A program made the position numbers and the translations under genes. Positions 1-64,000 of a stretch of 64,000 nucleotides of DNA are shown in pieces. This stretch comes from Chrysoperla carnea (taxonomy: Eukaryota; Arthropoda; Insecta; Neuroptera; Chrysopidae). How positions within the stretch are numbered: position 1 is the stretch's first letter; every line of letters begins with the position of its first letter. The notes beneath the pieces are model-generated. The model was not told where the DNA came from, ran no database searches, and saw only the letters and a program-made list of their open reading frames with translations. The stretch is from assembly GCF_905475395.1 (NCBI RefSeq), contig NC_058338.1:91373435-91437434 (forward strand), written 5' to 3'.

Positions 1-339
1 TTTCTCCTCGGAAGCATTTCAGCACTTCTGCTTCCTGACCATTTATTGTCAAGTAAAGCAAATAGTAGTTCTGCATGGCTGCCTGAAATGAAGTGGCACC
101 GTGGCGGAACAAATGAATGTAAACCTTGAAAGGGTACTGGGACACAGGAACATTCCAGGCCAATTTTAAAATCGACGAATTTACTAAAAAAAGGCACAAA
201 GCTGACGAACACACGCCGCAATAGACTTCCGGAAATTTTGTTTGCGAACTGCAAGCTGCTCTTGAATGATATCTGAAAAAAGACAAAGCTTAGATGAAGG
301 AGGTCTGCCATTCCCATAGCAAGATACTCCGTAATTTAC
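1..339. other. Left edge, no gene recognised
   Basis: I see no open frame, splice structure or repeat end that I recognise here. The base composition is less AT-rich than most of the window, which fits the neighbouring retrotransposon remnant, so it may be more of the same decayed element. Confidence 0.3.
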
Positions 340-720
340 CGAATCAAAGAATGGCTACGACAGGCCAAACTGTGTATAATCACAGCTAGGCTATTTGACT
401 GTACTCATCTGAAACTTACTAGAGCACGGTTGAGAAGAGTTGTAGGACTCCTGGCAAGACACTGTCGCCTCTATAACATGGGGATGTCTGTCAGAAAAAT
501 CTGTCAGATTCAAAATGTTCGGATCGTAAGTGTTCCTGAGATCTTATATCACTTCCTCTATAAACAAAATTGATGCGGCTATTACAGGTTAGATATGCCT
601 TCTCTTCTCTGTCACTGTCCAGCTCTTGCCATGAAGTGAAGGACTCTCTTGAGCCAGACTTTCTCCAACCTGAATTCCGATGACATGAAAGCACTCCTGC
701 TGTTCTTAGACAGCTTCTAA
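340..720 (+). pseudogene. Decayed non-LTR retrotransposon tail (RNase H to C-terminus)
   Basis: Reading the plus strand across frame breaks gives pieces typical of the end of insect I/Jockey/R1-type ORF2 proteins: a GRQAKL-like segment near 355, then LRRVVGLLARHCRLYNMGMS (about 430-490), then a frame-broken LLCHCPALA segment near 600-630 and a terminal ALLLFLDSF near 690-718 followed by a stop. The family consensus is roughly 'LVGLLTGHCRL..H...MGL ... CxxC ... H.L..CPAL'. Stops and frameshifts show it is dead. It lies just upstream of the MIF4G gene. The exact clade is not resolved. Confidence 0.6.
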
Positions 721-943
721 TAGTTCATGGAGTAATGGCGTATCCCAACTGACACTTCCGTCTAAGTATGTCCCACCACAGGACAACCACTCTTACTTAA
801 CCATACAGGACTACAGGCCTATGTTCTGGCGACCCGATTGCCTATTAGTTTTTTTTTATAACAAATTTAAACAATTAATTATGTTAGTTATTAAGCAAAT
901 ATATTGTTTGTTAAAGAATCCACGTGTACATTTTCAAACACCC

Positions 944-3872
944 ATGACACCGCAACCACAATCTGGTCAACAATTTTTTCCAAATATGGCAAACTCAACA
1001 GCCGTATATCGACCATTAAGACAGCCATATGTAAATCCACAACAAGCATTAAAACGATCTAAAAGTCTTAGTGCTGCAGATTCATTAGCCAGTAAATTAC
1101 AAGCACTTAATATTACATCTGAAGCACCGGATTTAGGACAATTTTCTACAGAAGTTGAAGAAGCTTTAAATATTGCAGTTGAAGGTATAAATACAAACTT
1201 TATTAAAGTGGTTTCTTTTTTTTTTTGGAGGGTTAGTGTTAATAATTTAATTTGTTTTTAGATCCAAATAAATTAACTGCAAGATGTTTAATGGATTTAG
1301 TAAAAAGTATATTAGAAAGAATTGTAGAAGGTCGTAGATATTCATTACCTGGTGCTAAATTATGTCTTACAATTATAGAAAAAGAAAAAAATGAAACATT
1401 TTTAGAGACTTTACTTAATACTTGCCAGCAATGGTATCAAGATCGTGATAAGGTCAGCACATTTAAAAAAAAAAAAATAATATCAAAAAAAATGAATTCA
1501 GTATCTTCACTCATTATTATTATTATTTAAATTTGATATTAACGTATTCATGCCTGCCAAGGAGGGAGAGAGGATAAAGGATTTACACCCCAGAGCCTCC
1601 CATCTCCTTGAGAGACATAAATCTTCACAAGGCAGCTACGTCTTTTGAAGAAAGTTCACTGACTTGTGGCCGTGTAGTCTGTACGTCCGTCAGTCAACGC
1701 GACGTCCGTTTGTCCGTCTGTCTTCCGAGTCGGGGGTACGTAAGTCTGTCTGATGTCCTGGTCAAGCAGGCTCCGTCCCTGCACCGCAGCGATGTGGAAC
1801 CTACTAAAAAATAGAAAATGAAAAAGAAGAAAGAAACTTCAAGGGCTGTTACTTGAAGACAGTCTGATGCGATCTCAATGTACGAAGGGTGCCTATAATG
1901 ACAGCCTTCTGCATAGAAGAGATAAGGTGACGAAGATGAGACCTGCAGACCGGAATTATTATTATTATTATTATTATTATCATAGATAAAATAATAGTAA
2001 TTATTATTATAACAAATATAATAATTTATAAATAATGTCAACAAATAATACATATTCCAGTTAACCTATCTATTGGGTTCATAGATTATGTCATCTATCG
2101 ATCCTTGTTTATTGTTAAAGACTTTCGTTTATATCGACTAACTTCATTGTGTAAAAAAATTGTAGCTAATTTCAACATGTAGTTTTTAAGTCATTTTGTG
2201 CGCGCGCATCATAAATATTCACTTTCATCATTTTTTCATAATGGTTTATATTTAAATTTATACATTTTTTTTGTAGATTTTACGTAATGCAAAAACGGGT
2301 GAAGGCTCAAAATTTACAGCATTTATGTGGTTTTTAACAGAAATGTCTAGCCAATTAAAACGACGACAATTACAATTAAAAACACAATGCGAAGGTGTTA
2401 CACCTGGATTATTACTATTGTCGTTACTTGTCAAATGTTGTCAAGCTTGTGTTCAACCGCCTAAATCATTACCTGAGGTATGAAACCTAATTATAGTTTT
2501 CTATTTCACTGGACCTCTACCTTTTCAGATCTCTTGATGGCAAAAATAGCATATTTGGCATCAAGAGATTTTATTAGGTTTCGATCCTTCCTTTCAGTTT
2601 TTTTGCGCATTTATCTTCAGTCCATGAAGATACATTGACTTCAGATCTTCCTCCACGTTTTCCAGTCATTCCTTTTTCAGTCCGATCCTAGCTTAACTTC
2701 TTCCAAAATTAATTTGGATTAAGCCATGATGTTCTTTTGCCATAGTTTTCCGCCCACGTTCCACTTCTTTCAAGAATATTTAAAGAGTTTTATGATAACA
2801 TCCACAATCCGATATTTATATCAAAAGTCTCAGCTATCCTTCTTAGGTTTTTGACCTCCCTGCCCATTGTCATACAATGTCACATTTATATCGAAAGTTT
2901 TTTCGACGTAACATGTCAAAATCTATAATATTAAAGCGCAAAATTTATATTCTTTACGACTTAATCTTTATTTTATTAAAAACATAGCTGGGCCTCGCGG
3001 TGTTATCCGCGATTAAAAGAGATTTTGAAATTTTTTATCGTTACTGTGTAAATTAATCAAGTCCCCTTAAAAAAATGCGCTAAAAATCTATTTCATGAAC
3101 TTTTACAAAACCCTTTAAAAAACATGGTTCCTGTACAATATCCCTTTAGAACCGTGCATTTTTTCGGGACAATAATTGAATGACCCCGAAATTACACTAC
3201 CTATGCAAAAAATCATGTCGATCCTTTGCTCTATGAAAAATTAAAACAAATCTATCCCACGGAAACCATACATTTTACTGAGACTTACTCTTTCCCAGGA
3301 GTCTTGAGTTCGATTTCTGGTACCGGAATCAATCTATCCAAACTTTCACGATTATAATATATATCAGATTATTTTTAATGGAAATACAAAAAATTTTGAA
3401 ATTGCTGTTTCAATTTAATTATTTCTAAATATAAAATTCAAAAATATGTGACGCCACATCAGGGGGAGAGGGTTTTACAAATGTGACCTCCTGTGACAAA
3501 GAAGGGGGTTAAAAAAATCATAAAATTTGTCTCGCTAAATTTATGGATGGCCCCTAATCTCTCTATAGTGATTTTTCCAAGAATTATTCTTTCCAACATT
3601 GTCTACTGTAATTAATTTTTTTGCCAAAAATGTTGTGTTTTTTTTTTTAGATTGAATGTTTGTTTTTTGTGCTAACATCAATCGGGCGTGATTTAGAAGC
3701 CGAATTACCAACACAACTTGGACAATTATTAGAGAGTGTACGAGATGGTTTTTTAGCAAGTACGGCTGCACCACAAATACGAAAAACATTATTACAATTA
3801 ATCGAATTAAAAGCATCAAATTGGCAATTACCTGGATCAACGGTTTTATATTACTATCCAAAAATGAAATAA
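944..3872 (+). CDS. MIF4G domain-containing protein (CTIF/MIF4GD-like), 4 exons
   Basis: Exons 944-1184, 1262-1452, 2277-2477 and 3651-3872 join in frame with GT/AG introns (phases 1, 0, 0) to give 284 residues and a TAA stop. Residues about 1-80 are Q/P/S-rich with an [17 protein letters not shown] segment. The rest is a helical MIF4G-type repeat: [20 protein letters not shown], then [36 protein letters not shown], and a C-terminus VRDGFL...[12 protein letters not shown]...YYYP, which resembles the end of MIF4GD/SLIP1 and CTIF and, less closely, PAIP1. Such proteins bridge mRNA cap-binding or stem-loop factors to translation initiation. The ATG at 944 is in frame with an upstream ATG at 821, and exon 1 could instead start at an acceptor such as the AG near 916 and be preceded by exons I cannot see. 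A poly(A) signal AATAAA lies near 3913. The exact orthologue is uncertain. Confidence 0.8.
1540..1985 (+). mobile_element. Non-LTR retrotransposon 3' fragment with ATT repeat tail
   Basis: This block inside intron 2 of the MIF4G gene is clearly more GC-rich than its surroundings (for example the CGTCCGTCAGTCAACGCGAC stretch near 1684-1703) and ends in an (ATT)n run at about 1957-1981. Another short ATT run lies just before it (about 1512-1530). GC-rich body plus trinucleotide tail is typical of 5'-truncated I/R1-like retrotransposons. No coding sequence remains that I recognise, so the assignment rests on composition and tail. Confidence 0.45.
2478..3650. other. MIF4G gene intron 3, no recognised feature
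   Basis: This 1.17 kb intron has normal splice ends (donor GTATGA, acceptor after a T-run ending TTAG). I see a short imperfect inverted pair around 2530-2575 (CATCAAGAGAT and its complement) but no gene or identifiable element. Confidence 0.4.
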
Positions 3873-6800
3873 ATAAGAAAAAATATTGGATAATTTTCTT
3901 CTTGGTGAAGAAAATAAACACAAGTATTTTTTTTTCGTTTTGCGAGAAAAAGAATGTAGTTAACTAGTTTTTACAAATTTTTTTTAGAGAAATATATATA
4001 TATTTGAGTATTGAAATAATTTTTGTAGTCGAAAAATGGTAACTTTTTTTTAATCACTGGAGTGCATTTATTTATAATATTTTTAAAAGAATATTTGTTT
4101 TTTTTTTTACGTAACATATTTTTTAGTAAAATATTACCTGTGATTACTTTAGTATCTAGATACAGGGGGCAGACAATATACGCAAAAAAATATATCCACG
4201 TATTGCTTTATAAATAATTTAGGAACTTGGGATAACTAAATAGTAATAATTTACGAAAAAGTATCAAGATACCTGATTTTTGTATCTTAAAATATCCAGT
4301 TCGCAACGTAACCACTTTATACGGGTCAACATTGGTTATTCTGAATGAGATTAATGGATCAGTAACTGGATGACCGAGCTTTACTCGATATTTTTTGAGT
4401 AAAAAATGCACAAATTTTATCAATAATATAAGAACCATTTAAATGTCTCTACACAAATACCAATTTGAATGTCTCGGAAATTGACTTTATTTCGTCGTCA
4501 ATAGATGTCACGAAGAGCCACCATTATACGTCCATATTCATAACGACTCATTTAGAATCGGCAAATAACGAATCCCACGTTTTGCGAACTGAGTAACCGT
4601 GTTTTCCCGGAAAATACGAAATTTTTAGTTATTTTTTGAAGATTACTTTCATTTAGCTACAAAAGGTATGTTTTAATATAATCATTTTAATGAAAATTAG
4701 TTATGGTCAACTTTAAAGTCGAATTTATTTGCAAATGAATTCTAACCAGTCAACTTACGAAAAATATATATACAGCACTCCTTTTGTACAATTTTCCCAT
4801 TGTCGTATAAGTTGTCCATTTCTAATAAATATTTTACTCTTTGTTAATACAAAGACGATTTTTAGCCGAAACGTAATTTAATCGAAAGTGTTTTTTAGAG
4901 TTCCCAGCTCGAGGCACTGTAAAATTAAATTCCTCGGATTATTTTACAATAGTTATATTTTTTACACTAACTATGAATAAAATATTTAAAAAAATTAAAA
5001 TGTCCAATTTTAATATTCGTATAATCAAAATTATTTTATAAAAATATTCTTAACAAAACTTAAGTTTTACCATAGACTTAGAAAATTTATAGAGTGTGAG
5101 CGGAAATTGATAATAAATGGCGCTAATAGTACACAGGTGTAAATTATCTTAAAGTGTCAATTTATTAAATAGAAAAAATAATTTTAAAATGAAAATAATG
5201 GAATTTTTCTTCTATGTTTTTCTTCCAAGAGAGAGAATGAAACGGTAATTGACACTTATGAACGCACACGAATTTCTAGTGAGTAGCTTTCTAGTTGATA
5301 GAAAAGGGTCTGTATTTTCGAGTGCTTTTTTCACATTCAAAGAATATAATCAACTGCATTGTATTATTGATTTTTATCCTTTTTAAGATTTTTAAAAATT
5401 AATATTCGTAAATTTATTTTTTCTCTTTTGAATAGCAAACGAATACAGTGGAAACAGTGGAAACAGTGTTTTAGACACCTGTGTCATTGCCATTGAAGGT
5501 TAAAAAGTTTAATTTAAACTTAAACATTTTTTATTAAAAAAAAAAATAGTAAACTGTAGTTAATATTTTCAATACTCAAATTATTTAAAGAATTTTTTTA
5601 ATTTAAAAAAAGTCAATTAATTAATACATTTAATCATTATTTTTGTACGTATTTAAGATTTAAAAAAATCTTTTCTTTCTTTTTTTTACACAAAAATTAA
5701 TTAATTTGTACCAAAGTACTTGTAAACGAGAAAAGAGATAAAAAAAATATACCATAGAGTATATTTTGTTTTTTTTTTTTTGTATTGTTAACTTTTTGTT
5801 CGTTAAATTATCGATTTTTAAATTGTTGGAAGTATTTATTTATATGTGATTATTTAAAACAAAGAAAACCGTTTTTATTATTGTGTATATAATTTATCAA
5901 CTTATTCATTAATAAAAATATTTTCAAAAAAATTTTCAATTTAATAAGATTTAACAACATACTGACCCTTAATAACACTTAGCTGAAAAAAGCTGACTTA
6001 TACCTAGCGTCAAATTTTAAAAATGAGCGACATAAAAAAGAAAAGGTAATGGTAAATAAACAACTATATCCATAATGGATGCTGAATATGATTGTCAATT
6101 TTGGATTGGTTGAATATACATTTTTTGATTTTGACTACTGTCAAAATCAATCTTGAGAATAAAAAGCTAAACTATGTTTGGCTTTTTACGGTGACGCTAC
6201 TAAGTTTTAATAACAAATTCACAGAAAAACCGGGCGTTATTTTATAATGCGCATTTTCTCCTAAACAAGCCCATGCCCCACAGTTAATTGATTTCACTAG
6301 GAATAGAAGTAAGTGTATTTACGAGTTAACCACTCAATATTGCCAACTCTTAAAAATCTTTTTTGGAATAGGTCCAAACACAACTAGAAATTTCCCAAAA
6401 ATTCTAATTCAGTGTGGGATCATTAAAATTAAAAACAACGATTTTTTCGAAAAAAGAAATGAAAATTCAAACTTATATGAGTGGCTTTTAAAAGGCAGGG
6501 TTGTGGAGGCTGTAGAGGCGTGGATATATAATTTATTATTTTAGTGATTACTACTTAGACTACTTAGTTCGAATCCAGCAACAGTTAAATGTTGAATCTA
6601 CGGAAGCCTGAATGTCTCACTGTCAATTTATGATAAAGTGGTGCTACACTAGCATATTTTTTAAATGGAAAAAAAAACCCCGAATGTAAGCGTCTTCATC
6701 CCTCCCTCATCCTCCTCTTTTCGCCCAGAATCCTTGAGGCCCAAAACTTGAGAAAATGTAAATTACCCCCAAACAACATATTCCTTAATGTTTCATTACC

Positions 6801-6920
6801 TTCCGACCTTTTTCTATCTGAAACAACCTGTCGACTAAAGTAAAATACAGTGTTTTAATTTATTATCAATACTATAATTTTTATAAAAACTTTTAATAAA
6901 TAATCATTTATTGTTGTACA
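3873..6920. other. Intergenic region between the MIF4G gene and nucleoside hydrolase
   Basis: The two flanking genes converge here (one ends on the plus strand, the other on the minus strand), so this is 3' flank on both sides. It is very AT-rich, has a short tandem of ACAGTGGAAA near 5445-5475 and a tRNA B-box-like motif (AGTTCGAATCC) near 6565, perhaps an old SINE. No gene is supported. Confidence 0.45.
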
Positions 6921-9362
6921 TTACTTAGATAAATAAGTTAATAAATGTTGTTTAAAAGCATCCATATCGACCTGAGTAATAACAATTGTATTCTTATAAC
7001 GTTGTAATACATGATTTTTATCAGCTATTACACCACCACGTAATTCTCCTTGAATTACTATCGATGCATAATATCGTTCAGCAGCTGTGACAATTTTTGG
7101 ATTTAGTGCTGTTGATAATAAATATCCATCAGAACATTGCCATTTTAATTCATAATGTCGTTTTGCAATACGTTCCGCTTTATTTAAATAATCGATTGCA
7201 GTACTATTTATTGATCCTAACATATTTCTTCGCCATTCCTAAAAAAAATACTTAGTGTTAACTAGGCTTTATAGGATTTTAATGCTAAGAAAGACTCTAT
7301 CTAGCGATAGAAAAAAGAACTATAAGTGTTCATTCGCAAGTTGACATATGCTTGAAATTAGATAAATAAATTTTATCTATAAAAATGCTTCAAAAAATTG
7401 TCAGAGAATATATCGGTAAAATATAGTCTCTGAAATTGTGAATAAAAGGAGGATAAGTGACGGCATATGTAGTGTGAAGGTTATTTAAAATTGAAGTTGC
7501 CTAGTGAAGCGGGTAGTTCACAGCTAGTGACGGCTAAATTACATTAAATTACCATTTCAATATCACCATGAAGCATAATTGTATCCCATGGAAGAATAAT
7601 TAATGGTGAAATGCTTTCATCCTCCGTTGTATTAAACACAATATGTGCCGATTCCGGATCACAGAAAAAATTAAATTCAATATTTGGTGGTGTATTACCG
7701 TAACCACTTACTGATCCTCCCAATATAAGTAAATGTTTTAAATTTTTTCTGAATGTTGGATCCAGTCGAATAGCTAGTGCAATATTTGTTAACGGACCAA
7801 GCGCCATTAAACTGATTTCGCCTGAAAATTACATATAACCTTTTAGAATCGTTTAAAAAAGAATTATATTTTTAATGAATTTTTACCCGGATTTTCCTTC
7901 ACGAGTCGAATCAATGCAAGTACTGCATGTTCTGTTTTAATGAGATTTATATCTGGTGGATTCGAGAACTTGAAATCACCTAATCCATCAACGCCATAGT
8001 ATTCTTCAGACTCAATATCATGTAATAAACTGGTTTCTGCTCCACTATAAACCGGTATCTAAGAAAAATAACGACATTATTCAACGAAAATCAAATTTTC
8101 AACTTCACATTACTTCTATTTGTGATCAGCCAAATATAGAAATAATGGTCGTAAAAATACGTGTGGTAGCTCGTTGGATTCGGAATGATGTCTAGAAAAG
8201 TGGGACAGAAGCGTTGTTCTGCACATAAAAAATTTCAAAAGTTATAAACAATTGAAAATGAAAAGTGGAAATGAACGATCGAATATACCCAAGTGGAGTA
8301 TCAATTAAAAGAGCATGACGTGTACATTACAAAACTGTCACCCCGGCGAAAGGGGATTGCGGGGAGGGGGGGGTAGTAGAAATGAGAATGAACGATCGAA
8401 TATTTTCAACTGTAACCAAGTCTGATTTCAAATAAAAGGGCATAATGTGTATATTAAAAAATTAGGGTTCCGCACCAAAATAATAATATCGATTAAATTG
8501 TGAACAATAGAAGGATAAGTGGCGGCAAATGAAATGAAAGTTAACTGCACAATAACCTTTGTATTTAAAATTGAAGTTGCCCAGCGAAGCGAGTAGTTCA
8601 CATCTAGTTTAATATATAATTAATTAATTTCAACTTCAAGAGCATAGAGTGCCAAAACGGAGCAGCTTTTACTAGGGCATATTTAGCTAAATCGACTTGT
8701 TTATTTGAGCTAAGCTAAGGACACCCTGTACCTATATTTGCTAAATGAGAGCATGGACGAATCATGCGTAATTATCTCATCTTACCTGTAAATTATTTGC
8801 AATTTTTAATGTTTTCAATACGTTCTGTTTTACGTGTTTTAATTTAGTATTTCCCCGAACGCAAGTTATAGCAATTATTTTTGAATCGATTTTTTCTGTT
8901 TCCAAAAATTTAATTGCCGACAATATTGCTACTGCATCATCCCCACCAGAATCCGTATCAATTATAATTTTATGATGTTTTAAATTACGTATATAATTTA
9001 AATTTTTATCTATGATTTCCGTGCTGCAAAAAAAAATCACAAATATCCTGGTGGAAAAAATATTTGTAGAAAGAGTTTAAGTCTTAATATAATTCTTAGA
9101 AACTCTGAAAAAGTCTTTGGAATTCTAAATTTCTCAACGTTTGACTTCTTAAGTCTGAATATTTCTGAATTAAGACAGTCCAAAAACGTTGAGAAATTCA
9201 GAGTTCCTAAAACTTTTTCAGAGTTTCTAAGATTTATTCTTTCTTCAAATATTCTTTCCGCCAGGATCACAAAAAATCGTTATATTAAGCTCATTTTTTT
9301 ACGCACCAGCTAGCGATTACAATAATTGAACTTATTAGATATATTGTTATTTGATTAACCAT
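6921..9362 (-). CDS. Secreted inosine-uridine preferring nucleoside hydrolase, 5 exons
   Basis: Exons on the minus strand are 9307-9362, 8786-9023, 7887-8058, 7553-7821 and 6921-7238; phases 2, 0, 1, 0 match and give 350 residues, the usual size for the IUNH family. The product hydrolyses the N-glycosidic bond of nucleosides. The diagnostic N-terminal calcium-binding motif is at residues 38-51 (IIIDTDSGGDDAVAI, Asp41, Asp43, Asp47, Asp48). Exon 4 carries MALGPLTNIALAIR and a GGSVSGYGNTPPNIEFNFFC segment, and exon 5 an SDG motif in the position of the family's second conserved acidic site. Exon 1 encodes a short hydrophobic leader (YLISSIIVIAS), so the enzyme is probably secreted, as for salivary and gut purine nucleosidases of insects. 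A MITE sits in intron 1 and short repeats in introns 2 and 4. The start is inferred: the ATG at 9362 has a GTGCGT donor whose phase fits exon 2 exactly. Confidence 0.88.
7440..7536 (+). repeat. Short dispersed repeat with CTAGT end (copy 1)
   Basis: This stretch in the last intron of the nucleoside hydrolase gene ends GAAGTTGCCTAGTGAAGCGG then GTAGTTCACAGCTAGT. A second copy lies at 8490-8612 in another intron of the same gene. Termini of the form ...CTAG followed by T are typical of Helitron 3' ends, but I could not show the required subterminal hairpin, so the class is only a suggestion. Confidence 0.4.
8490..8612 (+). repeat. Short dispersed repeat with CTAGT end (copy 2)
   Basis: Second copy of the element at 7440-7536, with shared blocks AAGGATAAGTGGCGGC-like and TTTAAAATTGAAGTTGCCCA, ending AGTAGTTCACATCTAGT. 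It has about 25 extra bases in the middle compared with copy 1. It lies in intron 2 of the nucleoside hydrolase gene. Confidence 0.4.
8630..8728 (-). mobile_element. Truncated CAGGGTG-end MITE
   Basis: The complement begins CAGGGTGTCCTTAGCTTAG and contains the block GCTCCGTTTTGGC followed by CTCTTGAAGTT, matching the first 130 bases of the complete element at 44802-45144. Only one end remains; the terminal TA is present next to it. Confidence 0.55.
9047..9265. mobile_element. MITE, CCTGGTGG family, copy 1
   Basis: A 219-bp near-palindrome inside intron 1 of the nucleoside hydrolase gene. It starts CCTGGTGGAAAAAATATTTG and ends with the inverted equivalent (ATATTCTTTCCGCCAGG); both arms contain CTGAAAAAGTCTT and TTCTCAACGTTT in inverted arrangement. 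The flanks carry an imperfect direct repeat, ATCACAAATAT at 9036-9046 and ATCACAAAAAA at 9266-9276 (9 of 11 match). Related copies are at 26052, 31559, 38761 and 55400. Confidence 0.8.
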
Positions 9363-9880
9363 TTTTGAGTATTTTTCAAGTGTCTAACACTAACAATATT
9401 TTCTAAAGAACTATTTTTACTTTATCGTGAAAACAAATCAATTTTATCATATCCATGAATTGTCTAGTTAGAATGTTAAAGGTTACTTATTTGATCTCGA
9501 CTTTCAATGACATAATTTTTTTAAATGTATAAACAATTTAATTATTTCACAATAATTTTAAGTTATTACAAATAACCGAAATAGACCTTTTTCATGAAAA
9601 ACAGAAATGCTTTTTGTTAATTTTTTATGAAAATAAAGGTCAAGTAGAGTAACTCAAAAATTACGCATTTTTAACAATAAAAACACTATAAAAAATTTGT
9701 AAAAAAGTCACAATATTTGAAATAAGTTAAAACGGTTTTTTTGCTCCACCGCCCGTGATCTGTGACGTCAATTCGACAAGCAATGACAATAAAACAGTGT
9801 CAACAGTCGAATTAATATATCGTTAATATCAACTTTAGGGGTATTGTCTATATTATATCATTTCTGAAAGTGAAAATTAA

Positions 9881-10171
9881 ATGCCACAAAAAATCGATCC
9901 AGGAGTTTCAAAGGCAGATGAAGGAAATCTACCCAAAATAACTATTTTTATGGTATGGGAGTTTTTAGTGCAAAATGACAGGTTCATTGCACTTGAAGTT
10001 CATGAAGTAATAACAACTTTGTGAGTTCTAATTTTAATAAGAAAATGCGTAGTATTCTAGAAAAAAAATGTGATTAATAAAATTTCATAAAAAAAAATTG
10101 TTAGGTCTTCGAGGGAGAGCTATGGGGACTTTTGTAGCATGTTGAATTTTGGTAAATTTCATCATGTATAG
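9881..10171 (+). pseudogene. Truncated remnant of a dispersed SWIM/YqaJ-type gene
   Basis: An ATG at 9881 opens MPQKIDPGVSKADEGNLPKI, continuing MVWEFLVQNDRF and ending ITTL at a GTGAGT donor (10021). An acceptor before 10105 restores the frame as SSRESYGD, followed by unrelated residues and a stop at 10169-10171. From memory, many insect genomes carry a repeated gene whose N-terminus has KAD..NLP, a short acidic helix and SSRESYG before a SWIM-like CxC...CxH and a YqaJ-like nuclease domain. Here everything after RESYGD is missing. The conserved intron position indicates a DNA-level copy, not a retrocopy. Whether it is expressed is unknown. Confidence 0.5.
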
Positions 10172-12257
10172 TAAAAGAAAATGTTCATCATGACAATGAT
10201 AATATTCGTGCTGTACTTACTACAAAATGATCTTCGCAACAATAGTAATTAGATTTTTTTCTAATAGCCATATCCATTGGAAACGGAAAAATAAAGTTTT
10301 TCTGGCTGTTTTGAAGTAGTATTTGGGCACAGAGGCACAAAACACGCCCGATATATTTTTATGCGCGATTTTTCATCGTCATCAACGATGATAATTAATA
10401 AAATTCACCAGACAAACTGACGTCACAGCGCCATTCGTATAACTTCGTGTGTTTCCGGATTGTTTTCGCCAATTTGAATTTTAATGATTTTCATTGTCTG
10501 TTTTCTCTCTGTGAAAAAGGTCTATTATTTTTTACCCTGTATATATGTAATATATATATCAAGGTATACTAAGTTTAGTTCCAAGGTTGTAACGCTTAAA
10601 AATATAGATGCTATGAACAAAATTTTGATAGCATGTTCAGGACGTATAAAGTGAGGCTAAGTCCGTACTTTAGCAAATAGGTCAATTGGGTCTTGGACCC
10701 GTAAGACCCATCTTGTAAACCATTAGAGATAGCACAAAAGTTTAAGGGTAAAAAATTTTTCTTATAAAAAAATAATCAACTTTTGTTTGAAACATTTTTT
10801 CGTAAACGTCACTGTTTACTCGTCAGGACACAAATTAGGACAAAATTGTGGTGTCCATTTTCCCCAAAACTATAAACGATAGGGAGTTGAAAATTTGTAA
10901 ATAGCTTCAACTAGTAACCTTGTGAAATATTCTCGAAAAAAAAATCTAGAAAATACTTTCGAAAATTTTCGAAAACTAAATTAGTGGTGGCCGCCTCTTT
11001 TTTTTAAATGGTTAACTACAAAACTAGTTATTAGCCATAATAGATTTAAATGGTCCACCCTGTATACAATCCATAGATCCTATATGTCCATCCATACAAT
11101 TATATTAATAAAGTAGTGTGTCGTTACTATGGTTACTCCCTGAAATAAAACGGAGTTAGTGCAAAATTTAGAACTTCTCGATTCATATTAGAATTATATA
11201 AATGCTATTAATAATAATATTAATAAATTTTTCTAGAATTTATCATCAGACTTTTTTTCTAATATGAATTTGATAATTTTTCTGTGTAGTCCAGTAGTAG
11301 AAGTTTATGGATAATACGAATGTAAACGGTTTATTGACTTCCCAAAGTGTTTATAAAAAGTAGAAACCTCCATTAAGTCATTATAAAGGTAAGATATCAA
11401 GGTAGTAAGATTACATTGAAGAAATATTCCAGATATATAAAAGGGCAGAGGCATAAACGGATGCGGAAGAGCGTAAGAGAAGATAGAATGATCAATCGAA
11501 TTAGTAAAGAAGCAAGGAACAGAGAGAATACCGACAAAATATAGAACGCACTTGTCATTCCCTTTTGGAAAGATTTTTACTAATTCTGAAAAACTCTTAT
11601 TTTGTTTTAGTAAGATTTTTTAAGTCTTTTATCTTAAATATTTCTACGAGGGTTTGTACGATCTTTTAGGGAATGAGAGTTAAAAATGTGGATTTAAATA
11701 TCCATATTTAAATATGAAAATGAATCAAATATAAAAAGAAATAACTTTTATTTGAAAGATTCGAGTTTTCCTATCTCCAAAAATTAATAATCTATATAGT
11801 TGATTAATGATTATACTTTATACAGCTGTTTATATATTATTTATGCATAGATACTTTTATACAACTTTTTCAAGTTTCTTTGAAATATCTATTTTTTCAA
11901 AACATTTTATTATATCAATTTATATAATAATTTTATGGTGATAATTTTATCAAAACTCGTTACATGTTTACGTATTATCTATCTTTTAAATATAGTCAGA
12001 AATGTTAGAACAAGTTATGTAAATATGGAAAAGAGTATTGACATCTATTTGATCCCCCTGTTATTGCAATATTCCCATATAGGTAAAAATGCATTATTCA
12101 ATCGTAATAAAATCCTTTTATTTCAATTTATTTTTATTTTAGTTGTGTTTCTGTTAGCTGAACAAATCAAGTGTTTGTTGTCCTTGCAATAAAAGGTTTT
12201 TTATTTTTCAAAATTTTAAATGTAAAAAAATCGTTGATTTAGTGTATTTTATTTTTA
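10172..12257. other. Spastin 5' flank: intergenic sequence with a dispersed repeat
   Basis: This region lies between the divergently arranged nucleoside hydrolase (minus) and spastin (plus). Apart from the repeat at 10535-11060, which has its own entry, it is low-complexity AT-rich DNA. An 85-codon frame at 11935-12192 has the composition of non-coding sequence. No promoter motif could be assigned with confidence. Confidence 0.4.
10535..11060 (+). repeat. Dispersed repeat (copy also in spastin intron 4)
   Basis: The region begins TACCCTGTATATATGTAATA and includes ATCAAGGTATACTAAGTTTA, GGTCAATTGGGTCTT, CAACTTTTGTTTGAAACATT, CGTAAACGTCACTGTTTAC and GGTGTCCATTTTCC. The same blocks in the same order recur at 19370-19735. 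No coding capacity is visible. Its right end runs into an ACCCTGTATA motif near 11055, so the element may have inverted termini. Confidence 0.6.
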
Positions 12258-12320
12258 TTGGGTTTGAACGCCCTGTGTGTTAATAAAAATAATATGACAA
12301 GTTATTGTCATGGCTTCCTG

Positions 12321-15300
12321 ATGGTGCGAAAGGTGCAAAGTTGTAAATCGTCAAATAAAAAACGTAACAGCAGCAATGATTCAGAATCAACATCAAAAAA
12401 TATTATATCATGTGCCCATGATCCATACACAAATGTTCATAAACGTAATTTGTATATTGTATCGTTTCCTGTAATCTTTTTATTTAATGTTTTACGTTCA
12501 TTGTTATATCAAGTTTTTATTATTTTAAAATATTTATACACAAGTACTTCCCGATTCCTTTACAAACCTGTTAAACAAGAGTGTTCTAAATCATTGTTGG
12601 TTGTGGTGAATGAACGTGGTGACGGTGTTACCACTGAGCTTGTTCAAGACTTAATTGAAATGCCACAACAAAACCATAAGAGTTCAGGTCCAGGACCTGG
12701 TGATCCGTTACTAGCTAAGCAGAAACATCATCATCGGAGGGCGTTCGAATTCATATCGAAAGCTTTGAAAATCGATGAAGAAAATGAAGGTTGTTTGTCA
12801 TTCTTTTAATTTATTTTCATATATGTGAATCGTTTATTTGAATGTGGGTTTTGTTTTTAGGACAAAAGGAATTGGCTATAGATTTATATCGTAAAGGTAT
12901 TGGTGAATTAGAATTGGGTATTGCTGTACAATGTTGGGGTGGACGTGGTGAAGTTTGGGAGCGTGCTCAACGTCTTCATGATAAAATGCAAACGAATTTA
13001 GCGATGGCACGAGATCGACTCAACTTTTTAGGTTGTTTGATTTTTGTTAACAATTTTTTTTTTAATGGCTTGAAAGTTTTTGGCTAGTTATGTAATTTTT
13101 GTAGATATTTTGTTACAGTTTTTATCATTAATTCATTTTTGAATTTATTCTACATTATTCTCATTTGTGCTCCCTCCATATGAAAAATCTTCCGCCATTA
13201 TTTGAAATAATTTCATTACCGAGAAATTAATATTCTTTAGCGATTTACAACTTTTAAACGAAACATTTTGATGAAATATCACTGTAAAAACATTTTTTTT
13301 CTTATTTTCTATTCTGACGAACTTCCATTCAATTTCCGAAATGTTTCAAATAAAAGTTGCTAAAATATTTATTACCATTTGGTCAAAAATGTCCTGGAAA
13401 TAATAGCGTTTAATTTTTTCAACAAATTTTGACAAAATACGGTTTCCTCGGATGCTATAAACAAAAGTTGAAACCTGTTGGTTGATCGATTGTAATAGGG
13501 GAGCCCAAGAGGAAATTTGTGTATTAACTCGAGCGCATCAGATTTACATATGAGGGTTTCCTTGGAAATTAATAATGTGGGAGGGGGGGAGGCGTAGAGC
13601 TAACGATCAAATTAGTAAAAAAGAAATTGCGATAGATGAATTAACTCGAGCACGCCAGATTAAGATATGGTTGATTAATTACATGCAGAATTTGGATCGC
13701 GCTCGAGCTACTACGGGTAACGCAACTTTGCAGGCTTCCCATTACCTTGCGTCACTCTTAAATCATCAGATTATTGAAATGTACATTTTTTAGCATGTAA
13801 TTATCCCACCATATCTTAATATGACACCCTCGAGTTAATTCACCTATCGCAATTTCTTTTTTACTAATCTGATCTCGTCTGTCTTACGCACCCTACATAT
13901 TTAGAGCTAATATTTGGAGGAGGTACTAAGAAAGATTTAAGAAACTTCTCATATGTTAATCTGACGCACTCGAGTTACTACACAAATCCCCTCTTGGGCT
14001 CCCCTATTATTGAATTTTTCTTTAAATTATGCTCTTCCATGTTATAGGTCGTTTTTAACGAATTGTCTTTCGAAAACGCTTCATGAGCCGGCCTTAGCAT
14101 AGACTTCCCGGGCGAGTTTCTTACAATTTTGATTTTTATCAGTTTTTCCCTAAGATCGGTATCGGTATTTTTCGATTTATACCCAAAAAGAGGGAGTGAA
14201 TTTTTGTTTATTGAATAACTCGTTTATTTTCAATTTCACTCGAAAAATGGCAATTACCAAAGTTATTTGAAATTATATTTCCTACAATTTTGGTCCTTAT
14301 CAATTTTTTCTTAGGATCGATATTTCTGATTTAGACCCGAAAAGAGATGGTCGTGAATTTTTGTTTTCTGTATAACTCATTTATTTTTAATTTTAAGCAA
14401 GATAAGATTTTTAACTGAGAAGTTTTCTCTTAATACTCTTAAATTGGGAACTCGGAGTTTTAAGTAGAATAAATTCAAATATCCATTGTAATTCACTGTA
14501 AATTTGGACACTTTTTTTAAGGGAATAGAATGGGGATCATCGGATAGTTTTTTCATTTCATAATCGTAATCATTCGAAATTTATTTCTGAAACATTTATT
14601 TCATTGTATAATTCAAAATTGTTAACATAACAAATTTTCTTTAGTTCTTTAGCATGTTTATCTATAATATTGTTGTATGCGTAGAATCACTTTTGGAGTT
14701 ATCGAAGCTCCGTTTGGAAAAACCTGAAACAAATAATGTATCGTACACGAATAGACGAACAAATCCAACACCTCGTTTACAAACACTTACAGAAGGTACT
14801 ACCACAACTGTTAAACAAAATGTAGAAAATAGAAAAGTTGTTTTCAAGCCTTCAGGTATTTTTTATTTATTTTTCTTTTTTTTTTTATCATTTTTTTACT
14901 TTTCTATTTCTTTTTTTCTTTTATGTATTATATTATTCTTTAATCATATCTTGGGATCTTTTTTCGGTTTCTTTCTTTTAATTTGTTAACATAAATTTAA
15001 AAGGACTCTCTTAAGGTATCACACTTGAAGAAAAAATCGGAGATCAAAAGAGTATATTATATTAGGGAGAAAAAGTAAAGAATGTGTAAGATCTCATGTT
15101 CAAGATGAGGGTAACAAACATAAGATCTACTGAGACATTCTTTACTTGTTCCCGTGGTGTGTATACTATATTTCTGCTCGATGGAGGCGGAAAGCTACAA
15201 TAACGTTTAGCCCAGCAACCTTGATCTTCAGGGTCGTTAATTAATAATCCATTCCGATTTAAGGTTGTTATGAAAGTTTTCTTCGATTTAATTTTTGAGA

Positions 15301-18300
15301 GTCCTTTAAAATTACCAAATGCAATACAAATTTCGTTGTAAATAATACATTTTTAATGGTGAATTTTTTCTATCGCTTTGATTGTTGGTTTTTTTTTTTT
15401 TTTTTCAAGTGAAAATGTTTTAAAAAAATTTCAGTGCTGAACAAAGGTGTGTGCAGCCATTTATAATATAAAATTAATAATTCGAAGAATTTATTACTGA
15501 AACCAGTTATTAAAAAATTCTCATCTAATATTTGTATGACCATTACATTTGCTTTGTTGTTGTGTTCCGATAATTCCATCGAGTCCAATAAATAAAACAA
15601 AAGGAACTGCAAAAACCTAAAACTTTAGGGAAATAGGTTATATTGGCTGTCCGTAAAGAACAAACTTAGGTTATAGAGGTCATTGTGATACCAGATATGT
15701 GTTTTATCACCTTTTCCGCCGATAATTCCATTTATCAGCTCCTCAATTATTTTGAGAGGCTGAGTGCACCTCCTAACGCCCGTAGGCACTATACCAGCCC
15801 ATCACAACAATTAATTAAATTAATTTTTGTTGTAACAGCCGGAATCGAACCCGTTACTCTAGGCATACCGCGAATAGAATTGGTTACGATTTAACCAACT
15901 GAGCTATTAGGGTTGACCCTTATAAATTCTTCTATCGCATTCATGAATTAAATTTTTTTTAAATTTTCTAAATAATTGTGCACCTACAAATCTTGGATTA
16001 TTGATTTGATTGAATATTATATTGTTTAGTCGTGTCGTGGTGGTTGTCCTTGACACTAGATAAATAAATCAAAAGTCGGTCGAGCATCGAATAATGATGA
16101 ATCCATCTTCCAATGCAATTGATTTTATTTTATTTAATTGTATATTTACACGTTTGATTTTATTTTTGAAGGTTATAATCAATCAACTAACCTACTAAAT
16201 ACTGTATTCTATAACAGCTGCAATTTTGCTTCTTAAAAACTAGTACAATCATTTAACTACTAATCAATCAATATTATCTATAATTTATTAATTTAATTAA
16301 TTATTTTATTGATAATAATTGTAAATATTACAATAAAGGTAAATTACAGAATTTCTAACTTTGGTACCATCCGAAAGTACATAAAAAAACTGCAATTTAA
16401 AAGAATAAAAGTTAAAATCCGAGGATTTGCCTGAACTGTTGGAGCTGTTGAAATTTTTCAGAAAAATTTGTTTTTTTCACAATTGAGGTTATGTTTCGGG
16501 CTAAAATTACCACACTTTTCTAAGATCAAAATTTACAACTTTTTCCAGAATTGCAACTCAATTGCTTCATTTTTCAAAAAGTTATTAGAAAATGTTAGAA
16601 ATATGAGGTTATTGTGGTTTTCTTGACTTTTTGAGGTTATTTTGCTATGTTGAGGGTTCGATACCAGGCAAGGTCAATGCCATGAAGGTTATAAGAAGGA
16701 GAACGATCGCCATAGAAAATATTGTCCCCGAAATATGGATAAAATAAGTGAGGCGCTGCGACCGCTAAGTAGTATCAATAAAAGCGGGCTGTTGTGCGCT
16801 AATTTGAAATGATATATCAATTTGTACATTATGCAACTAACTTCATCTACTTGTACTCATAAACAGCTAACTTCGCAGATACTACTTCTTGATGACAGCG
16901 CGGCTGGTGGCTGAAAAATGAACTATAAATTCTACAAATTTTCAGGGACAGGTGCGCTAATGCTTTAGTACATAGCGATCTTTCTCCTTCTTTATAACCT
17001 TCATGGTCAATGCAGAAATTCATAACAAACAATTGTTTTTTCTTTATTCGCGTCAATCCGATCAATAGAAGCAGAGATATTCAAGAAAACGACACCAAAG
17101 AAAACAATGTAGAGATAAAAACCGCGTGCAGAAGGTCATTCGGTAGACTTACCAAACTATCTATGAAACATTTACAATTTCTTTTGTATGTGTGCAGAGC
17201 GTGTAAAAAAACAAGTGAAATTTACAAAATTTGAAAAACGTTCGACAAATTTTTAGGGTACGGAACCCTAAATTCACACTTGAAACTTATTTAAGAACAC
17301 AATCCATTAAATTTCCTTTTCCCTTGGAGCCATCTCCAAACTGAACCGATTTTGGGGATCATCGCCTATTTTTTAGTTGTTCCGGAAACGGAATTCTAAA
17401 TTCGCACATAGCTAAGAACACTCCATTGAATTACCTTTAAAACGAAACAAAAAAAATCAAGATCGATTCATCCGTTTAAGCGCTACGATACCACAAACAG
17501 GCAGACACACACACACATGCCGATCAAATTTATAACACTCCCTTTTTGGTTTGGGGTTTAAAAAAAACAAACAACTTTTATTCGAACATTCTTTTGTAAA
17601 CTCAATATAAATAAGGTATTTTAACAATTTATCATATTATTTCATTACTACAGAGTCAAATCAAATATTATAGAGGGTTTGAAATTTTCATAGAAAAGTC
17701 CTTGACCCCAAAAAACAAGTTCATTTATCTCAAAATAATTATAAATGCAAATTACTAATGTTTCTAGATAATTTTCCCTATAAAAAAAAGTACAGAGTGA
17801 TTCATTAAAAACCTTTCAAAACCTTATGTAACTTGTCATTTCCTATATTATTAAATACATTTAATTTGTTAATTCTTGAAAGTTAGAAATTCAAATTATT
17901 ATTCTTCCAATGGAAAAAAATCTCGCAACCTTTGCAAAATTTTAATTTTTCCATAAATATTCATTTTTAATATGTATTATATTTTTAACTTTAAGTACTC
18001 TTTAATTTTTCTAAAAATACAAAACAAAAATAATTTTAATTAGAAGAAAAGAGAGAAAGGAAATGTAGTAATAGAATGTATTTAAAAAAAAATTTTTATT
18101 CGAAACATTCTTTTGTAATCCCAATACAGATAAGGTATTTTAACAATTAATCATATTTCTCCAACAACCTTTTATAAAAAGCTCGTCCTTTCATCAAAAT
18201 ATTATAGAGGATTTGAAATTGTCATAGAAAAATCCTTGAACCCAAAAAAGAAGTTCATTTCTAAATAATTATAAATGCAAATTACTAATGTTTAATATTT

Positions 18301-21300
18301 AATGTTGTACAGAGTGATTCATAAAAAGCCGTTCAAAACCTTATATAACTCGTCATTTCCTAAATTATTAAATACATTCAATTTATTTTTCTCCAAAGTT
18401 AGAAATTCGAATTATAATTTCTCTTTCAATGGGACAAAAATTTCGCAAACTTTTAAAATTTTTATTTTTCAATAAATTTTTATTTTTAATATGTATCATA
18501 TTTTTTTAAATTTAAGTACTATTTAATTTTTCTAAACACAAAAAAAAAAAAATTTTAATAACAAATCGATTTTATTGATTATTTTTCTAATTCATATTTA
18601 CTATGACCTAAATGAATTGACCTAAATTTTAAAAATTATTAAATAATACAGTTTTCAGCAAATATAATACACACATCTCGCATATGTACAATAATCAAGT
18701 TTATTTTGCAAAATTTCTTGTAAAAAAATATATTGGGCCAAAAATTTAGAAATTCAAAATAAAATAATTTTTAAATTAATGTGAAACATTAAAATTTTTG
18801 CTAAAAAAATGGGTATAATTTTAATTACAGCATCAGGTCGAAAATTAGCGGTGCCTGCGAAGCATATAAGCACAACTTCAAAAAGTCAAACATTACCACG
18901 TTCCATGGGATCTCGTATACCATCACGACCATCTGGTTCAAAAGTTTTAACATCAACCCCACCAGCTGTGCGACGACAATTGTCTGTACCAAATGCTGGT
19001 GGATCACCAGCTCGGCGCACAAGTCGTAATGTCACTCCAACAACATCTACACGGAATTCAAATGCAGGAACACCTCGCTGTAAAACACCTACGGGTAGCA
19101 CACTAAAAGGAATTGATTCAAAATTAGCTCAAGTGATATTAGATGAAATTGTTGAGGGTGGAGCGGGTGTACAATGGGAGGATATTGCTGGTCAAGATTC
19201 GGCGAAACAAGCGTTACAAGAAATGGTGATTTTACCATCGTTACGACCGGAATTGTTTACTGGATTACGTTCGCCAGCTCGTGGGTTATTACTTTTTGGA
19301 CCGCCTGGTTAGTATTTTTTAAATAATTTTACAATCGAATTCTGGTCAGAAAATTCTGTTTAGTCGTTTTTATACCCTGTATATATGAAATATATATCAA
19401 GGTATACTAATTTTAGTCCCAAGTTTGTAACGCTTAGAAATATTTCGATAACTCAAAAAACGCTAAGAGAAATCAAGCTGAAATTTTTATAGTGTGCTCA
19501 GAACGTAAAAGAGCGTAAATTTGAGTTCGTATTAGTAAGTTCAATTGGGTCTTCCGTAACAACTTTTGTTTGAAATATTTTTTTCGTAAACATCACTGTT
19601 TACCTGTTATGGCGTAAATTAGGACAAAGCTTTGGTGTCCATTTTCTTAAAACTATAAAAGATGATCTAGTGATCTTGTGAAACATCCTCGAAAAACAAA
19701 AATTCTATTTCGACTGCCATATTTGTGTCTTTTAACTCTTCTAATTTATTTAAAATAATCCAAGCACTGATATTCAGCACTTTCTATACAGGATATTTCA
19801 CCAATTAACTCAGCTTGCTTGTTTTCACTTGTTTTTTTTTTTTTTAAATTAGGTCAATATCCCAAAATTGACTATTAATATTTTGATTTATTTTCAAAAT
19901 TATATGGTAAAATAAACAATTACCTCGCAGAGATAGAAAGAGATATCGGCTGAACCAAAATAGGTAAAATTTCTAAATTGGAGCCCTATACGTAAAAAAT
20001 ATGAATAGATTCGACAATGTTAAAAGATCTGAGGGAAATGGATTAAGTATGGTAGGGGTAAAAAGGATTGGAGGGGAGGCGTGTTCATGAAAGAAACAAT
20101 GAAAACCTCAATTTGGAAAACAACTTTTTTGAGGTACACACTTCGTGACCATAAGAGGATGGGCATGATCGTAAGTTATGAAAAACAAATATCCAAAAAA
20201 GGTGCACAAAAATTTACCCAAGAACGATCTTTTTTGGCGGATTTTTTGAAAAAATGGTGGTTTTTGGGAAAACTTTTGATGATTTTTGCTGATTAAGTTA
20301 AATAGAAGTTGAAAATAATTTAAAAATACGTATTTCGTATAGGCATGACTCGGTATCTTTGTCCCTTCTCTAGTTATAAGCAATTGAAATATTTTTTTCT
20401 CGGAAACGATGGAAGTAAGGGGGATAATAATAGTATGAAAAAATAGTACTTTTTATGTACTATTTATGATATTTTTTTCGAATTTGTATTCACAATTCAT
20501 GGGGTTAGAGACCAAAATGAACCCCTTCAGTTCGAAGTATGACTAAATATCTAAACAAATATAAAAAAATCAAATTTTTTTATTAACCTGCCTGGCAATA
20601 ATTTCAGAGTTAACATTTTGGGCATTTTTGATATTTTTTTAAAATAATTTTATTTAAAAAAATTAACTATCAACTTAAAATGTAATATTAATTTTTGAAA
20701 AATGTCATTAGTTAGTAATAAGCGGACACTCTGAAACGAGAGAGACATTTTGTCATTTAATGATAAAACTCTTCCATGAGTAGAATTCGTAGCTTTTGTT
20801 ACCAAGAAATTGCCCGTCGTTATTTAGAAATTCACAATTTAAAAAATCGATTAGTGCATTTTCACTTTTTTTCTTATAGGAAACGGAAAAACATTACTAG
20901 CTCGCGCAGTAGCCACACAAAGTCGTTCAACATTTTTCTCAATAAGTGCAGCAAGTTTAACAAGTAAATATGTTGGTGAAGGTGAGAAATTGGTTCGTGC
21001 TCTATTTGCAGTTGCTCGAGAATTACAACCCTCGATAATATTCATCGATGAAGTTGATTCACTGTTATCGGAACGATCAAGTGGCGAGCATGAAGCTAGT
21101 CGCCGATTAAAAACTGAATTCTTAGTGGAATTTGATGGTTTACCCACAAATCCAGATGGTGAGCGTGTTATTGTTATGGCGGCAACAAATCGGCCGCAAG
21201 AATTAGATGAGGCGGCATTACGACGTTTCCCAAAACGTATTTATGTATCGCTACCAGATTGTCGGACACGAGTCCAATTGTTACGTCGATTATTGGAGAA

Positions 21301-23179
21301 ACATTCGTCTCCATTAACAGAAGCGCAGTTGGAACGGTTGTCACAATTAACTGAAGGCTATTCTGGTAGTGATTTAACGGCTTTGGCAAAAGATGCTGCT
21401 CTAGGTCCCATTCGAGGTAAGTCCAAAATTTGATTTCCTATTAAGGTATAAAGGGTGTCCTAAAATTAATACAGGCAGTAATTTCGACAGAAACATGGGT
21501 TTTTAACCAAAAGTTGTAAATTTTTAATTGATTCGGAAAATTTATAGCACCATGGTTTTTATTAAATGATGAATACATACTTGAAACTTCGCGAGTGAGC
21601 CTACCAAAATTTCCTCTACGGTTTTTTTCAAAAAGGCTACGTTTTTAAATGAGCATGTAGGCATCATACTTGAGTTATCGTTCTGAAAAAATGCAAACGC
21701 TGGCTTTCGGAGGAAATGTGACTTAAATATATGTCATTATTGCATTTAATCGAAAAAAAAATACGCTTAATGTTTTTCGATAATTGTAGGTCAAAGCCAT
21801 GAAAACAGGCGAATGTCCTCTATTGCCCTTGACAACTTTTGGCTAAAGCATTTTTCCGTAGATAACGTGTTTTCTTTCGATTAAATGCAACAATGACATA
21901 TTTTTAAGTCGCATTTGCTCCGAAAGCTATCGTTTTTCGAAAAAATGATTTAGATGAAAAATATTAGTCACGATCAACTTTCTAATTTAAAGTGTTATGC
22001 TATCTCTTATCTTTTAGAATCGAAATTGGCTAGAAGAATAAAATTTTTTGATATCTGCCTTAGTTTACGAAATTTCAAAATATCGAAAATTGAAAATTTT
22101 GTTTAATTATTCAGCTTTCGATATTTTGAAAATTACTCTAGATTTCGAAAAATTTTATTCTTACTTTTCGTATTATATTGTTAAGTTATAACATAATTCA
22201 CCATCAAATTTGAAATTTAATTTGTGTCCCCACTACCGTGCTCATACATCCTTATAATTAGTCGGGCACAGCCGGTTTTTGTTGTTTTCAATAATTTATT
22301 AAGGTTTTAATTTTAATTTAAATCATTTTTTTTAATTTCCATCGACTGACTAGTTTTGAAAAAATCTGTGAAAACAGATCATCCATCTACCGTTTTACTA
22401 TAAAACCAATTTTAAATATGCCACTTTTGAAGTCATTTATTTATTTAAATAATCAGGACCCCCCCCCCTCCTAAAATTTTCACAATTGATTTATACTTAG
22501 TCCAACTTCTTTAAAAAAAAATCAAGACTTTTCAAAATTGTCAAGGCGCTCATACATCCTTAAAGAAAACCGAAGAGCTAAATCCAATCTGATGTCAGAA
22601 CATTGGTTAACTAAAAAACGAGGTACTTAGGTGTATGGATTAAAATGGCCCATCCTGTCGATAATACTCTGTCCTCAAGGAGTAGGTGGTTACACAAGCG
22701 TCAGACTTCAAAAATCTCAGAGAGATAATCCAATGGTGTGGTGTTAAATCCCGTGATTTTTAGAGTCAACTATATTCTTTTCCTTCTGATTTTTCAAATT
22801 TGATGAAATTAAATCATTATTCTGACCATAGTTTCTTCAATGTACATTTTTAAAAACCCTTAACTACCACCTGTTACACACTGTCTTTGTTTTTTCAACA
22901 CTATAGGACAAATGATATAAAATTTAAATCCTGCTCTAATTTTCGGACACTCTTTACAAATCACAATGCATCATAGTTACATATATTCAAATAAATTTTT
23001 ATTTTTCCTACACAGAATTAGATCCAGAACAAGTGCGAAATGTTGATTTAAGTTCAGTGCGTAATATAACAATAAATGATTTTTTAGAATCATTAAAACG
23101 TATTCGTCGATCTGTTTCACCGCATAGTTTAATTGCTTACGAGAAATGGTCATTAGAGTATGGCGAAGTGACACTCTGA
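12321..23179 (+). CDS. spas: Spastin, microtubule-severing AAA ATPase, 6 exons
   Basis: Exons 12321-12789, 12861-13031, 14685-14855, 18831-19307, 20880-21416 and 23016-23179 all join in phase 1 and give 662 residues ending YGEVTL. Spastin hexamers cut microtubules by pulling tubulin tails through the central pore. A hydrophobic hairpin is at residues 43-76 ([20 protein letters not shown]...), the MIT domain at about 136-213 ([20 protein letters not shown]...[17 protein letters not shown]), a basic S/T/P-rich microtubule-binding linker follows ([23 protein letters not shown]), and the AAA module has Walker A GPPGNGKT at 427-434, Walker [12 protein letters not shown] with Asp486-Glu487, and [13 protein letters not shown] in the sensor/arginine-finger region. 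Length and order match insect spastin. The ATG at 12321 (MVRKV) resembles the fly start (MVRTK); two in-frame ATGs lie upstream at 12258 and 12294. Introns 2 to 5 are expanded by repeats. Confidence 0.95.
13495..14007. mobile_element. Long inverted-repeat element in spastin intron 2
   Basis: The ends are exact inverted copies, ATAGGGGAGCCCAAGAGG on the left and its complement on the right. Inside, paired motifs recur in inverted order, including CTCGAG and AAATTGCGATAG (left near 13625) against CTATCGCAATTTCTTTTT (right near 13845). The 513-bp size and lack of coding sequence indicate a foldback MITE. I could not define a clean target duplication. Confidence 0.7.
14994..15313. mobile_element. 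MITE-like element with GGACTCTC ends in spastin intron 3
   Basis: AATTTAAAAGGACTCTC at the left is matched by GAGAGTCCTTTAAAATT at the right, about 300 bp apart. The interior holds a weak hairpin around AGTAAAGAATGT (near 15075) and ACATTCTTTACT (near 15134). No coding sequence and no second copy in the window, so this is a tentative call. Confidence 0.4.
15832..15917 (-). repeat. tRNA-like SINE head in spastin intron 3
   Basis: The minus strand has a good A box (TAGCTCAGTTGG) and B box (GGTTCGATTCC) about 50 bases apart, as in tRNA promoters. The T stem and acceptor stem do not pair, so it is not a functional tRNA. A second fragment of the same sequence (ATACCG...GAATTGGTTnCG..TTTAACCAACTGAGC) occurs at 51118-51175 in a UBR3 intron. 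A tRNA-derived SINE is the simplest explanation. Confidence 0.55.
16430..17215 (+). repeat. Foldback-family arm (copy 1), split by a nested MITE
   Basis: Blocks such as GAGGTTATTTTGCTATGTTG, AGGGTTCGATACCAGGCAAG and ATAGAAGCAGAGATATTCAA recur, in one or both orientations, at 50457-51115, 52195-53095 and 59730-60362. Here the sequence is interrupted at 16681-17005 by a younger MITE; removing that and one target duplication restores AAGGTCAATGCAGAAATT, matching the uninterrupted copies. It lies in spastin intron 3. Confidence 0.7.
16681..17005. mobile_element. MITE, CATGAAGGTTATAA family, copy 1
   Basis: A 325-bp element with inverted ends CATGAAGGTTATAAGAAGGA and its complement, flanked by a perfect 8-bp duplication GTCAATGC (16673-16680 and 17006-17013). 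The 8-bp duplication fits hAT-type or P/Merlin-like transposition. A second, nearly identical copy is at 40721-41052, which implies recent activity. No coding sequence. Confidence 0.85.
17230..17560 (-). repeat. Dispersed insect repeat with CA microsatellite
   Basis: Reading the minus strand, it begins with TTAAACCCC..., ATGTGTGTGTGTGTCTGCCTG and GGTATCGTAGCGCTTAAACGG, a sequence type I recognise as widespread in insect genomes. A related copy in the opposite orientation lies at 62500-62790 (AACCCCTGACGCAAAAAAGAGG-like start and GTGGCATCGTAGCTCC). Class not assigned. Confidence 0.5.
17565..18545 (+). repeat. Two-copy tandem duplication, about 480 bp unit
   Basis: The segment 17565-18050 is repeated at 18083-18545 with many substitutions and small indels. 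Shared blocks in order include ATTCTTTTGTAA, AAGGTATTTTAACAATT, ATTATAGAG, TAATTATAAATGCAAATTAC, TACAGAGTGATTCAT and GTCATTTCCTA. Divergence suggests an old duplication inside spastin intron 3. Confidence 0.7.
19370..19735 (+). repeat. Dispersed repeat, second copy of the 10.5-kb element
   Basis: Same order of blocks as 10535-11060, shorter by internal deletion: TACCCTGTATATATGAAATA, ATCAAGGTATACTAATTTTA, TTCAATTGGGTCTT, CAACTTTTGTTTGAAATATT and TTGGTGTCCATTTTC. It lies in spastin intron 4; the remainder of that intron (to 20879) shows no gene. Confidence 0.6.
21450..22600. repeat. Dispersed repeat patch in spastin intron 5
   Basis: Blocks GAAACTTCGCGAGTGAG, TTTTTAAATGAGCATG, ACTTTCTAATTTAAAGTGTT and CCAATCTGATGTCAGAACAT recur in the same order at 42650-43420. 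A shorter inverted pair (TCGATTAAATGCAA near 21880 and its complement near 21745) lies inside. It looks like a decayed foldback element; no coding sequence. Confidence 0.5.
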
Positions 23180-23588
23180 ATTTTCTTTTTATGTTTATTT
23201 ATTATTATTATTTTTTTGTTACAAAAATTTAATTTTTGCATGATGCAAGTAAAACAAAGGTCAAAGGTCTTTGTAAAAAAAAAAATGCTTTTTCTGTTTT
23301 ATTCGCATCTTAATTTGTTATGTTTTTAGAAACTAAAAAAAAAAAAAACAAAATGAAGGCAACGAAACTTACAAAAAAAAAATTGTTAGCTAATAGATAA
23401 ACCATTTAAAAAAAATAATAATCTCAAAACGCAGTAAACAAAGTTTTTCTTCATATTTATATGTTTTTAATTTTTAAATGTCGACATGGTTTCAATTTGT
23501 TTAATTGTAGAAAATATCTTTCGTTTTTAATTTATTTAGCTTGACTAATATGTTCTTTGTCTGGACATCATCTTAGTAAAATAAAAGT
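23180..23588. other. Spastin 3' flank
   Basis: T-rich and A-rich sequence following the spastin stop codon, including homopolymer runs; an AATAAA-like signal (AAAATAAAAG) occurs near 23578. It probably holds the 3' UTR, but its end cannot be fixed. Confidence 0.4.
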
Positions 23589-24363
23589 GATCAACCTCGG
23601 AATCTAACGGAATTAGCTGAATTTTTGTACAAACCCTTATTTTGATAGTACAAATGTTGTCTCAAAAGTCACATATAGTCTGCGCGTCCTTAGATATTCA
23701 AGGTCAAAGATTGCAAAATACAGTATTTTAAGAATATCTCGTTTTCTTTGCCATCAATCATGTTAACATTTATTATTAAAGTTGTAAAGGATAAAATTTT
23801 CTACAAATTTTGTCTGATACCTTTTTTTTATTCGTTGGACCGTTTTTGAAATAGAGGACGCAGAAGATGTAGCACCCATCTTAGTGCAGGATCAATATTT
23901 ATAAATATAAGATATTAAATAATTATTTAAGTAATATTTAATGAATAATTAAGTCAAAAACCGCATAATAGATTGGAATTCACGATTGATACGAGTATTT
24001 AATTTAGTTACTCAGCTAAAATAATTATACCTTATATTTATAAATATTGATCCAGCACAAAAGTATGTTAAGCTGAGCGCTCCATCTTGTGTGCTCTTTA
24101 TTTCAAAAATGGTTTAACGTACAAAAAAAAAAAGTTTCAGTAAAATTTGTAGATAATTTTATCCTCAACAACTTTTATTCTAAATGTAAATACGATTGAA
24201 TGCAAAGAAAACGAGATATTATCAAAATACTAATTTTTGCAACCTTTGATCTTGAATATCTAAGAACGCATTCACCATATGTTAATTTTGAGACAAAATT
24301 TGTACTATCAAAAGAAAGGTTTGTACAAAAATTCAGCTTATTCCGTGGTGATGATTGGAATAA
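23589..24363. repeat. Long inverted repeat, arms about 330 bp
   Basis: The left arm (from GTGATCAACC at 23589) and right arm (to about 24363) are inverted copies. Pairs include TTAGCTGAATTTTTGTACAA with TTGTACAAAAATTCAGCTTA, AACGAGATA with TATCTCGTT, and GGATCAATATTTATAAATAT with its complement near 24040. The spacer is about 100 bp of AT-rich sequence. It resembles a large foldback transposon derivative and could fold into a hairpin RNA if transcribed. A frame at 24200-24397 falls entirely inside the right arm. Confidence 0.7.
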
Positions 24364-24949
24364 TCAAAATAATTTAATAATTTCAAAGGACCCTTAGTTC
24401 CAAATTGTAAAGTATTTTATTTGTTAAACTTTGCCAACAGTGCCTTTTTGAAATTAAAAAAAATAATAAAACAACCAACGCTTATTTGTTACCTTTAATA
24501 AAATCATTTTTTTTATAATTTGTCAATTTGAGTTGCATGATTAAACTCAAAAAAACAATCTTTTAAATTTAGTTTGAAGTTATTGAGGGCAAAAAATCTA
24601 TCTAATTTGAAATACTGATTTCCAAAGTGCAGGTTTTAGAACATTAAGCAGCTGAGGCTGAACTAATCTTATGGATTCAAAGAAAATAATTTTGAAATAA
24701 ATTTTTGTTTTTACATACTTTAATAACGATATTTATGATCAGCTTTTCGAAAATAAGTTGTATATTATTTGCCAGAAATTGACCAAATTATATAATTCAG
24801 TCTAATTAATATGAAAAGGGCATAAAAGCGGCATTAAATCAGTTTTTTTATAGTTCAATTGAAAAACAAAAAAGTTTTGACTTTATTTTCTTTTTGTCAA
24901 TTTTGACTCTAAGGATTGAATGGTGGTATTCATTTTTAAAATAGGTTAA

Positions 24950-25690
24950 ATTTGCAACAATTTGATGTCAGAACAATTTTTATAAGACCGATAGTTTGGG
25001 AGATACAGCTTTTCAAATTTTGGCTAATTTTTCAAGCTATACGATTATTTATCCACAGAAAACATGCCAGGCGAAGATGAAGAAACCGAAGAATTGTCGT
25101 TGTTCACCTGGATATCATTGAAAACATTCCTAACATATCAAAAGACCACGTCTTGGGATCAACCAGAGCCATCAAATAGGACAAAGTTTGATTAAAATAA
25201 ATACATCCTCAGAACTGAAGTCTGATTTTTAGATATTTAGAAAAATTTCATCATTTTCAGTAGCATCTAAGTTTCTGAATTCCTTGGAAACTCTCTACCT
25301 TCCTCTCAGCTAGCTCTAGGTCTCAGGGTACTCCAAAAGGACCCCCTCAACCAAAAGAATCAATTAAGAGGAAGGGAGATGGTTTTCAAGGGACTAAGTC
25401 ATCAGAAATTTTAATGGTACTGAGAATAATGAAATTTGACATAAGTTTTGAGGATACATTTATTTTAATTAAACTTTGCCCTCTTTGATGAACCTGGTTG
25501 ATCTAAGACGTCGTCTTTTGAGATGTCAGGAGAGTTTTCAAGAATATCACGACGGGTATCGGACAATTCTTCGTTTATTATAGCTTCGTCTGGCAAGTTA
25601 TCTGTGGATGAGTAATCATGTTTAAAAAATCCTATAAAAATCGTTCTGCCCTCAAATTGTTCCAAATTTAACCTACTTTAAAAATAAACC
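24950..25690. repeat. Inverted repeat with decayed coding arm
   Basis: The left arm (about 24950-25260) and right arm (about 25420-25690) are inverted relative to each other. The minus strand of the right arm reads NLPDEAIINEELSDTRRDIL, then ENSPDISKDDVLDQPGSSKR and AKFN before a stop at 25465, and the left arm reads a frame-damaged version. A third fragment at 51170-51390 reads [19 protein letters not shown]. So the arms derive from the 3' end of a coding sequence, probably a transposon gene that I cannot name. Confidence 0.5.
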
Positions 25691-26051
25691 TCTGATCTTT
25701 ATGAAAAATCAGTCCTTCCACGTCACAATCGACAACAAACTGAAATAAGGTCAAATTTTTATTTTGTATTTTTATGAATGATTCGGTTGTCTGCCGAGGT
25801 CGAAAACATGGACTTAACATTGCCTTCACATTTCAAATAACATATCCAAAAAAAAGGTGATTTAATGCAGCGTTCAATGTTTAATTTAACTGAATTATTA
25901 ATAGGGAAAAATTATAATTTAAAGGCAAATTGAAATTTAAAGGAAAATTAACTTTTCAAAGAAGCAATTTATTTTGTGTTTGGACAATAAAATAATCACT
26001 TCGGTTAATTTTGAACCATGAAACATTTATCCTCATTTAGTTATCCTGTAT

Positions 26052-26235
26052 CCTGGTGGGAAAAATATTTTAAGAAAGAACCTTAGAAGTCTTCGAAATT
26101 CTGAAAAAGTCTTAGGAATTTCTCAACGTTTTTAGACTGTTTAATCCAGTTCTGAGTTAGGCAGTCAAAAAACGTTGAGAAATTCCTAAGACTTTCGAAG
26201 ACTTATTATTTCTTCAAATATTTTTTTCCACCAGG
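26052..26235. mobile_element. MITE, CCTGGTGG family, copy 2
   Basis: A 184-bp near-palindrome starting CCTGGTGGGAAAAATATTTT and ending ATATTTTTTTCCACCAGG. Both arms carry TTAGGAATTTCTCAACGTTT or its inverse. The flanks do not show a clear direct repeat. Confidence 0.75.
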
Positions 26236-29200
26236 GTATTTTGAAGATGTTTAAAATAGGAGATCAATAAAAAGTTTAATTTCCTTAGAAACGTACAATT
26301 TTGTAATCAGTATCCCAAAATCCCAAAAATATGACTCATAAAAATCGATATTCTAAAATATTTTCAAAACATGATGCGCTATAAAAACTTTTAGGATATT
26401 TTCTACAATAAATGAACTAATAAATATGATGAATAATTTAAAATATAAATACTCAAATTTTAAAAATTCCTACAAAATACCTTGCCACAATTATTTAATC
26501 CTCTTTTTTTTTTACTAAAAGACACTACGTTTATAAGATTTACATTTTTAGTTATATAAGTTTATAAATATTGATTGCTCACATTAAAAATAATTTATTT
26601 TGATTTAAAAAATAATATGGAAGTGTTTCCATTATTATCGCTGGCTTAGACACATTGATGGTGTCGATAAAATGTGAATATTGGTTTGTCGGTGGTGACA
26701 ATGGAGATACTCCCTTAAAAATATACCTATGTTTCAATTATAGCAATTAAAATTAGTAATTTACAAAAAAGACTAATCGTATTAATTGTGCTTTCATTTT
26801 AAAAATAAAAATGTCTTAAAGAATTGCTATTTGCACAGTGAGATATAGGTAAAATTGTGCTTTATATATAATAGAAACAAATAAGTTTTTTATACAGGTC
26901 AGAGTGCTTTAAAAACATAACTTAATGTCTCCAAACTTTCTCCTGAACTAAAGGACTATAATACATTATGAATTTCCAGAATTACCTAAATTTTATAGCT
27001 CTTTTTTTATATCCTGTTGCGAGCGCAAAAAAACACGTTTAAAACCATTTATTTTACATGAATATAAAAAACGTATAAATATAGGACATTTCTTTAATTT
27101 TAAGATCCCATTGTCCGATTTAAAAAATTTCATATGATACTGCTCCTGTAGTCGATCTCCTGCAGGTCTCTCAAAAAAAAAATGCTCGGCGTTGACCACC
27201 ATATCTCTGATATGGATTATCCAAAATGAATAAATCTAGAAAATTTCTTTAATCGATAGATAAATACAGGTACTAATCGAAGGAATAGACAAAATTTTGA
27301 TTTTTGACAAAATGACGGCTTTAAAAAAAAAAATCAAAATTCTTCAACTTTAAAGTGATCTAAAATATCGAAATAATTTTCAGAAATCTTCCTTCGATTA
27401 ATACCTGGGAAAAATATCTAATAAGTTTGTGTAAAAATTCGAAACCGACTTTGAAAATGTTGCGCTGTTTCGAGAAAAACGTGTTTAAAGTTTCAAAATA
27501 CATTTACACAGTTAAAATATTTTTTTTTGCGTTTATCTTCGTGAATATTTCCCAGATCAACTTGAAATTTTCAGATATTTTAAAAATAAAATCGATTCTT
27601 TGAAAATTCTAACTGGATATAACCCCTTAAAGAATTGTTTCGAAATTTCTTCGTTAAATGGCGCTATTAACAATAAAAATTGATGTATAGAACAATTTAC
27701 GTTCAAGTTCACGAAAAATAATTAGTAATACGTTATCGAAAGACGAAAAATAAATCAATTTTTTGGACTCGACTAATTTACAAGAAACTAAACAAAAATT
27801 AACTGCCCTCGATTTGATTCAAATTATCACAAGGGCATCTAATTGAGCAACAGTGCAAACGAGCGTTAGTTTGAAGTGTTAGATATCGAAACCCAGAGTT
27901 TGTTTCCTAACAATCTAAATTCTTATAACTACAAAAGAACATGCATATCCGTGATTTACATTACCGTATGAATTTTCATGTTAAATTCTCTGAATCCTGA
28001 CGCTACGCAGACTTCCCAAAAGAATTAAGCAACTCTTCATAAAAGAGGTGCTTAAGGATTTTTTTTAGTATAAGGCTGCCACATGTATTAACATTTCCTT
28101 ACTCTGACTGCCGCAATCTAGTTTTATGTTACCTTATACATGCGATGCCCAGAGAGTGTCGAATTGGCTCTCGCAGCTTCGCAGCCAAGTGGACAACCTC
28201 TCTTAATCTCAGTAAGAGTGTAAACCCGATCGTTTTTTAACGTATCAATTGTTTGAACGGTGAATGTATTAAAAATTGCTTAAATTACGAAATGAAAAAA
28301 AAAACTTATTTGTTTCTTCGATAATTTCGATTGAAAAAAAAATACGTATTATATGTTTACAAATAATTTTTTACACGAAAATTTTTGCTACTTTTATATA
28401 AATAATCAAAAAACAAAAAATCGCATATTTTTATTGTTTAAAATTAATAATTTTCAAAAAAATAAACAAAAACAACACACTCATTTATAATTTTAGTAGC
28501 TAACATGGACCAAAATTTAGTTTTATAAAAAAAATAAACAATTTGTTCATTTGTGATATTTATTTAATTCTTATTATTATATTTAATATTAATTGTTAGT
28601 TATATAATTTGTTATTAATTTTTATTTTTGTATAACAGTCAGAACTTAATTAATTAATTATAATTACAAAATACACATAAATATTTATATATAAATGTGC
28701 AATCGATTTGTTTTACCTGATCAAATGGAAAAAAAGATTTCAAAGCCAAATTTTAATCGTATCAAGATTTCCCTCCATCACGTCGGGAGTCACCATTTTT
28801 TTGAGAAATTATTTTGAAATTCTCTCAGAAATTTTACTAGAAACATTTATTGTTTTATGGATTCTGATTGATGGGTTTAGATCAAAAATTGGTACCATCG
28901 CGGTTTATGAATTTAAGAATTCTTTGCGTCTTCTAAAATATTATTGACATGCAAGAAATATCCTTGAGCCAAAGTTAGTCGAATTATAAACTATTAAAAA
29001 TGTATTTCAACATTGACTACACTTCAGTTTAAGATAAATATCTGCTTTATACTAAATGCAAAATGACAAATGATCTTGATTCGATCCAAATTTGGCATTG
29101 TGAACTTTTGCTCTGCAAAAAAAACTATATTAAAAATGTTCTTACTAAATGTTTCATTTTTGTAGGATTGTGCAAAACATGCAAAACGCTTCTTTCTTTT

Positions 29201-30565
29201 TTTATAGTATCACAAACACTCATCAGCAAAGAAAATGGAATTTTAAACCAGACGCTCCACAGATGTCTTAAAAAGGATTATATTTATTGATCTTGTAGAC
29301 CATTTTATAACGCGCTACTACAGCCAGAAGACTTTTATAGTATTAAGTCTTGAAATTTTTTGTCGATATGCGACAGACAGAGATTTCAATGACTAGAGCG
29401 TCGACTCGAATATTCGAATGAATAAAGCTAAATCTTATTAGTTTCATGGGTGCATTCAATAGTCAATTTCTGGACTAAAATTTACCATTTTCCATACCGT
29501 GAAAAACTTCAAATATCAAAAATCTAACTTGAGTTTATCTGAGCTAAAAGTTGGTTTTACTAAATACTTATTGAAATTAATTATGTTTTGTTCCATTTTC
29601 TGTGCTGATGAATGTGTTTCAAAATTTTCTTTAGATAGAAATAAAATTTCAATAATTGCCACAGAAAAATTTTCTTATTCTACTTTTAAAAAAGGAATAC
29701 GAGGTAAATAAAAAATGACAATAAATAAAAATAAAATTTTATCTTTTGTCCAACAGGAAAGAAATTATATTTTTTGTACGGTGTAAAAAACTGTCAAAGG
29801 TTTCAAACTTATATACCCTCTATTTTTGCATTGATGGTTAAAAAATAGGATATTTTCTGACTAAATCTTTTTATTTAACGTGGAATCTAGTCTAAACAAA
29901 ATAAATGTGTGAAATTTTGTCTTTTCTTGTTTAAAATCCATAATTTGGCCATAGGATCGATCAACTGAGTAGAATCGTAGCTGGAGGCAAATGCCAAATG
30001 TGGAATTTGTTGGATTGCACTCGCAGATTCACAAACTGCGAGTTTTAAGAACTTATCCAAATTTAAAACACTTAAATTACACTTCAAAGCTCTTGTATTG
30101 TTTCTCTTCCTACAAAATAAGTTTTGGTGGAGTTCTTATGACGTTAACTCCGTTGAAGGCTGTAAACAATATTTTTTATAAGGAAGAACCAATTTAGAGC
30201 TATATATCGCAGTTATTTCCCACCTTTTTGTTGAAAGGCAATAATTTCTATCGACTGAATGAAATTATCTCTCTATTTTTAAGATATCTACGATCGTTTT
30301 TGTATGAAATAAAGGTTTAAGGGATCATGTAAAAATATATTTAGGGCGAGGCTACGAGACGGAAATAATTACTAATAAGTTTTACTAAGCGCATAGTAAT
30401 CTTAAATATTAATATTGTAACTTAATAATGCTCAAAGTATAATGGTTCCTTGAAATATTTTGAAATTGTATACGTATGTAAAAAATAATTAACATTTAAT
30501 TTTAATAAAATATTTGCAATAAACTGATCGTGTGCAGAACGGCAAATATTTAAGTTTACATATTA
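26236..30565. other. Gene-poor AT-rich stretch
   Basis: No gene could be supported. The frames present are short, AT-biased and lack splice partners. A slightly GC-richer patch at about 28130-28240 (CTCTCGCAGCTTCGCAGCCA) has no recognisable content. Confidence 0.35.
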
Positions 30566-30898
30566 CAGTTTGGCAACCATCTCGTTAGCCGTTTAAAATA
30601 TATGCAGTTAGAAAAGTTTTTATGGACGTTCTTATGTATAAAATAAAGAAGGAATGTACTGTGTGTGATGCGCGCCGTATCATATGTGTACAACCTCAAG
30701 TGATGTACGAGTGATGAAACTGATCGGCTGTGTTCATGTATACACATATACAAATACAGATAAAATGATATGATTACGAGCGCATCACACACAATACATT
30801 GTCTGAAGACTCCTTCTTTGTCTTATACATAATAACGTCCATAAAAACTCAACTTACTTCATATATTTTAAATGGCTAACGAGATGGTTTCCAAACTG
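30566..30898. mobile_element. Tc1/mariner-type MITE with long inverted ends
   Basis: A 333-bp element flanked by TA on both sides (30564-30565, 30899-30900). Inverted ends of about 65 bp start CAGTTTGGCAACCATCTCGT and are matched by ACGAGATGGTTTCCAAACTG. The CAGT start and TA duplication are hallmarks of the Tc1/mariner superfamily. The centre holds a further hairpin (TGTGTGTGATGCGC near 30660 against GCGCATCACACACA near 30781). No transposase sequence, hence non-autonomous. Confidence 0.85.
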
Positions 30899-31558
30899 TA
30901 TAAACTCGGCTATTCTGAGTGTCTTTAGCTCAGAACTTTGTTTGTCTAAGCACGTCCCTTAACTTGATTTAAGCTTATTTAAGTATTGTTTAAGCTGACT
31001 ATATTATGTACTTAATATATATAAAATTATTTAATTTCGAGTATGCTATGGTAGAAAATAATTTTTTTCTGCGGCAATTTATGATATAAAATAATGCCGG
31101 AATGGCGAATTATATTCCAAAATATTAAAAATTAATCTATTAAAACAATATAGTTACAATTAATTTTTTATTATATAGAGTTCCGTAGTTAACTTTAGGA
31201 ATAACTTTCCTCGGATCCTCGTAAGAAATTCTTTCTTTCATTATAATGCAGAAAAAAGCCATTATTCGTATAACGACTACGGAACCCTATTTTGGTGTGT
31301 TACAATTAAATAAATTTGTTATGAGATTCCTTAGTACAAATTTAAAAAGAAAAAAATTCAAGTTCAATGTATTTTTTTTTAACTAAGGTCATAAAAATTG
31401 TTTTCTTTTTATTTTATTAAAATTTTAACCAATTAGAAATTCAAAGGTAAAGAAATTAATGGATTGCTAGTTATTCCCACTAAATAATAGTACGCGAGCT
31501 GCTTAAATTCAACATCATAAGTAGAGTAGTCTAGCTAGAAGTAGTCTATCACTAGGCA

Positions 31559-32031
31559 CCCTAGTGGAAATATTTTCCCCTAATAGTCTAATTTAGTCCG
31601 ACAGTGTTCCCAATAGCAATTCTAGAAGAATGAGTAAGTCTATAAAATTCTGAAAAAGTATGAAAAGATCTATGTAAAACTTAATAAACAGATTGAAAAC
31701 TGTTGAAAAGTTTGCATTTTTACAAGTTTTTGGACTCTCCTAGAAGCCTCTTTCAAAATTAATCACAGATTGTATGAAAATTTAACTAAAGTAAGAGTAA
31801 GACTTACTTCAGCTAAAATTTCATGAAATCTCTGATTAATTCTAAAAAATTATTCTGGGAGAGTCCAAAATCTTAGAAAAAATGCATTCTTCAAATTGCT
31901 TAATAAGTTTTACACAGATCTTTTCATACCTTTTGCAGAATTTTTTTTAGACTTATTCATTCTTCTAGAATTGTTTTTTAGAACATTGCAAGACCAAATT
32001 AGACTATCGGAAAAAAATATTTCCACCGGGG
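31559..32031. mobile_element. Large MITE, CCTGGTGG-related, with 12-bp target duplication
   Basis: A 473-bp inverted-repeat element. The left end CCCTAGTGGAAATATTTTCC and right end AATATTTCCACCGGGG are inverted; both arms continue with AATAGTCTAATTTAG-like sequence, TTCTAGAAGAATGA and its inverse, and GGACTCTCC and its inverse. A perfect 12-bp direct repeat TATCACTAGGCA flanks it (31547-31558 and 32032-32043). Its TIRs match those of the shorter elements at 9047, 26052, 38761 and 55400. Confidence 0.85.
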
Positions 32032-32589
32032 TATCACTAGGCAGGTCAGTGTGTTGCATATACATTGCCCTAAACTCTAGCCCAAGTTTCATAGACTGAG
32101 TGTACAATCCTTAAAAATAAAAATAAACGCGACACTTTTAAAAATACACAATTTTTTCCAGACATGTTGCTTTGTTATTTTTAATCATTTTAAGATCTTC
32201 CACGGTTCATTTTAAGGGTTAAAATCTTTTTCATGGCGATCGCAATTTCAAGAATATTAGTAAAAGGAAAAACAGTTTACTGTTTGCCCTGACACATTAG
32301 AAAGTTCTTATTGATTATTCGAAAATATCCAATTGTCATGGCACTTTGAAATTTAGAGTAAATTTGAGTATCGCATGTTTAAGCCATTAAATGAGCCATG
32401 GTAGGGTCTAAAAAAATCAAAGATATCAAAGTTGCCTGCCAATATTGTGTATTTTTAACGAAACAAAAAGTTCGCGTTTTTATCTTTTCGGAATATATTT
32501 GCAATAGACAGTAAGATGTTGAGAGATCAGGGTTTCTCCTTTTCTCGCTTCTGACTCGAAAGAATCTGAACAACTCTTAAAGCCCTTCG

Positions 32590-32880
32590 AAGAAAAAAAC
32601 TCCGTGAAGTGTATCCGTATCTACAATTAGCCTATCTCGATAACTGGGATTTTGAAATCAGCATACATGTTATTTGCACCTGCAGAGTGCAGAATTTTTG
32701 ACTCCGAAATCTTGGACCAACCAATCCTGGTATCAATTCCGGTGGAGAAGTTGTGGGCTTGCTTTGCGTAGTCTGACTTCGACAGAATCTTATAGCTTCA
32801 CCTTTTTAAAATAGTACCTCTTATCCAGGGACGTCTAGTCTTCGGGTGGCAGGTTGTTCTCAAGGAGGGTACAGAGGCAT
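32590..32880. repeat. Dispersed repeat shared with 43440-43740
   Basis: Blocks CATACATGTTATTTGCACCT, TCGACAGAATCTTATA, GGACGTCTAGTCTTC and GTTCTCAAGGAGGGTACA correspond in order to the sequence at 43440-43740. Neither copy has a convincing protein in any frame. It may be a non-autonomous transposon or solo regulatory fragment of a retroelement. Confidence 0.5.
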
Positions 32881-34200
32881 TCGAAGCATATGCAAAGAAA
32901 TGAGGCACTCCAATCTCTCACTATTGACAATCTGGTTACAGGATGATCGCTATGACGTATTATCATGCCGTAGGCTGCAAATGAGCTTCGAACTAGTAAT
33001 CCATAATCATTTTTGTCTAATATTAGAAAATAAAATAATACTAATAGAAAAATAAAATAAGAATTTTGAGCTTTTGCATGTGTTTAAAAAAACTATATTG
33101 ACAGTAAGCTTCCGAATTTTGTACCTTGTATAAACAAAATAACCATAAAAAACAGACCGAGTACCTTACAAACATTATACCTACACATACAGAGAAAAAT
33201 GGTTTACTATTTACAAAATATAAAAAATAAAAAACCCTAAAATACATTTTATGTCCCAGTGTAATTTTGAAAAATGATTGCTTCACAAACAACAACCGTA
33301 TAAAAACAATTAATTTTTAGAATTTATAAATAATTATTATTATTAATGCACAGTTTACAAAAAGTACATGTTGCGCACATGTTATCAATTTAAAAAAATT
33401 TGGCCTAAGGTTGGGTGTAATAATTGACAATCATTTCATAATGGCTGGAAATTTGAGAAGCTATTGTTAAGGTCTTCACCTTATCAAGACTCTCAAATCA
33501 AATCAAAATGAAACGTCACATACTACGCTTGTCTTTAGATCAAAGAATCATCATGTATCGTCCTCTTTATGATAATAATATTTAAAAAAATAAAAAATCA
33601 TCCATCTTTGTAGATTTGAAAATTGTCCTCCCATAAGTTGCTTTAAAAATCATCAAAATATATTTATTTCTATTTATTTTCAAACAAAATAAAATAAATT
33701 TGATGTAAATTAATAAAATGATTAATAAAAAGTCATTTATTATTTCATACTTGAGTTTTATTTTTTACTGTTTACAGAAAAGTGGATCAAGTATGCGCAT
33801 CAAATGGTTCCCACATATGACCTATGCGAGGAACAACAAAGAAGTATTTTATCGAATTTTTTTTGGAATATAATATAAAGAAGGAATATTTATATACCGT
33901 TGAATGTGTCTTATTTCTATCGAAAAAATGCAATAAAAAGTTTCAAATAACTTTTCTTTTCGGATGAATATTTCGCGAAATGTATGCTGTCTAAACATTT
34001 AATTAGCTGTAAGCCTCGCTCCATCTCTAATTAACGTATCATGTTCGAAATAATTTTCTACAGTGTTTATCGTATAATTCTATCGACACATTTTTCAGAT
34101 TTCTAAATCATAATGCTTATAGTAAAAAGGAAAAAAGGTGAGATGAAAGGTGGTTTATTGAAAAAAGATGAGTAAAAAATATGTATGTATATTACATTAT
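32881..34200. other. Gene-poor AT-rich stretch
   Basis: I see no gene or repeat end here. Frames at 33041-33295 (minus) and 32846-33055 (plus) are short and compositionally non-coding. Confidence 0.35.
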
Positions 34201-34229
34201 TGATAAGTTTAATAGGTCAAAGGTAGATT

Positions 34230-34600
34230 AGAGGCTAGCCCAGTCGCCTCCGGTTACAGAGTACTTCGATTCGTACCTTACCTTGTCCCGGTTAAATTTT
34301 ATTTAAATAAGTTATTATACCGAGATAATGTCATTTGTTTTGAAAATTGTAATGGGAACCAAAAGCGACAAATAAGTAAGAGAGCGAGGTATATTTTTTT
34401 ATTTTAATTCCCACCCCCTGACAGAATAGTGATTTATGAAAGTGGTATAATTAATTTAACACTTACCTTTACTAAATAATTAATTACTTGATAATTTTGT
34501 TCTATAGGATAGAAAATTAAAAAAATAAAACAAAATTTAAAATATACAACGATTTGTATTTATTTATAAAAAAAAAAAAAAAAAATGTTTTAAATTTTCA
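34230..34600 (+). repeat. SINE-like unit with tRNA-like head (inverted outlier of the block)
   Basis: A-box-like CTAGCCCAGTCG and B-box-like CGATTCGTACC at 34233-34300 are followed by CCCACCCCCTGACAGAATAG, the complement of a motif that recurs at 35785, 37185, 37570 and 37935 (CTGTCAGGGGGTGGGAATT-like). The end at 34470-34560 (TAGGATAGAAAATT) is the complement of the start of the units at 35455 and 36831. So this is the same repeat in opposite orientation. Confidence 0.55.
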
Positions 34601-34789
34601 TGAAAAATCTAATTGTACATTTTCATAAAACAAATTAACAGAGATTCTTCTTTTCTTATAAAAGTTTTTATATAAAATAAATAAAATTATAGCACTTTTA
34701 TATAATAATAATAATGAAGGATGTACTAAGATTGACGTCTGATTCGAATTTCTTGGGCTAATTTTGGAACACTCCTTTATAAATACTAC

Positions 34790-34905
34790 TAACAAACCAT
34801 AGAGATATGAAGATAATGAGCGCTAGCCTGTAAGTGGATGCGATATGCGAAGCGATAGAGAAGACTGCCAGTAAGTTCCCGTGTGTCCTTGTCTGATACA
34901 TAAAC
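34790..34905 (+). repeat. Segment homologous (inverted) to the zinc-finger intergenic region
   Basis: GCCTGTAAGTGGATGCGAT, AGAGAAGACTGCCAGTAAG and TTCCCGTGTGTCCTTGTC match the complement of 41068-41170 (GCCTGTAAGTGGATACGAT, GAGATAAGACTGTCAGTGAC, TTCCCCTGTGCCCTTGTC). I estimate roughly 75% identity over 105 bases by eye. It is a dispersed repeat or a displaced piece of a zinc-finger gene promoter. Confidence 0.55.
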
Positions 34906-35340
34906 TTATACTTACTAAACATATAAATAAGTATATGTCATGAAGCATATAGGCATTTTAAAAGCTTCTATTCAAAACGATGTATTATATATTTAAATAA
35001 TTGCTTTTTATGTACTTGATTAGTATTTGATGATGATTAGTTTTAGGTATCAAATTAATAAACAAATGCAATAAACTTTATAAACAATATACATTGATTT
35101 ATTGTATTTGTAATTTCATTTATTTTTCAGAGATATGAGAACAAATATTATAATTTTGGAGATTATCGACAAAATAATAATTTTTTCTCTAAACTTTTAA
35201 AAGAATTATCTTATTTTAGGTTTACAAAACCTATGTTTTTATTAAACTATTTAAACTGATGTTTATTTATGTTATTTATTTTTATCAATATTAATATTTA
35301 TAATGTAAAGTATTAAGTTAATTATAAGATTACATATAAG

Positions 35341-35415
35341 CCGATTAGCTGAGAGAGTATAGCACTTGACTATGAAGCTAAAGCACGCTATAGTTCGTAT
35401 CCTGGTGGGATTAAC
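35341..35415 (+). repeat. tRNA-like SINE head
   Basis: Plus-strand A box TTAGCTGAGAGAGTA and B box AGTTCGTATCC lie about 45 bases apart, with a pseudo-anticodon loop between. The anticodon and T stems do not pair fully, so it is a SINE head, not a tRNA gene. Confidence 0.55.
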
Positions 35416-35839
35416 ATTTTTACTTTTAGATTAAATAAAATTTTTCTGAAAATCGTTATATATTTTAAATTTTGTTTTATTTTTAAAATTTTCTATCCTA
35501 ATTTTTATTTTAGAACAAAATTATCAATTAATTAATTATTTAGTAAAGGTAAGTAAGTAGTAAGTTAATTATGTGGTATCACATAAGCTGGGTGGCTGTG
35601 TGGGTATATCACTTCCGTCTGAAACAAAGGTACGGCGGTTCGTATCCTGGTGTGGTTAAATTTTTACATTAAAATAATTGAATTTTTCCTGTTGTTTAAA
35701 TTTTCCACTCTTTTTATAGTTAAACCCGCCCTCTTGTCATAAATCATGTTAATTATACGTATGTCATAAATCACTATTATTTCAGGGGGTGGGAACTTAA
35801 ATAATCATAAATATTCTTTAAAATCATAAATCATTTTTG

Positions 35840-36235
35840 AATAGGAAAACATGTAATAAGGTTTATTTCACTCATATTCTCCTATTACAAAATATTAAAA
35901 TTGTAGTACTAAAATTAAAAAATAGCTTGGGTACGCTAAAATTTGATACTTTTTAATAGGAGAATATGTCCCATAGTTGATCTCACTCATATTCTCCTAT
36001 TACAAAATATTAAATTTTGTAGTTCTAAAATAAAAAAAATGCTTGGTTACGTTAAAATTTGATACTTTTTAATAAGAGAACATGTCCTATAGTTTATCTC
36101 ACTCATATTCTCCTATTACAAAATTTAAAAAAAATACGTATTTTGCTTGCCTTTTTGTTGTGCATGCTAAAATTTATTCTTGTTAAATGAAATTTCATAA
36201 GATTTTGTAATAGGAGAACATGTTATTTCATAAAA
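35840..36235. repeat. Tandem repeats of about 125 bp with inverted CTCCTATTA motifs
   Basis: Three imperfect units each hold TCACTCATATTCTCCTATTA followed about 75 bases later by its near-complement (TAATAGGAGAACATGTC). Adjacent motifs are thus inverted pairs, able to form a series of hairpins. Two more units occur in the duplicated block at 37230-37510. Confidence 0.7.
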
Positions 36236-36304
36236 ACAAAAAAATTAATTATGTTAGTAAAATTGATTTCTCCGGCATAATAATTGCTTAATTAATTAAA
36301 AATT

Positions 36305-36390
36305 AATCGGGACAATGCCGGATACGAACCGAGGGACTGTGTAACCCAAGACTAGTGTTCTACCCACTATTCCAACTTTGGCATGTTTTA
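36305..36390 (-). repeat. tRNA-like SINE head in duplication unit 1
   Basis: The minus strand reads GTTGGAATAGTGGGTAGAAC (A-box region) and CGGTTCGTATCCGGC (B-box region). Similar minus-strand heads are at 37690-37770 and 38000-38085. Pairing is too poor for a working tRNA. Confidence 0.55.
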
Positions 36391-36830
36391 ATTAACAATA
36401 ATGTAATACACATACCTTTTACTCACCTATTTTAAGTAAACTTGTTTTCTTAAACTTAGTTATTATTTTCTTTTACTAACCTTTTTTATTAAAATTATCC
36501 ATTCCGTATTTCTTTTTACTTATCTTTTTTCAATAAACTTACCTATAAATGAATAATTGTAGTAATATTTTGTTAAAAATTTAGGTTCTGTTTGATATTC
36601 CTGAAATCGATGTAAAGGATAAAAGATAAAGGTAGGTATAATATTGAATATTAATAATTAAACCAGAAATACATATTGATAAAAACGTTATTTTATTATT
36701 ATATATATTTGTACATATTTCATCAAAAATAAATATGAATGAAAAAAAATGGCATTTTTATACAGTATAAAATCAATTTCCGGATTACGTTTTCATTTTT
36801 TCTAAATTAATATAAATAAATAAAAATCTT

Positions 36831-38720
36831 TATAAATTTTAAATTTTGTTTTTATTTTTTAAATTTTCTATCCTATTTTTTATTTCAGAAAAAATTATCA
36901 ATTTTGTTATCACACAATTACAATCACAAAATTATCAAAATTATAAATAATTTAGTAAATGTAAGTATAGATAATTATATGATAACACATAATCCAGTTA
37001 GCTGTGTGGATATAGCACTTGCCCATGAAGCCAGAGTAACCTGGTTCGTATCCTGGTGTAGATAATATATTTACTTTTAAATAATTGAATTTTTACAGTT
37101 GTTTAAATTTTCCACTCTTTTTATAGTTAAACCCGCCCTCTTGTCATAAATCATGTCAATTATATATATGTCATAAATCACTATTCTTTCAGGGGGTGGG
37201 AACTTATAGTGATAAATATTCTTTAAAATCATAAATCATTTTTGAATAGGAAAACATGTAACAAGGTTTATCTCACTCATATTCTCCTATTACAAAATAT
37301 TAAAATTGTAGTACTAAAATTAAAAAATAGCTTGCTTACGCTAAAATTTGAAACTTTTAAATAGGAGAACATGTCATATAGCTAACCTCCATCATATTCT
37401 CCTATTACAAAATATTAAAAAAATACTTATGCTTGCTTTTTGTTGTTTGTTAAAATTTATTCTTGTTAAATGAAATTTTAGAAGATTTTGTAATAGGAGA
37501 ACATGATATTTCACAAAAAAAAAGGAATTAGTTTAGTCCCACTTTCTTAATTATATCATAACTCACTCTTCTGTCAGGGTGGCCGGAATTAAAATAATAT
37601 AAATCTTACTTATTTGTCGCTTATGGTTCACCATAACAATTATCTAAAAAAGTGACAATTTATCGGTATAACTTATTTAATTAAAAATTTATTCGACACA
37701 ATATTAGATACGAACCGAGGTTCTCTATAACCAAAGCCGATTATGCTAACCACTACCCCATCTTATACAAATCAATAATGTTATTATATAAAACTTTTAC
37801 TCCCCTTTTTCTAATAAACTTATTTTCTTAAACTTACTTATATTACCTATGAATAATTAATTGTTATTTCATAAAATAAGAAAAAAAGTAATTATGTTAG
37901 TCCCACCTTCCTACTTATGTCATAAATCAATCTTCTGTCAAGGGGTGGGAATTAAAATAACATAAAATATACTCTCTTACTTAATTAATAAAAAAAATTT
38001 CGGGGCAAAGCTAGATACGAACCGACGTGCTTTGAAACCGGAGACGACTGAGCTAGCCACTACTCCACTTTGGACATATTAGGTTAATCAATAACGTACT
38101 ATAAATAACTTTTACTCAACTTTTTACTATAAACTTATTTCCTTTCACTGACCTTTTTTCATTTAACTCATATTAAACTTACCCATCATGAATTTCTTTT
38201 TACTTACCTTTTTTTCAATAAACTTACCTATAAATGAATAATTGTAGTAATATTTTGTTAAAAATGTAGGTTCTGTTTGATATTCCTGAAATCAATGTAA
38301 AGGATGAAAGATAAAGGTAGGTATAATATTGAATAATAATAATTAAACCAGAAAAATTGATAAAAACAATATTTTATTATATATATTTATTTGTACATTC
38401 CTTGTAGAAATAAATCTGTTCTGGAAGTAAGAATATTTAATTTGAAATTCAGAAAAAGAATATGTACAGTAAAAATATCTCTGAAAAAGTCTGAAAATAT
38501 CAAATAAATTATTAATCAATCATTTAATGACAGTAAATGGTAATTGATTGAGACTCTTTCGGAAGAAATATTCTGACTTCCAGAACAGATTTATATTGCA
38601 CAAGGGATATTTCACCCAAAATAAATATGAATGAATAATAATGGTTATTTTAAACAGTATAAAATTATTTTTCGGGATAACGTTCTCATTTTTTCTATAT
38701 TTTCAATAATTTTATCCTGA
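36831..38720 (+). repeat. Segmental duplication, unit 2
   Basis: Matches unit 1 in order: TTTTAAATTTTGTTTTTATT start, tRNA-like segment at 36985-37062, CCCGCCCTCTTGTCATAAAT, CTCCTATTA repeats (37230-37510), and the TAGGTTCTGTTTGATATTCC block (38260-38350). It is longer than unit 1 because it carries two SINE-like copies (about 37540-37780 and 37890-38090) and a MITE at 38399-38607. Confidence 0.7.
38399..38607. mobile_element. MITE in duplication unit 2, with an empty site in unit 1
   Basis: About 209 bp with inverted ends: AAATAAATCTGTTCTGGAAG at the left and CTTCCAGAACAGATTTATAT at the right. In unit 1 the corresponding site near 36710-36735 reads TTGTACATATTTCAT without the insert; here TTGTACAT and ATATTTCA are separated by the element. 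This paralogous empty site proves insertion after the duplication. The target duplication appears to be only about 2 bp (AT/TA). Confidence 0.8.
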
Positions 38721-38760
38721 ATTTTTTTAACAGTTCTTTGTTAAATTTTATTTTGAATTT

Positions 38761-38935
38761 CCTTGGTGGAAAAAATATTTGAAAAAAAGATAAGTCTTAG
38801 AAAAAAAAATATTAAGAACTCTGAATAACTCTGAATTAGACTAGTCCGAATACGTTGAGAAATTCAAAGTTCCTAAGACTTTTTCATAATTTCTTATTTT
38901 TTCTTCAAATATTTTTTCCACCAGAGTTTGTTGAA
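38761..38935. mobile_element. MITE, CCTGGTGG family, copy 3
   Basis: About 175 bp, starting CCTTGGTGGAAAAAATATTT and ending AATATTTTTTCCACCAG. Arms share AAGTCTTAG and ACGTTGAGAAATTC. It sits just downstream of the minus-strand zinc-finger gene. Confidence 0.75.
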
Positions 38936-39053
38936 CATGTTCTCCTAATATAAATATTTTAAAAAAAATCATGAATAATTTTATAACATTTTGCAATAAG
39001 AGCATTAATTAAATAACGGCGATGTTATTTTTTTACAAATTTGTTTCTACTTT

Positions 39054-40607
39054 TTATCGATTGTGAATACGTTTATGTTTAACTAAATTACTTTTCTTAT
39101 TAAATGTTTTATTACAAACATCACATGAAAATGATTTCTCTCCGCTGTGAATACGTTTATGTCTAACTAAATAGCCGTTCTGAGTAAATGTTTTATTACA
39201 AACATCACATGAAAATGATTTCTCTCCGCTGTGAATACGTTTATGTCTAACTAAATAGCCTTTCTGAGTAAATGTTTTATTACAAACATTACATGAAAAT
39301 GGTTTTTTTCCGGTGTGAATACGTTTATGTACAACTAAATTATGTTGATAAGTAAATGTTTTATTACAAACATCACATGAAAATGATTTCTCTCCGCTGT
39401 GAATACGTTTATGTACAACTAAACCACCTTTATGAGTAAATGTTTTATTACAAACATCACATGAAAATGATTTCTCTCCGCTGTGAATACGTTTATGTCT
39501 AACTAAACCACCTTTCTGAGTAAATGTTTTATTACAAACATTACATGAAAATGGTTTCTCTCCGCTGTGAATACGTTTATGTACAACTAAACCACCTTTA
39601 TGAGTAAATGTTTTATTACAAACATCACATGAAAATGATTTCTCTCCGCTGTGAATACGTTTATGTCTAACTAAACCACCTTTATGAGTAAATGTTTTAT
39701 TACAAACATCACATGAAAATGATTTCTCTCCGCTGTGAATACGTTTATGTACAACTAAACCACCTTTCTGAGTAAATGTTTTATTACAAACATCACATGA
39801 AAATGATTTCTCTCCGCTGTGAATACGTTTATGTCTAACTAAATCACCTTTCTGAGTAAATGTTTTATTACAAACATCACATGAAAATGGTTTCTCTCCG
39901 CTGTGAATACGTTTATGTACAACTAAATCACCTTTCTGAGTAAATGTTTTATTACAAACATCACATGAAAATGGTTTCTCTCCGCTGTGAATACGTTTAT
40001 GTACAACTAAATCACCTTTCTGAGTAAATGTTTTATTACAAACATCACATGAAAATGGTTTCTCTCCGCTGTGAATACGTTTATGTCTAACTAAATCACC
40101 TTTCTGAGTAAATGTTTTATTACAAACATTACATGAAAATGGTTTCTCTCCGCTGTGAATACGTTTATGTTTAACTAATTCACCTTTCTGAGTAAATGTT
40201 TTATTACAAACATCACATGAAAATGATTTCTCTCCGCTGTGAATACGTTTATGTCTAACTAAATCACCTTTCTGAGTAAATGTTTTATTACAAACATCAC
40301 ATGAAAATGATTTTTCTTCTAAAACAGTTTCATCTTTAATAATTAGTTCTGTATGTAATTTTTGTTCAAGTTTAATGTTTTCATAATTAATTGTGTACAA
40401 TTGTTTATCATTTTCATCACTAACAGGTTCATGTTTTACACTCACAACACTATCACTATCATTGCTGCCTTCTTCTTCATTTGTAATGTGTCCACCTTCC
40501 ATTAAAATAGTTTCATCTAATATTTCACTTTTAATAATTAGTTCTGTATGTAATTCTTTTTCAACTTTAATATTATCTTTATTAATAAACAAATAATTAT
40601 TCGCCAT
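39054..40607 (-). CDS. C2H2 zinc-finger protein with 15 near-identical fingers
   Basis: A single-exon gene of 517 residues, ATG at 40605-40607 and TAA at 39054. Residues 1-97 are acidic and carry two copies of an NIKxExxLHTELIIK motif (12-26 and 77-91) with several psi-K-x-E sites; no ZAD or KRAB domain is visible. Residues 98-517 are fifteen 28-residue C2H2 fingers with SGEK(P/S) linkers and a common core FSCDVCNKTF...LV.HKRIH. Fingers are almost identical at DNA level (84-bp tandem repeat); differences fall mainly at helix positions -1, 1, 2, 3 and 6. It is most likely a sequence-specific nuclear DNA-binding protein, target unknown. It is head-to-head with the related gene at 41761-42486 about 1.15 kb away. 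No intron is needed. Confidence 0.92.
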   Translation of the reverse strand: MANNYLFINKDNIKVEKELHTELIIKSEILDETILMEGGHITNEEEGSNDSDSVVSVKHEPVSDENDKQLYTINYENIKLEQKLHTELIIKDETVLEEKSFSCDVCNKTFTQKGDLVRHKRIHSGEKSFSCDVCNKTFTQKGELVKHKRIHSGEKPFSCNVCNKTFTQKGDLVRHKRIHSGEKPFSCDVCNKTFTQKGDLVVHKRIHSGEKPFSCDVCNKTFTQKGDLVVHKRIHSGEKPFSCDVCNKTFTQKGDLVRHKRIHSGEKSFSCDVCNKTFTQKGGLVVHKRIHSGEKSFSCDVCNKTFTHKGGLVRHKRIHSGEKSFSCDVCNKTFTHKGGLVVHKRIHSGEKPFSCNVCNKTFTQKGGLVRHKRIHSGEKSFSCDVCNKTFTHKGGLVVHKRIHSGEKSFSCDVCNKTFTYQHNLVVHKRIHTGKKPFSCNVCNKTFTQKGYLVRHKRIHSGEKSFSCDVCNKTFTQNGYLVRHKRIHSGEKSFSCDVCNKTFNKKSNLVKHKRIHNR

Positions 40608-40720
40608 TTTGTTTAATATTTAATATTATTATCACGAAAACTTATTTATCAAAAGGTTCAAGCATTAATTCACAACTCCAGTAAACATAACCTACAATGA
40701 CAGCTGAACAGACTATAAAC

Positions 40721-41052
40721 CATGAAGGTTATAAGAAGGAGAACGATCGCTATTGAAAATATTGTCCCCGAAATATGGATAAAATAAGTGAGGCGCTGCG
40801 ACCGCTAAGTAGTATCAATAAAAGCGGGCTGTTGTGCGCTAATTTGAAATGATATATCAATTTGTACATTATGCAACTAACTTCATCTACTTGTACTCAT
40901 AAACAGCTAACTTCGCAGATACTACTTCTTGATGACAGCGCGACTGGTGGCTGAAAAATGAACTATAAATTCTACAAATTTTTAGGGACAAGTACGCTAA
41001 TGCTTTAGAGTTTAGTACATAGCGATCTTTCTCCTGTTCTATAACCTTCATG
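40721..41052. mobile_element. MITE, CATGAAGGTTATAA family, copy 2
   Basis: A 332-bp copy nearly identical to 16681-17005, including GAGGCGCTGCGACCGCTAAG and AAAAGCGGGCTGTTGTGCGC. It lies between the two divergent zinc-finger genes. Flanks (CTATAAAC, GTATATAT) give no clear 8-bp duplication. Confidence 0.85.
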
Positions 41053-41067
41053 GTATATATATACATA

Positions 41068-41170
41068 TGATAATGACAAGGGCACAGGGGAAGTCACTGA
41101 CAGTCTTATCTCATTCATCAAATCGTATCCACTTACAGGCAAGCAAATCCCTCGCGTTCTCTATGTATAA
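41068..41170 (-). promoter_or_regulatory. Repeated segment upstream of zinc-finger genes
   Basis: The complement of this segment matches 34790-34905 (see that entry). Its position between two divergently transcribed zinc-finger genes makes a promoter or 5' UTR function possible, but a dispersed repeat is equally likely. The rest of the interval to 41760 shows no recognisable motif. Confidence 0.3.
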
Positions 41171-41760
41171 TTAATATTCTATAAACTTAACAGGTAAGGC
41201 ACGATTTTATATGATTTTAAAAATATGGTTAAAGATGGTTAGTTAGATATTTATTTTATTTGTATTAGAAGAACATGACGGACAAACATTATTAGAATTA
41301 ATTTTACTAAAAATATTAATTTTGAATATTTATATCATGAAACTTAAATTTTAATTGCGACTCCAGTTGGGTTCGAGTCGGACTACATTTCGATAATTTA
41401 CTAACCGGGTAATAAATTTTAAAAAACAAATAACGAACAAACATTAATTTTGGGCAAACATCAGTCTCGATTCTCTGACATTGGTCTTATTCATTATATA
41501 TCTCGTACTAACTGCAGAAAAAATATACGCTTTCTTTTTTAGCGTTCTATATTTTCTTGGTAACGGTCGGTCTATTTTATTTTACGTCTATGCGACACCC
41601 GACACGTGAAATTATAAGGTTGTGTTTTTTAATTTTTATATAAATTAATTTTTCCACACTTTAGTCATTTTTCTTTTATTTACATGGAAACTATTAAAAG
41701 CAACAATTTAAGTGTCTCATTAAATATGATAAATTTTGAATAAACAATTATATTTAAAAA

Positions 41761-42486
41761 ATGTCAAATTATTCATTTGAGCAGATATTAATTAAAGAAG
41801 AAGATATTAAAATTGAACATAATTTAAATACAGAAACAGTAATTAAAGATGAAATATTAGAAGAAAGTGATCCAATAGAACATCAACTGAGTCAAGATTC
41901 TACGTTAATCGAAAATGAAAACATTAAAATTAAACAAGAGTTGGATACAGAAACAGTAATTAAAGATGAAATACTAGAAGAAAATGATCTAGTAGAACAT
42001 CAACTAAGTCAAGATTCTACGCTAATCGAAAATGAAAACATTAAAATTGAACAAGAGTTGCATACAGAAGTGATTATAAAAAAAGACAATGTTAGTGATG
42101 AAAAACCTTATTCTTGTGATATTTGTAAAAAACAATTTCGAGCAAAGTGCAATTTATATGCACATAAGCATAAAATTCATGCAGAAAAACGTTATATATG
42201 TGATGTTTGTAATAAAAAATTTGCTCGGGAACCTACTTTAGACAAACACAAACGAATTCATACAGAAAAACCCTTCTCATGTGATGTATGTGAAAAAAAA
42301 TTTAACCAGAATCACTTGCTAACTTATCATAAACGAATTCATACTGGAGAAAGGTGCTTTTCGTGTGATCTTTGCAATGAATCATTTGTATATCGTCACA
42401 GACTGGCTTCCCATCAACGTATTCATACTGAAAAACCTGCGTTTGTGAAAGAATATTTGGCCAAAAAAGCAGTTAAGTTAGAATGA
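41761..42486 (+). CDS. C2H2 zinc-finger protein with four fingers and repeated acidic N-terminus
   Basis: A single-exon gene of 241 residues; a poly(A) signal AATAAA follows at 42541-42546. Residues 15-53 and 54-92 are a 39-residue direct repeat (NIKIxxELxTETVIKDEILE... HQLSQDSTLIENE), with a third partial copy at 93-109. The repeats hold psi-K-x-E sites (IKEE, IKIE, IKDE). Four C2H2 fingers follow at about 117-230: SCDICKKQF, ICDVCNKKF, SCDVCEKKF and SCDLCNESF. The first has a longer His spacing. The N-terminal motif is shared with the minus-strand gene at 39054-40607, so the two are paralogues, but the fingers here are diverged, not homogenised. Likely a nuclear DNA-binding protein of unknown target. 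Confidence 0.88.
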   Translation: MSNYSFEQILIKEEDIKIEHNLNTETVIKDEILEESDPIEHQLSQDSTLIENENIKIKQELDTETVIKDEILEENDLVEHQLSQDSTLIENENIKIEQELHTEVIIKKDNVSDEKPYSCDICKKQFRAKCNLYAHKHKIHAEKRYICDVCNKKFAREPTLDKHKRIHTEKPFSCDVCEKKFNQNHLLTYHKRIHTGERCFSCDLCNESFVYRHRLASHQRIHTEKPAFVKEYLAKKAVKLE

Positions 42487-42649
42487 AATATTGAACAAAA
42501 CGAACATTTTGTGATCTAAATTTGTAATTTAAAAAGAAGTAATAAAACCTTGTCAAATATAAATTTTTATTGCTTTATTTTACTTCTAATTTCCATGTTT
42601 TAGTATCAGATCTCATGTTTTATGACTTGATCTACCGCTCTTTTTTTTC

Positions 42650-43740
42650 TTAGACCGTGGGATAAAAAGGGTGATTTGTTAAATGATTAATTATTATTTG
42701 AAACTTCGTGAGTGATTTCATTTTGACGAGTCTGCTATACTTCTCTGTGCGACTCTTTTTGAAAATGCTGCGTTTTCAAATGAGCATGATAAGAGCATAT
42801 TTAAGCTATCGATCTGAAAAAACACGGCATTGAATTTGTTGGACACTATAAAGTGTCCTACTACACTTTATAAGTGTTTAGAATACACCATAATTATTTC
42901 AAATTTTTAAATTAATATTTAATACCTTAAAAACATTATTAAGTGTGAGATACTCGTTTTTGCCGATATTTTAACAATCTAAAAATGACGCAAAAAGACC
43001 TATTTTCAGCGTTAGATTAAAATTGTAAATAATGGAGATAGACTTCCGGAAGTGGGAATTTTTTATTGGAAATTTCCGCCTCTATAAGAATCTTTAAAAA
43101 AAAAAACAAAAAATATTAATATTTTATGAAATATTGGCGAAAAATGAAATATAACTTTTTTTCATTTTTAATTGTTTATAACTTTTGTAATTTTTTATGT
43201 GCTGAAAAACGCTTCCGATACATTTTTCTAGACATCATTTCGAAATTAACGAGCTCCCACACGTATTTTTACGGCCATTATTTCTATATTTCACCAATTT
43301 AAACTTGTCGACTAGACTTTAGAATCAACTTTCTAATTTAAAGTGATGTTCTATCTGTTACCGTTTAGAATCTAAATATTAAAGTATCCCGAAAAACTAG
43401 GTCCAATCTGATGTCAGAACATGATGACCTCCACAAAACAATAAACAACTACAAAACGAAATCCCACTTGTATCGAGGATGGCGAAATCTCCATACATGT
43501 TATTTGCACCTTCAAAAATCTGAAGGGCGTTAGATTCAGAATGTTCGGATCCATCTATCCTGGGAGAGATCCCGACAAAGAAGCTGTGAGATTTCTGCGT
43601 GGCGTCTGGTCTCGACAAAATCTTTTAATTTCATCCGATTTTAATAGCGCCTCCTACCCGAGGACGTCTCGTCTTCATTTTACAGGTCGTTCTCAAGGAG
43701 GGCACAAAGGACTCTTAGTCTAGGTGCTAGGAACCCACTT
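42650..43740. repeat. Composite of dispersed repeats
   Basis: 42650-43420 resembles spastin intron 5 (21450-22600), sharing GAAACTTCG.GAGTGA, TTTTCAAATGAGCATG, AACTTTCTAATTTAAAGTG and CCAATCTGATGTCAGAACAT. It is followed directly by 43440-43740, the counterpart of 32590-32880. The short frames here lie within these repeats and are not genes. Confidence 0.5.
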
Positions 43741-44801
43741 GCGGTTCTCCTCTTTTGTTTTTTTAACTACAAAACGAGCTATTTGTCGTAATAGATAAAA
43801 TCGGACCTCCATGTTTAAGGAAAAAGGTTGATGAGCTTCAGGTAAATAAAAATTGCAATTAAAATTAGGATATTTTAAAAATTATTATTCGAATTAATTT
43901 AAACATTATATATATAAATAAACAATAATACATGATACAATAAGAATTCTTAATTTAAATAATTCTAAAAACAAAAAAACAAAGACTTTTTAATTTCAAA
44001 TTTGATTATTTAAAAAATAATAACTATTAATATTTATTTATTAACGTTTATTTTATTCTTTTTTATTTATTTCTCAGTCTCACAATATATTCATTTTCTT
44101 TCTATTATTTTTTTATAAATAAATTTTGTTTTTAAACCAATTGTGACTGTCCCATACTTTTGTTTGTGAAAACCTCTCCGTTGTCGAAAACAACGTTAAA
44201 TATTCTCATCTGATTTTACCTGCACTGAAATCAATTTTTCAAGAGCATAAAAAAAAGCTGTGACTAAAATAATTTCCAAGAATTATTTTGTATCTACTTG
44301 TAATCTTAAATAACCAAATTCTGTTCGGGACTGAAAGCCGTAAACATGTGAAATCGATCCAACATGGTCGATTTACAATTATTCAGATTAACTTACGTTT
44401 CAGATCAACTAAAACAGCTGAGAGGATATTGTCAAGTTACGTATTTCCTTGGGAATTTTCTAAAAAAATAGCCAACTTAGAATTGATTAAGTCTAATTTG
44501 AATCTATATATTTCCTTGATAATAAGCCTCGATAAAATCAAGCGAGAAAATGTTTTCTGATAACGGAGACTCTTTCATTTGCTTTTCTTTATAATATTTT
44601 TATTTATTTGTGTAAAATGTGTACAAATAATTCTATCTCAACGACCAACATCAACAGCTACAAAATTTTTGTATTAAAATGAGACTAAAAATATTTACGT
44701 ATTATATAAGAAAATATATTATAGAAAGTGTCTCCTGTTAAAGTGGCTAATTTTATTGAAGAAAACATATAATAATCAAAAGTATGTTTTTTTAGAATAT
44801 A
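43741..44801. other. Gene-poor AT-rich stretch
   Basis: No gene or repeat end is recognised. A 90-codon frame at 44288-44560 lacks any familiar motif or splice partner and has the composition of flanking DNA. Confidence 0.35.
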
Positions 44802-45144
44802 CAGGGTGGCCCTAAAATGTTTTTACAATGCTCTATGTACATATAGCTTGGCTCAAAATAAGTAGAAGAAAAGTTGCTCCGTTTTGGCGCACTATACGCT
44901 CATCTTGAAGTTATGAGCTCTTCATAAACATCGATTATTCTCATGGATTACTCAAAATTTTCAATTTTAATCTTTGGTAGCAGAAAGATTGAGATAAATA
45001 TTAAGTTTCGAAACAATTTTATGTATTTTGAGTGAGCGTTTTTTGCATACCTTGTTAAGAGTTCATCAAATCCAAAAATAATAAAGAAATTTTCTACTCT
45101 ATATGACTCTCGCTGCTCTAATGCGAGAGTTCTAGCACACCCTG
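44802..45144. mobile_element. MITE with CAGGGTG ends and TA duplication
   Basis: A 343-bp element bounded by CAGGGTGGCCCT and AGCACACCCTG, with TA on both sides (44800-44801 and 45145-45146). Its left 130 bases match the truncated copy at 8630-8728, and the same terminus appears at 63916 at the right edge. TA duplication suggests the Tc1/mariner superfamily. No coding sequence. Confidence 0.7.
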
Positions 45145-48100
45145 TACTGTGAGAAAAGTTGATGTTCGTAACACACCGCTCGTTTGAAGTGTGGACATGA
45201 TTTCTAGAAATTTATCACCTCAAATATCGAAACTTCACTATCCCCAAAATGAGCTTTTATTTAAGTTACACTTCTTATATTAAACTCGTGATTTTTGGCA
45301 TAAATTTGGAAAAAGAACATACTTATGATGAAAACCCTTTCTGTAAATCTCATTTTAACATAATCTCCAACGCATTTAAAAAAAAATTAGTTATTTACAA
45401 TAAACCATAAAACAATTAAAAATTATTAACTTTCCAAAAAAATACATATATTTAAAAAAAAGCCTTCCATGTTGTTAAAAAATTGTTTATAAAATAGACC
45501 GTTTATAAAATTCATAAATATTTCTAATGTTTAAAACTCTGGTCGAATCGATACTTTTTGCCTAATTGTTCATGGGAATTGCAAGATTACCACCAATTTT
45601 CGAAGGATATCAGTTTCTATTTGTCAATTAAAAATATCGGACTACAAATAAAATAAATATTTCAATCAAATTAACTTTTTCTTTTAATCTTTAATTTAAG
45701 TCCGGTTTTTATGCCGTATCTCGTTCCCTAGTAGTTTTAACGAAAAAGTAAAGAGATAAAAAAGTTATTGTAAATTAAATTTTATACAAAAAAAGTCATA
45801 TAACATTAAGCTCATCAAAGGACTCCTCACTATATACCAAAATATCTTTCGGACTCAAATTTTATTTTTCTAAATCATTAATTTGATTGGATTAAAATTG
45901 GAATTTTATAAAAATTAATAATAATAATAAGAGATTCAATGGATCAAATAGAATTATTTGTAGCCAAAATTAGAAAAAAATTTTGAAAAGCGTAAAATGC
46001 CTATACATTTATTTATTTTAGCATAAATATGAAATAAAAATTTCCTTAGTCTCTCTCCAATGCACAGAGCATTTGCAAGGACACTAAATATGAAAACTTG
46101 TTTGGCAGAAAAAAGGGGCGGTGTCGCACTATCAGTTAATTTAAAACGCATTAATAAATTTCTTCTATGGCGAGAAAGAGATAGGTCATGTATAGGGGTG
46201 CTAAATTAACAGTCATAGTCAAATGTGTTATAATATTATAGACCGAAAGTTAAAGGGCTCTCTAGCAGTGACTACTCTAAGTCTTTAGCTAGAGAACATG
46301 TACTAAACAGAATGAGCAATTAACAGAAAATTAAAACGCTCAAAGTAGACTCTAGCTTTACCTAACATCAAGTTAAGTAGAATCTTGGGGATCACTAGAC
46401 TGCTGCTAGTCAGATTTCGCTTTACAATGTCTCGGACATGTAGTTTTTTCGGTCTATATTTATTTAAAAGTCTGTGGAAATATTAATGGATTATACATAT
46501 CTAATTCGTTGCATGTAGGATCGATTTTAACGCCGCCTCGCGGAAGTAATTATTTTAAAGTTTGACCATCTTGAAAAATATAATAAATATTTAGTGAACT
46601 TATTTCCCCATGAAGTAATTAAATTCGAATATGCAGGCAACGATCTTGAAGCGCTTTTTATCTTTTAAAACTGATTGCCCCCTATATGCGTCAAAGGAGT
46701 CCTGAATTCCCACCATTTCCCTTTACGAGATCTTTGTATTAGCACATTTGAAAGATTGGAATGATAAATATTTTAATTATTTTTTATTTTTTGAAAATAT
46801 CAAAAAGTTTGGAAACATTAAAAAAACTTTTTACTGAGCTATAATTTATCCAAGCTATCCAAAAGCTCTGCCCTTTTGTTGGGTAATGAACATTAAGTGA
46901 ATACATGCTTAATTTTTTTGAGCTGAATATAAAGAAAAACATTTAAAATTTAAATAATCAAAGCTGTCAAAAACCTGCCTTTATTTTGGAACACTTTTAA
47001 AGTACTAGTTTTTGTATTTTCGAATTTTTAAGAAACTACACAAAGATTTCCTTTTAGGGTAATAGAGAGCAAATTCCAAAAACATCCAAAGAATATTCTT
47101 GTCCAAAATAGAAAAGAATTTATCCTTTGAGTTGTTTCCAAACTTTAAAGAAAGTAAAGATAGGAAAATAATTTATGTGGGGTGGTTCTGCAATGTTTTT
47201 ATATTATTTGAAAGGATTTTTATTTTCTATTTTTTTTTTTTTTCGTGAAATACATTATTTATTTTAAACTTTTTGTGAAATTATGTTTTTTCTCTGATTT
47301 TCCTCTTTGCAAAGTAGTAGTAATTATTATATCACAGCTACACAGATTTCTTTTTTATATAATAATAAAAATAAAAGTCGTAAGTATAATTATATAAAAT
47401 TATATATATAATACACAAAATATATATAATTATATATACAAAAAAATATATACAATAATCAATCTAGAAAATGGGATAATACCTAATTGTTATTGGTCAA
47501 AAAAAATAAGAATCGTTTTTTATGTTTTGAGTCTATAATTATTTTGTCTCTGAAAAATTACCTAAAATTAGTTTTTTCATAGCCGAAGTGTTTTTGCATA
47601 CATTTTGTAATTTATTGTAACATTTGCAAAAAATTTTAAATTTCGAAATATTTAATGAGAACCTTGTAACAAAAGGTATAAGGTACAAAAAAAGAACCAG
47701 CAAACAGCTAAAAATTGAGTTTTCCGAATGCCATCTTGAATTTTCACATTTTTATGGCCGATTAGGATTCAGCAACCTCGAAAACCCCTATGGCAACATG
47801 ATTTTCTTAATAAATTATCACTGGTTTTATATTATCGAGGGTCAAATAGGGATTTCGACCAAAAAATTTATTTTTCGGCCGCCACATATTAAATTGTCAT
47901 ATATTAATTATGATGAGATTCGACCCATAATTTTAGGATATGTTTCGAGAACTCTGTTGGTTAAAGAGTCAAATTTCCGGAAAAGGGGGTGTAAAGTGAT
48001 CACAATCTAATTAAAGGGAGGGGGTAACATTGATATTATTAAACCAAATTTGGATTAGTACAGTATAAGTACTAGGATCAAGGACTCTTATAAGTATATT

Positions 48101-50151
48101 TTTTGATTGTTATTAAGGGGGCGTCCAGCGTTAAGTAGCAAAACTGCCCCACAATTCCAAATATTGTGTGCTGGGTATGTCTTGATATCCATACCCCACC
48201 GGAGTGGAGATCCAGTGTGCTATACAAGTAGCAAACACCCTTTTTTATGTGATATTGTAAATGTATATAAGTTCATAGTTTTATACAAAAGATTTCAACA
48301 TCTCATTGGTGAGAGGACATATTAAAATACAAAATTTTTATTTTAAATTAAAAATTTTTCAAAAAATTATTTTGCTAAATTGTGCAAATATATTTTCTTA
48401 ATGTAAAATTGATTTAAAAAATGAAAATATTATTTTAGTTTTTCCAGGAAAAATCATAAAGTCTGTTATATACATAATAATAGTATGTTATTTATGGTAT
48501 ATTTATCACTTACCCGAATTTGTTGTTAATCCAGTTGTAATATAATAGCCATTGTGACAAGCTGGTTGTCGAAACTACGCACTCGTTAAGTAAAAAATTT
48601 ATAGCTTCAAATGTTTCAAATCATGATTGGGCATAGGGCCATATTGTCCATTAGGCATATAGCTGCACTAGGTTAAACAAATATGTAGTTCCAGAGTCAT
48701 TTTAAAAAGGAATTTTAGAAAACTATACACGAGTTTTCAATTGAAAATAGTGGAATTAAGTTATGTAAGCGAGGGTTAAGAGCTGACGACAATGGCGTCA
48801 TGAAAATTGTGATAAAGAACCTTTTCTGTAAATCTTATGTAAAAAGCAACAGATATCTCAAAAGACATTGATGGCTTTGCTATGTTCAAAAGGCAATATT
48901 AATGGCTTTGAATCCCTCCCCAGTTCTTAAATCCCTTTTCTGTGTAATTTTTTATACTGCCGTTACCTTTGGGTTCGCCCTGCGGTCCAGCGGGGGGCAT
49001 ATATAGCCTAAATTTTGTTTACTTTGATTTATAATTGTCATCTAGTAGGTATTTTTGGTCGCTGAAAGCAAATCTAATGTCAGATTAACGAATTATTTCA
49101 CGAATTCCGAAAATCGTGCCGTTTTTGGCCAAAAATTTCATTTTTTTTGGTACAAAATCGACAAACTAAGTATTTGTCGTTCAAACTTCGTTCTAGGAGG
49201 TATTTTTGGCTGCTGTTTACGAATCCGATGTTCGATTACACGGATTCTATGATCTTCCGAAAATTGTGCCATTTTTGTACAAAAATTAAAATTATTGGCT
49301 AAAAATGGTACGATTTTTGGAATACGTAAAAGAATTCGTTAATCTGACATCAGAATCGTAATCAGCGACGATAAATATCTGCTTGAAGATAGAAATTTGA
49401 ATTATTTTTAAAGATTTCTAAAGGAAAACCAGTATCCACTCTGTTGGGTCCGAAGCCCTCTATTTCGAAAATGCGAAATAGTCTTACGACTGAGGATAAG
49501 TTGGTTATCGCCTAGGAAATTATCAACCTTTCTGAAATGACTTAGTAAAACCCCGCTTGGCCGCAAACCTAATAGATGAAATTTTATATTCAACGTATAT
49601 TTTGAAAACACGCATGTTCAATACATTTTTATGACAAGTTTATTAAGTTTACGAAAAAATGTATCGAACATAATTTCTTGACTCTTTTATAAAGAATAAT
49701 GTTATAACATAAATTTGCCTCTACCTCTTACCAGTAAAATTTCAATTTCGAACATGTTTCGAACATGTTTAAAATTGCTGGGTCTAATATTTGAATATTG
49801 CATTAATGGATCTAATTTAATTAAATAATGTCCCATTTTCAAAGTCGATCAGTGTATACAAAGAATTAATATAAGATTGATTTTTTTTTTATATAGAAAA
49901 TAATAAGCGTTATAACTTCTGGTGTGTGAAAACCCTTCTAAAATTATTAATTATTATATAATATATTTTAAAATGTGGAACTTCCAATTATTTTTAAGGA
50001 TTATTTTTTTTTTGCAATATAAGGTAATAGCGAATTTGTTTTCTATTTTTTTTTGCAGTAAAATGTAATAAAAGAGTTTTTTTAATTAATATTTGCAACA
50101 TAATTTTTTTGTATATAATGACTATATAAAATGAGAAATAGGTATAAATAA
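45145..50151. other. Gene-poor stretch downstream of UBR3
   Basis: No gene is supported. The 128-codon frame at 47624-48010 lies in a sequence type I associate with non-coding dispersed repeats (GCCATCTTGAATTTT, GATTCAGCAACCTCGAAAA). A dinucleotide-like AT tract is at about 47390-47455. The 3' UTR of UBR3 lies just left of 50152. Confidence 0.35.
49020..49400. repeat. Direct and inverted repeat cluster
   Basis: GGTATTTTTGGTCGCTGAAAG, GGTATTTTTGGCTGCTG and the inverted CAGCGACGATAAATATC mark three related pieces; AATCTAATGTCAGATTAACG also recurs inverted as CGTTAATCTGACATCAGA. It is a decayed foldback-like repeat without coding sequence. Confidence 0.45.
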
Positions 50152-53100
50152 TCACAGTGCGTCTCTATGCCAAACCCATGTTTTTTTAGTATGATCAAAA
50201 CGATGTGTCAGCCATTGTTGCTCCAATAGTTGATATCGATCCTGACTTAAATGTAGTGGTTTACCACGCCTATGAGACAAACAAAAAAAGCACTCGTTGT
50301 AAAATAATAAATATTAAAGGTGTTTTTAATCAAGGGTTTATGTCCCCAATCTGCATTTAATATTAAAGTCAAAATCGATTATATACCGATATCGCTTGAA
50401 ATGAAGGACCCTGACTGAATCCGAATGTGAAATTATTCATTGTAAATAGTGGGATAAATCTGCCGGTTTTTTATATTGAATTCGAAAATTTTGTCCAAAT
50501 GGCTATTTTTTTTTTGCAATAGAGTTCTTTTGTTGTAAAAAAAATAGAAAAGGATTTTGCCGGTTCCGGAACGATCCACGCGACCTTCTGCACGCGGTTT
50601 TTATCTTTATATTGTTTTCTTTGGTGACGTTTTCTTGGATATCTCTGCTTCTATTGATCGTATTGAAAAAAGATTTGTTTGTTAAGAATTTTTGCATCGA
50701 CCTTGCTTTTTATCGAACCCTGGACATAGCATAATAACCTCAAAATCTCAAGAAAACCGCAGTAATCTCATATTTTCAACTTTCTCTGATAACTTTTCGA
50801 AAAATGAAGGAATTGAATTGAAACTTTGGAAAGAGTTTTAACTTATGATAATAAAAAATGGTGGTTTTAGTCCGATACATAAGCTCAATGTTGAGAAAAA
50901 CGAATATTTCTGAAAAATTTCAACAGCTCGTACAGTTCACGCAAATCATCATATTTTAATTTCTTTTTTTTTTTTTAAATTGCAGGTTTTTTAATGTAAT
51001 TTCGAATAGTGCCAGCGGTTTTTTTTTCAAAACTTTTTCTGTATTTTTTACAACGGAAGACACCTTTAAAAAAATTAATCTTTTTAAAAAATTTACCGAA
51101 TTTATTATCAAAATCTATGCATACCGTGTACGGAATTGGTTTCGCTTTAACCAACTGAGCGACTGTTCATTTTTAAAGTTGGTTAAATATGTAACAATTT
51201 GAGGCCAGAACGATTTTTATTTTGGTCAATTTTTAAAGTTACACATTTACTCATCCACAAATAAAATGTCAGACGAAGAAGACGTCTGATATTTCTGATA
51301 TTTCAAAAGAAGACGTCTTGAACCAACCAGATCCATCAAAGAGGAAAAAGTTTGTTTCAAATAAATACATTCTCAAAATTGAAGTCAGATTTTCAGATAT
51401 TTTTCATCGATGTATTTAGGGGCCATTCATTAATTACGTGAGCATAATTTTGATGATTTTTGTTTATTTTCTTTTGTAAGGAACAATTTTACGAATTTCT
51501 ATATAAAATGTAGTTAACACAAATACGAATTACCAGTCATTATTATGTTACTCTTTCTCTAAGTCATTATTTCCAACCCGACTTTTTTTTCTATTATGTC
51601 TTTTGACGATCGAGCTTTCATTTTTCCTCAAAGAAGAAAAATTTTTTAGTGAAAGAGTCACCAAATTAGCTCCCAACTTCGTAAAATATATTAATTTTAG
51701 GCGTCATATTAATTTTCACTTTTAATACTGAAAGCGGAACCAAAATAAATGAAATAAAAATAAAATTAGACTTACTTTAAATCACGATCTTCTTCCTCAA
51801 AATCATCTAAATATAATGAACCCCAAAGACATGCACGTCGTCCGCGTATAACAATAATGTATGTGGATGTGACCACTAAATAAATACCAGTACCACCGCC
51901 ACAATCAATGCTGTGCTGTACAGCTTCACATACATTCTGTGTTTTACAACAACCTTGTTTTAAACATACAACTGTACCACATAATAAACATACACTTGTC
52001 TCTTGTGGAACGGAATGACATTGACTGCACTGTCTCTCATGATAATACTGTAACAAAAAAAATTCAATTAGTTCATCGAAATTAGTCGAAGAATTTAAAA
52101 AAGAGAACTATTAAAGATATCGAAATGCGACTTTTAGTTCTTTTATAGGGAAATGAATCAATAAAAATTGTTTCTATTCTAGAAACTTCTTCAAATAAAT
52201 TAATGAAATGGCTAATTTAAAAACAAATAGGTTTCTTTCGTTGTAAAAAACACAGCAAAATAATTTTCCGGTTCCAGAACGATCCGCACGACCTTGTGTA
52301 CGTGATTTTTATCTCTACATTGTTTTCTTTGGTGATGCTTTATTGAATTGTTTGTTAAGAATTTTTGCATCGACATTGCTTGCTATCGAACCCTGAACAA
52401 AGCAAAATAACGTCAAAATCTCAAGAAAACCGCAGTAACCTCATATCTTCAACTTTATCTGATAACTTTTCGAAAAATAAAGAAATTGAGTTGAAAATCC
52501 GGAAAAAGATGTAACTTATGATCATAAAAGGGTGTTAAATTTTAGCCCGGCATATAACCTCAATTTTGAGAAAAACGAAAAAAATTTCAAAAAATTTCGA
52601 CAGCTCGTATAGAAAATCATCGGATTTTAACTTTTTTTTTAAAATTGTGTATCGGACTTAATTTAACCACCCTTTGATTATAGGTTACATCTTTTTCCAG
52701 GATTACAACTCAATTCCTGCATTTTTCGAAAGGTTATCCGATAAAGTTGAAAATATGAGGTTACTGCAATTTTCTTGAGATTTTGAGGTTATTTTGCTAT
52801 GTTCAGAGTTCGATAGCAAGCAAGGTCGATGCAAAAATTTAATCTATAATTTAACAAACAATTATTTTTTTTATTCGTCTTAGACCAATCAATAGAAGCG
52901 GAATTTTTAAGAAAGCGGCACCAAAGAAAACATTGTAGAGATAAAACCGCGTGCGGTTCGTTCCAGAACCGGAATACTCTTCTTCTGTAATTTTTACAAC
53001 GAAAGAAACATATATCAAACAAAATTAACCATTTCCCAAAATTTACCGAATTTATTATCAAAATCCGGTAGATTTATCCAACTAATATAGTATGGTCGAC

Positions 53101-56100
53101 AAGCACCATTTTGTGACGAACCTGATTTAGTCTTGGAAAATTATGATCAAAGTATCATTTGATTCGGAATTATGCTTAGAAACTTTTTGGACACAAATGA
53201 AGAGGTTGCGGTTAAAACCTCCCCTTTTTTGTTATTAAACTGTTTATAACTTTTGTAAGTTTTACCACAACCTCTTCAAACTTTATCATAGTTTTACGAG
53301 AATTAAATCAGGTTCGCCTCAAAATGATGTTTGTATACTAAACTAATCGTGCATTTTTATCCTATAAAAGTTAAAAAAAAAACTGTGAACTTACCGTAAA
53401 TATTTTTTCATATTCTTTAGGTAAACGTAATAGTCGTGGTGGATGCCAAATAACATGCTGATCTATTAAAAAGTTTCTTGCTGCAATTTGACTACGTGCT
53501 ACAAATGCTGAGAATTGATTACACCATAGACGTGGCGTTTCCAATCGTATTTCTGGACTTGCCCAATTCAATGCAACTGCCGCATTAAAACAATTCCAAT
53601 CCATACCTTCTGTTACTAATTCTAAATAATATACAAGCCGAACGAATTCACTTTGCGGTGATCGTACTTCGGGCAATGATTGCTGATATAAGTGATATTT
53701 TAACAAAGCTGCAATTCGTAAAAATGGTAGACATAATTTTTGTACCTGAAAAGTAAAAAAAATACATTTTTAAAGATATTTAAAAAAAAAATTTTTCTTA
53801 CTATTCTATTTGCTTTAATCTAGATTCATGTCATAGAATTTTAGTTTTATGAGCTCTGTTTTTGATAAAGAGAGCTGTGTGTCGCGTAGATTGTCTTAGA
53901 ATCGAACCAAAGACTTCTAGATCTTTGTTTTAGAACTGCATTTTTAGAGAGATGTGGGCTGAGTACAGTTCTAAAGTCCAAAGTTTTAGCTAAGATTTTC
54001 TAAAGCTCTTTTTTTGAGTTATCAGATTTCTTTAGACATAGCTGTAAATAAATCAAGTTCTATGTACTAGGTAAATTACTTTTAATTTTTGCTATGGAAT
54101 TAACTAGACAAATTGATAATTTAATAGTGTTATGTATTCAAATATTTCAATAAGCTTGTAATAATTTTGAGTATAGACCGATATAACGAAAAATTTAATA
54201 ATTCGAATTTTTGGTGTGGAAATTGGTGTATGGGTATACAAAAAATATTCTAAGCAATTTTTTTTAAATAATTTTTTTCGATATCTCTAACCATCTCTGG
54301 CGCTATGCAAAATATTAAGAATCGACCCTATTTGTCAAATTGTAAAAGGCTGAGTTTAAAGTTCAGATTTCGGTTAAGTATCTTAAAAAAGGTGACCCTT
54401 CACCTTGTATGACTGTCCAAAATTTCAAATCAATATTCCTATAAATAACGAAAATGTAAGGGTGTTTTCATCTTAAATGCTACACACTGTTATAATATAC
54501 TATAAATATGAACATACCTGTATTTCTAATGACTGAATATTGAATTTAACAGCACCAGTACTACATGAAGACGTTGTACTCTGTGAACTACTTCCACAAT
54601 TCTCATCTTCGATATACAATTCACTTGTATTAAATGATTCAATCACTGAATACAGTGTATCATACAATGATATATTATTGTTAGCTGCTGTTGATGAAGA
54701 AGATGATGATGCTGGTGAATGCATTGATGATGAAGAGGACGCTGTTGCAGACGAACACGTTGCATAATGATTTGGTTGATGATGAATGGTTGATGTTGAT
54801 GGTTTTTCAGCTGGTTGTAAAGCTTTACATTCGTTTACATGTGATTCAAATGTTTTAGCACGACATTTATTAATAACATGTTGACGTTCACGATTTGTCA
54901 TTGAACATGTCAATTGAGCAACTACTTGATAATATAATAAATTATATAATGTTTTTACTACACTAGAAAAATAAGCTGGAACCAAAGAAAAAAATTTATG
55001 ATTATTTTTAGAAAAGTGTTTAAATAATAATTTTAATAGAGGAATTTTTACATTTTTTTTTTGCGTAATATGGCCAATTCGACATCAGGATTATCCCCTA
55101 TTAAACGATTTATACGTAACATAAATGGGGATCCGGGATTGAGTAACTAACACGTAGATCAACGGGGTGTTCCATGAGTAATGGACACCCTTGTTGGATC
55201 AGGTAGAAAATAAAATTCTATAACGAAAAGTTCTCTTTCATTTTTTGGTCCGATGCACTTACACCCACCATTTCCTATACTTACACCCACCCCTTCCTAC
55301 TCATTCTCGCAGTTTCTTACTATTTTAGCCTCCCCCCACTGTCTTTTCGCTGTAGCGCGCTTCTGATTGGCTGCTTATTTTAATTAATATCTAATTGTTC
55401 GTGGAGACTTTTCATCTTAGAATTTTATAGAATTTAAAAAAGTATTAATAACTCTGAATAACTCTGAATTAGATTAGTCCGAAAACGTTGAGAAATTCAA
55501 AGTACCTAAGACTTTTTCAGAATTTCTTATTCTTTCTTCAAATATTTTTTCCACCAGGGATAACAAGGTTCTACCTGATACAACAAGGGCGTTCGTTACT
55601 TCTGGGACACTCTGTATATACCAAGAGTGGTCATGAAAATCGACTTTTAAAATTCCCTGGATAGTTCAGATATGCCAGTATATTTTATCATACTTTTCTT
55701 AGATTTTTCATAAATTCAGGCAGGTTAAAGCCACACTGGTACAATTTTTGGCCAAAAGTACGTCAAATGGCCAAGATTTTTTATGATTTAATCAATAAAC
55801 TAAAAAAAAAAACTGTCAACAAAAATTTGTATCACAGTTTTAGACGAATATTTTCTAAAAATTGTATGAAATCCATTAGAGAAATTGGCCTTTCTTGTTG
55901 TGTTTAGATGTTTTTTTAGAAAATATGGATCTAATTATTAAATGAATCCGATTCACGTTTTTTTTTTTTTTTTTTTTTTTTGATCAAAAATACTAATTTT
56001 ACCAAGTTTTATCGAAATTGGACACAAAAAATTCGTATGGCCTTTGTAATTTTTTATAAAAGATAGCAACGTCATCAAAAAGTTAATTTACAATCGGTAG

Positions 56101-59100
56101 GATTTTAGATATTTATTTTGTGTTTGAAATTAGGTAGGAATGAAAGATGTCTGAGAGCGGTTGTGAAAATCCGCAAAAGTTGTAAAAATTGTTAAATTTA
56201 AAATCATTTTAAGATAATTTTTATAAAATTAATTTTCGGATTTACGAAAAAATATACCGAAAAAAATTTATGTAATAGTGTCCCATTTTTAAACGTAAAG
56301 ACTAAAAACTTCAGAACCCAACCAAGTCCTCTGTAAATTTTCGGTCTATTTTTCCCGATTACTTTAATTTTCATGCTCTTTTAGCAATATAAATTGTAAT
56401 TTTCAGAAAGTTTTACCTTTGCTAACACTGTCCCAGATATTAATCTAATAATTAAATAAAACGCATTTAAATTATTTGAGTGTGGTTGTAATTTTAATAT
56501 GATTTAGTTTTATAGCTAAAGAGAGTAATTTTAATTTGCCAGTCAGAAATTTGGTTGCTTTACTAGCGAAAATTCATCGTTAATTAAAGCAACCGCTCTC
56601 AGATGCAAGACATATTTTATTCCTTCCTAATTTCAATAAAGAAAGAAATATCCGAAATTCAGCCATTCTAAAATAAACTCTCGAAAAAGTTTCCAGCTCC
56701 CGTACTACTTGACTACTTTGACTACTCCCGTAGTCAATATTCTAGGATAATTCCCATTTTTGAGATTTCTGACTATTTTGGTACTTTTTCTGCACCTTTT
56801 TTGAAAACAACCCTTCATTTGTAGACATGGGATGCCTCTGGTGGGTAGGTTCCAATATAAGCAAATGAGGAATTTTGTCGAAGTCTGGAGCCAAGTTTTT
56901 GTTAATTACAATTCTAACAGGATTATTTGGTCGTGAAAATCGTTTAATATTTAATTTCGAGGATTAAACTTACCTTGATCTAAGTGAAGAGGTAACAATA
57001 AAATAAATTGAATTAACAATGCTGAAGGATCTTTAAGTAACAATGGTACTTCACGTTCAATTGTTGTAAGTGCCATCGGTGAGGTAGTGGGTGATCCTTG
57101 TACACCAGTTATTTGTGTCCATATTTGCCATGTTGGCCATTGAGCTAAGACACGTGCATGTACAGCCAATACATGTAACAATGGTACAATACAATCACGT
57201 TTTGGCATTAACGATAATGTTGGATGTGTATTATTATTATTTGTTGTAGTGTCCGTACACAATGAACCGCCACGTTGTATTAATTCGATTTCTAAATTTG
57301 TTCGTGCTATTGATGTAACAAATAAAAATAAACTTTGATGCATTGGTGGTGCCACCTTTTGTTTGAATTTTAAATGTGTACTATTTGTCATATCTTCCAT
57401 TGATTTACCCATTGCTTCGGCTAAATTTGATGTACTCTAGAAAAAACAAAACAATTATTCGGATTAAATGCAAAATGATGCGTTTTGTCGATCCAGTTTT
57501 AAAAGCAGATTTTGTACTTACCGTAGGTTTTTGATTTTCTTTTAAGAAATTTGTTAATTCTGATAAAATACCATCCATCGTTCCAGGTCTAGATCGCACA
57601 ATTGCTGTACATTCTCCTAATTGTGGTGATAATGGTAATACAGAATTTGCTAATTGTCTACACAACGGGCACAAATATTCACCCCTAAAACAAAAAAAAT
57701 TACGATATTTTAAATTCAATACAAAATAATTCATAATTTCACAAAATCGAATTATTCAAAAAGTATGATATTTCAAAGTTACAAATAATCTTTAATTGCA
57801 AAAAAAATTTACTCTATGTAAAAAGTAACACAAACTCCCAGTAATACAAACAGCTATATCTCGAACACAAAAGATTGGATCTGAATGAAATATACAGGCA
57901 GTTGACATATGTTTAAAACTCGATAAATATATTTAATCGAGGAAAATGCTTCAAACGAAAAATATTAGTTTCAAAAGGAAACATCTTATACCGGCATCGA
58001 ATTCCATCTAAGTTTTCAGGTTCAATTAAAACCTCACTCTAATTCATAACTGACAAACATAAGATGAATGCTTTAAATTAGAAATTGTTCTTTATAAATA
58101 CGCAAACATTTTTTTTAAACCGAATAGTTTAGACTGTAATTTTTTCGAAGTGTGCCTAGATTTCGCAGAAACAATTATATGAAATAAAAATTATGATACG
58201 ACAAAACAATTTTGGGTAAAAATTTTCACTCCGCCTTTGCCTAAACTGTACGATTTGCGGAAAAATATTTCGAATAAAAATGTTACTTTTTTTAATCAAT
58301 AACAACTTTCTAATTTCAAGTGTTCATATATCGATTATCAGTTATGGAGTAGAGTGAACTTTTCATTGAGATTGAAAACCTAGGTCAGTTTAATATCTGT
58401 GAAAGATGTGCGCCTACACACCCAACATTTTTCGTTTGAAGCATTTTTATCGATAAAAGTTATTTTAAGAGTTTCAAGCATATGTCAACTTAAAAAAGAA
58501 GAAGACACTCTGTATATGATCCGATAGCTTGTTCTAGTTTTTGAATCAATATCTCAAACATTTTTCATCCCTTAATATTTTATGCGCAAGGCTGAAATTG
58601 AGTATGTGCAGTCGAAAGTTTGTTTATTTCTCTTTAAAATGCGCTTATATTGATCCTTATACTTCTTAGACCGAGTTATTTTCCGACAAACAAAATAGTC
58701 GATATACCTGTTTGAAATTTCGAGAAAATTTAAAACTTGCGTTTTTTTACGGGGTTGTATATCTGCTCAAAATATCGTTTCCAAAGGTCTTGAATAATTG
58801 GGATTTTGAAAAAATATATATAACAAAACTGTTTTTATTTTTTCATGATAATTTTAAAGTTACAGGCAGTTTAAAAGAACTTTTCAATAGAGAAACGAAA
58901 ACGCCTGACAAAAAAAAAATGTTTCTAAAAGATCGTGTAACGTCATAATGTAAATTAATAATTGCAGTGTATACTATTCAATTAACATTACTACGCCACA
59001 ACGATGTTATACGAACGTTTTTTTTTTGTAGGGCTTTTTCGTTTCTCTTTCGAAAAGTTCTTTTAAAACTGCCTGTAACTGTAAAATTATCATGAGAAGA

Positions 59101-62100
59101 AAAATGAAAACAGTTATAAAACTTATATATGATCTTTCCATTTTTTTCAAAAAAAAATTTGGTTCATATTCCCAATAACAAATAGAAAAAATTTTATCAA
59201 CAAAATTTACCTATCAACAGCCAAAGTTTGATTCCTATGTTGACTACGCAATGATTGTAAATATGATTTTAAACAATCTAAATGTAAATGATGACCACAA
59301 GTTTGGACATGAACACCACCTTCCCATCCAAGATTTACAGATAGAAGCCATGATTGCTGTAAAAAAAAAAAAAGAAATTAAAATATCGTAAAATTTTAGA
59401 ATATTTAAATTTTTACTTACACTATCAAAATGTCTATCTAATTCTTCAACACGTCGATCAAATTCACTTGCTAGAATGTCATCACGATGAAATGTTTGTC
59501 GTTCTTCCTCTGAAGTTGGTAAAACTACTCGTTCTGGATCTCGCCTTCTATGTGCTGTTACACTGGTAGACTGTGGATGAAAATTCAAGAAATTTAATCG
59601 AAATATAAACAAGAATGTGTCTAGAATCTAAAATTAGACGTCTCCCGTGTCCTCTTTGAGTTCAATCCGCATTCTAGAGGCAGGTATACAGTAAAAATGA
59701 ACAAAAATTATCGGATTTGAATATAATACACCTTTCTGGTAGTTTCTGGTGGTTTTTAATTGAATTTCTGCACCGACCTTGCTTGCTATTGAACCTTAAA
59801 CACAGCAAAATAATCTCAAAATTTCATGAAAACCGCAGTAACCTCATATTTTCAACTTTCTCTGATAATTTTTCGAAAAATGAAGGAGTTGAGCTGAAAC
59901 TCTGGAAACAGATCATAAGCAAGTGTGCTCGTTCAGTTCAGGCAATTTTATTCGTATTTAGCTTTTTTTTTTAAATTGCAGATGTTTTTTAAGCACTTTT
60001 GGATAGTATGCACAATTTTTTTTGCAAAACCAGACTATGAGCCGAAACATTATAAAACAAAAACAAAATTGAGGATAAGTATCGTACAAAATTTACCACC
60101 ATTTTTTAAGATCATAAGTTACACCTTCTTCCAGAATTTCAACTCAATTCTTTCATTTTTCGAAAAATTTTCAGAGAAAACTGAAAATATAGCGTTACTG
60201 TGATTTTCTTGAGATTTTGAGATTATTTTGCTATGTTCAGGGTTCGATAATAGGCTAGGGCGATGCAGAAATTTATAACAATTCTTTTTTTTGTTCGCCT
60301 CAATCCGATCAAAATTTGCCGAATTTACTATCAAAATACTACTAATAGATTTACCCAACTAGTATGTGAAAACTGAATTAGGTTAAGGACTCACCTGGAC
60401 TAAAACTACTAATCCCATAGGTTCATCTTCTGTACTAGGTGTCGTTTGATTACATATAACACAGTCATACTCTTGTCGGGAACTTTCTTTTTCTTGCCAA
60501 TCCATTCCCGATGTATTACCTTCAGCGGCTTCTTTCGTTTTCTCTAAAAATTGATTTTGTTTCGATGCAAATTCCGCTAATAATTTCTGTTGTCGTTCTC
60601 TCGCTCGTATACGCCGTTGCTCTCGTTCTAAATCCTCTTTTTGTCGTTGTTCCTCTTCGCGCACTTGTTGCTTTGGCCATAAACGATTACGTGTCTCTTT
60701 TATACTTTCCCTACATAAACTATCTAAAGCTGCAATTTTATTTAGAAGATTACCAACAAAAAATGGACCATCGCCGATACGATTCTCATTTGCGTTCGAA
60801 GTCGTTGTTGTGTTGGTTTCTTCTTCTAGGTTATAGCTGTCTGGTATCCCCGATAATTGGGAATGAAGTTTTAATAATAGCGAAATAATATTTTCATTGA
60901 CTTTAACTGTTAGTGGATTGGGAGATCCTTCTACTTGCCGCCTTTTTGGAGTATGATATTGTTTGCGAGGTATTGACGATGTTGTTGGAATTGCTAATTC
61001 ATGACTAGTTGACGGCTGTTCTGAAGGTAGGATTGCGACTTGCTGTTGACCACCATCTCCACTTGTACCTGGAATACATAAAAATTAATTTAAAAGAAAT
61101 TCCCCTTAAAAATTGGAGAGTTCTTCAGGAAACCTGGTGCTTTCAATAGAAAAGAGATCATCTGAACATATTCACAGGATTATGAGGATATTAATACAGT
61201 GAAACTTGAAGTAGAACCTGGATAAGTGAGAAAATTCTATAACTGGAACTCATGCTGAGGTTCAAATACTTTGGCAATGAATTACCTTCCGTTAGTGGGC
61301 CGAAGCAAACCTCCATATCTGGGATTCGTTCTTTCGACTTTATCGTCATATTACCTCTATAACTGAGGCAGCGAGATAATTTTATATGTATCAACCTCTG
61401 TAACTGACAATTGAGATAACATCGTTTTGTTTGTATACTTACTTATTCTTATTCTAACGGCAAATTCCACACTTAACTCATTTTGAGCCTCAATGACCTT
61501 CAGTTTTAGTTTTCCTTTACTATCATACGGATGTTTATTTGAAAAATGCCGAAACGAAGGCACAAATCGTTATCAACACGTGAAAAATTGAAGTTAATGT
61601 CGAATTTAATGTGCCAAAATCTACTCTTTGTAGAATAATTCAGAATAAAGATAAAATTCAATCACAATGTCCTGAAGGACAAAGCAAACTAAAACGTGTA
61701 CGTTTATCAGAATATCCTGATCTTAAACAGTGTTTGCTAACATGGGTCAAACAATACCTCTATAAGTTAGACAAATTTGCAGGTACATTGATGTCTCACT
61801 TAACCAAGTTTCACTGTATATAACAGAGCTCTAGAAGTAAAAAGATAACACTTGATTATTGTACCTGGTTCTGAAATAAATTCCATAATTGTATCAACAG
61901 TGGCAACAGACATATCTTCGGGGACGGCAAGAGCTAACTCCGTGTTTGGAGTAGTTATGGCTGGTGGCAATGCTAATATTGTTGGACTATCTTCATCTTC
62001 ATCCATGGCAGCAGGTGCTACACTTTGTTCAGGAACTACAGAACGATCCGGATTTAAAGCAATCGCATTTGGACTTGTGATTGCTACAATGTAATCCGAT

Positions 62101-63511
62101 GGTGATATGCCAGAACTTTCTTCTAACATTAACGTTGAATTTGCTGCACCTTCAGTGATATCTGAAAGCATTTCGTTGTCTGCTTCAGCATCCCATTCCA
62201 TGTCACCTAAAAAAAAAAAGAATTTACATTAAAATTTCCAAAATATTTAAGATATTTTCGAACTTACTTCCATCCGAGCTGTACGTCGTTGGAAGAACTT
62301 CAGGTTCTGGTGCTAATGTAATTTTTGAAATTACAGTTCGAAGATTATCGATTAGATTATCTGTTTCAAACCAGTTAATCAGGTCTAGATCTTGAATGGA
62401 TCTGGATGATGTAGAAGTTGGATATACATTACAGGCCTAAAATTTTTTAACACAATTAAATTAAATACAGTTTGATTTAAATATAATAATAGGCAATAAA
62501 TCTCCATTTTTAACCCCTGACGCAAAAAAGAGGTATTATAAGTTTGACCGCTATGTGTGTTTTTTATTTGAAAGCATATTTTCTAGCGATGGTTCTTAGA
62601 CATGTTTTATCAAAATCGGTTCAACCCCTTGATATAAAAAGAGGAGTGTCTTAAATTTGGCGTATTTATCTGTGTATCTGTGTGTTTGTCTGTGGCATCG
62701 TAGCTCCTCATTGGATGAACTGAGTTGATCGAGAGTGTTCTATAGCTAAGTTTTTGAATACGCAGGCAATGTTTTATCAAGCAAGAAAATTTTAATGAAA
62801 ATTATGATTAATATTAATTTACTTCAATAGAATATGAAAAGGTGGGGCGAAGGAATAGTAGAGTAAATGTAGGTGACATTTCTTACCCGATCAGTTGGTT
62901 TGTTTGCAGTAACCACAGCCATTTCTAAAAGATATATGGCCAATGCCATACAATGCTCGGATATATTATGACCATGGACGGCTTTGAATAAGACAACAAA
63001 CATAAGTGCATGAAACAGTCGAGTTCGTAACACTTTACGTGGATCTTCATAAGCGTCACTACAGGGTGCTGGTTCACGAAATGGTGGCCATGGTGTTTGA
63101 CTACTTTTCAATTTTCCTGCATGTCTTCCACTAAAATTTAAAAATTGATCATAAGTATTTTTATAAGCGAAGACAGAAAAATAAAAGAAAACATCACTTA
63201 CTATTCTGTAAATCGATCCATCGATGTTTGAAAATCTCGTCGATGTACCGCTCTTAATAATACATGTAATGGATCATATTGCTGTTCCCAAACAATAGAT
63301 TTTGGAACATACATGCCTTGTTGCATTGTACCACTGGCCTCTAAATTTGGTGCTTTATAATCAGCAACCTCAGCTAGTAATGCTTCAAAATCACGATGCT
63401 GTGATGTTCCACAACGTTCGGGCATTAGTTCCATTAATTGTGAATGTGTTTTATCATTCATGCAAAGCAGCGTTACCATTTCTAACCGATTTAGTGCATT
63501 ATCACTGAGAC
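50152..63511 (-). CDS. Ubr3: E3 ubiquitin-protein ligase UBR3, 13 3'-terminal exons (5' partial)
   Basis: Minus-strand exons: 63202-63511, 62887-63130, 62268-62436, 61865-62206, 60395-61068, 59421-59570, 59211-59356, 57522-57684, 56974-57436, 54518-54975, 53395-53745, 51776-52047 and 50152-50269. All phases agree and give 1285 residues here; vertebrate UBR3 is about 1.9 k residues, so the start and UBR box are off the right edge. UBR3 is a RING-type E3 ligase. The order matches the family: [20 protein letters not shown], a long helical region, the coiled-coil [15 protein letters not shown], a split RING-H2 (Cys557/Cys560, then Cys649, His651-652, His654, Cys657, Cys683/Cys686), and the C-terminal cap [11 protein letters not shown] ... 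[10 protein letters not shown] ... GGGTGIYLV ... [15 protein letters not shown] Ser/Asn-rich insert lies in exon 54518-54975. The last exon, [17 protein letters not shown] then stop, is too short for usual frame tracking. Introns carry many repeats. Confidence 0.93.
50457..51115 (-). repeat. Foldback-family copy 2 in the last UBR3 intron
   Basis: Contains TTCCGGAACGATCCACGCGA, ATCGACCTTGCTTTTTATCG, ACCGCAGTAATCTCATATTT and CTTTCTCTGATAACTTTTCG, one arm of the family seen complete at 52195-53095. The other end survives as AAAATTTACCGAATTTATTA near 51090. The middle is rearranged. Confidence 0.65.
51118..51390 (+). repeat. SINE fragment plus coding remnant of an unnamed transposon
   Basis: 51118-51175 matches the tRNA-like SINE at 15832-15917. 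51180-51390 matches the repeat at 24950-25690 and reads [19 protein letters not shown] in one frame. Both are fragments in the last intron of UBR3. Confidence 0.45.
52195..53095. repeat. Foldback-family copy 3, complete long inverted repeat in a UBR3 intron
   Basis: A roughly 900-bp inverted repeat with arms of about 420 bp meeting near 52640. Paired blocks include TTTCTTTCGTTGTAAAAAAC with ACAACGAAAGAAACATAT, GGTTCCAGAACGATCC with CGTTCCAGAACCGG, TTGCTTGCTATCGAACCCTG with its complement, and CGCAGTAACCTCATAT with its complement. It lies in intron 52048-53394. No coding sequence. The near-absence of a spacer would let the intron RNA fold into a long hairpin. Confidence 0.8.
55400..55557. mobile_element. 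MITE, CCTGGTGG family, copy 4 (left end decayed)
   Basis: The right arm is intact: ACGTTGAGAAATTCAAAGTA, CTAAGACTTTTTCAGAATTT and ATATTTTTTCCACCAGGG. The left terminus is degraded (TTCGTGGAGACTTTTC). It lies in UBR3 intron 54976-56973, the rest of which shows only a 23-base T run near 55960. Confidence 0.65.
57892..58514. repeat. Inverted-repeat element in UBR3 intron
   Basis: TTGACATATGTTTAAAACTC and ATGCTTCAAACGAAAAATAT at the left are matched by ATTTTTCGTTTGAAGCAT and CAAGCATATGTCAACTT at the right. A solo related fragment lies in the nucleoside hydrolase intron near 7340-7400 (GTTGACATATGCTTGAAATT, AAATGCTTCAAA). No coding sequence. Confidence 0.6.
58700..59135. repeat. Second inverted repeat in the same UBR3 intron
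   Basis: TTCATGATAATTTTAAAGTT and CAGGCAGTTTAAAAGAACTT on the left pair with AAGTTCTTTTAAAACTGCCT and CTGTAAAATTATCATGAG on the right; the arms are about 90 to 110 bp. The frame at 58712-58948 lies within the left arm. Confidence 0.65.
59730..60362. repeat. Foldback-family copy 4 in UBR3 intron
   Basis: Left arm ACCGACCTTGCTTGCTATTG, ACCGCAGTAACCTCATATTT and TTTTTCGAAAAATGAAGG; right arm has the inverse, ending AATTTGCCGAATTTACTATC near 60335. Same family as 16430, 50457 and 52195. The spacer of about 200 bp is unrelated AT-rich DNA. Located in intron 59571-60394. Confidence 0.75.
61197..61816 (+). mobile_element. Internally deleted pogo/Tigger-type DNA transposon in UBR3 intron
   Basis: A 620-bp element with inverted ends CAGTGAAACTTG and CAAGTTTCACTG, flanked by TA (61195-61196 and 61817-61818). 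Inside, on the plus strand (opposite to UBR3), an ATG at 61546 reads [17 protein letters not shown]; after a frame break comes [17 protein letters not shown], then [20 protein letters not shown]. These are the CENP-B/psq-type helix-turn-helix regions at the N-terminus of pogo/Tigger transposases. The DDE catalytic core is absent, so this is a deletion derivative that keeps both ends. It occupies most of intron 61069-61864. Confidence 0.85.
62500..62790 (+). repeat. Dispersed insect repeat, second copy
   Basis: Begins TTTTTAACCCCTGACGCAAA and includes TTTGACCGCTATGTGTGT, GTCTGTGGCATCGTAGCTCC and GGATGAACTGAGTTGATCGA. The inverted counterpart is at 17230-17560. It lies in UBR3 intron 62437-62886. 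Confidence 0.5.
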
Positions 63512-64000
63512 CTAAATTTATTTATATTCATTAATTATTAAAATTCATATTTAAATATACGGAGTGTCGATTTTTTGCTTTGTTTGAATTTATCCCACAG
63601 AAAAGTTAAAAAATTTTTGGACTCTAATAAAGGTGTAACTGTATTTAAAGTTACTATAGTCGGAATTCTAGAGAGCTCCAGACAGAATATAGGGTATTGT
63701 ACCCAGAACATAGCTTCTAGCATAATTATCTAGCTTCGGATGGGCATATTTTTATCTATACATTGCCATAATGTCCTATCAACCTAAATACAATCGTTTA
63801 AAAAATAGCATTTTGCCTGTCAAATAAAAAGTTTTTTTAAGACGATGAGGCAACTATTTTATCAACAAATCACTCTTTTAATGTTATGTACTTCATTGTG
63901 TGTACACTGTATATACAGGGTGGGTATTTGCAATATATGCATGTAAATATCCCGCTAGAGGCGTCGCCTATTAAAAAATGACATCAACAAAAATTGTAGA
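63512..64000 (-). other. UBR3 intron running to the right edge
   Basis: No further UBR3 exon is visible before the edge. The frame at 63538-63723 has no UBR3-like sequence. A MITE terminus CAGGGTGGG with a preceding TA starts at 63916 and continues past the window. Confidence 0.5.

What the first reader, a model, noticed from the sequence alone, without database searches (positions are those of the whole stretch)
39054..40350. Zinc-finger array homogenised except at DNA-contacting positions
Fifteen 28-residue fingers are nearly identical in framework (FSCDVCNKTF...LV.HKRIH), yet they vary at helix positions -1 (Q/H/Y/K), 3 (D/E/G/Y/N) and 6 (R/V/K). Recent unit duplication or gene conversion with diversification confined to specificity residues is the pattern known from PRDM9 and from rapidly evolving zinc-finger families. 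It suggests a fast-evolving DNA-binding gene, perhaps targeting repeats, which are abundant nearby.
Basis: partly seen in the sequence, partly recalled or inferred. Interest (0 to 1): 0.7.

Follow-up and report, generated by a model that had tools for sequence, protein, structure and literature searches.

The report
Jumping zinc-finger gene with diversifying fingers
In the green lacewing genome a zinc-finger gene is carried inside a jumping piece of DNA, and its copies, nearly identical elsewhere, differ strongly in the number and DNA-contacting residues of their fingers, which points to fast evolution of what they bind.

Summary
ORF 39054-40619 (-) has fifteen 28-residue C2H2 fingers with an almost constant framework and variation concentrated at helix positions -1, 3 and 6. 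Seven of 11 minimal changes among 13 units are replacements at contact codons, against 1.3 expected (P = 2e-5).

The gene belongs to a young dispersed family: 31 ORFs chosen by N-terminus, 330 fingers, 174 helices. The six closest copies, on four chromosomes, differ by at most 3.6% at silent N-terminal sites, yet carry 15, 10, 7, 6, 2 and 2 fingers.

The gene is cargo of a 6.1-kb composite DNA transposon (34939-41052) built on two copies of a common ~330-bp MITE. In four other copies the outer ends are flanked by exact 8-bp target-site duplications; the window copy has 7 of 8. A related finger gene shows a similar structure.

The assembly matches the green lacewing Chrysoperla carnea (longest scaffold 139,979,878 bp, 337 scaffolds).

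PRDM9-like finger evolution is supported; PRDM9 membership is not. A SUMO-linked repressor of repeats is inference. No transposase was found.

The parts
34939..41052 (-). Composite DNA transposon (6114 bp) carrying the zinc-finger gene; ends CATGAAGCATATAGGC and (reverse complement) CATGAAGGTTATAGAAC
   Evidence: outer ends defined by comparison with copies on C3 and C4
34931..34938 (.). Left target-site duplication GTATATGT
   Evidence: 7 of 8 identical to the right one
41053..41060 (.). Right target-site duplication GTATATAT
40721..41052 (-). Full-length MITE forming the arm upstream of the gene (332 bp); its inner flank CTATAAAC does not match its outer flank (5 of 8)
   Evidence: 39 other scored genome copies at 92-95% (1514 first-look candidates, 40 scored)
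34939..34968 (-). Remnant of the other arm; more of this MITE is present in other copies
39054..40607 (-). Zinc-finger gene, single exon as read, 517 aa (ATG at 40607)
40308..40607 (-). N-terminal region, no Pfam family over its cut-off, five psi-K-x-E motifs
39063..40307 (-). Array of 15 C2H2 fingers
35155..38898 (-). 3' part of the mobile unit, shared at 96-97% over its whole length with three copies; same end point (query 3746) in six other copies
41761..42486 (+). Neighbouring, diverged zinc-finger gene (4 fingers by eye, fewer over the Pfam threshold) outside the element, head to head
16681..17005 (.). Solitary copy of the same MITE, exact 8-bp duplication GTCAATGC (control)

Best explanation
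A C2H2 poly-zinc-finger gene became enclosed between two same-orientation copies of a small non-autonomous transposon (8-bp target duplications). A transposase acting on the outermost ends moved the whole block, a macrotransposon, to new sites. After or during dispersal each copy's finger array grew or shrank by unequal exchange of 84-bp units, and replacements at contact residues were retained, so that copies with nearly one N-terminus acquired different contact residues and presumably different DNA targets. Shown: anatomy, target duplications, dispersal, differing arrays, excess of contact replacements. Inferred: unequal exchange as the cause of array change; that selection caused the excess; that the N-terminal psi-K-x-E cluster is sumoylated; and that the proteins are sequence-specific repressors, most likely of mobile or repeated DNA. 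I put the functional step at about 0.35.
For: Exact 8-bp duplications at the outer ends of C3:75.75M, C4:2.68M, C4:3.24M and C4:6.66M, each a different sequence. The inner flank of the window's full arm does not match its outer flank (5 of 8). The junction of unit and right MITE occurs at 6 places genome-wide, backward control 0. For the pair L010/L012 the upstream match stops at both outer ends, and for window/L013 at the window's outer end. The first 950 bases of 3' flank differ by only 0.4-2.4% between copies (one copy compared over 254-280 sites only), N-terminal pS 0-0.036, while finger numbers are 15, 10, 7, 6, 2, 2 and 3 in the copy that lost its N-terminus. Contact excess. In 330 family fingers the third base of helix codon 5 is T in 330 of 330 and of codon 4 is A in 327 of 330, between hypervariable codons 3 and 6, which argues against a local mutation hot spot. 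psi-K-x-E/D motifs: 5 against 0.73 expected, P = 0.0002.
Against: The window's own duplication is 7 of 8 and AT-rich, and its right arm is only a remnant. For C5:59.8M and C4:10.9M only one end was seen; C4:1.54M lacks the gene and its left match is one base out of frame beside a poor end (CATGAAACCC); a ninth junction, C2:4.21M, was not examined. No transposase with these ends was found: in 12 P-element-type loci only four loose matches with up to two edits; hAT loci could not be fetched. The psi-K-x-E motifs sit partly in an internal duplication, so they are not independent. Some helix variants may be imported (unit 12 is 1 base from fingers on C5). Family-wide, silent variation is high at codon -1 (pS 0.56, pN 0.54) and in the linker (third bases of codons 21, 23, 26 at heterozygosity 0.34-0.43), so arrays of the family as a whole are not silent-site clones. 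N-terminal pN/pS 0.63 is only weak evidence of constraint. No expression or binding data.
Confidence: 0.72

Rival explanations
1. Ordinary segmental duplication or ectopic recombination between scattered MITEs spread the gene; the MITEs are bystanders.
For: MITEs are very common here and often nested near these genes; one copy (C4:2.68M) lost its N-terminus at a MITE end. Other family members (L015/L019) share a unit with different boundaries and no clear duplication.
Against: Four exact 8-bp matches at the outer ends, each with a different sequence; the chance of one such match is about 5e-5 at 30% GC (own arithmetic).
Confidence: 0.07
2. Neutral concerted evolution: the array is a young minisatellite and contact variation is drift plus import of old helices by gene conversion.
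For: Very young array (mean framework difference within the array 1.32 of 69 sites against 5.64 to other genes); unit 12 nearly identical to fingers on C5; the number of silent changes alone is not significantly low; QKGDLVV also occurs in one gene on C5.
Against: Changes concentrate at contacts (P = 2e-5); helices beginning QKGG, HKGG and QKGY occur only in this gene of the 31; the nearest outside unit for most units is QKGELVR of the sister copies.
Confidence: 0.2
3. The finger copies are decaying passengers with no function.
For: Of eight core copies examined one lost the N-terminus and one the gene; two have only 2 fingers; a further family member, L033, has a stop inside its N-terminus.
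Against: Six of the eight core copies have an ORF open from ATG to stop; N-terminal pN is below pS over 24 genes; contact excess.
Confidence: 0.2
4. A PRDM9-type meiotic hotspot specifier.
For: Same mode of finger evolution.
Against: No SET/PR or KRAB domain in the ORF; many dispersed copies rather than one gene.
Confidence: 0.02

Closest known systems
ZF271-like / APEZ zinc-finger proteins of Hemiptera (Panfilio et al. 2019, PMC6444547, passages read)
   Same: Large young insect families, 3-45 tandem fingers per protein, no other known domain, ongoing diversification, array shuffling
   Different: A number of those genes are described in tandem clusters; here a lacewing, dispersed copies as transposon cargo, and an N-terminal psi-K-x-E cluster
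FiNZ-ZNFs and KRAB-ZNFs (Wells et al. 2023, PMC10547256, abstract and passages; Emerson and Thomas 2009, PMC2604467, abstract)
   Same: N-terminal region shared by a family, positive selection tied to DNA binding, lineage-specific expansion
   Different: No KRAB; target repression not shown here; in the text of Wells et al. the terms tandem duplication, segmental, dispersed, retrotransposition, unequal crossing and gene conversion do not occur, so I found no account there of how copies spread
PRDM9 (Oliver et al. 2009, PMC2779102, abstract)
   Same: Concerted evolution and positive selection altering number and sequence of fingers
   Different: No SET/PR domain; a multi-copy family
Ac macrotransposons of maize (PMC9910405, passages read)
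   Same: A block ending in element termini moves as a unit; 8-bp target duplication
   Different: Here the arms are MITEs, the cargo is a finger gene, and five natural copies with both ends were seen (four exact duplications, one 7 of 8)
ZAD-ZNF family of insects
   Same: Expanded insect C2H2 genes; zf-AD is frequent in this genome (150 scored matches, a capped list)
   Different: No ZAD in this ORF

Membership tests
C2H2 poly-zinc-finger genes | tandem C2H2 fingers with 5-residue linkers | tested here: met
   PF00096 with 15 stretches, PF13465 with 14
PRDM9 | PR/SET domain N-terminal to the fingers | tested here: not met
   Pfam scans of ORF (best 25 of 28 families shown) and N-terminus; unseen upstream exons not excluded
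PRDM9 | excess replacement at finger contact residues | tested here: met
KRAB-ZNF | KRAB domain | tested here: not met
ZAD-ZNF | N-terminal zf-AD domain | tested here: not met
ZF271-like/APEZ | many tandem fingers and no other known domain | tested here: met
ZF271-like/APEZ | common ancestry with the hemipteran genes | not tested
   no hemipteran sequences were compared
Macrotransposon (composite DNA transposon) | two copies of one element flanking cargo | tested here: met
   in the window copy one arm is reduced to a remnant
Macrotransposon (composite DNA transposon) | target-site duplication at the outermost ends, not across one arm | tested here: met
   outer 8/8 in four copies, 7/8 in the window; across the window's full arm 5/8
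Macrotransposon (composite DNA transposon) | mobilised by the arms' transposase | not testable with these tools
   no autonomous partner identified
hAT or P superfamily | 8-bp target-site duplication | tested here: met
   shared by several superfamilies (recalled), so not diagnostic
hAT or P superfamily | transposase gene with the same terminal repeats | tested here: inconclusive
   12 of 65 P-type matches had loci; only four loose matches to the ends in them; hAT loci not fetched

The most novel reading that the evidence does not exclude
Composite MITE transposons repeatedly pick up and spread zinc-finger repressor genes in this insect (two branches of one finger family show identical outer octamers), so that transposition itself supplies new copies whose fingers then diversify; the proteins, with a SUMO-acceptor N-terminus in place of KRAB, may police repeats or regulate their own carrier.
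Probability: 0.22. Interest if true: 0.82.

Novelty: new variant of a known kind. Interest (0 to 1): 0.62.

Why it matters
Finger families of this sort are usually explained by local duplication under an arms race with transposons (general view, recalled). Here the finger gene travels as transposon cargo, and copies differing by about 1-2% in their flanks already have different arrays. That gives a very recent series in which the birth of new DNA-contacting residues can be followed, and it offers a candidate effector (SUMO acceptor cluster) for insect zinc-finger families that lack KRAB.

Tried and rejected
Retrocopies: rejected for the core copies, since several kb of 3' flank and the MITE arms move with the gene. 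Hypermutation of the helix: disfavoured by nearly fixed third bases in helix codons 4 and 5. PRDM9, KRAB and ZAD membership: no such domain. P-element transposase as the partner: 12 loci checked, four loose matches to the ends with up to two edits, no convincing pair; inconclusive. The L015/L019 unit: shared boundaries at both ends, but no target duplication other than a T run and no clear element type. Organism: PF00494 gave two neighbouring matches at one place, so it did not point to aphids (the reading is recalled); zf-AD is abundant; identified by exact scaffold length and count in a paper. Prediction of DNA targets from a recognition code was considered and not run, because I judged it too weak for these helices. 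Literature: the listings of searches, which show only the best rows (15 of 258, 20 of 94, 15 of 75, 7 of 7, 8 of 8, 8 of 34, 1 of 1, 4 of 4, 10 of 37), and 72 (no paper) showed no title about a finger gene as macrotransposon cargo; the library lacks most subscription papers. One odds change after checking: the gene in L049 is a related branch (55% identical N-terminus), not an unrelated family, so the novel case went from 0.25 to 0.22.

Full report
Organism. The genome has 337 contigs and contig C1 has 139,979,878 bases; the Chrysoperla carnea paper gives 337 scaffolds and a longest scaffold of exactly that length (first of two parts of the text read). C3 and C6 and the total are slightly shorter here than in the paper (94.12 against 94.41 Mb, 38.56 against 38.62, 559.5 against 560.2), C1, C2, C4 and C5 agree. 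The window is chromosome 2, 91,373,435-91,437,434. The assembly is from PacBio HiFi, 10X and Hi-C data.

Observation. The ORF 39054-40619 (-) holds 15 fingers in perfect 28-residue register. Numbering of helix positions follows the usual Zif268 scheme, recalled. Counting the fewest changes that explain the codons, 13 of 25 (all units) or 7 of 11 (13 units) are replacements at positions -1, 2, 3, 6; random placement gives 2.87 and 1.26. Nine replacements elsewhere in the full set, and three in the reduced set, show that it is a concentration, not a strict confinement. The number of silent changes by itself is not unusual. In pairwise terms the window array has pN 0.354 and pS 0.098 at contacts, against pN 0.030 and pS 0.018 elsewhere. 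The nearest finger outside the gene for units 1-3 is QKGELVR, finger 2 of three sister copies, 1 or 2 bases away, so the array grew largely from one finger; unit 12 was kept or imported, being 1 base from fingers on C5.

Family. The N-terminus finds 150 scored matches (910 candidates), the best 20 at 87-100% identity, itself included, on C1 to C5; the array finds 55 matches from 40 scored candidates (590 in the first look). These are lower bounds. Of 48 finger ORFs in the loci, 31 were chosen by N-terminal motifs: 330 fingers, 174 different helices, 1 to 25 fingers per ORF. L014, counted as 7, has one 56-residue gap that may hide a degenerate finger. For the N-terminal codon comparison 7 of 31 were dropped for missing or long N-termini, leaving 24: pS 0.063, pN 0.040. 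Within 28 arrays with at least five fingers the first two bases of contact codons have heterozygosity 0.30-0.68, while the third bases of helix codons 4 and 5 have 0.03 and 0.00. This internal control argues for selection rather than a mutation hot spot. Over all 330 fingers contacts have pN/pS 1.86, the rest 0.63. Results that cut the other way: codon -1 alone has pS as high as pN; helix codon 1 is as variable as some contacts; framework codons 2, 5, 9 and 11 and linker codon 24 vary; silent sites in the linker vary freely. So the near-clonal framework is a property of this one array and its closest sisters, not of the whole family.

Mobile unit. A 3.7-kb stretch downstream of the gene is shared at 96-98% with copies on C4 and C5 and ends at one point in six copies. 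The first 950 bases after the stop differ by 0.4-2.4% between seven copies (C4:2.68M over 254-280 sites). At the sides lie copies of a MITE of about 330 bp. Read in gene orientation, the two MITEs point the same way. The outer ends carry exact 8-bp duplications in four copies: CTATCTAT, GTGTACAT, GTACTGAC, CTTTAGTC; in the window 7 of 8. For C5:59.8M and C4:10.9M only one end was seen; C4:1.54M keeps a matching octamer one base out of frame beside a poor end, and between that end and the shared 3' part there is no gene. C2:4.21M, with a right junction, was not examined. As controls, 9 pairs of facing MITE ends were found in the data: 4 match 8 of 8; the other five are the window's own arm (5 of 8), the two arms of L049 (2 and 3 of 8), one pairing of non-adjacent ends in L074 (2 of 8) and one in L090 (3 of 8). 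The junction between unit and right MITE occurs at 6 places, five exact and one with a mismatch, none for the backward control. The window element is 34939-41052; its right arm is reduced to a remnant, with 186 bases at 34969-35154 that the six copies compared do not have there.

A second case. L049 (C2:94.68M) has a 14-finger gene of a related N-terminal branch (55% identity to the window's N-terminus) between two 251-bp elements with the same ends as the MITE; the outer octamers are both ATATTAAC, the inner ones CATCAACC and ACTGGGAC. Against it: part of its upstream flank is similar to the upstream of a relative, L048, and to the downstream of L053, so the site is repetitive and a recombination history is possible.

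Function. No known effector domain was found. The N-terminus has five psi-K-x-E motifs (pattern psi-K-x-E/D), 0.73 expected in shuffles (P = 0.0002); of 9 other finger ORFs tested 6 reach P of 0.01 or less and 3 do not, and the neighbour has 7 against 0.85. Several of these are related to each other, and the motifs lie partly in repeats, so the tests are not independent. The motif as SUMO consensus is recalled. A review reports that SUMO acts in transposon silencing in flies (passages of PMC9406493). Hence a SUMO-linked repressor is my best guess, at about 0.35. Insects lack a direct ortholog of the KRAB partner KAP-1 according to Panfilio et al. (passages), who ask what other partners such proteins use.

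Verdict. Finger evolution of this type is known. The carriage of the finger gene by a composite MITE transposon, with very young sister copies that already differ in their arrays, is to my reading a new variant.

Noticed in passing
L049 (C2:94678505-94682670), 654-904 and 2997-3247: A related finger gene lies between two elements with the same ends as the MITE whose outer octamers are both ATATTAAC while the inner ones differ.
   Followed up: partly
window 41761-42486; L059 3-1526; L060 4746-7001: Three insertions (one of them, C4:10.9M, with only one end seen) lie within about 0.9 kb of another, different finger gene; too few to judge a preference.
   Followed up: no
L091 1330-2928 (C1 near 138.89 Mb): An open bacterial-type cytochrome oxidase subunit I gene, 95% identical to that of Rickettsia tamurae, sits near the end of chromosome 1: endosymbiont-derived insertion or scaffolding of symbiont DNA.
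   Followed up: partly
L015 and L019 (C5:70.08M, C5:5.86M) with L090 and L089: Two older family members share a unit with other sharp boundaries, 3' end ...GGTGTTTCTAGTATAT, without a visible target duplication; possibly another kind of mobile element.
   Followed up: partly
L068 (C4:2.68M): In this copy a MITE end abuts the finger array and the N-terminus is gone, leaving 3 fingers, while the outer 8-bp duplication is intact.
   Followed up: partly
all 330 family fingers, helix codons: Third codon bases are nearly fixed (position 1 A 324, position 3 T 308, position 5 T 330, position 6 A 317 of 330) even where a third-base change would alter the residue; position -1 is an exception.
   Followed up: partly
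window 41806-42069: The neighbour gene's N-terminus contains 2.3 copies of a 117-bp tandem repeat that multiplies its psi-K-x-E motifs.
   Followed up: no
L074 and C4:6.66M right flank (L073): Some copies of the element lie close to what look like ordinary genes (for example a coding start about 100 bases from the end at C4:6.66M), as is common for DNA transposons; read by eye only.
   Followed up: no
window 18785-21433 (+) and 51772-63273 (-): Exons that look like spastin (recalled; no Pfam match for the first exon) and a UBR-type ubiquitin ligase (PRT6_C in two exons) flank the finger region.
   Followed up: no
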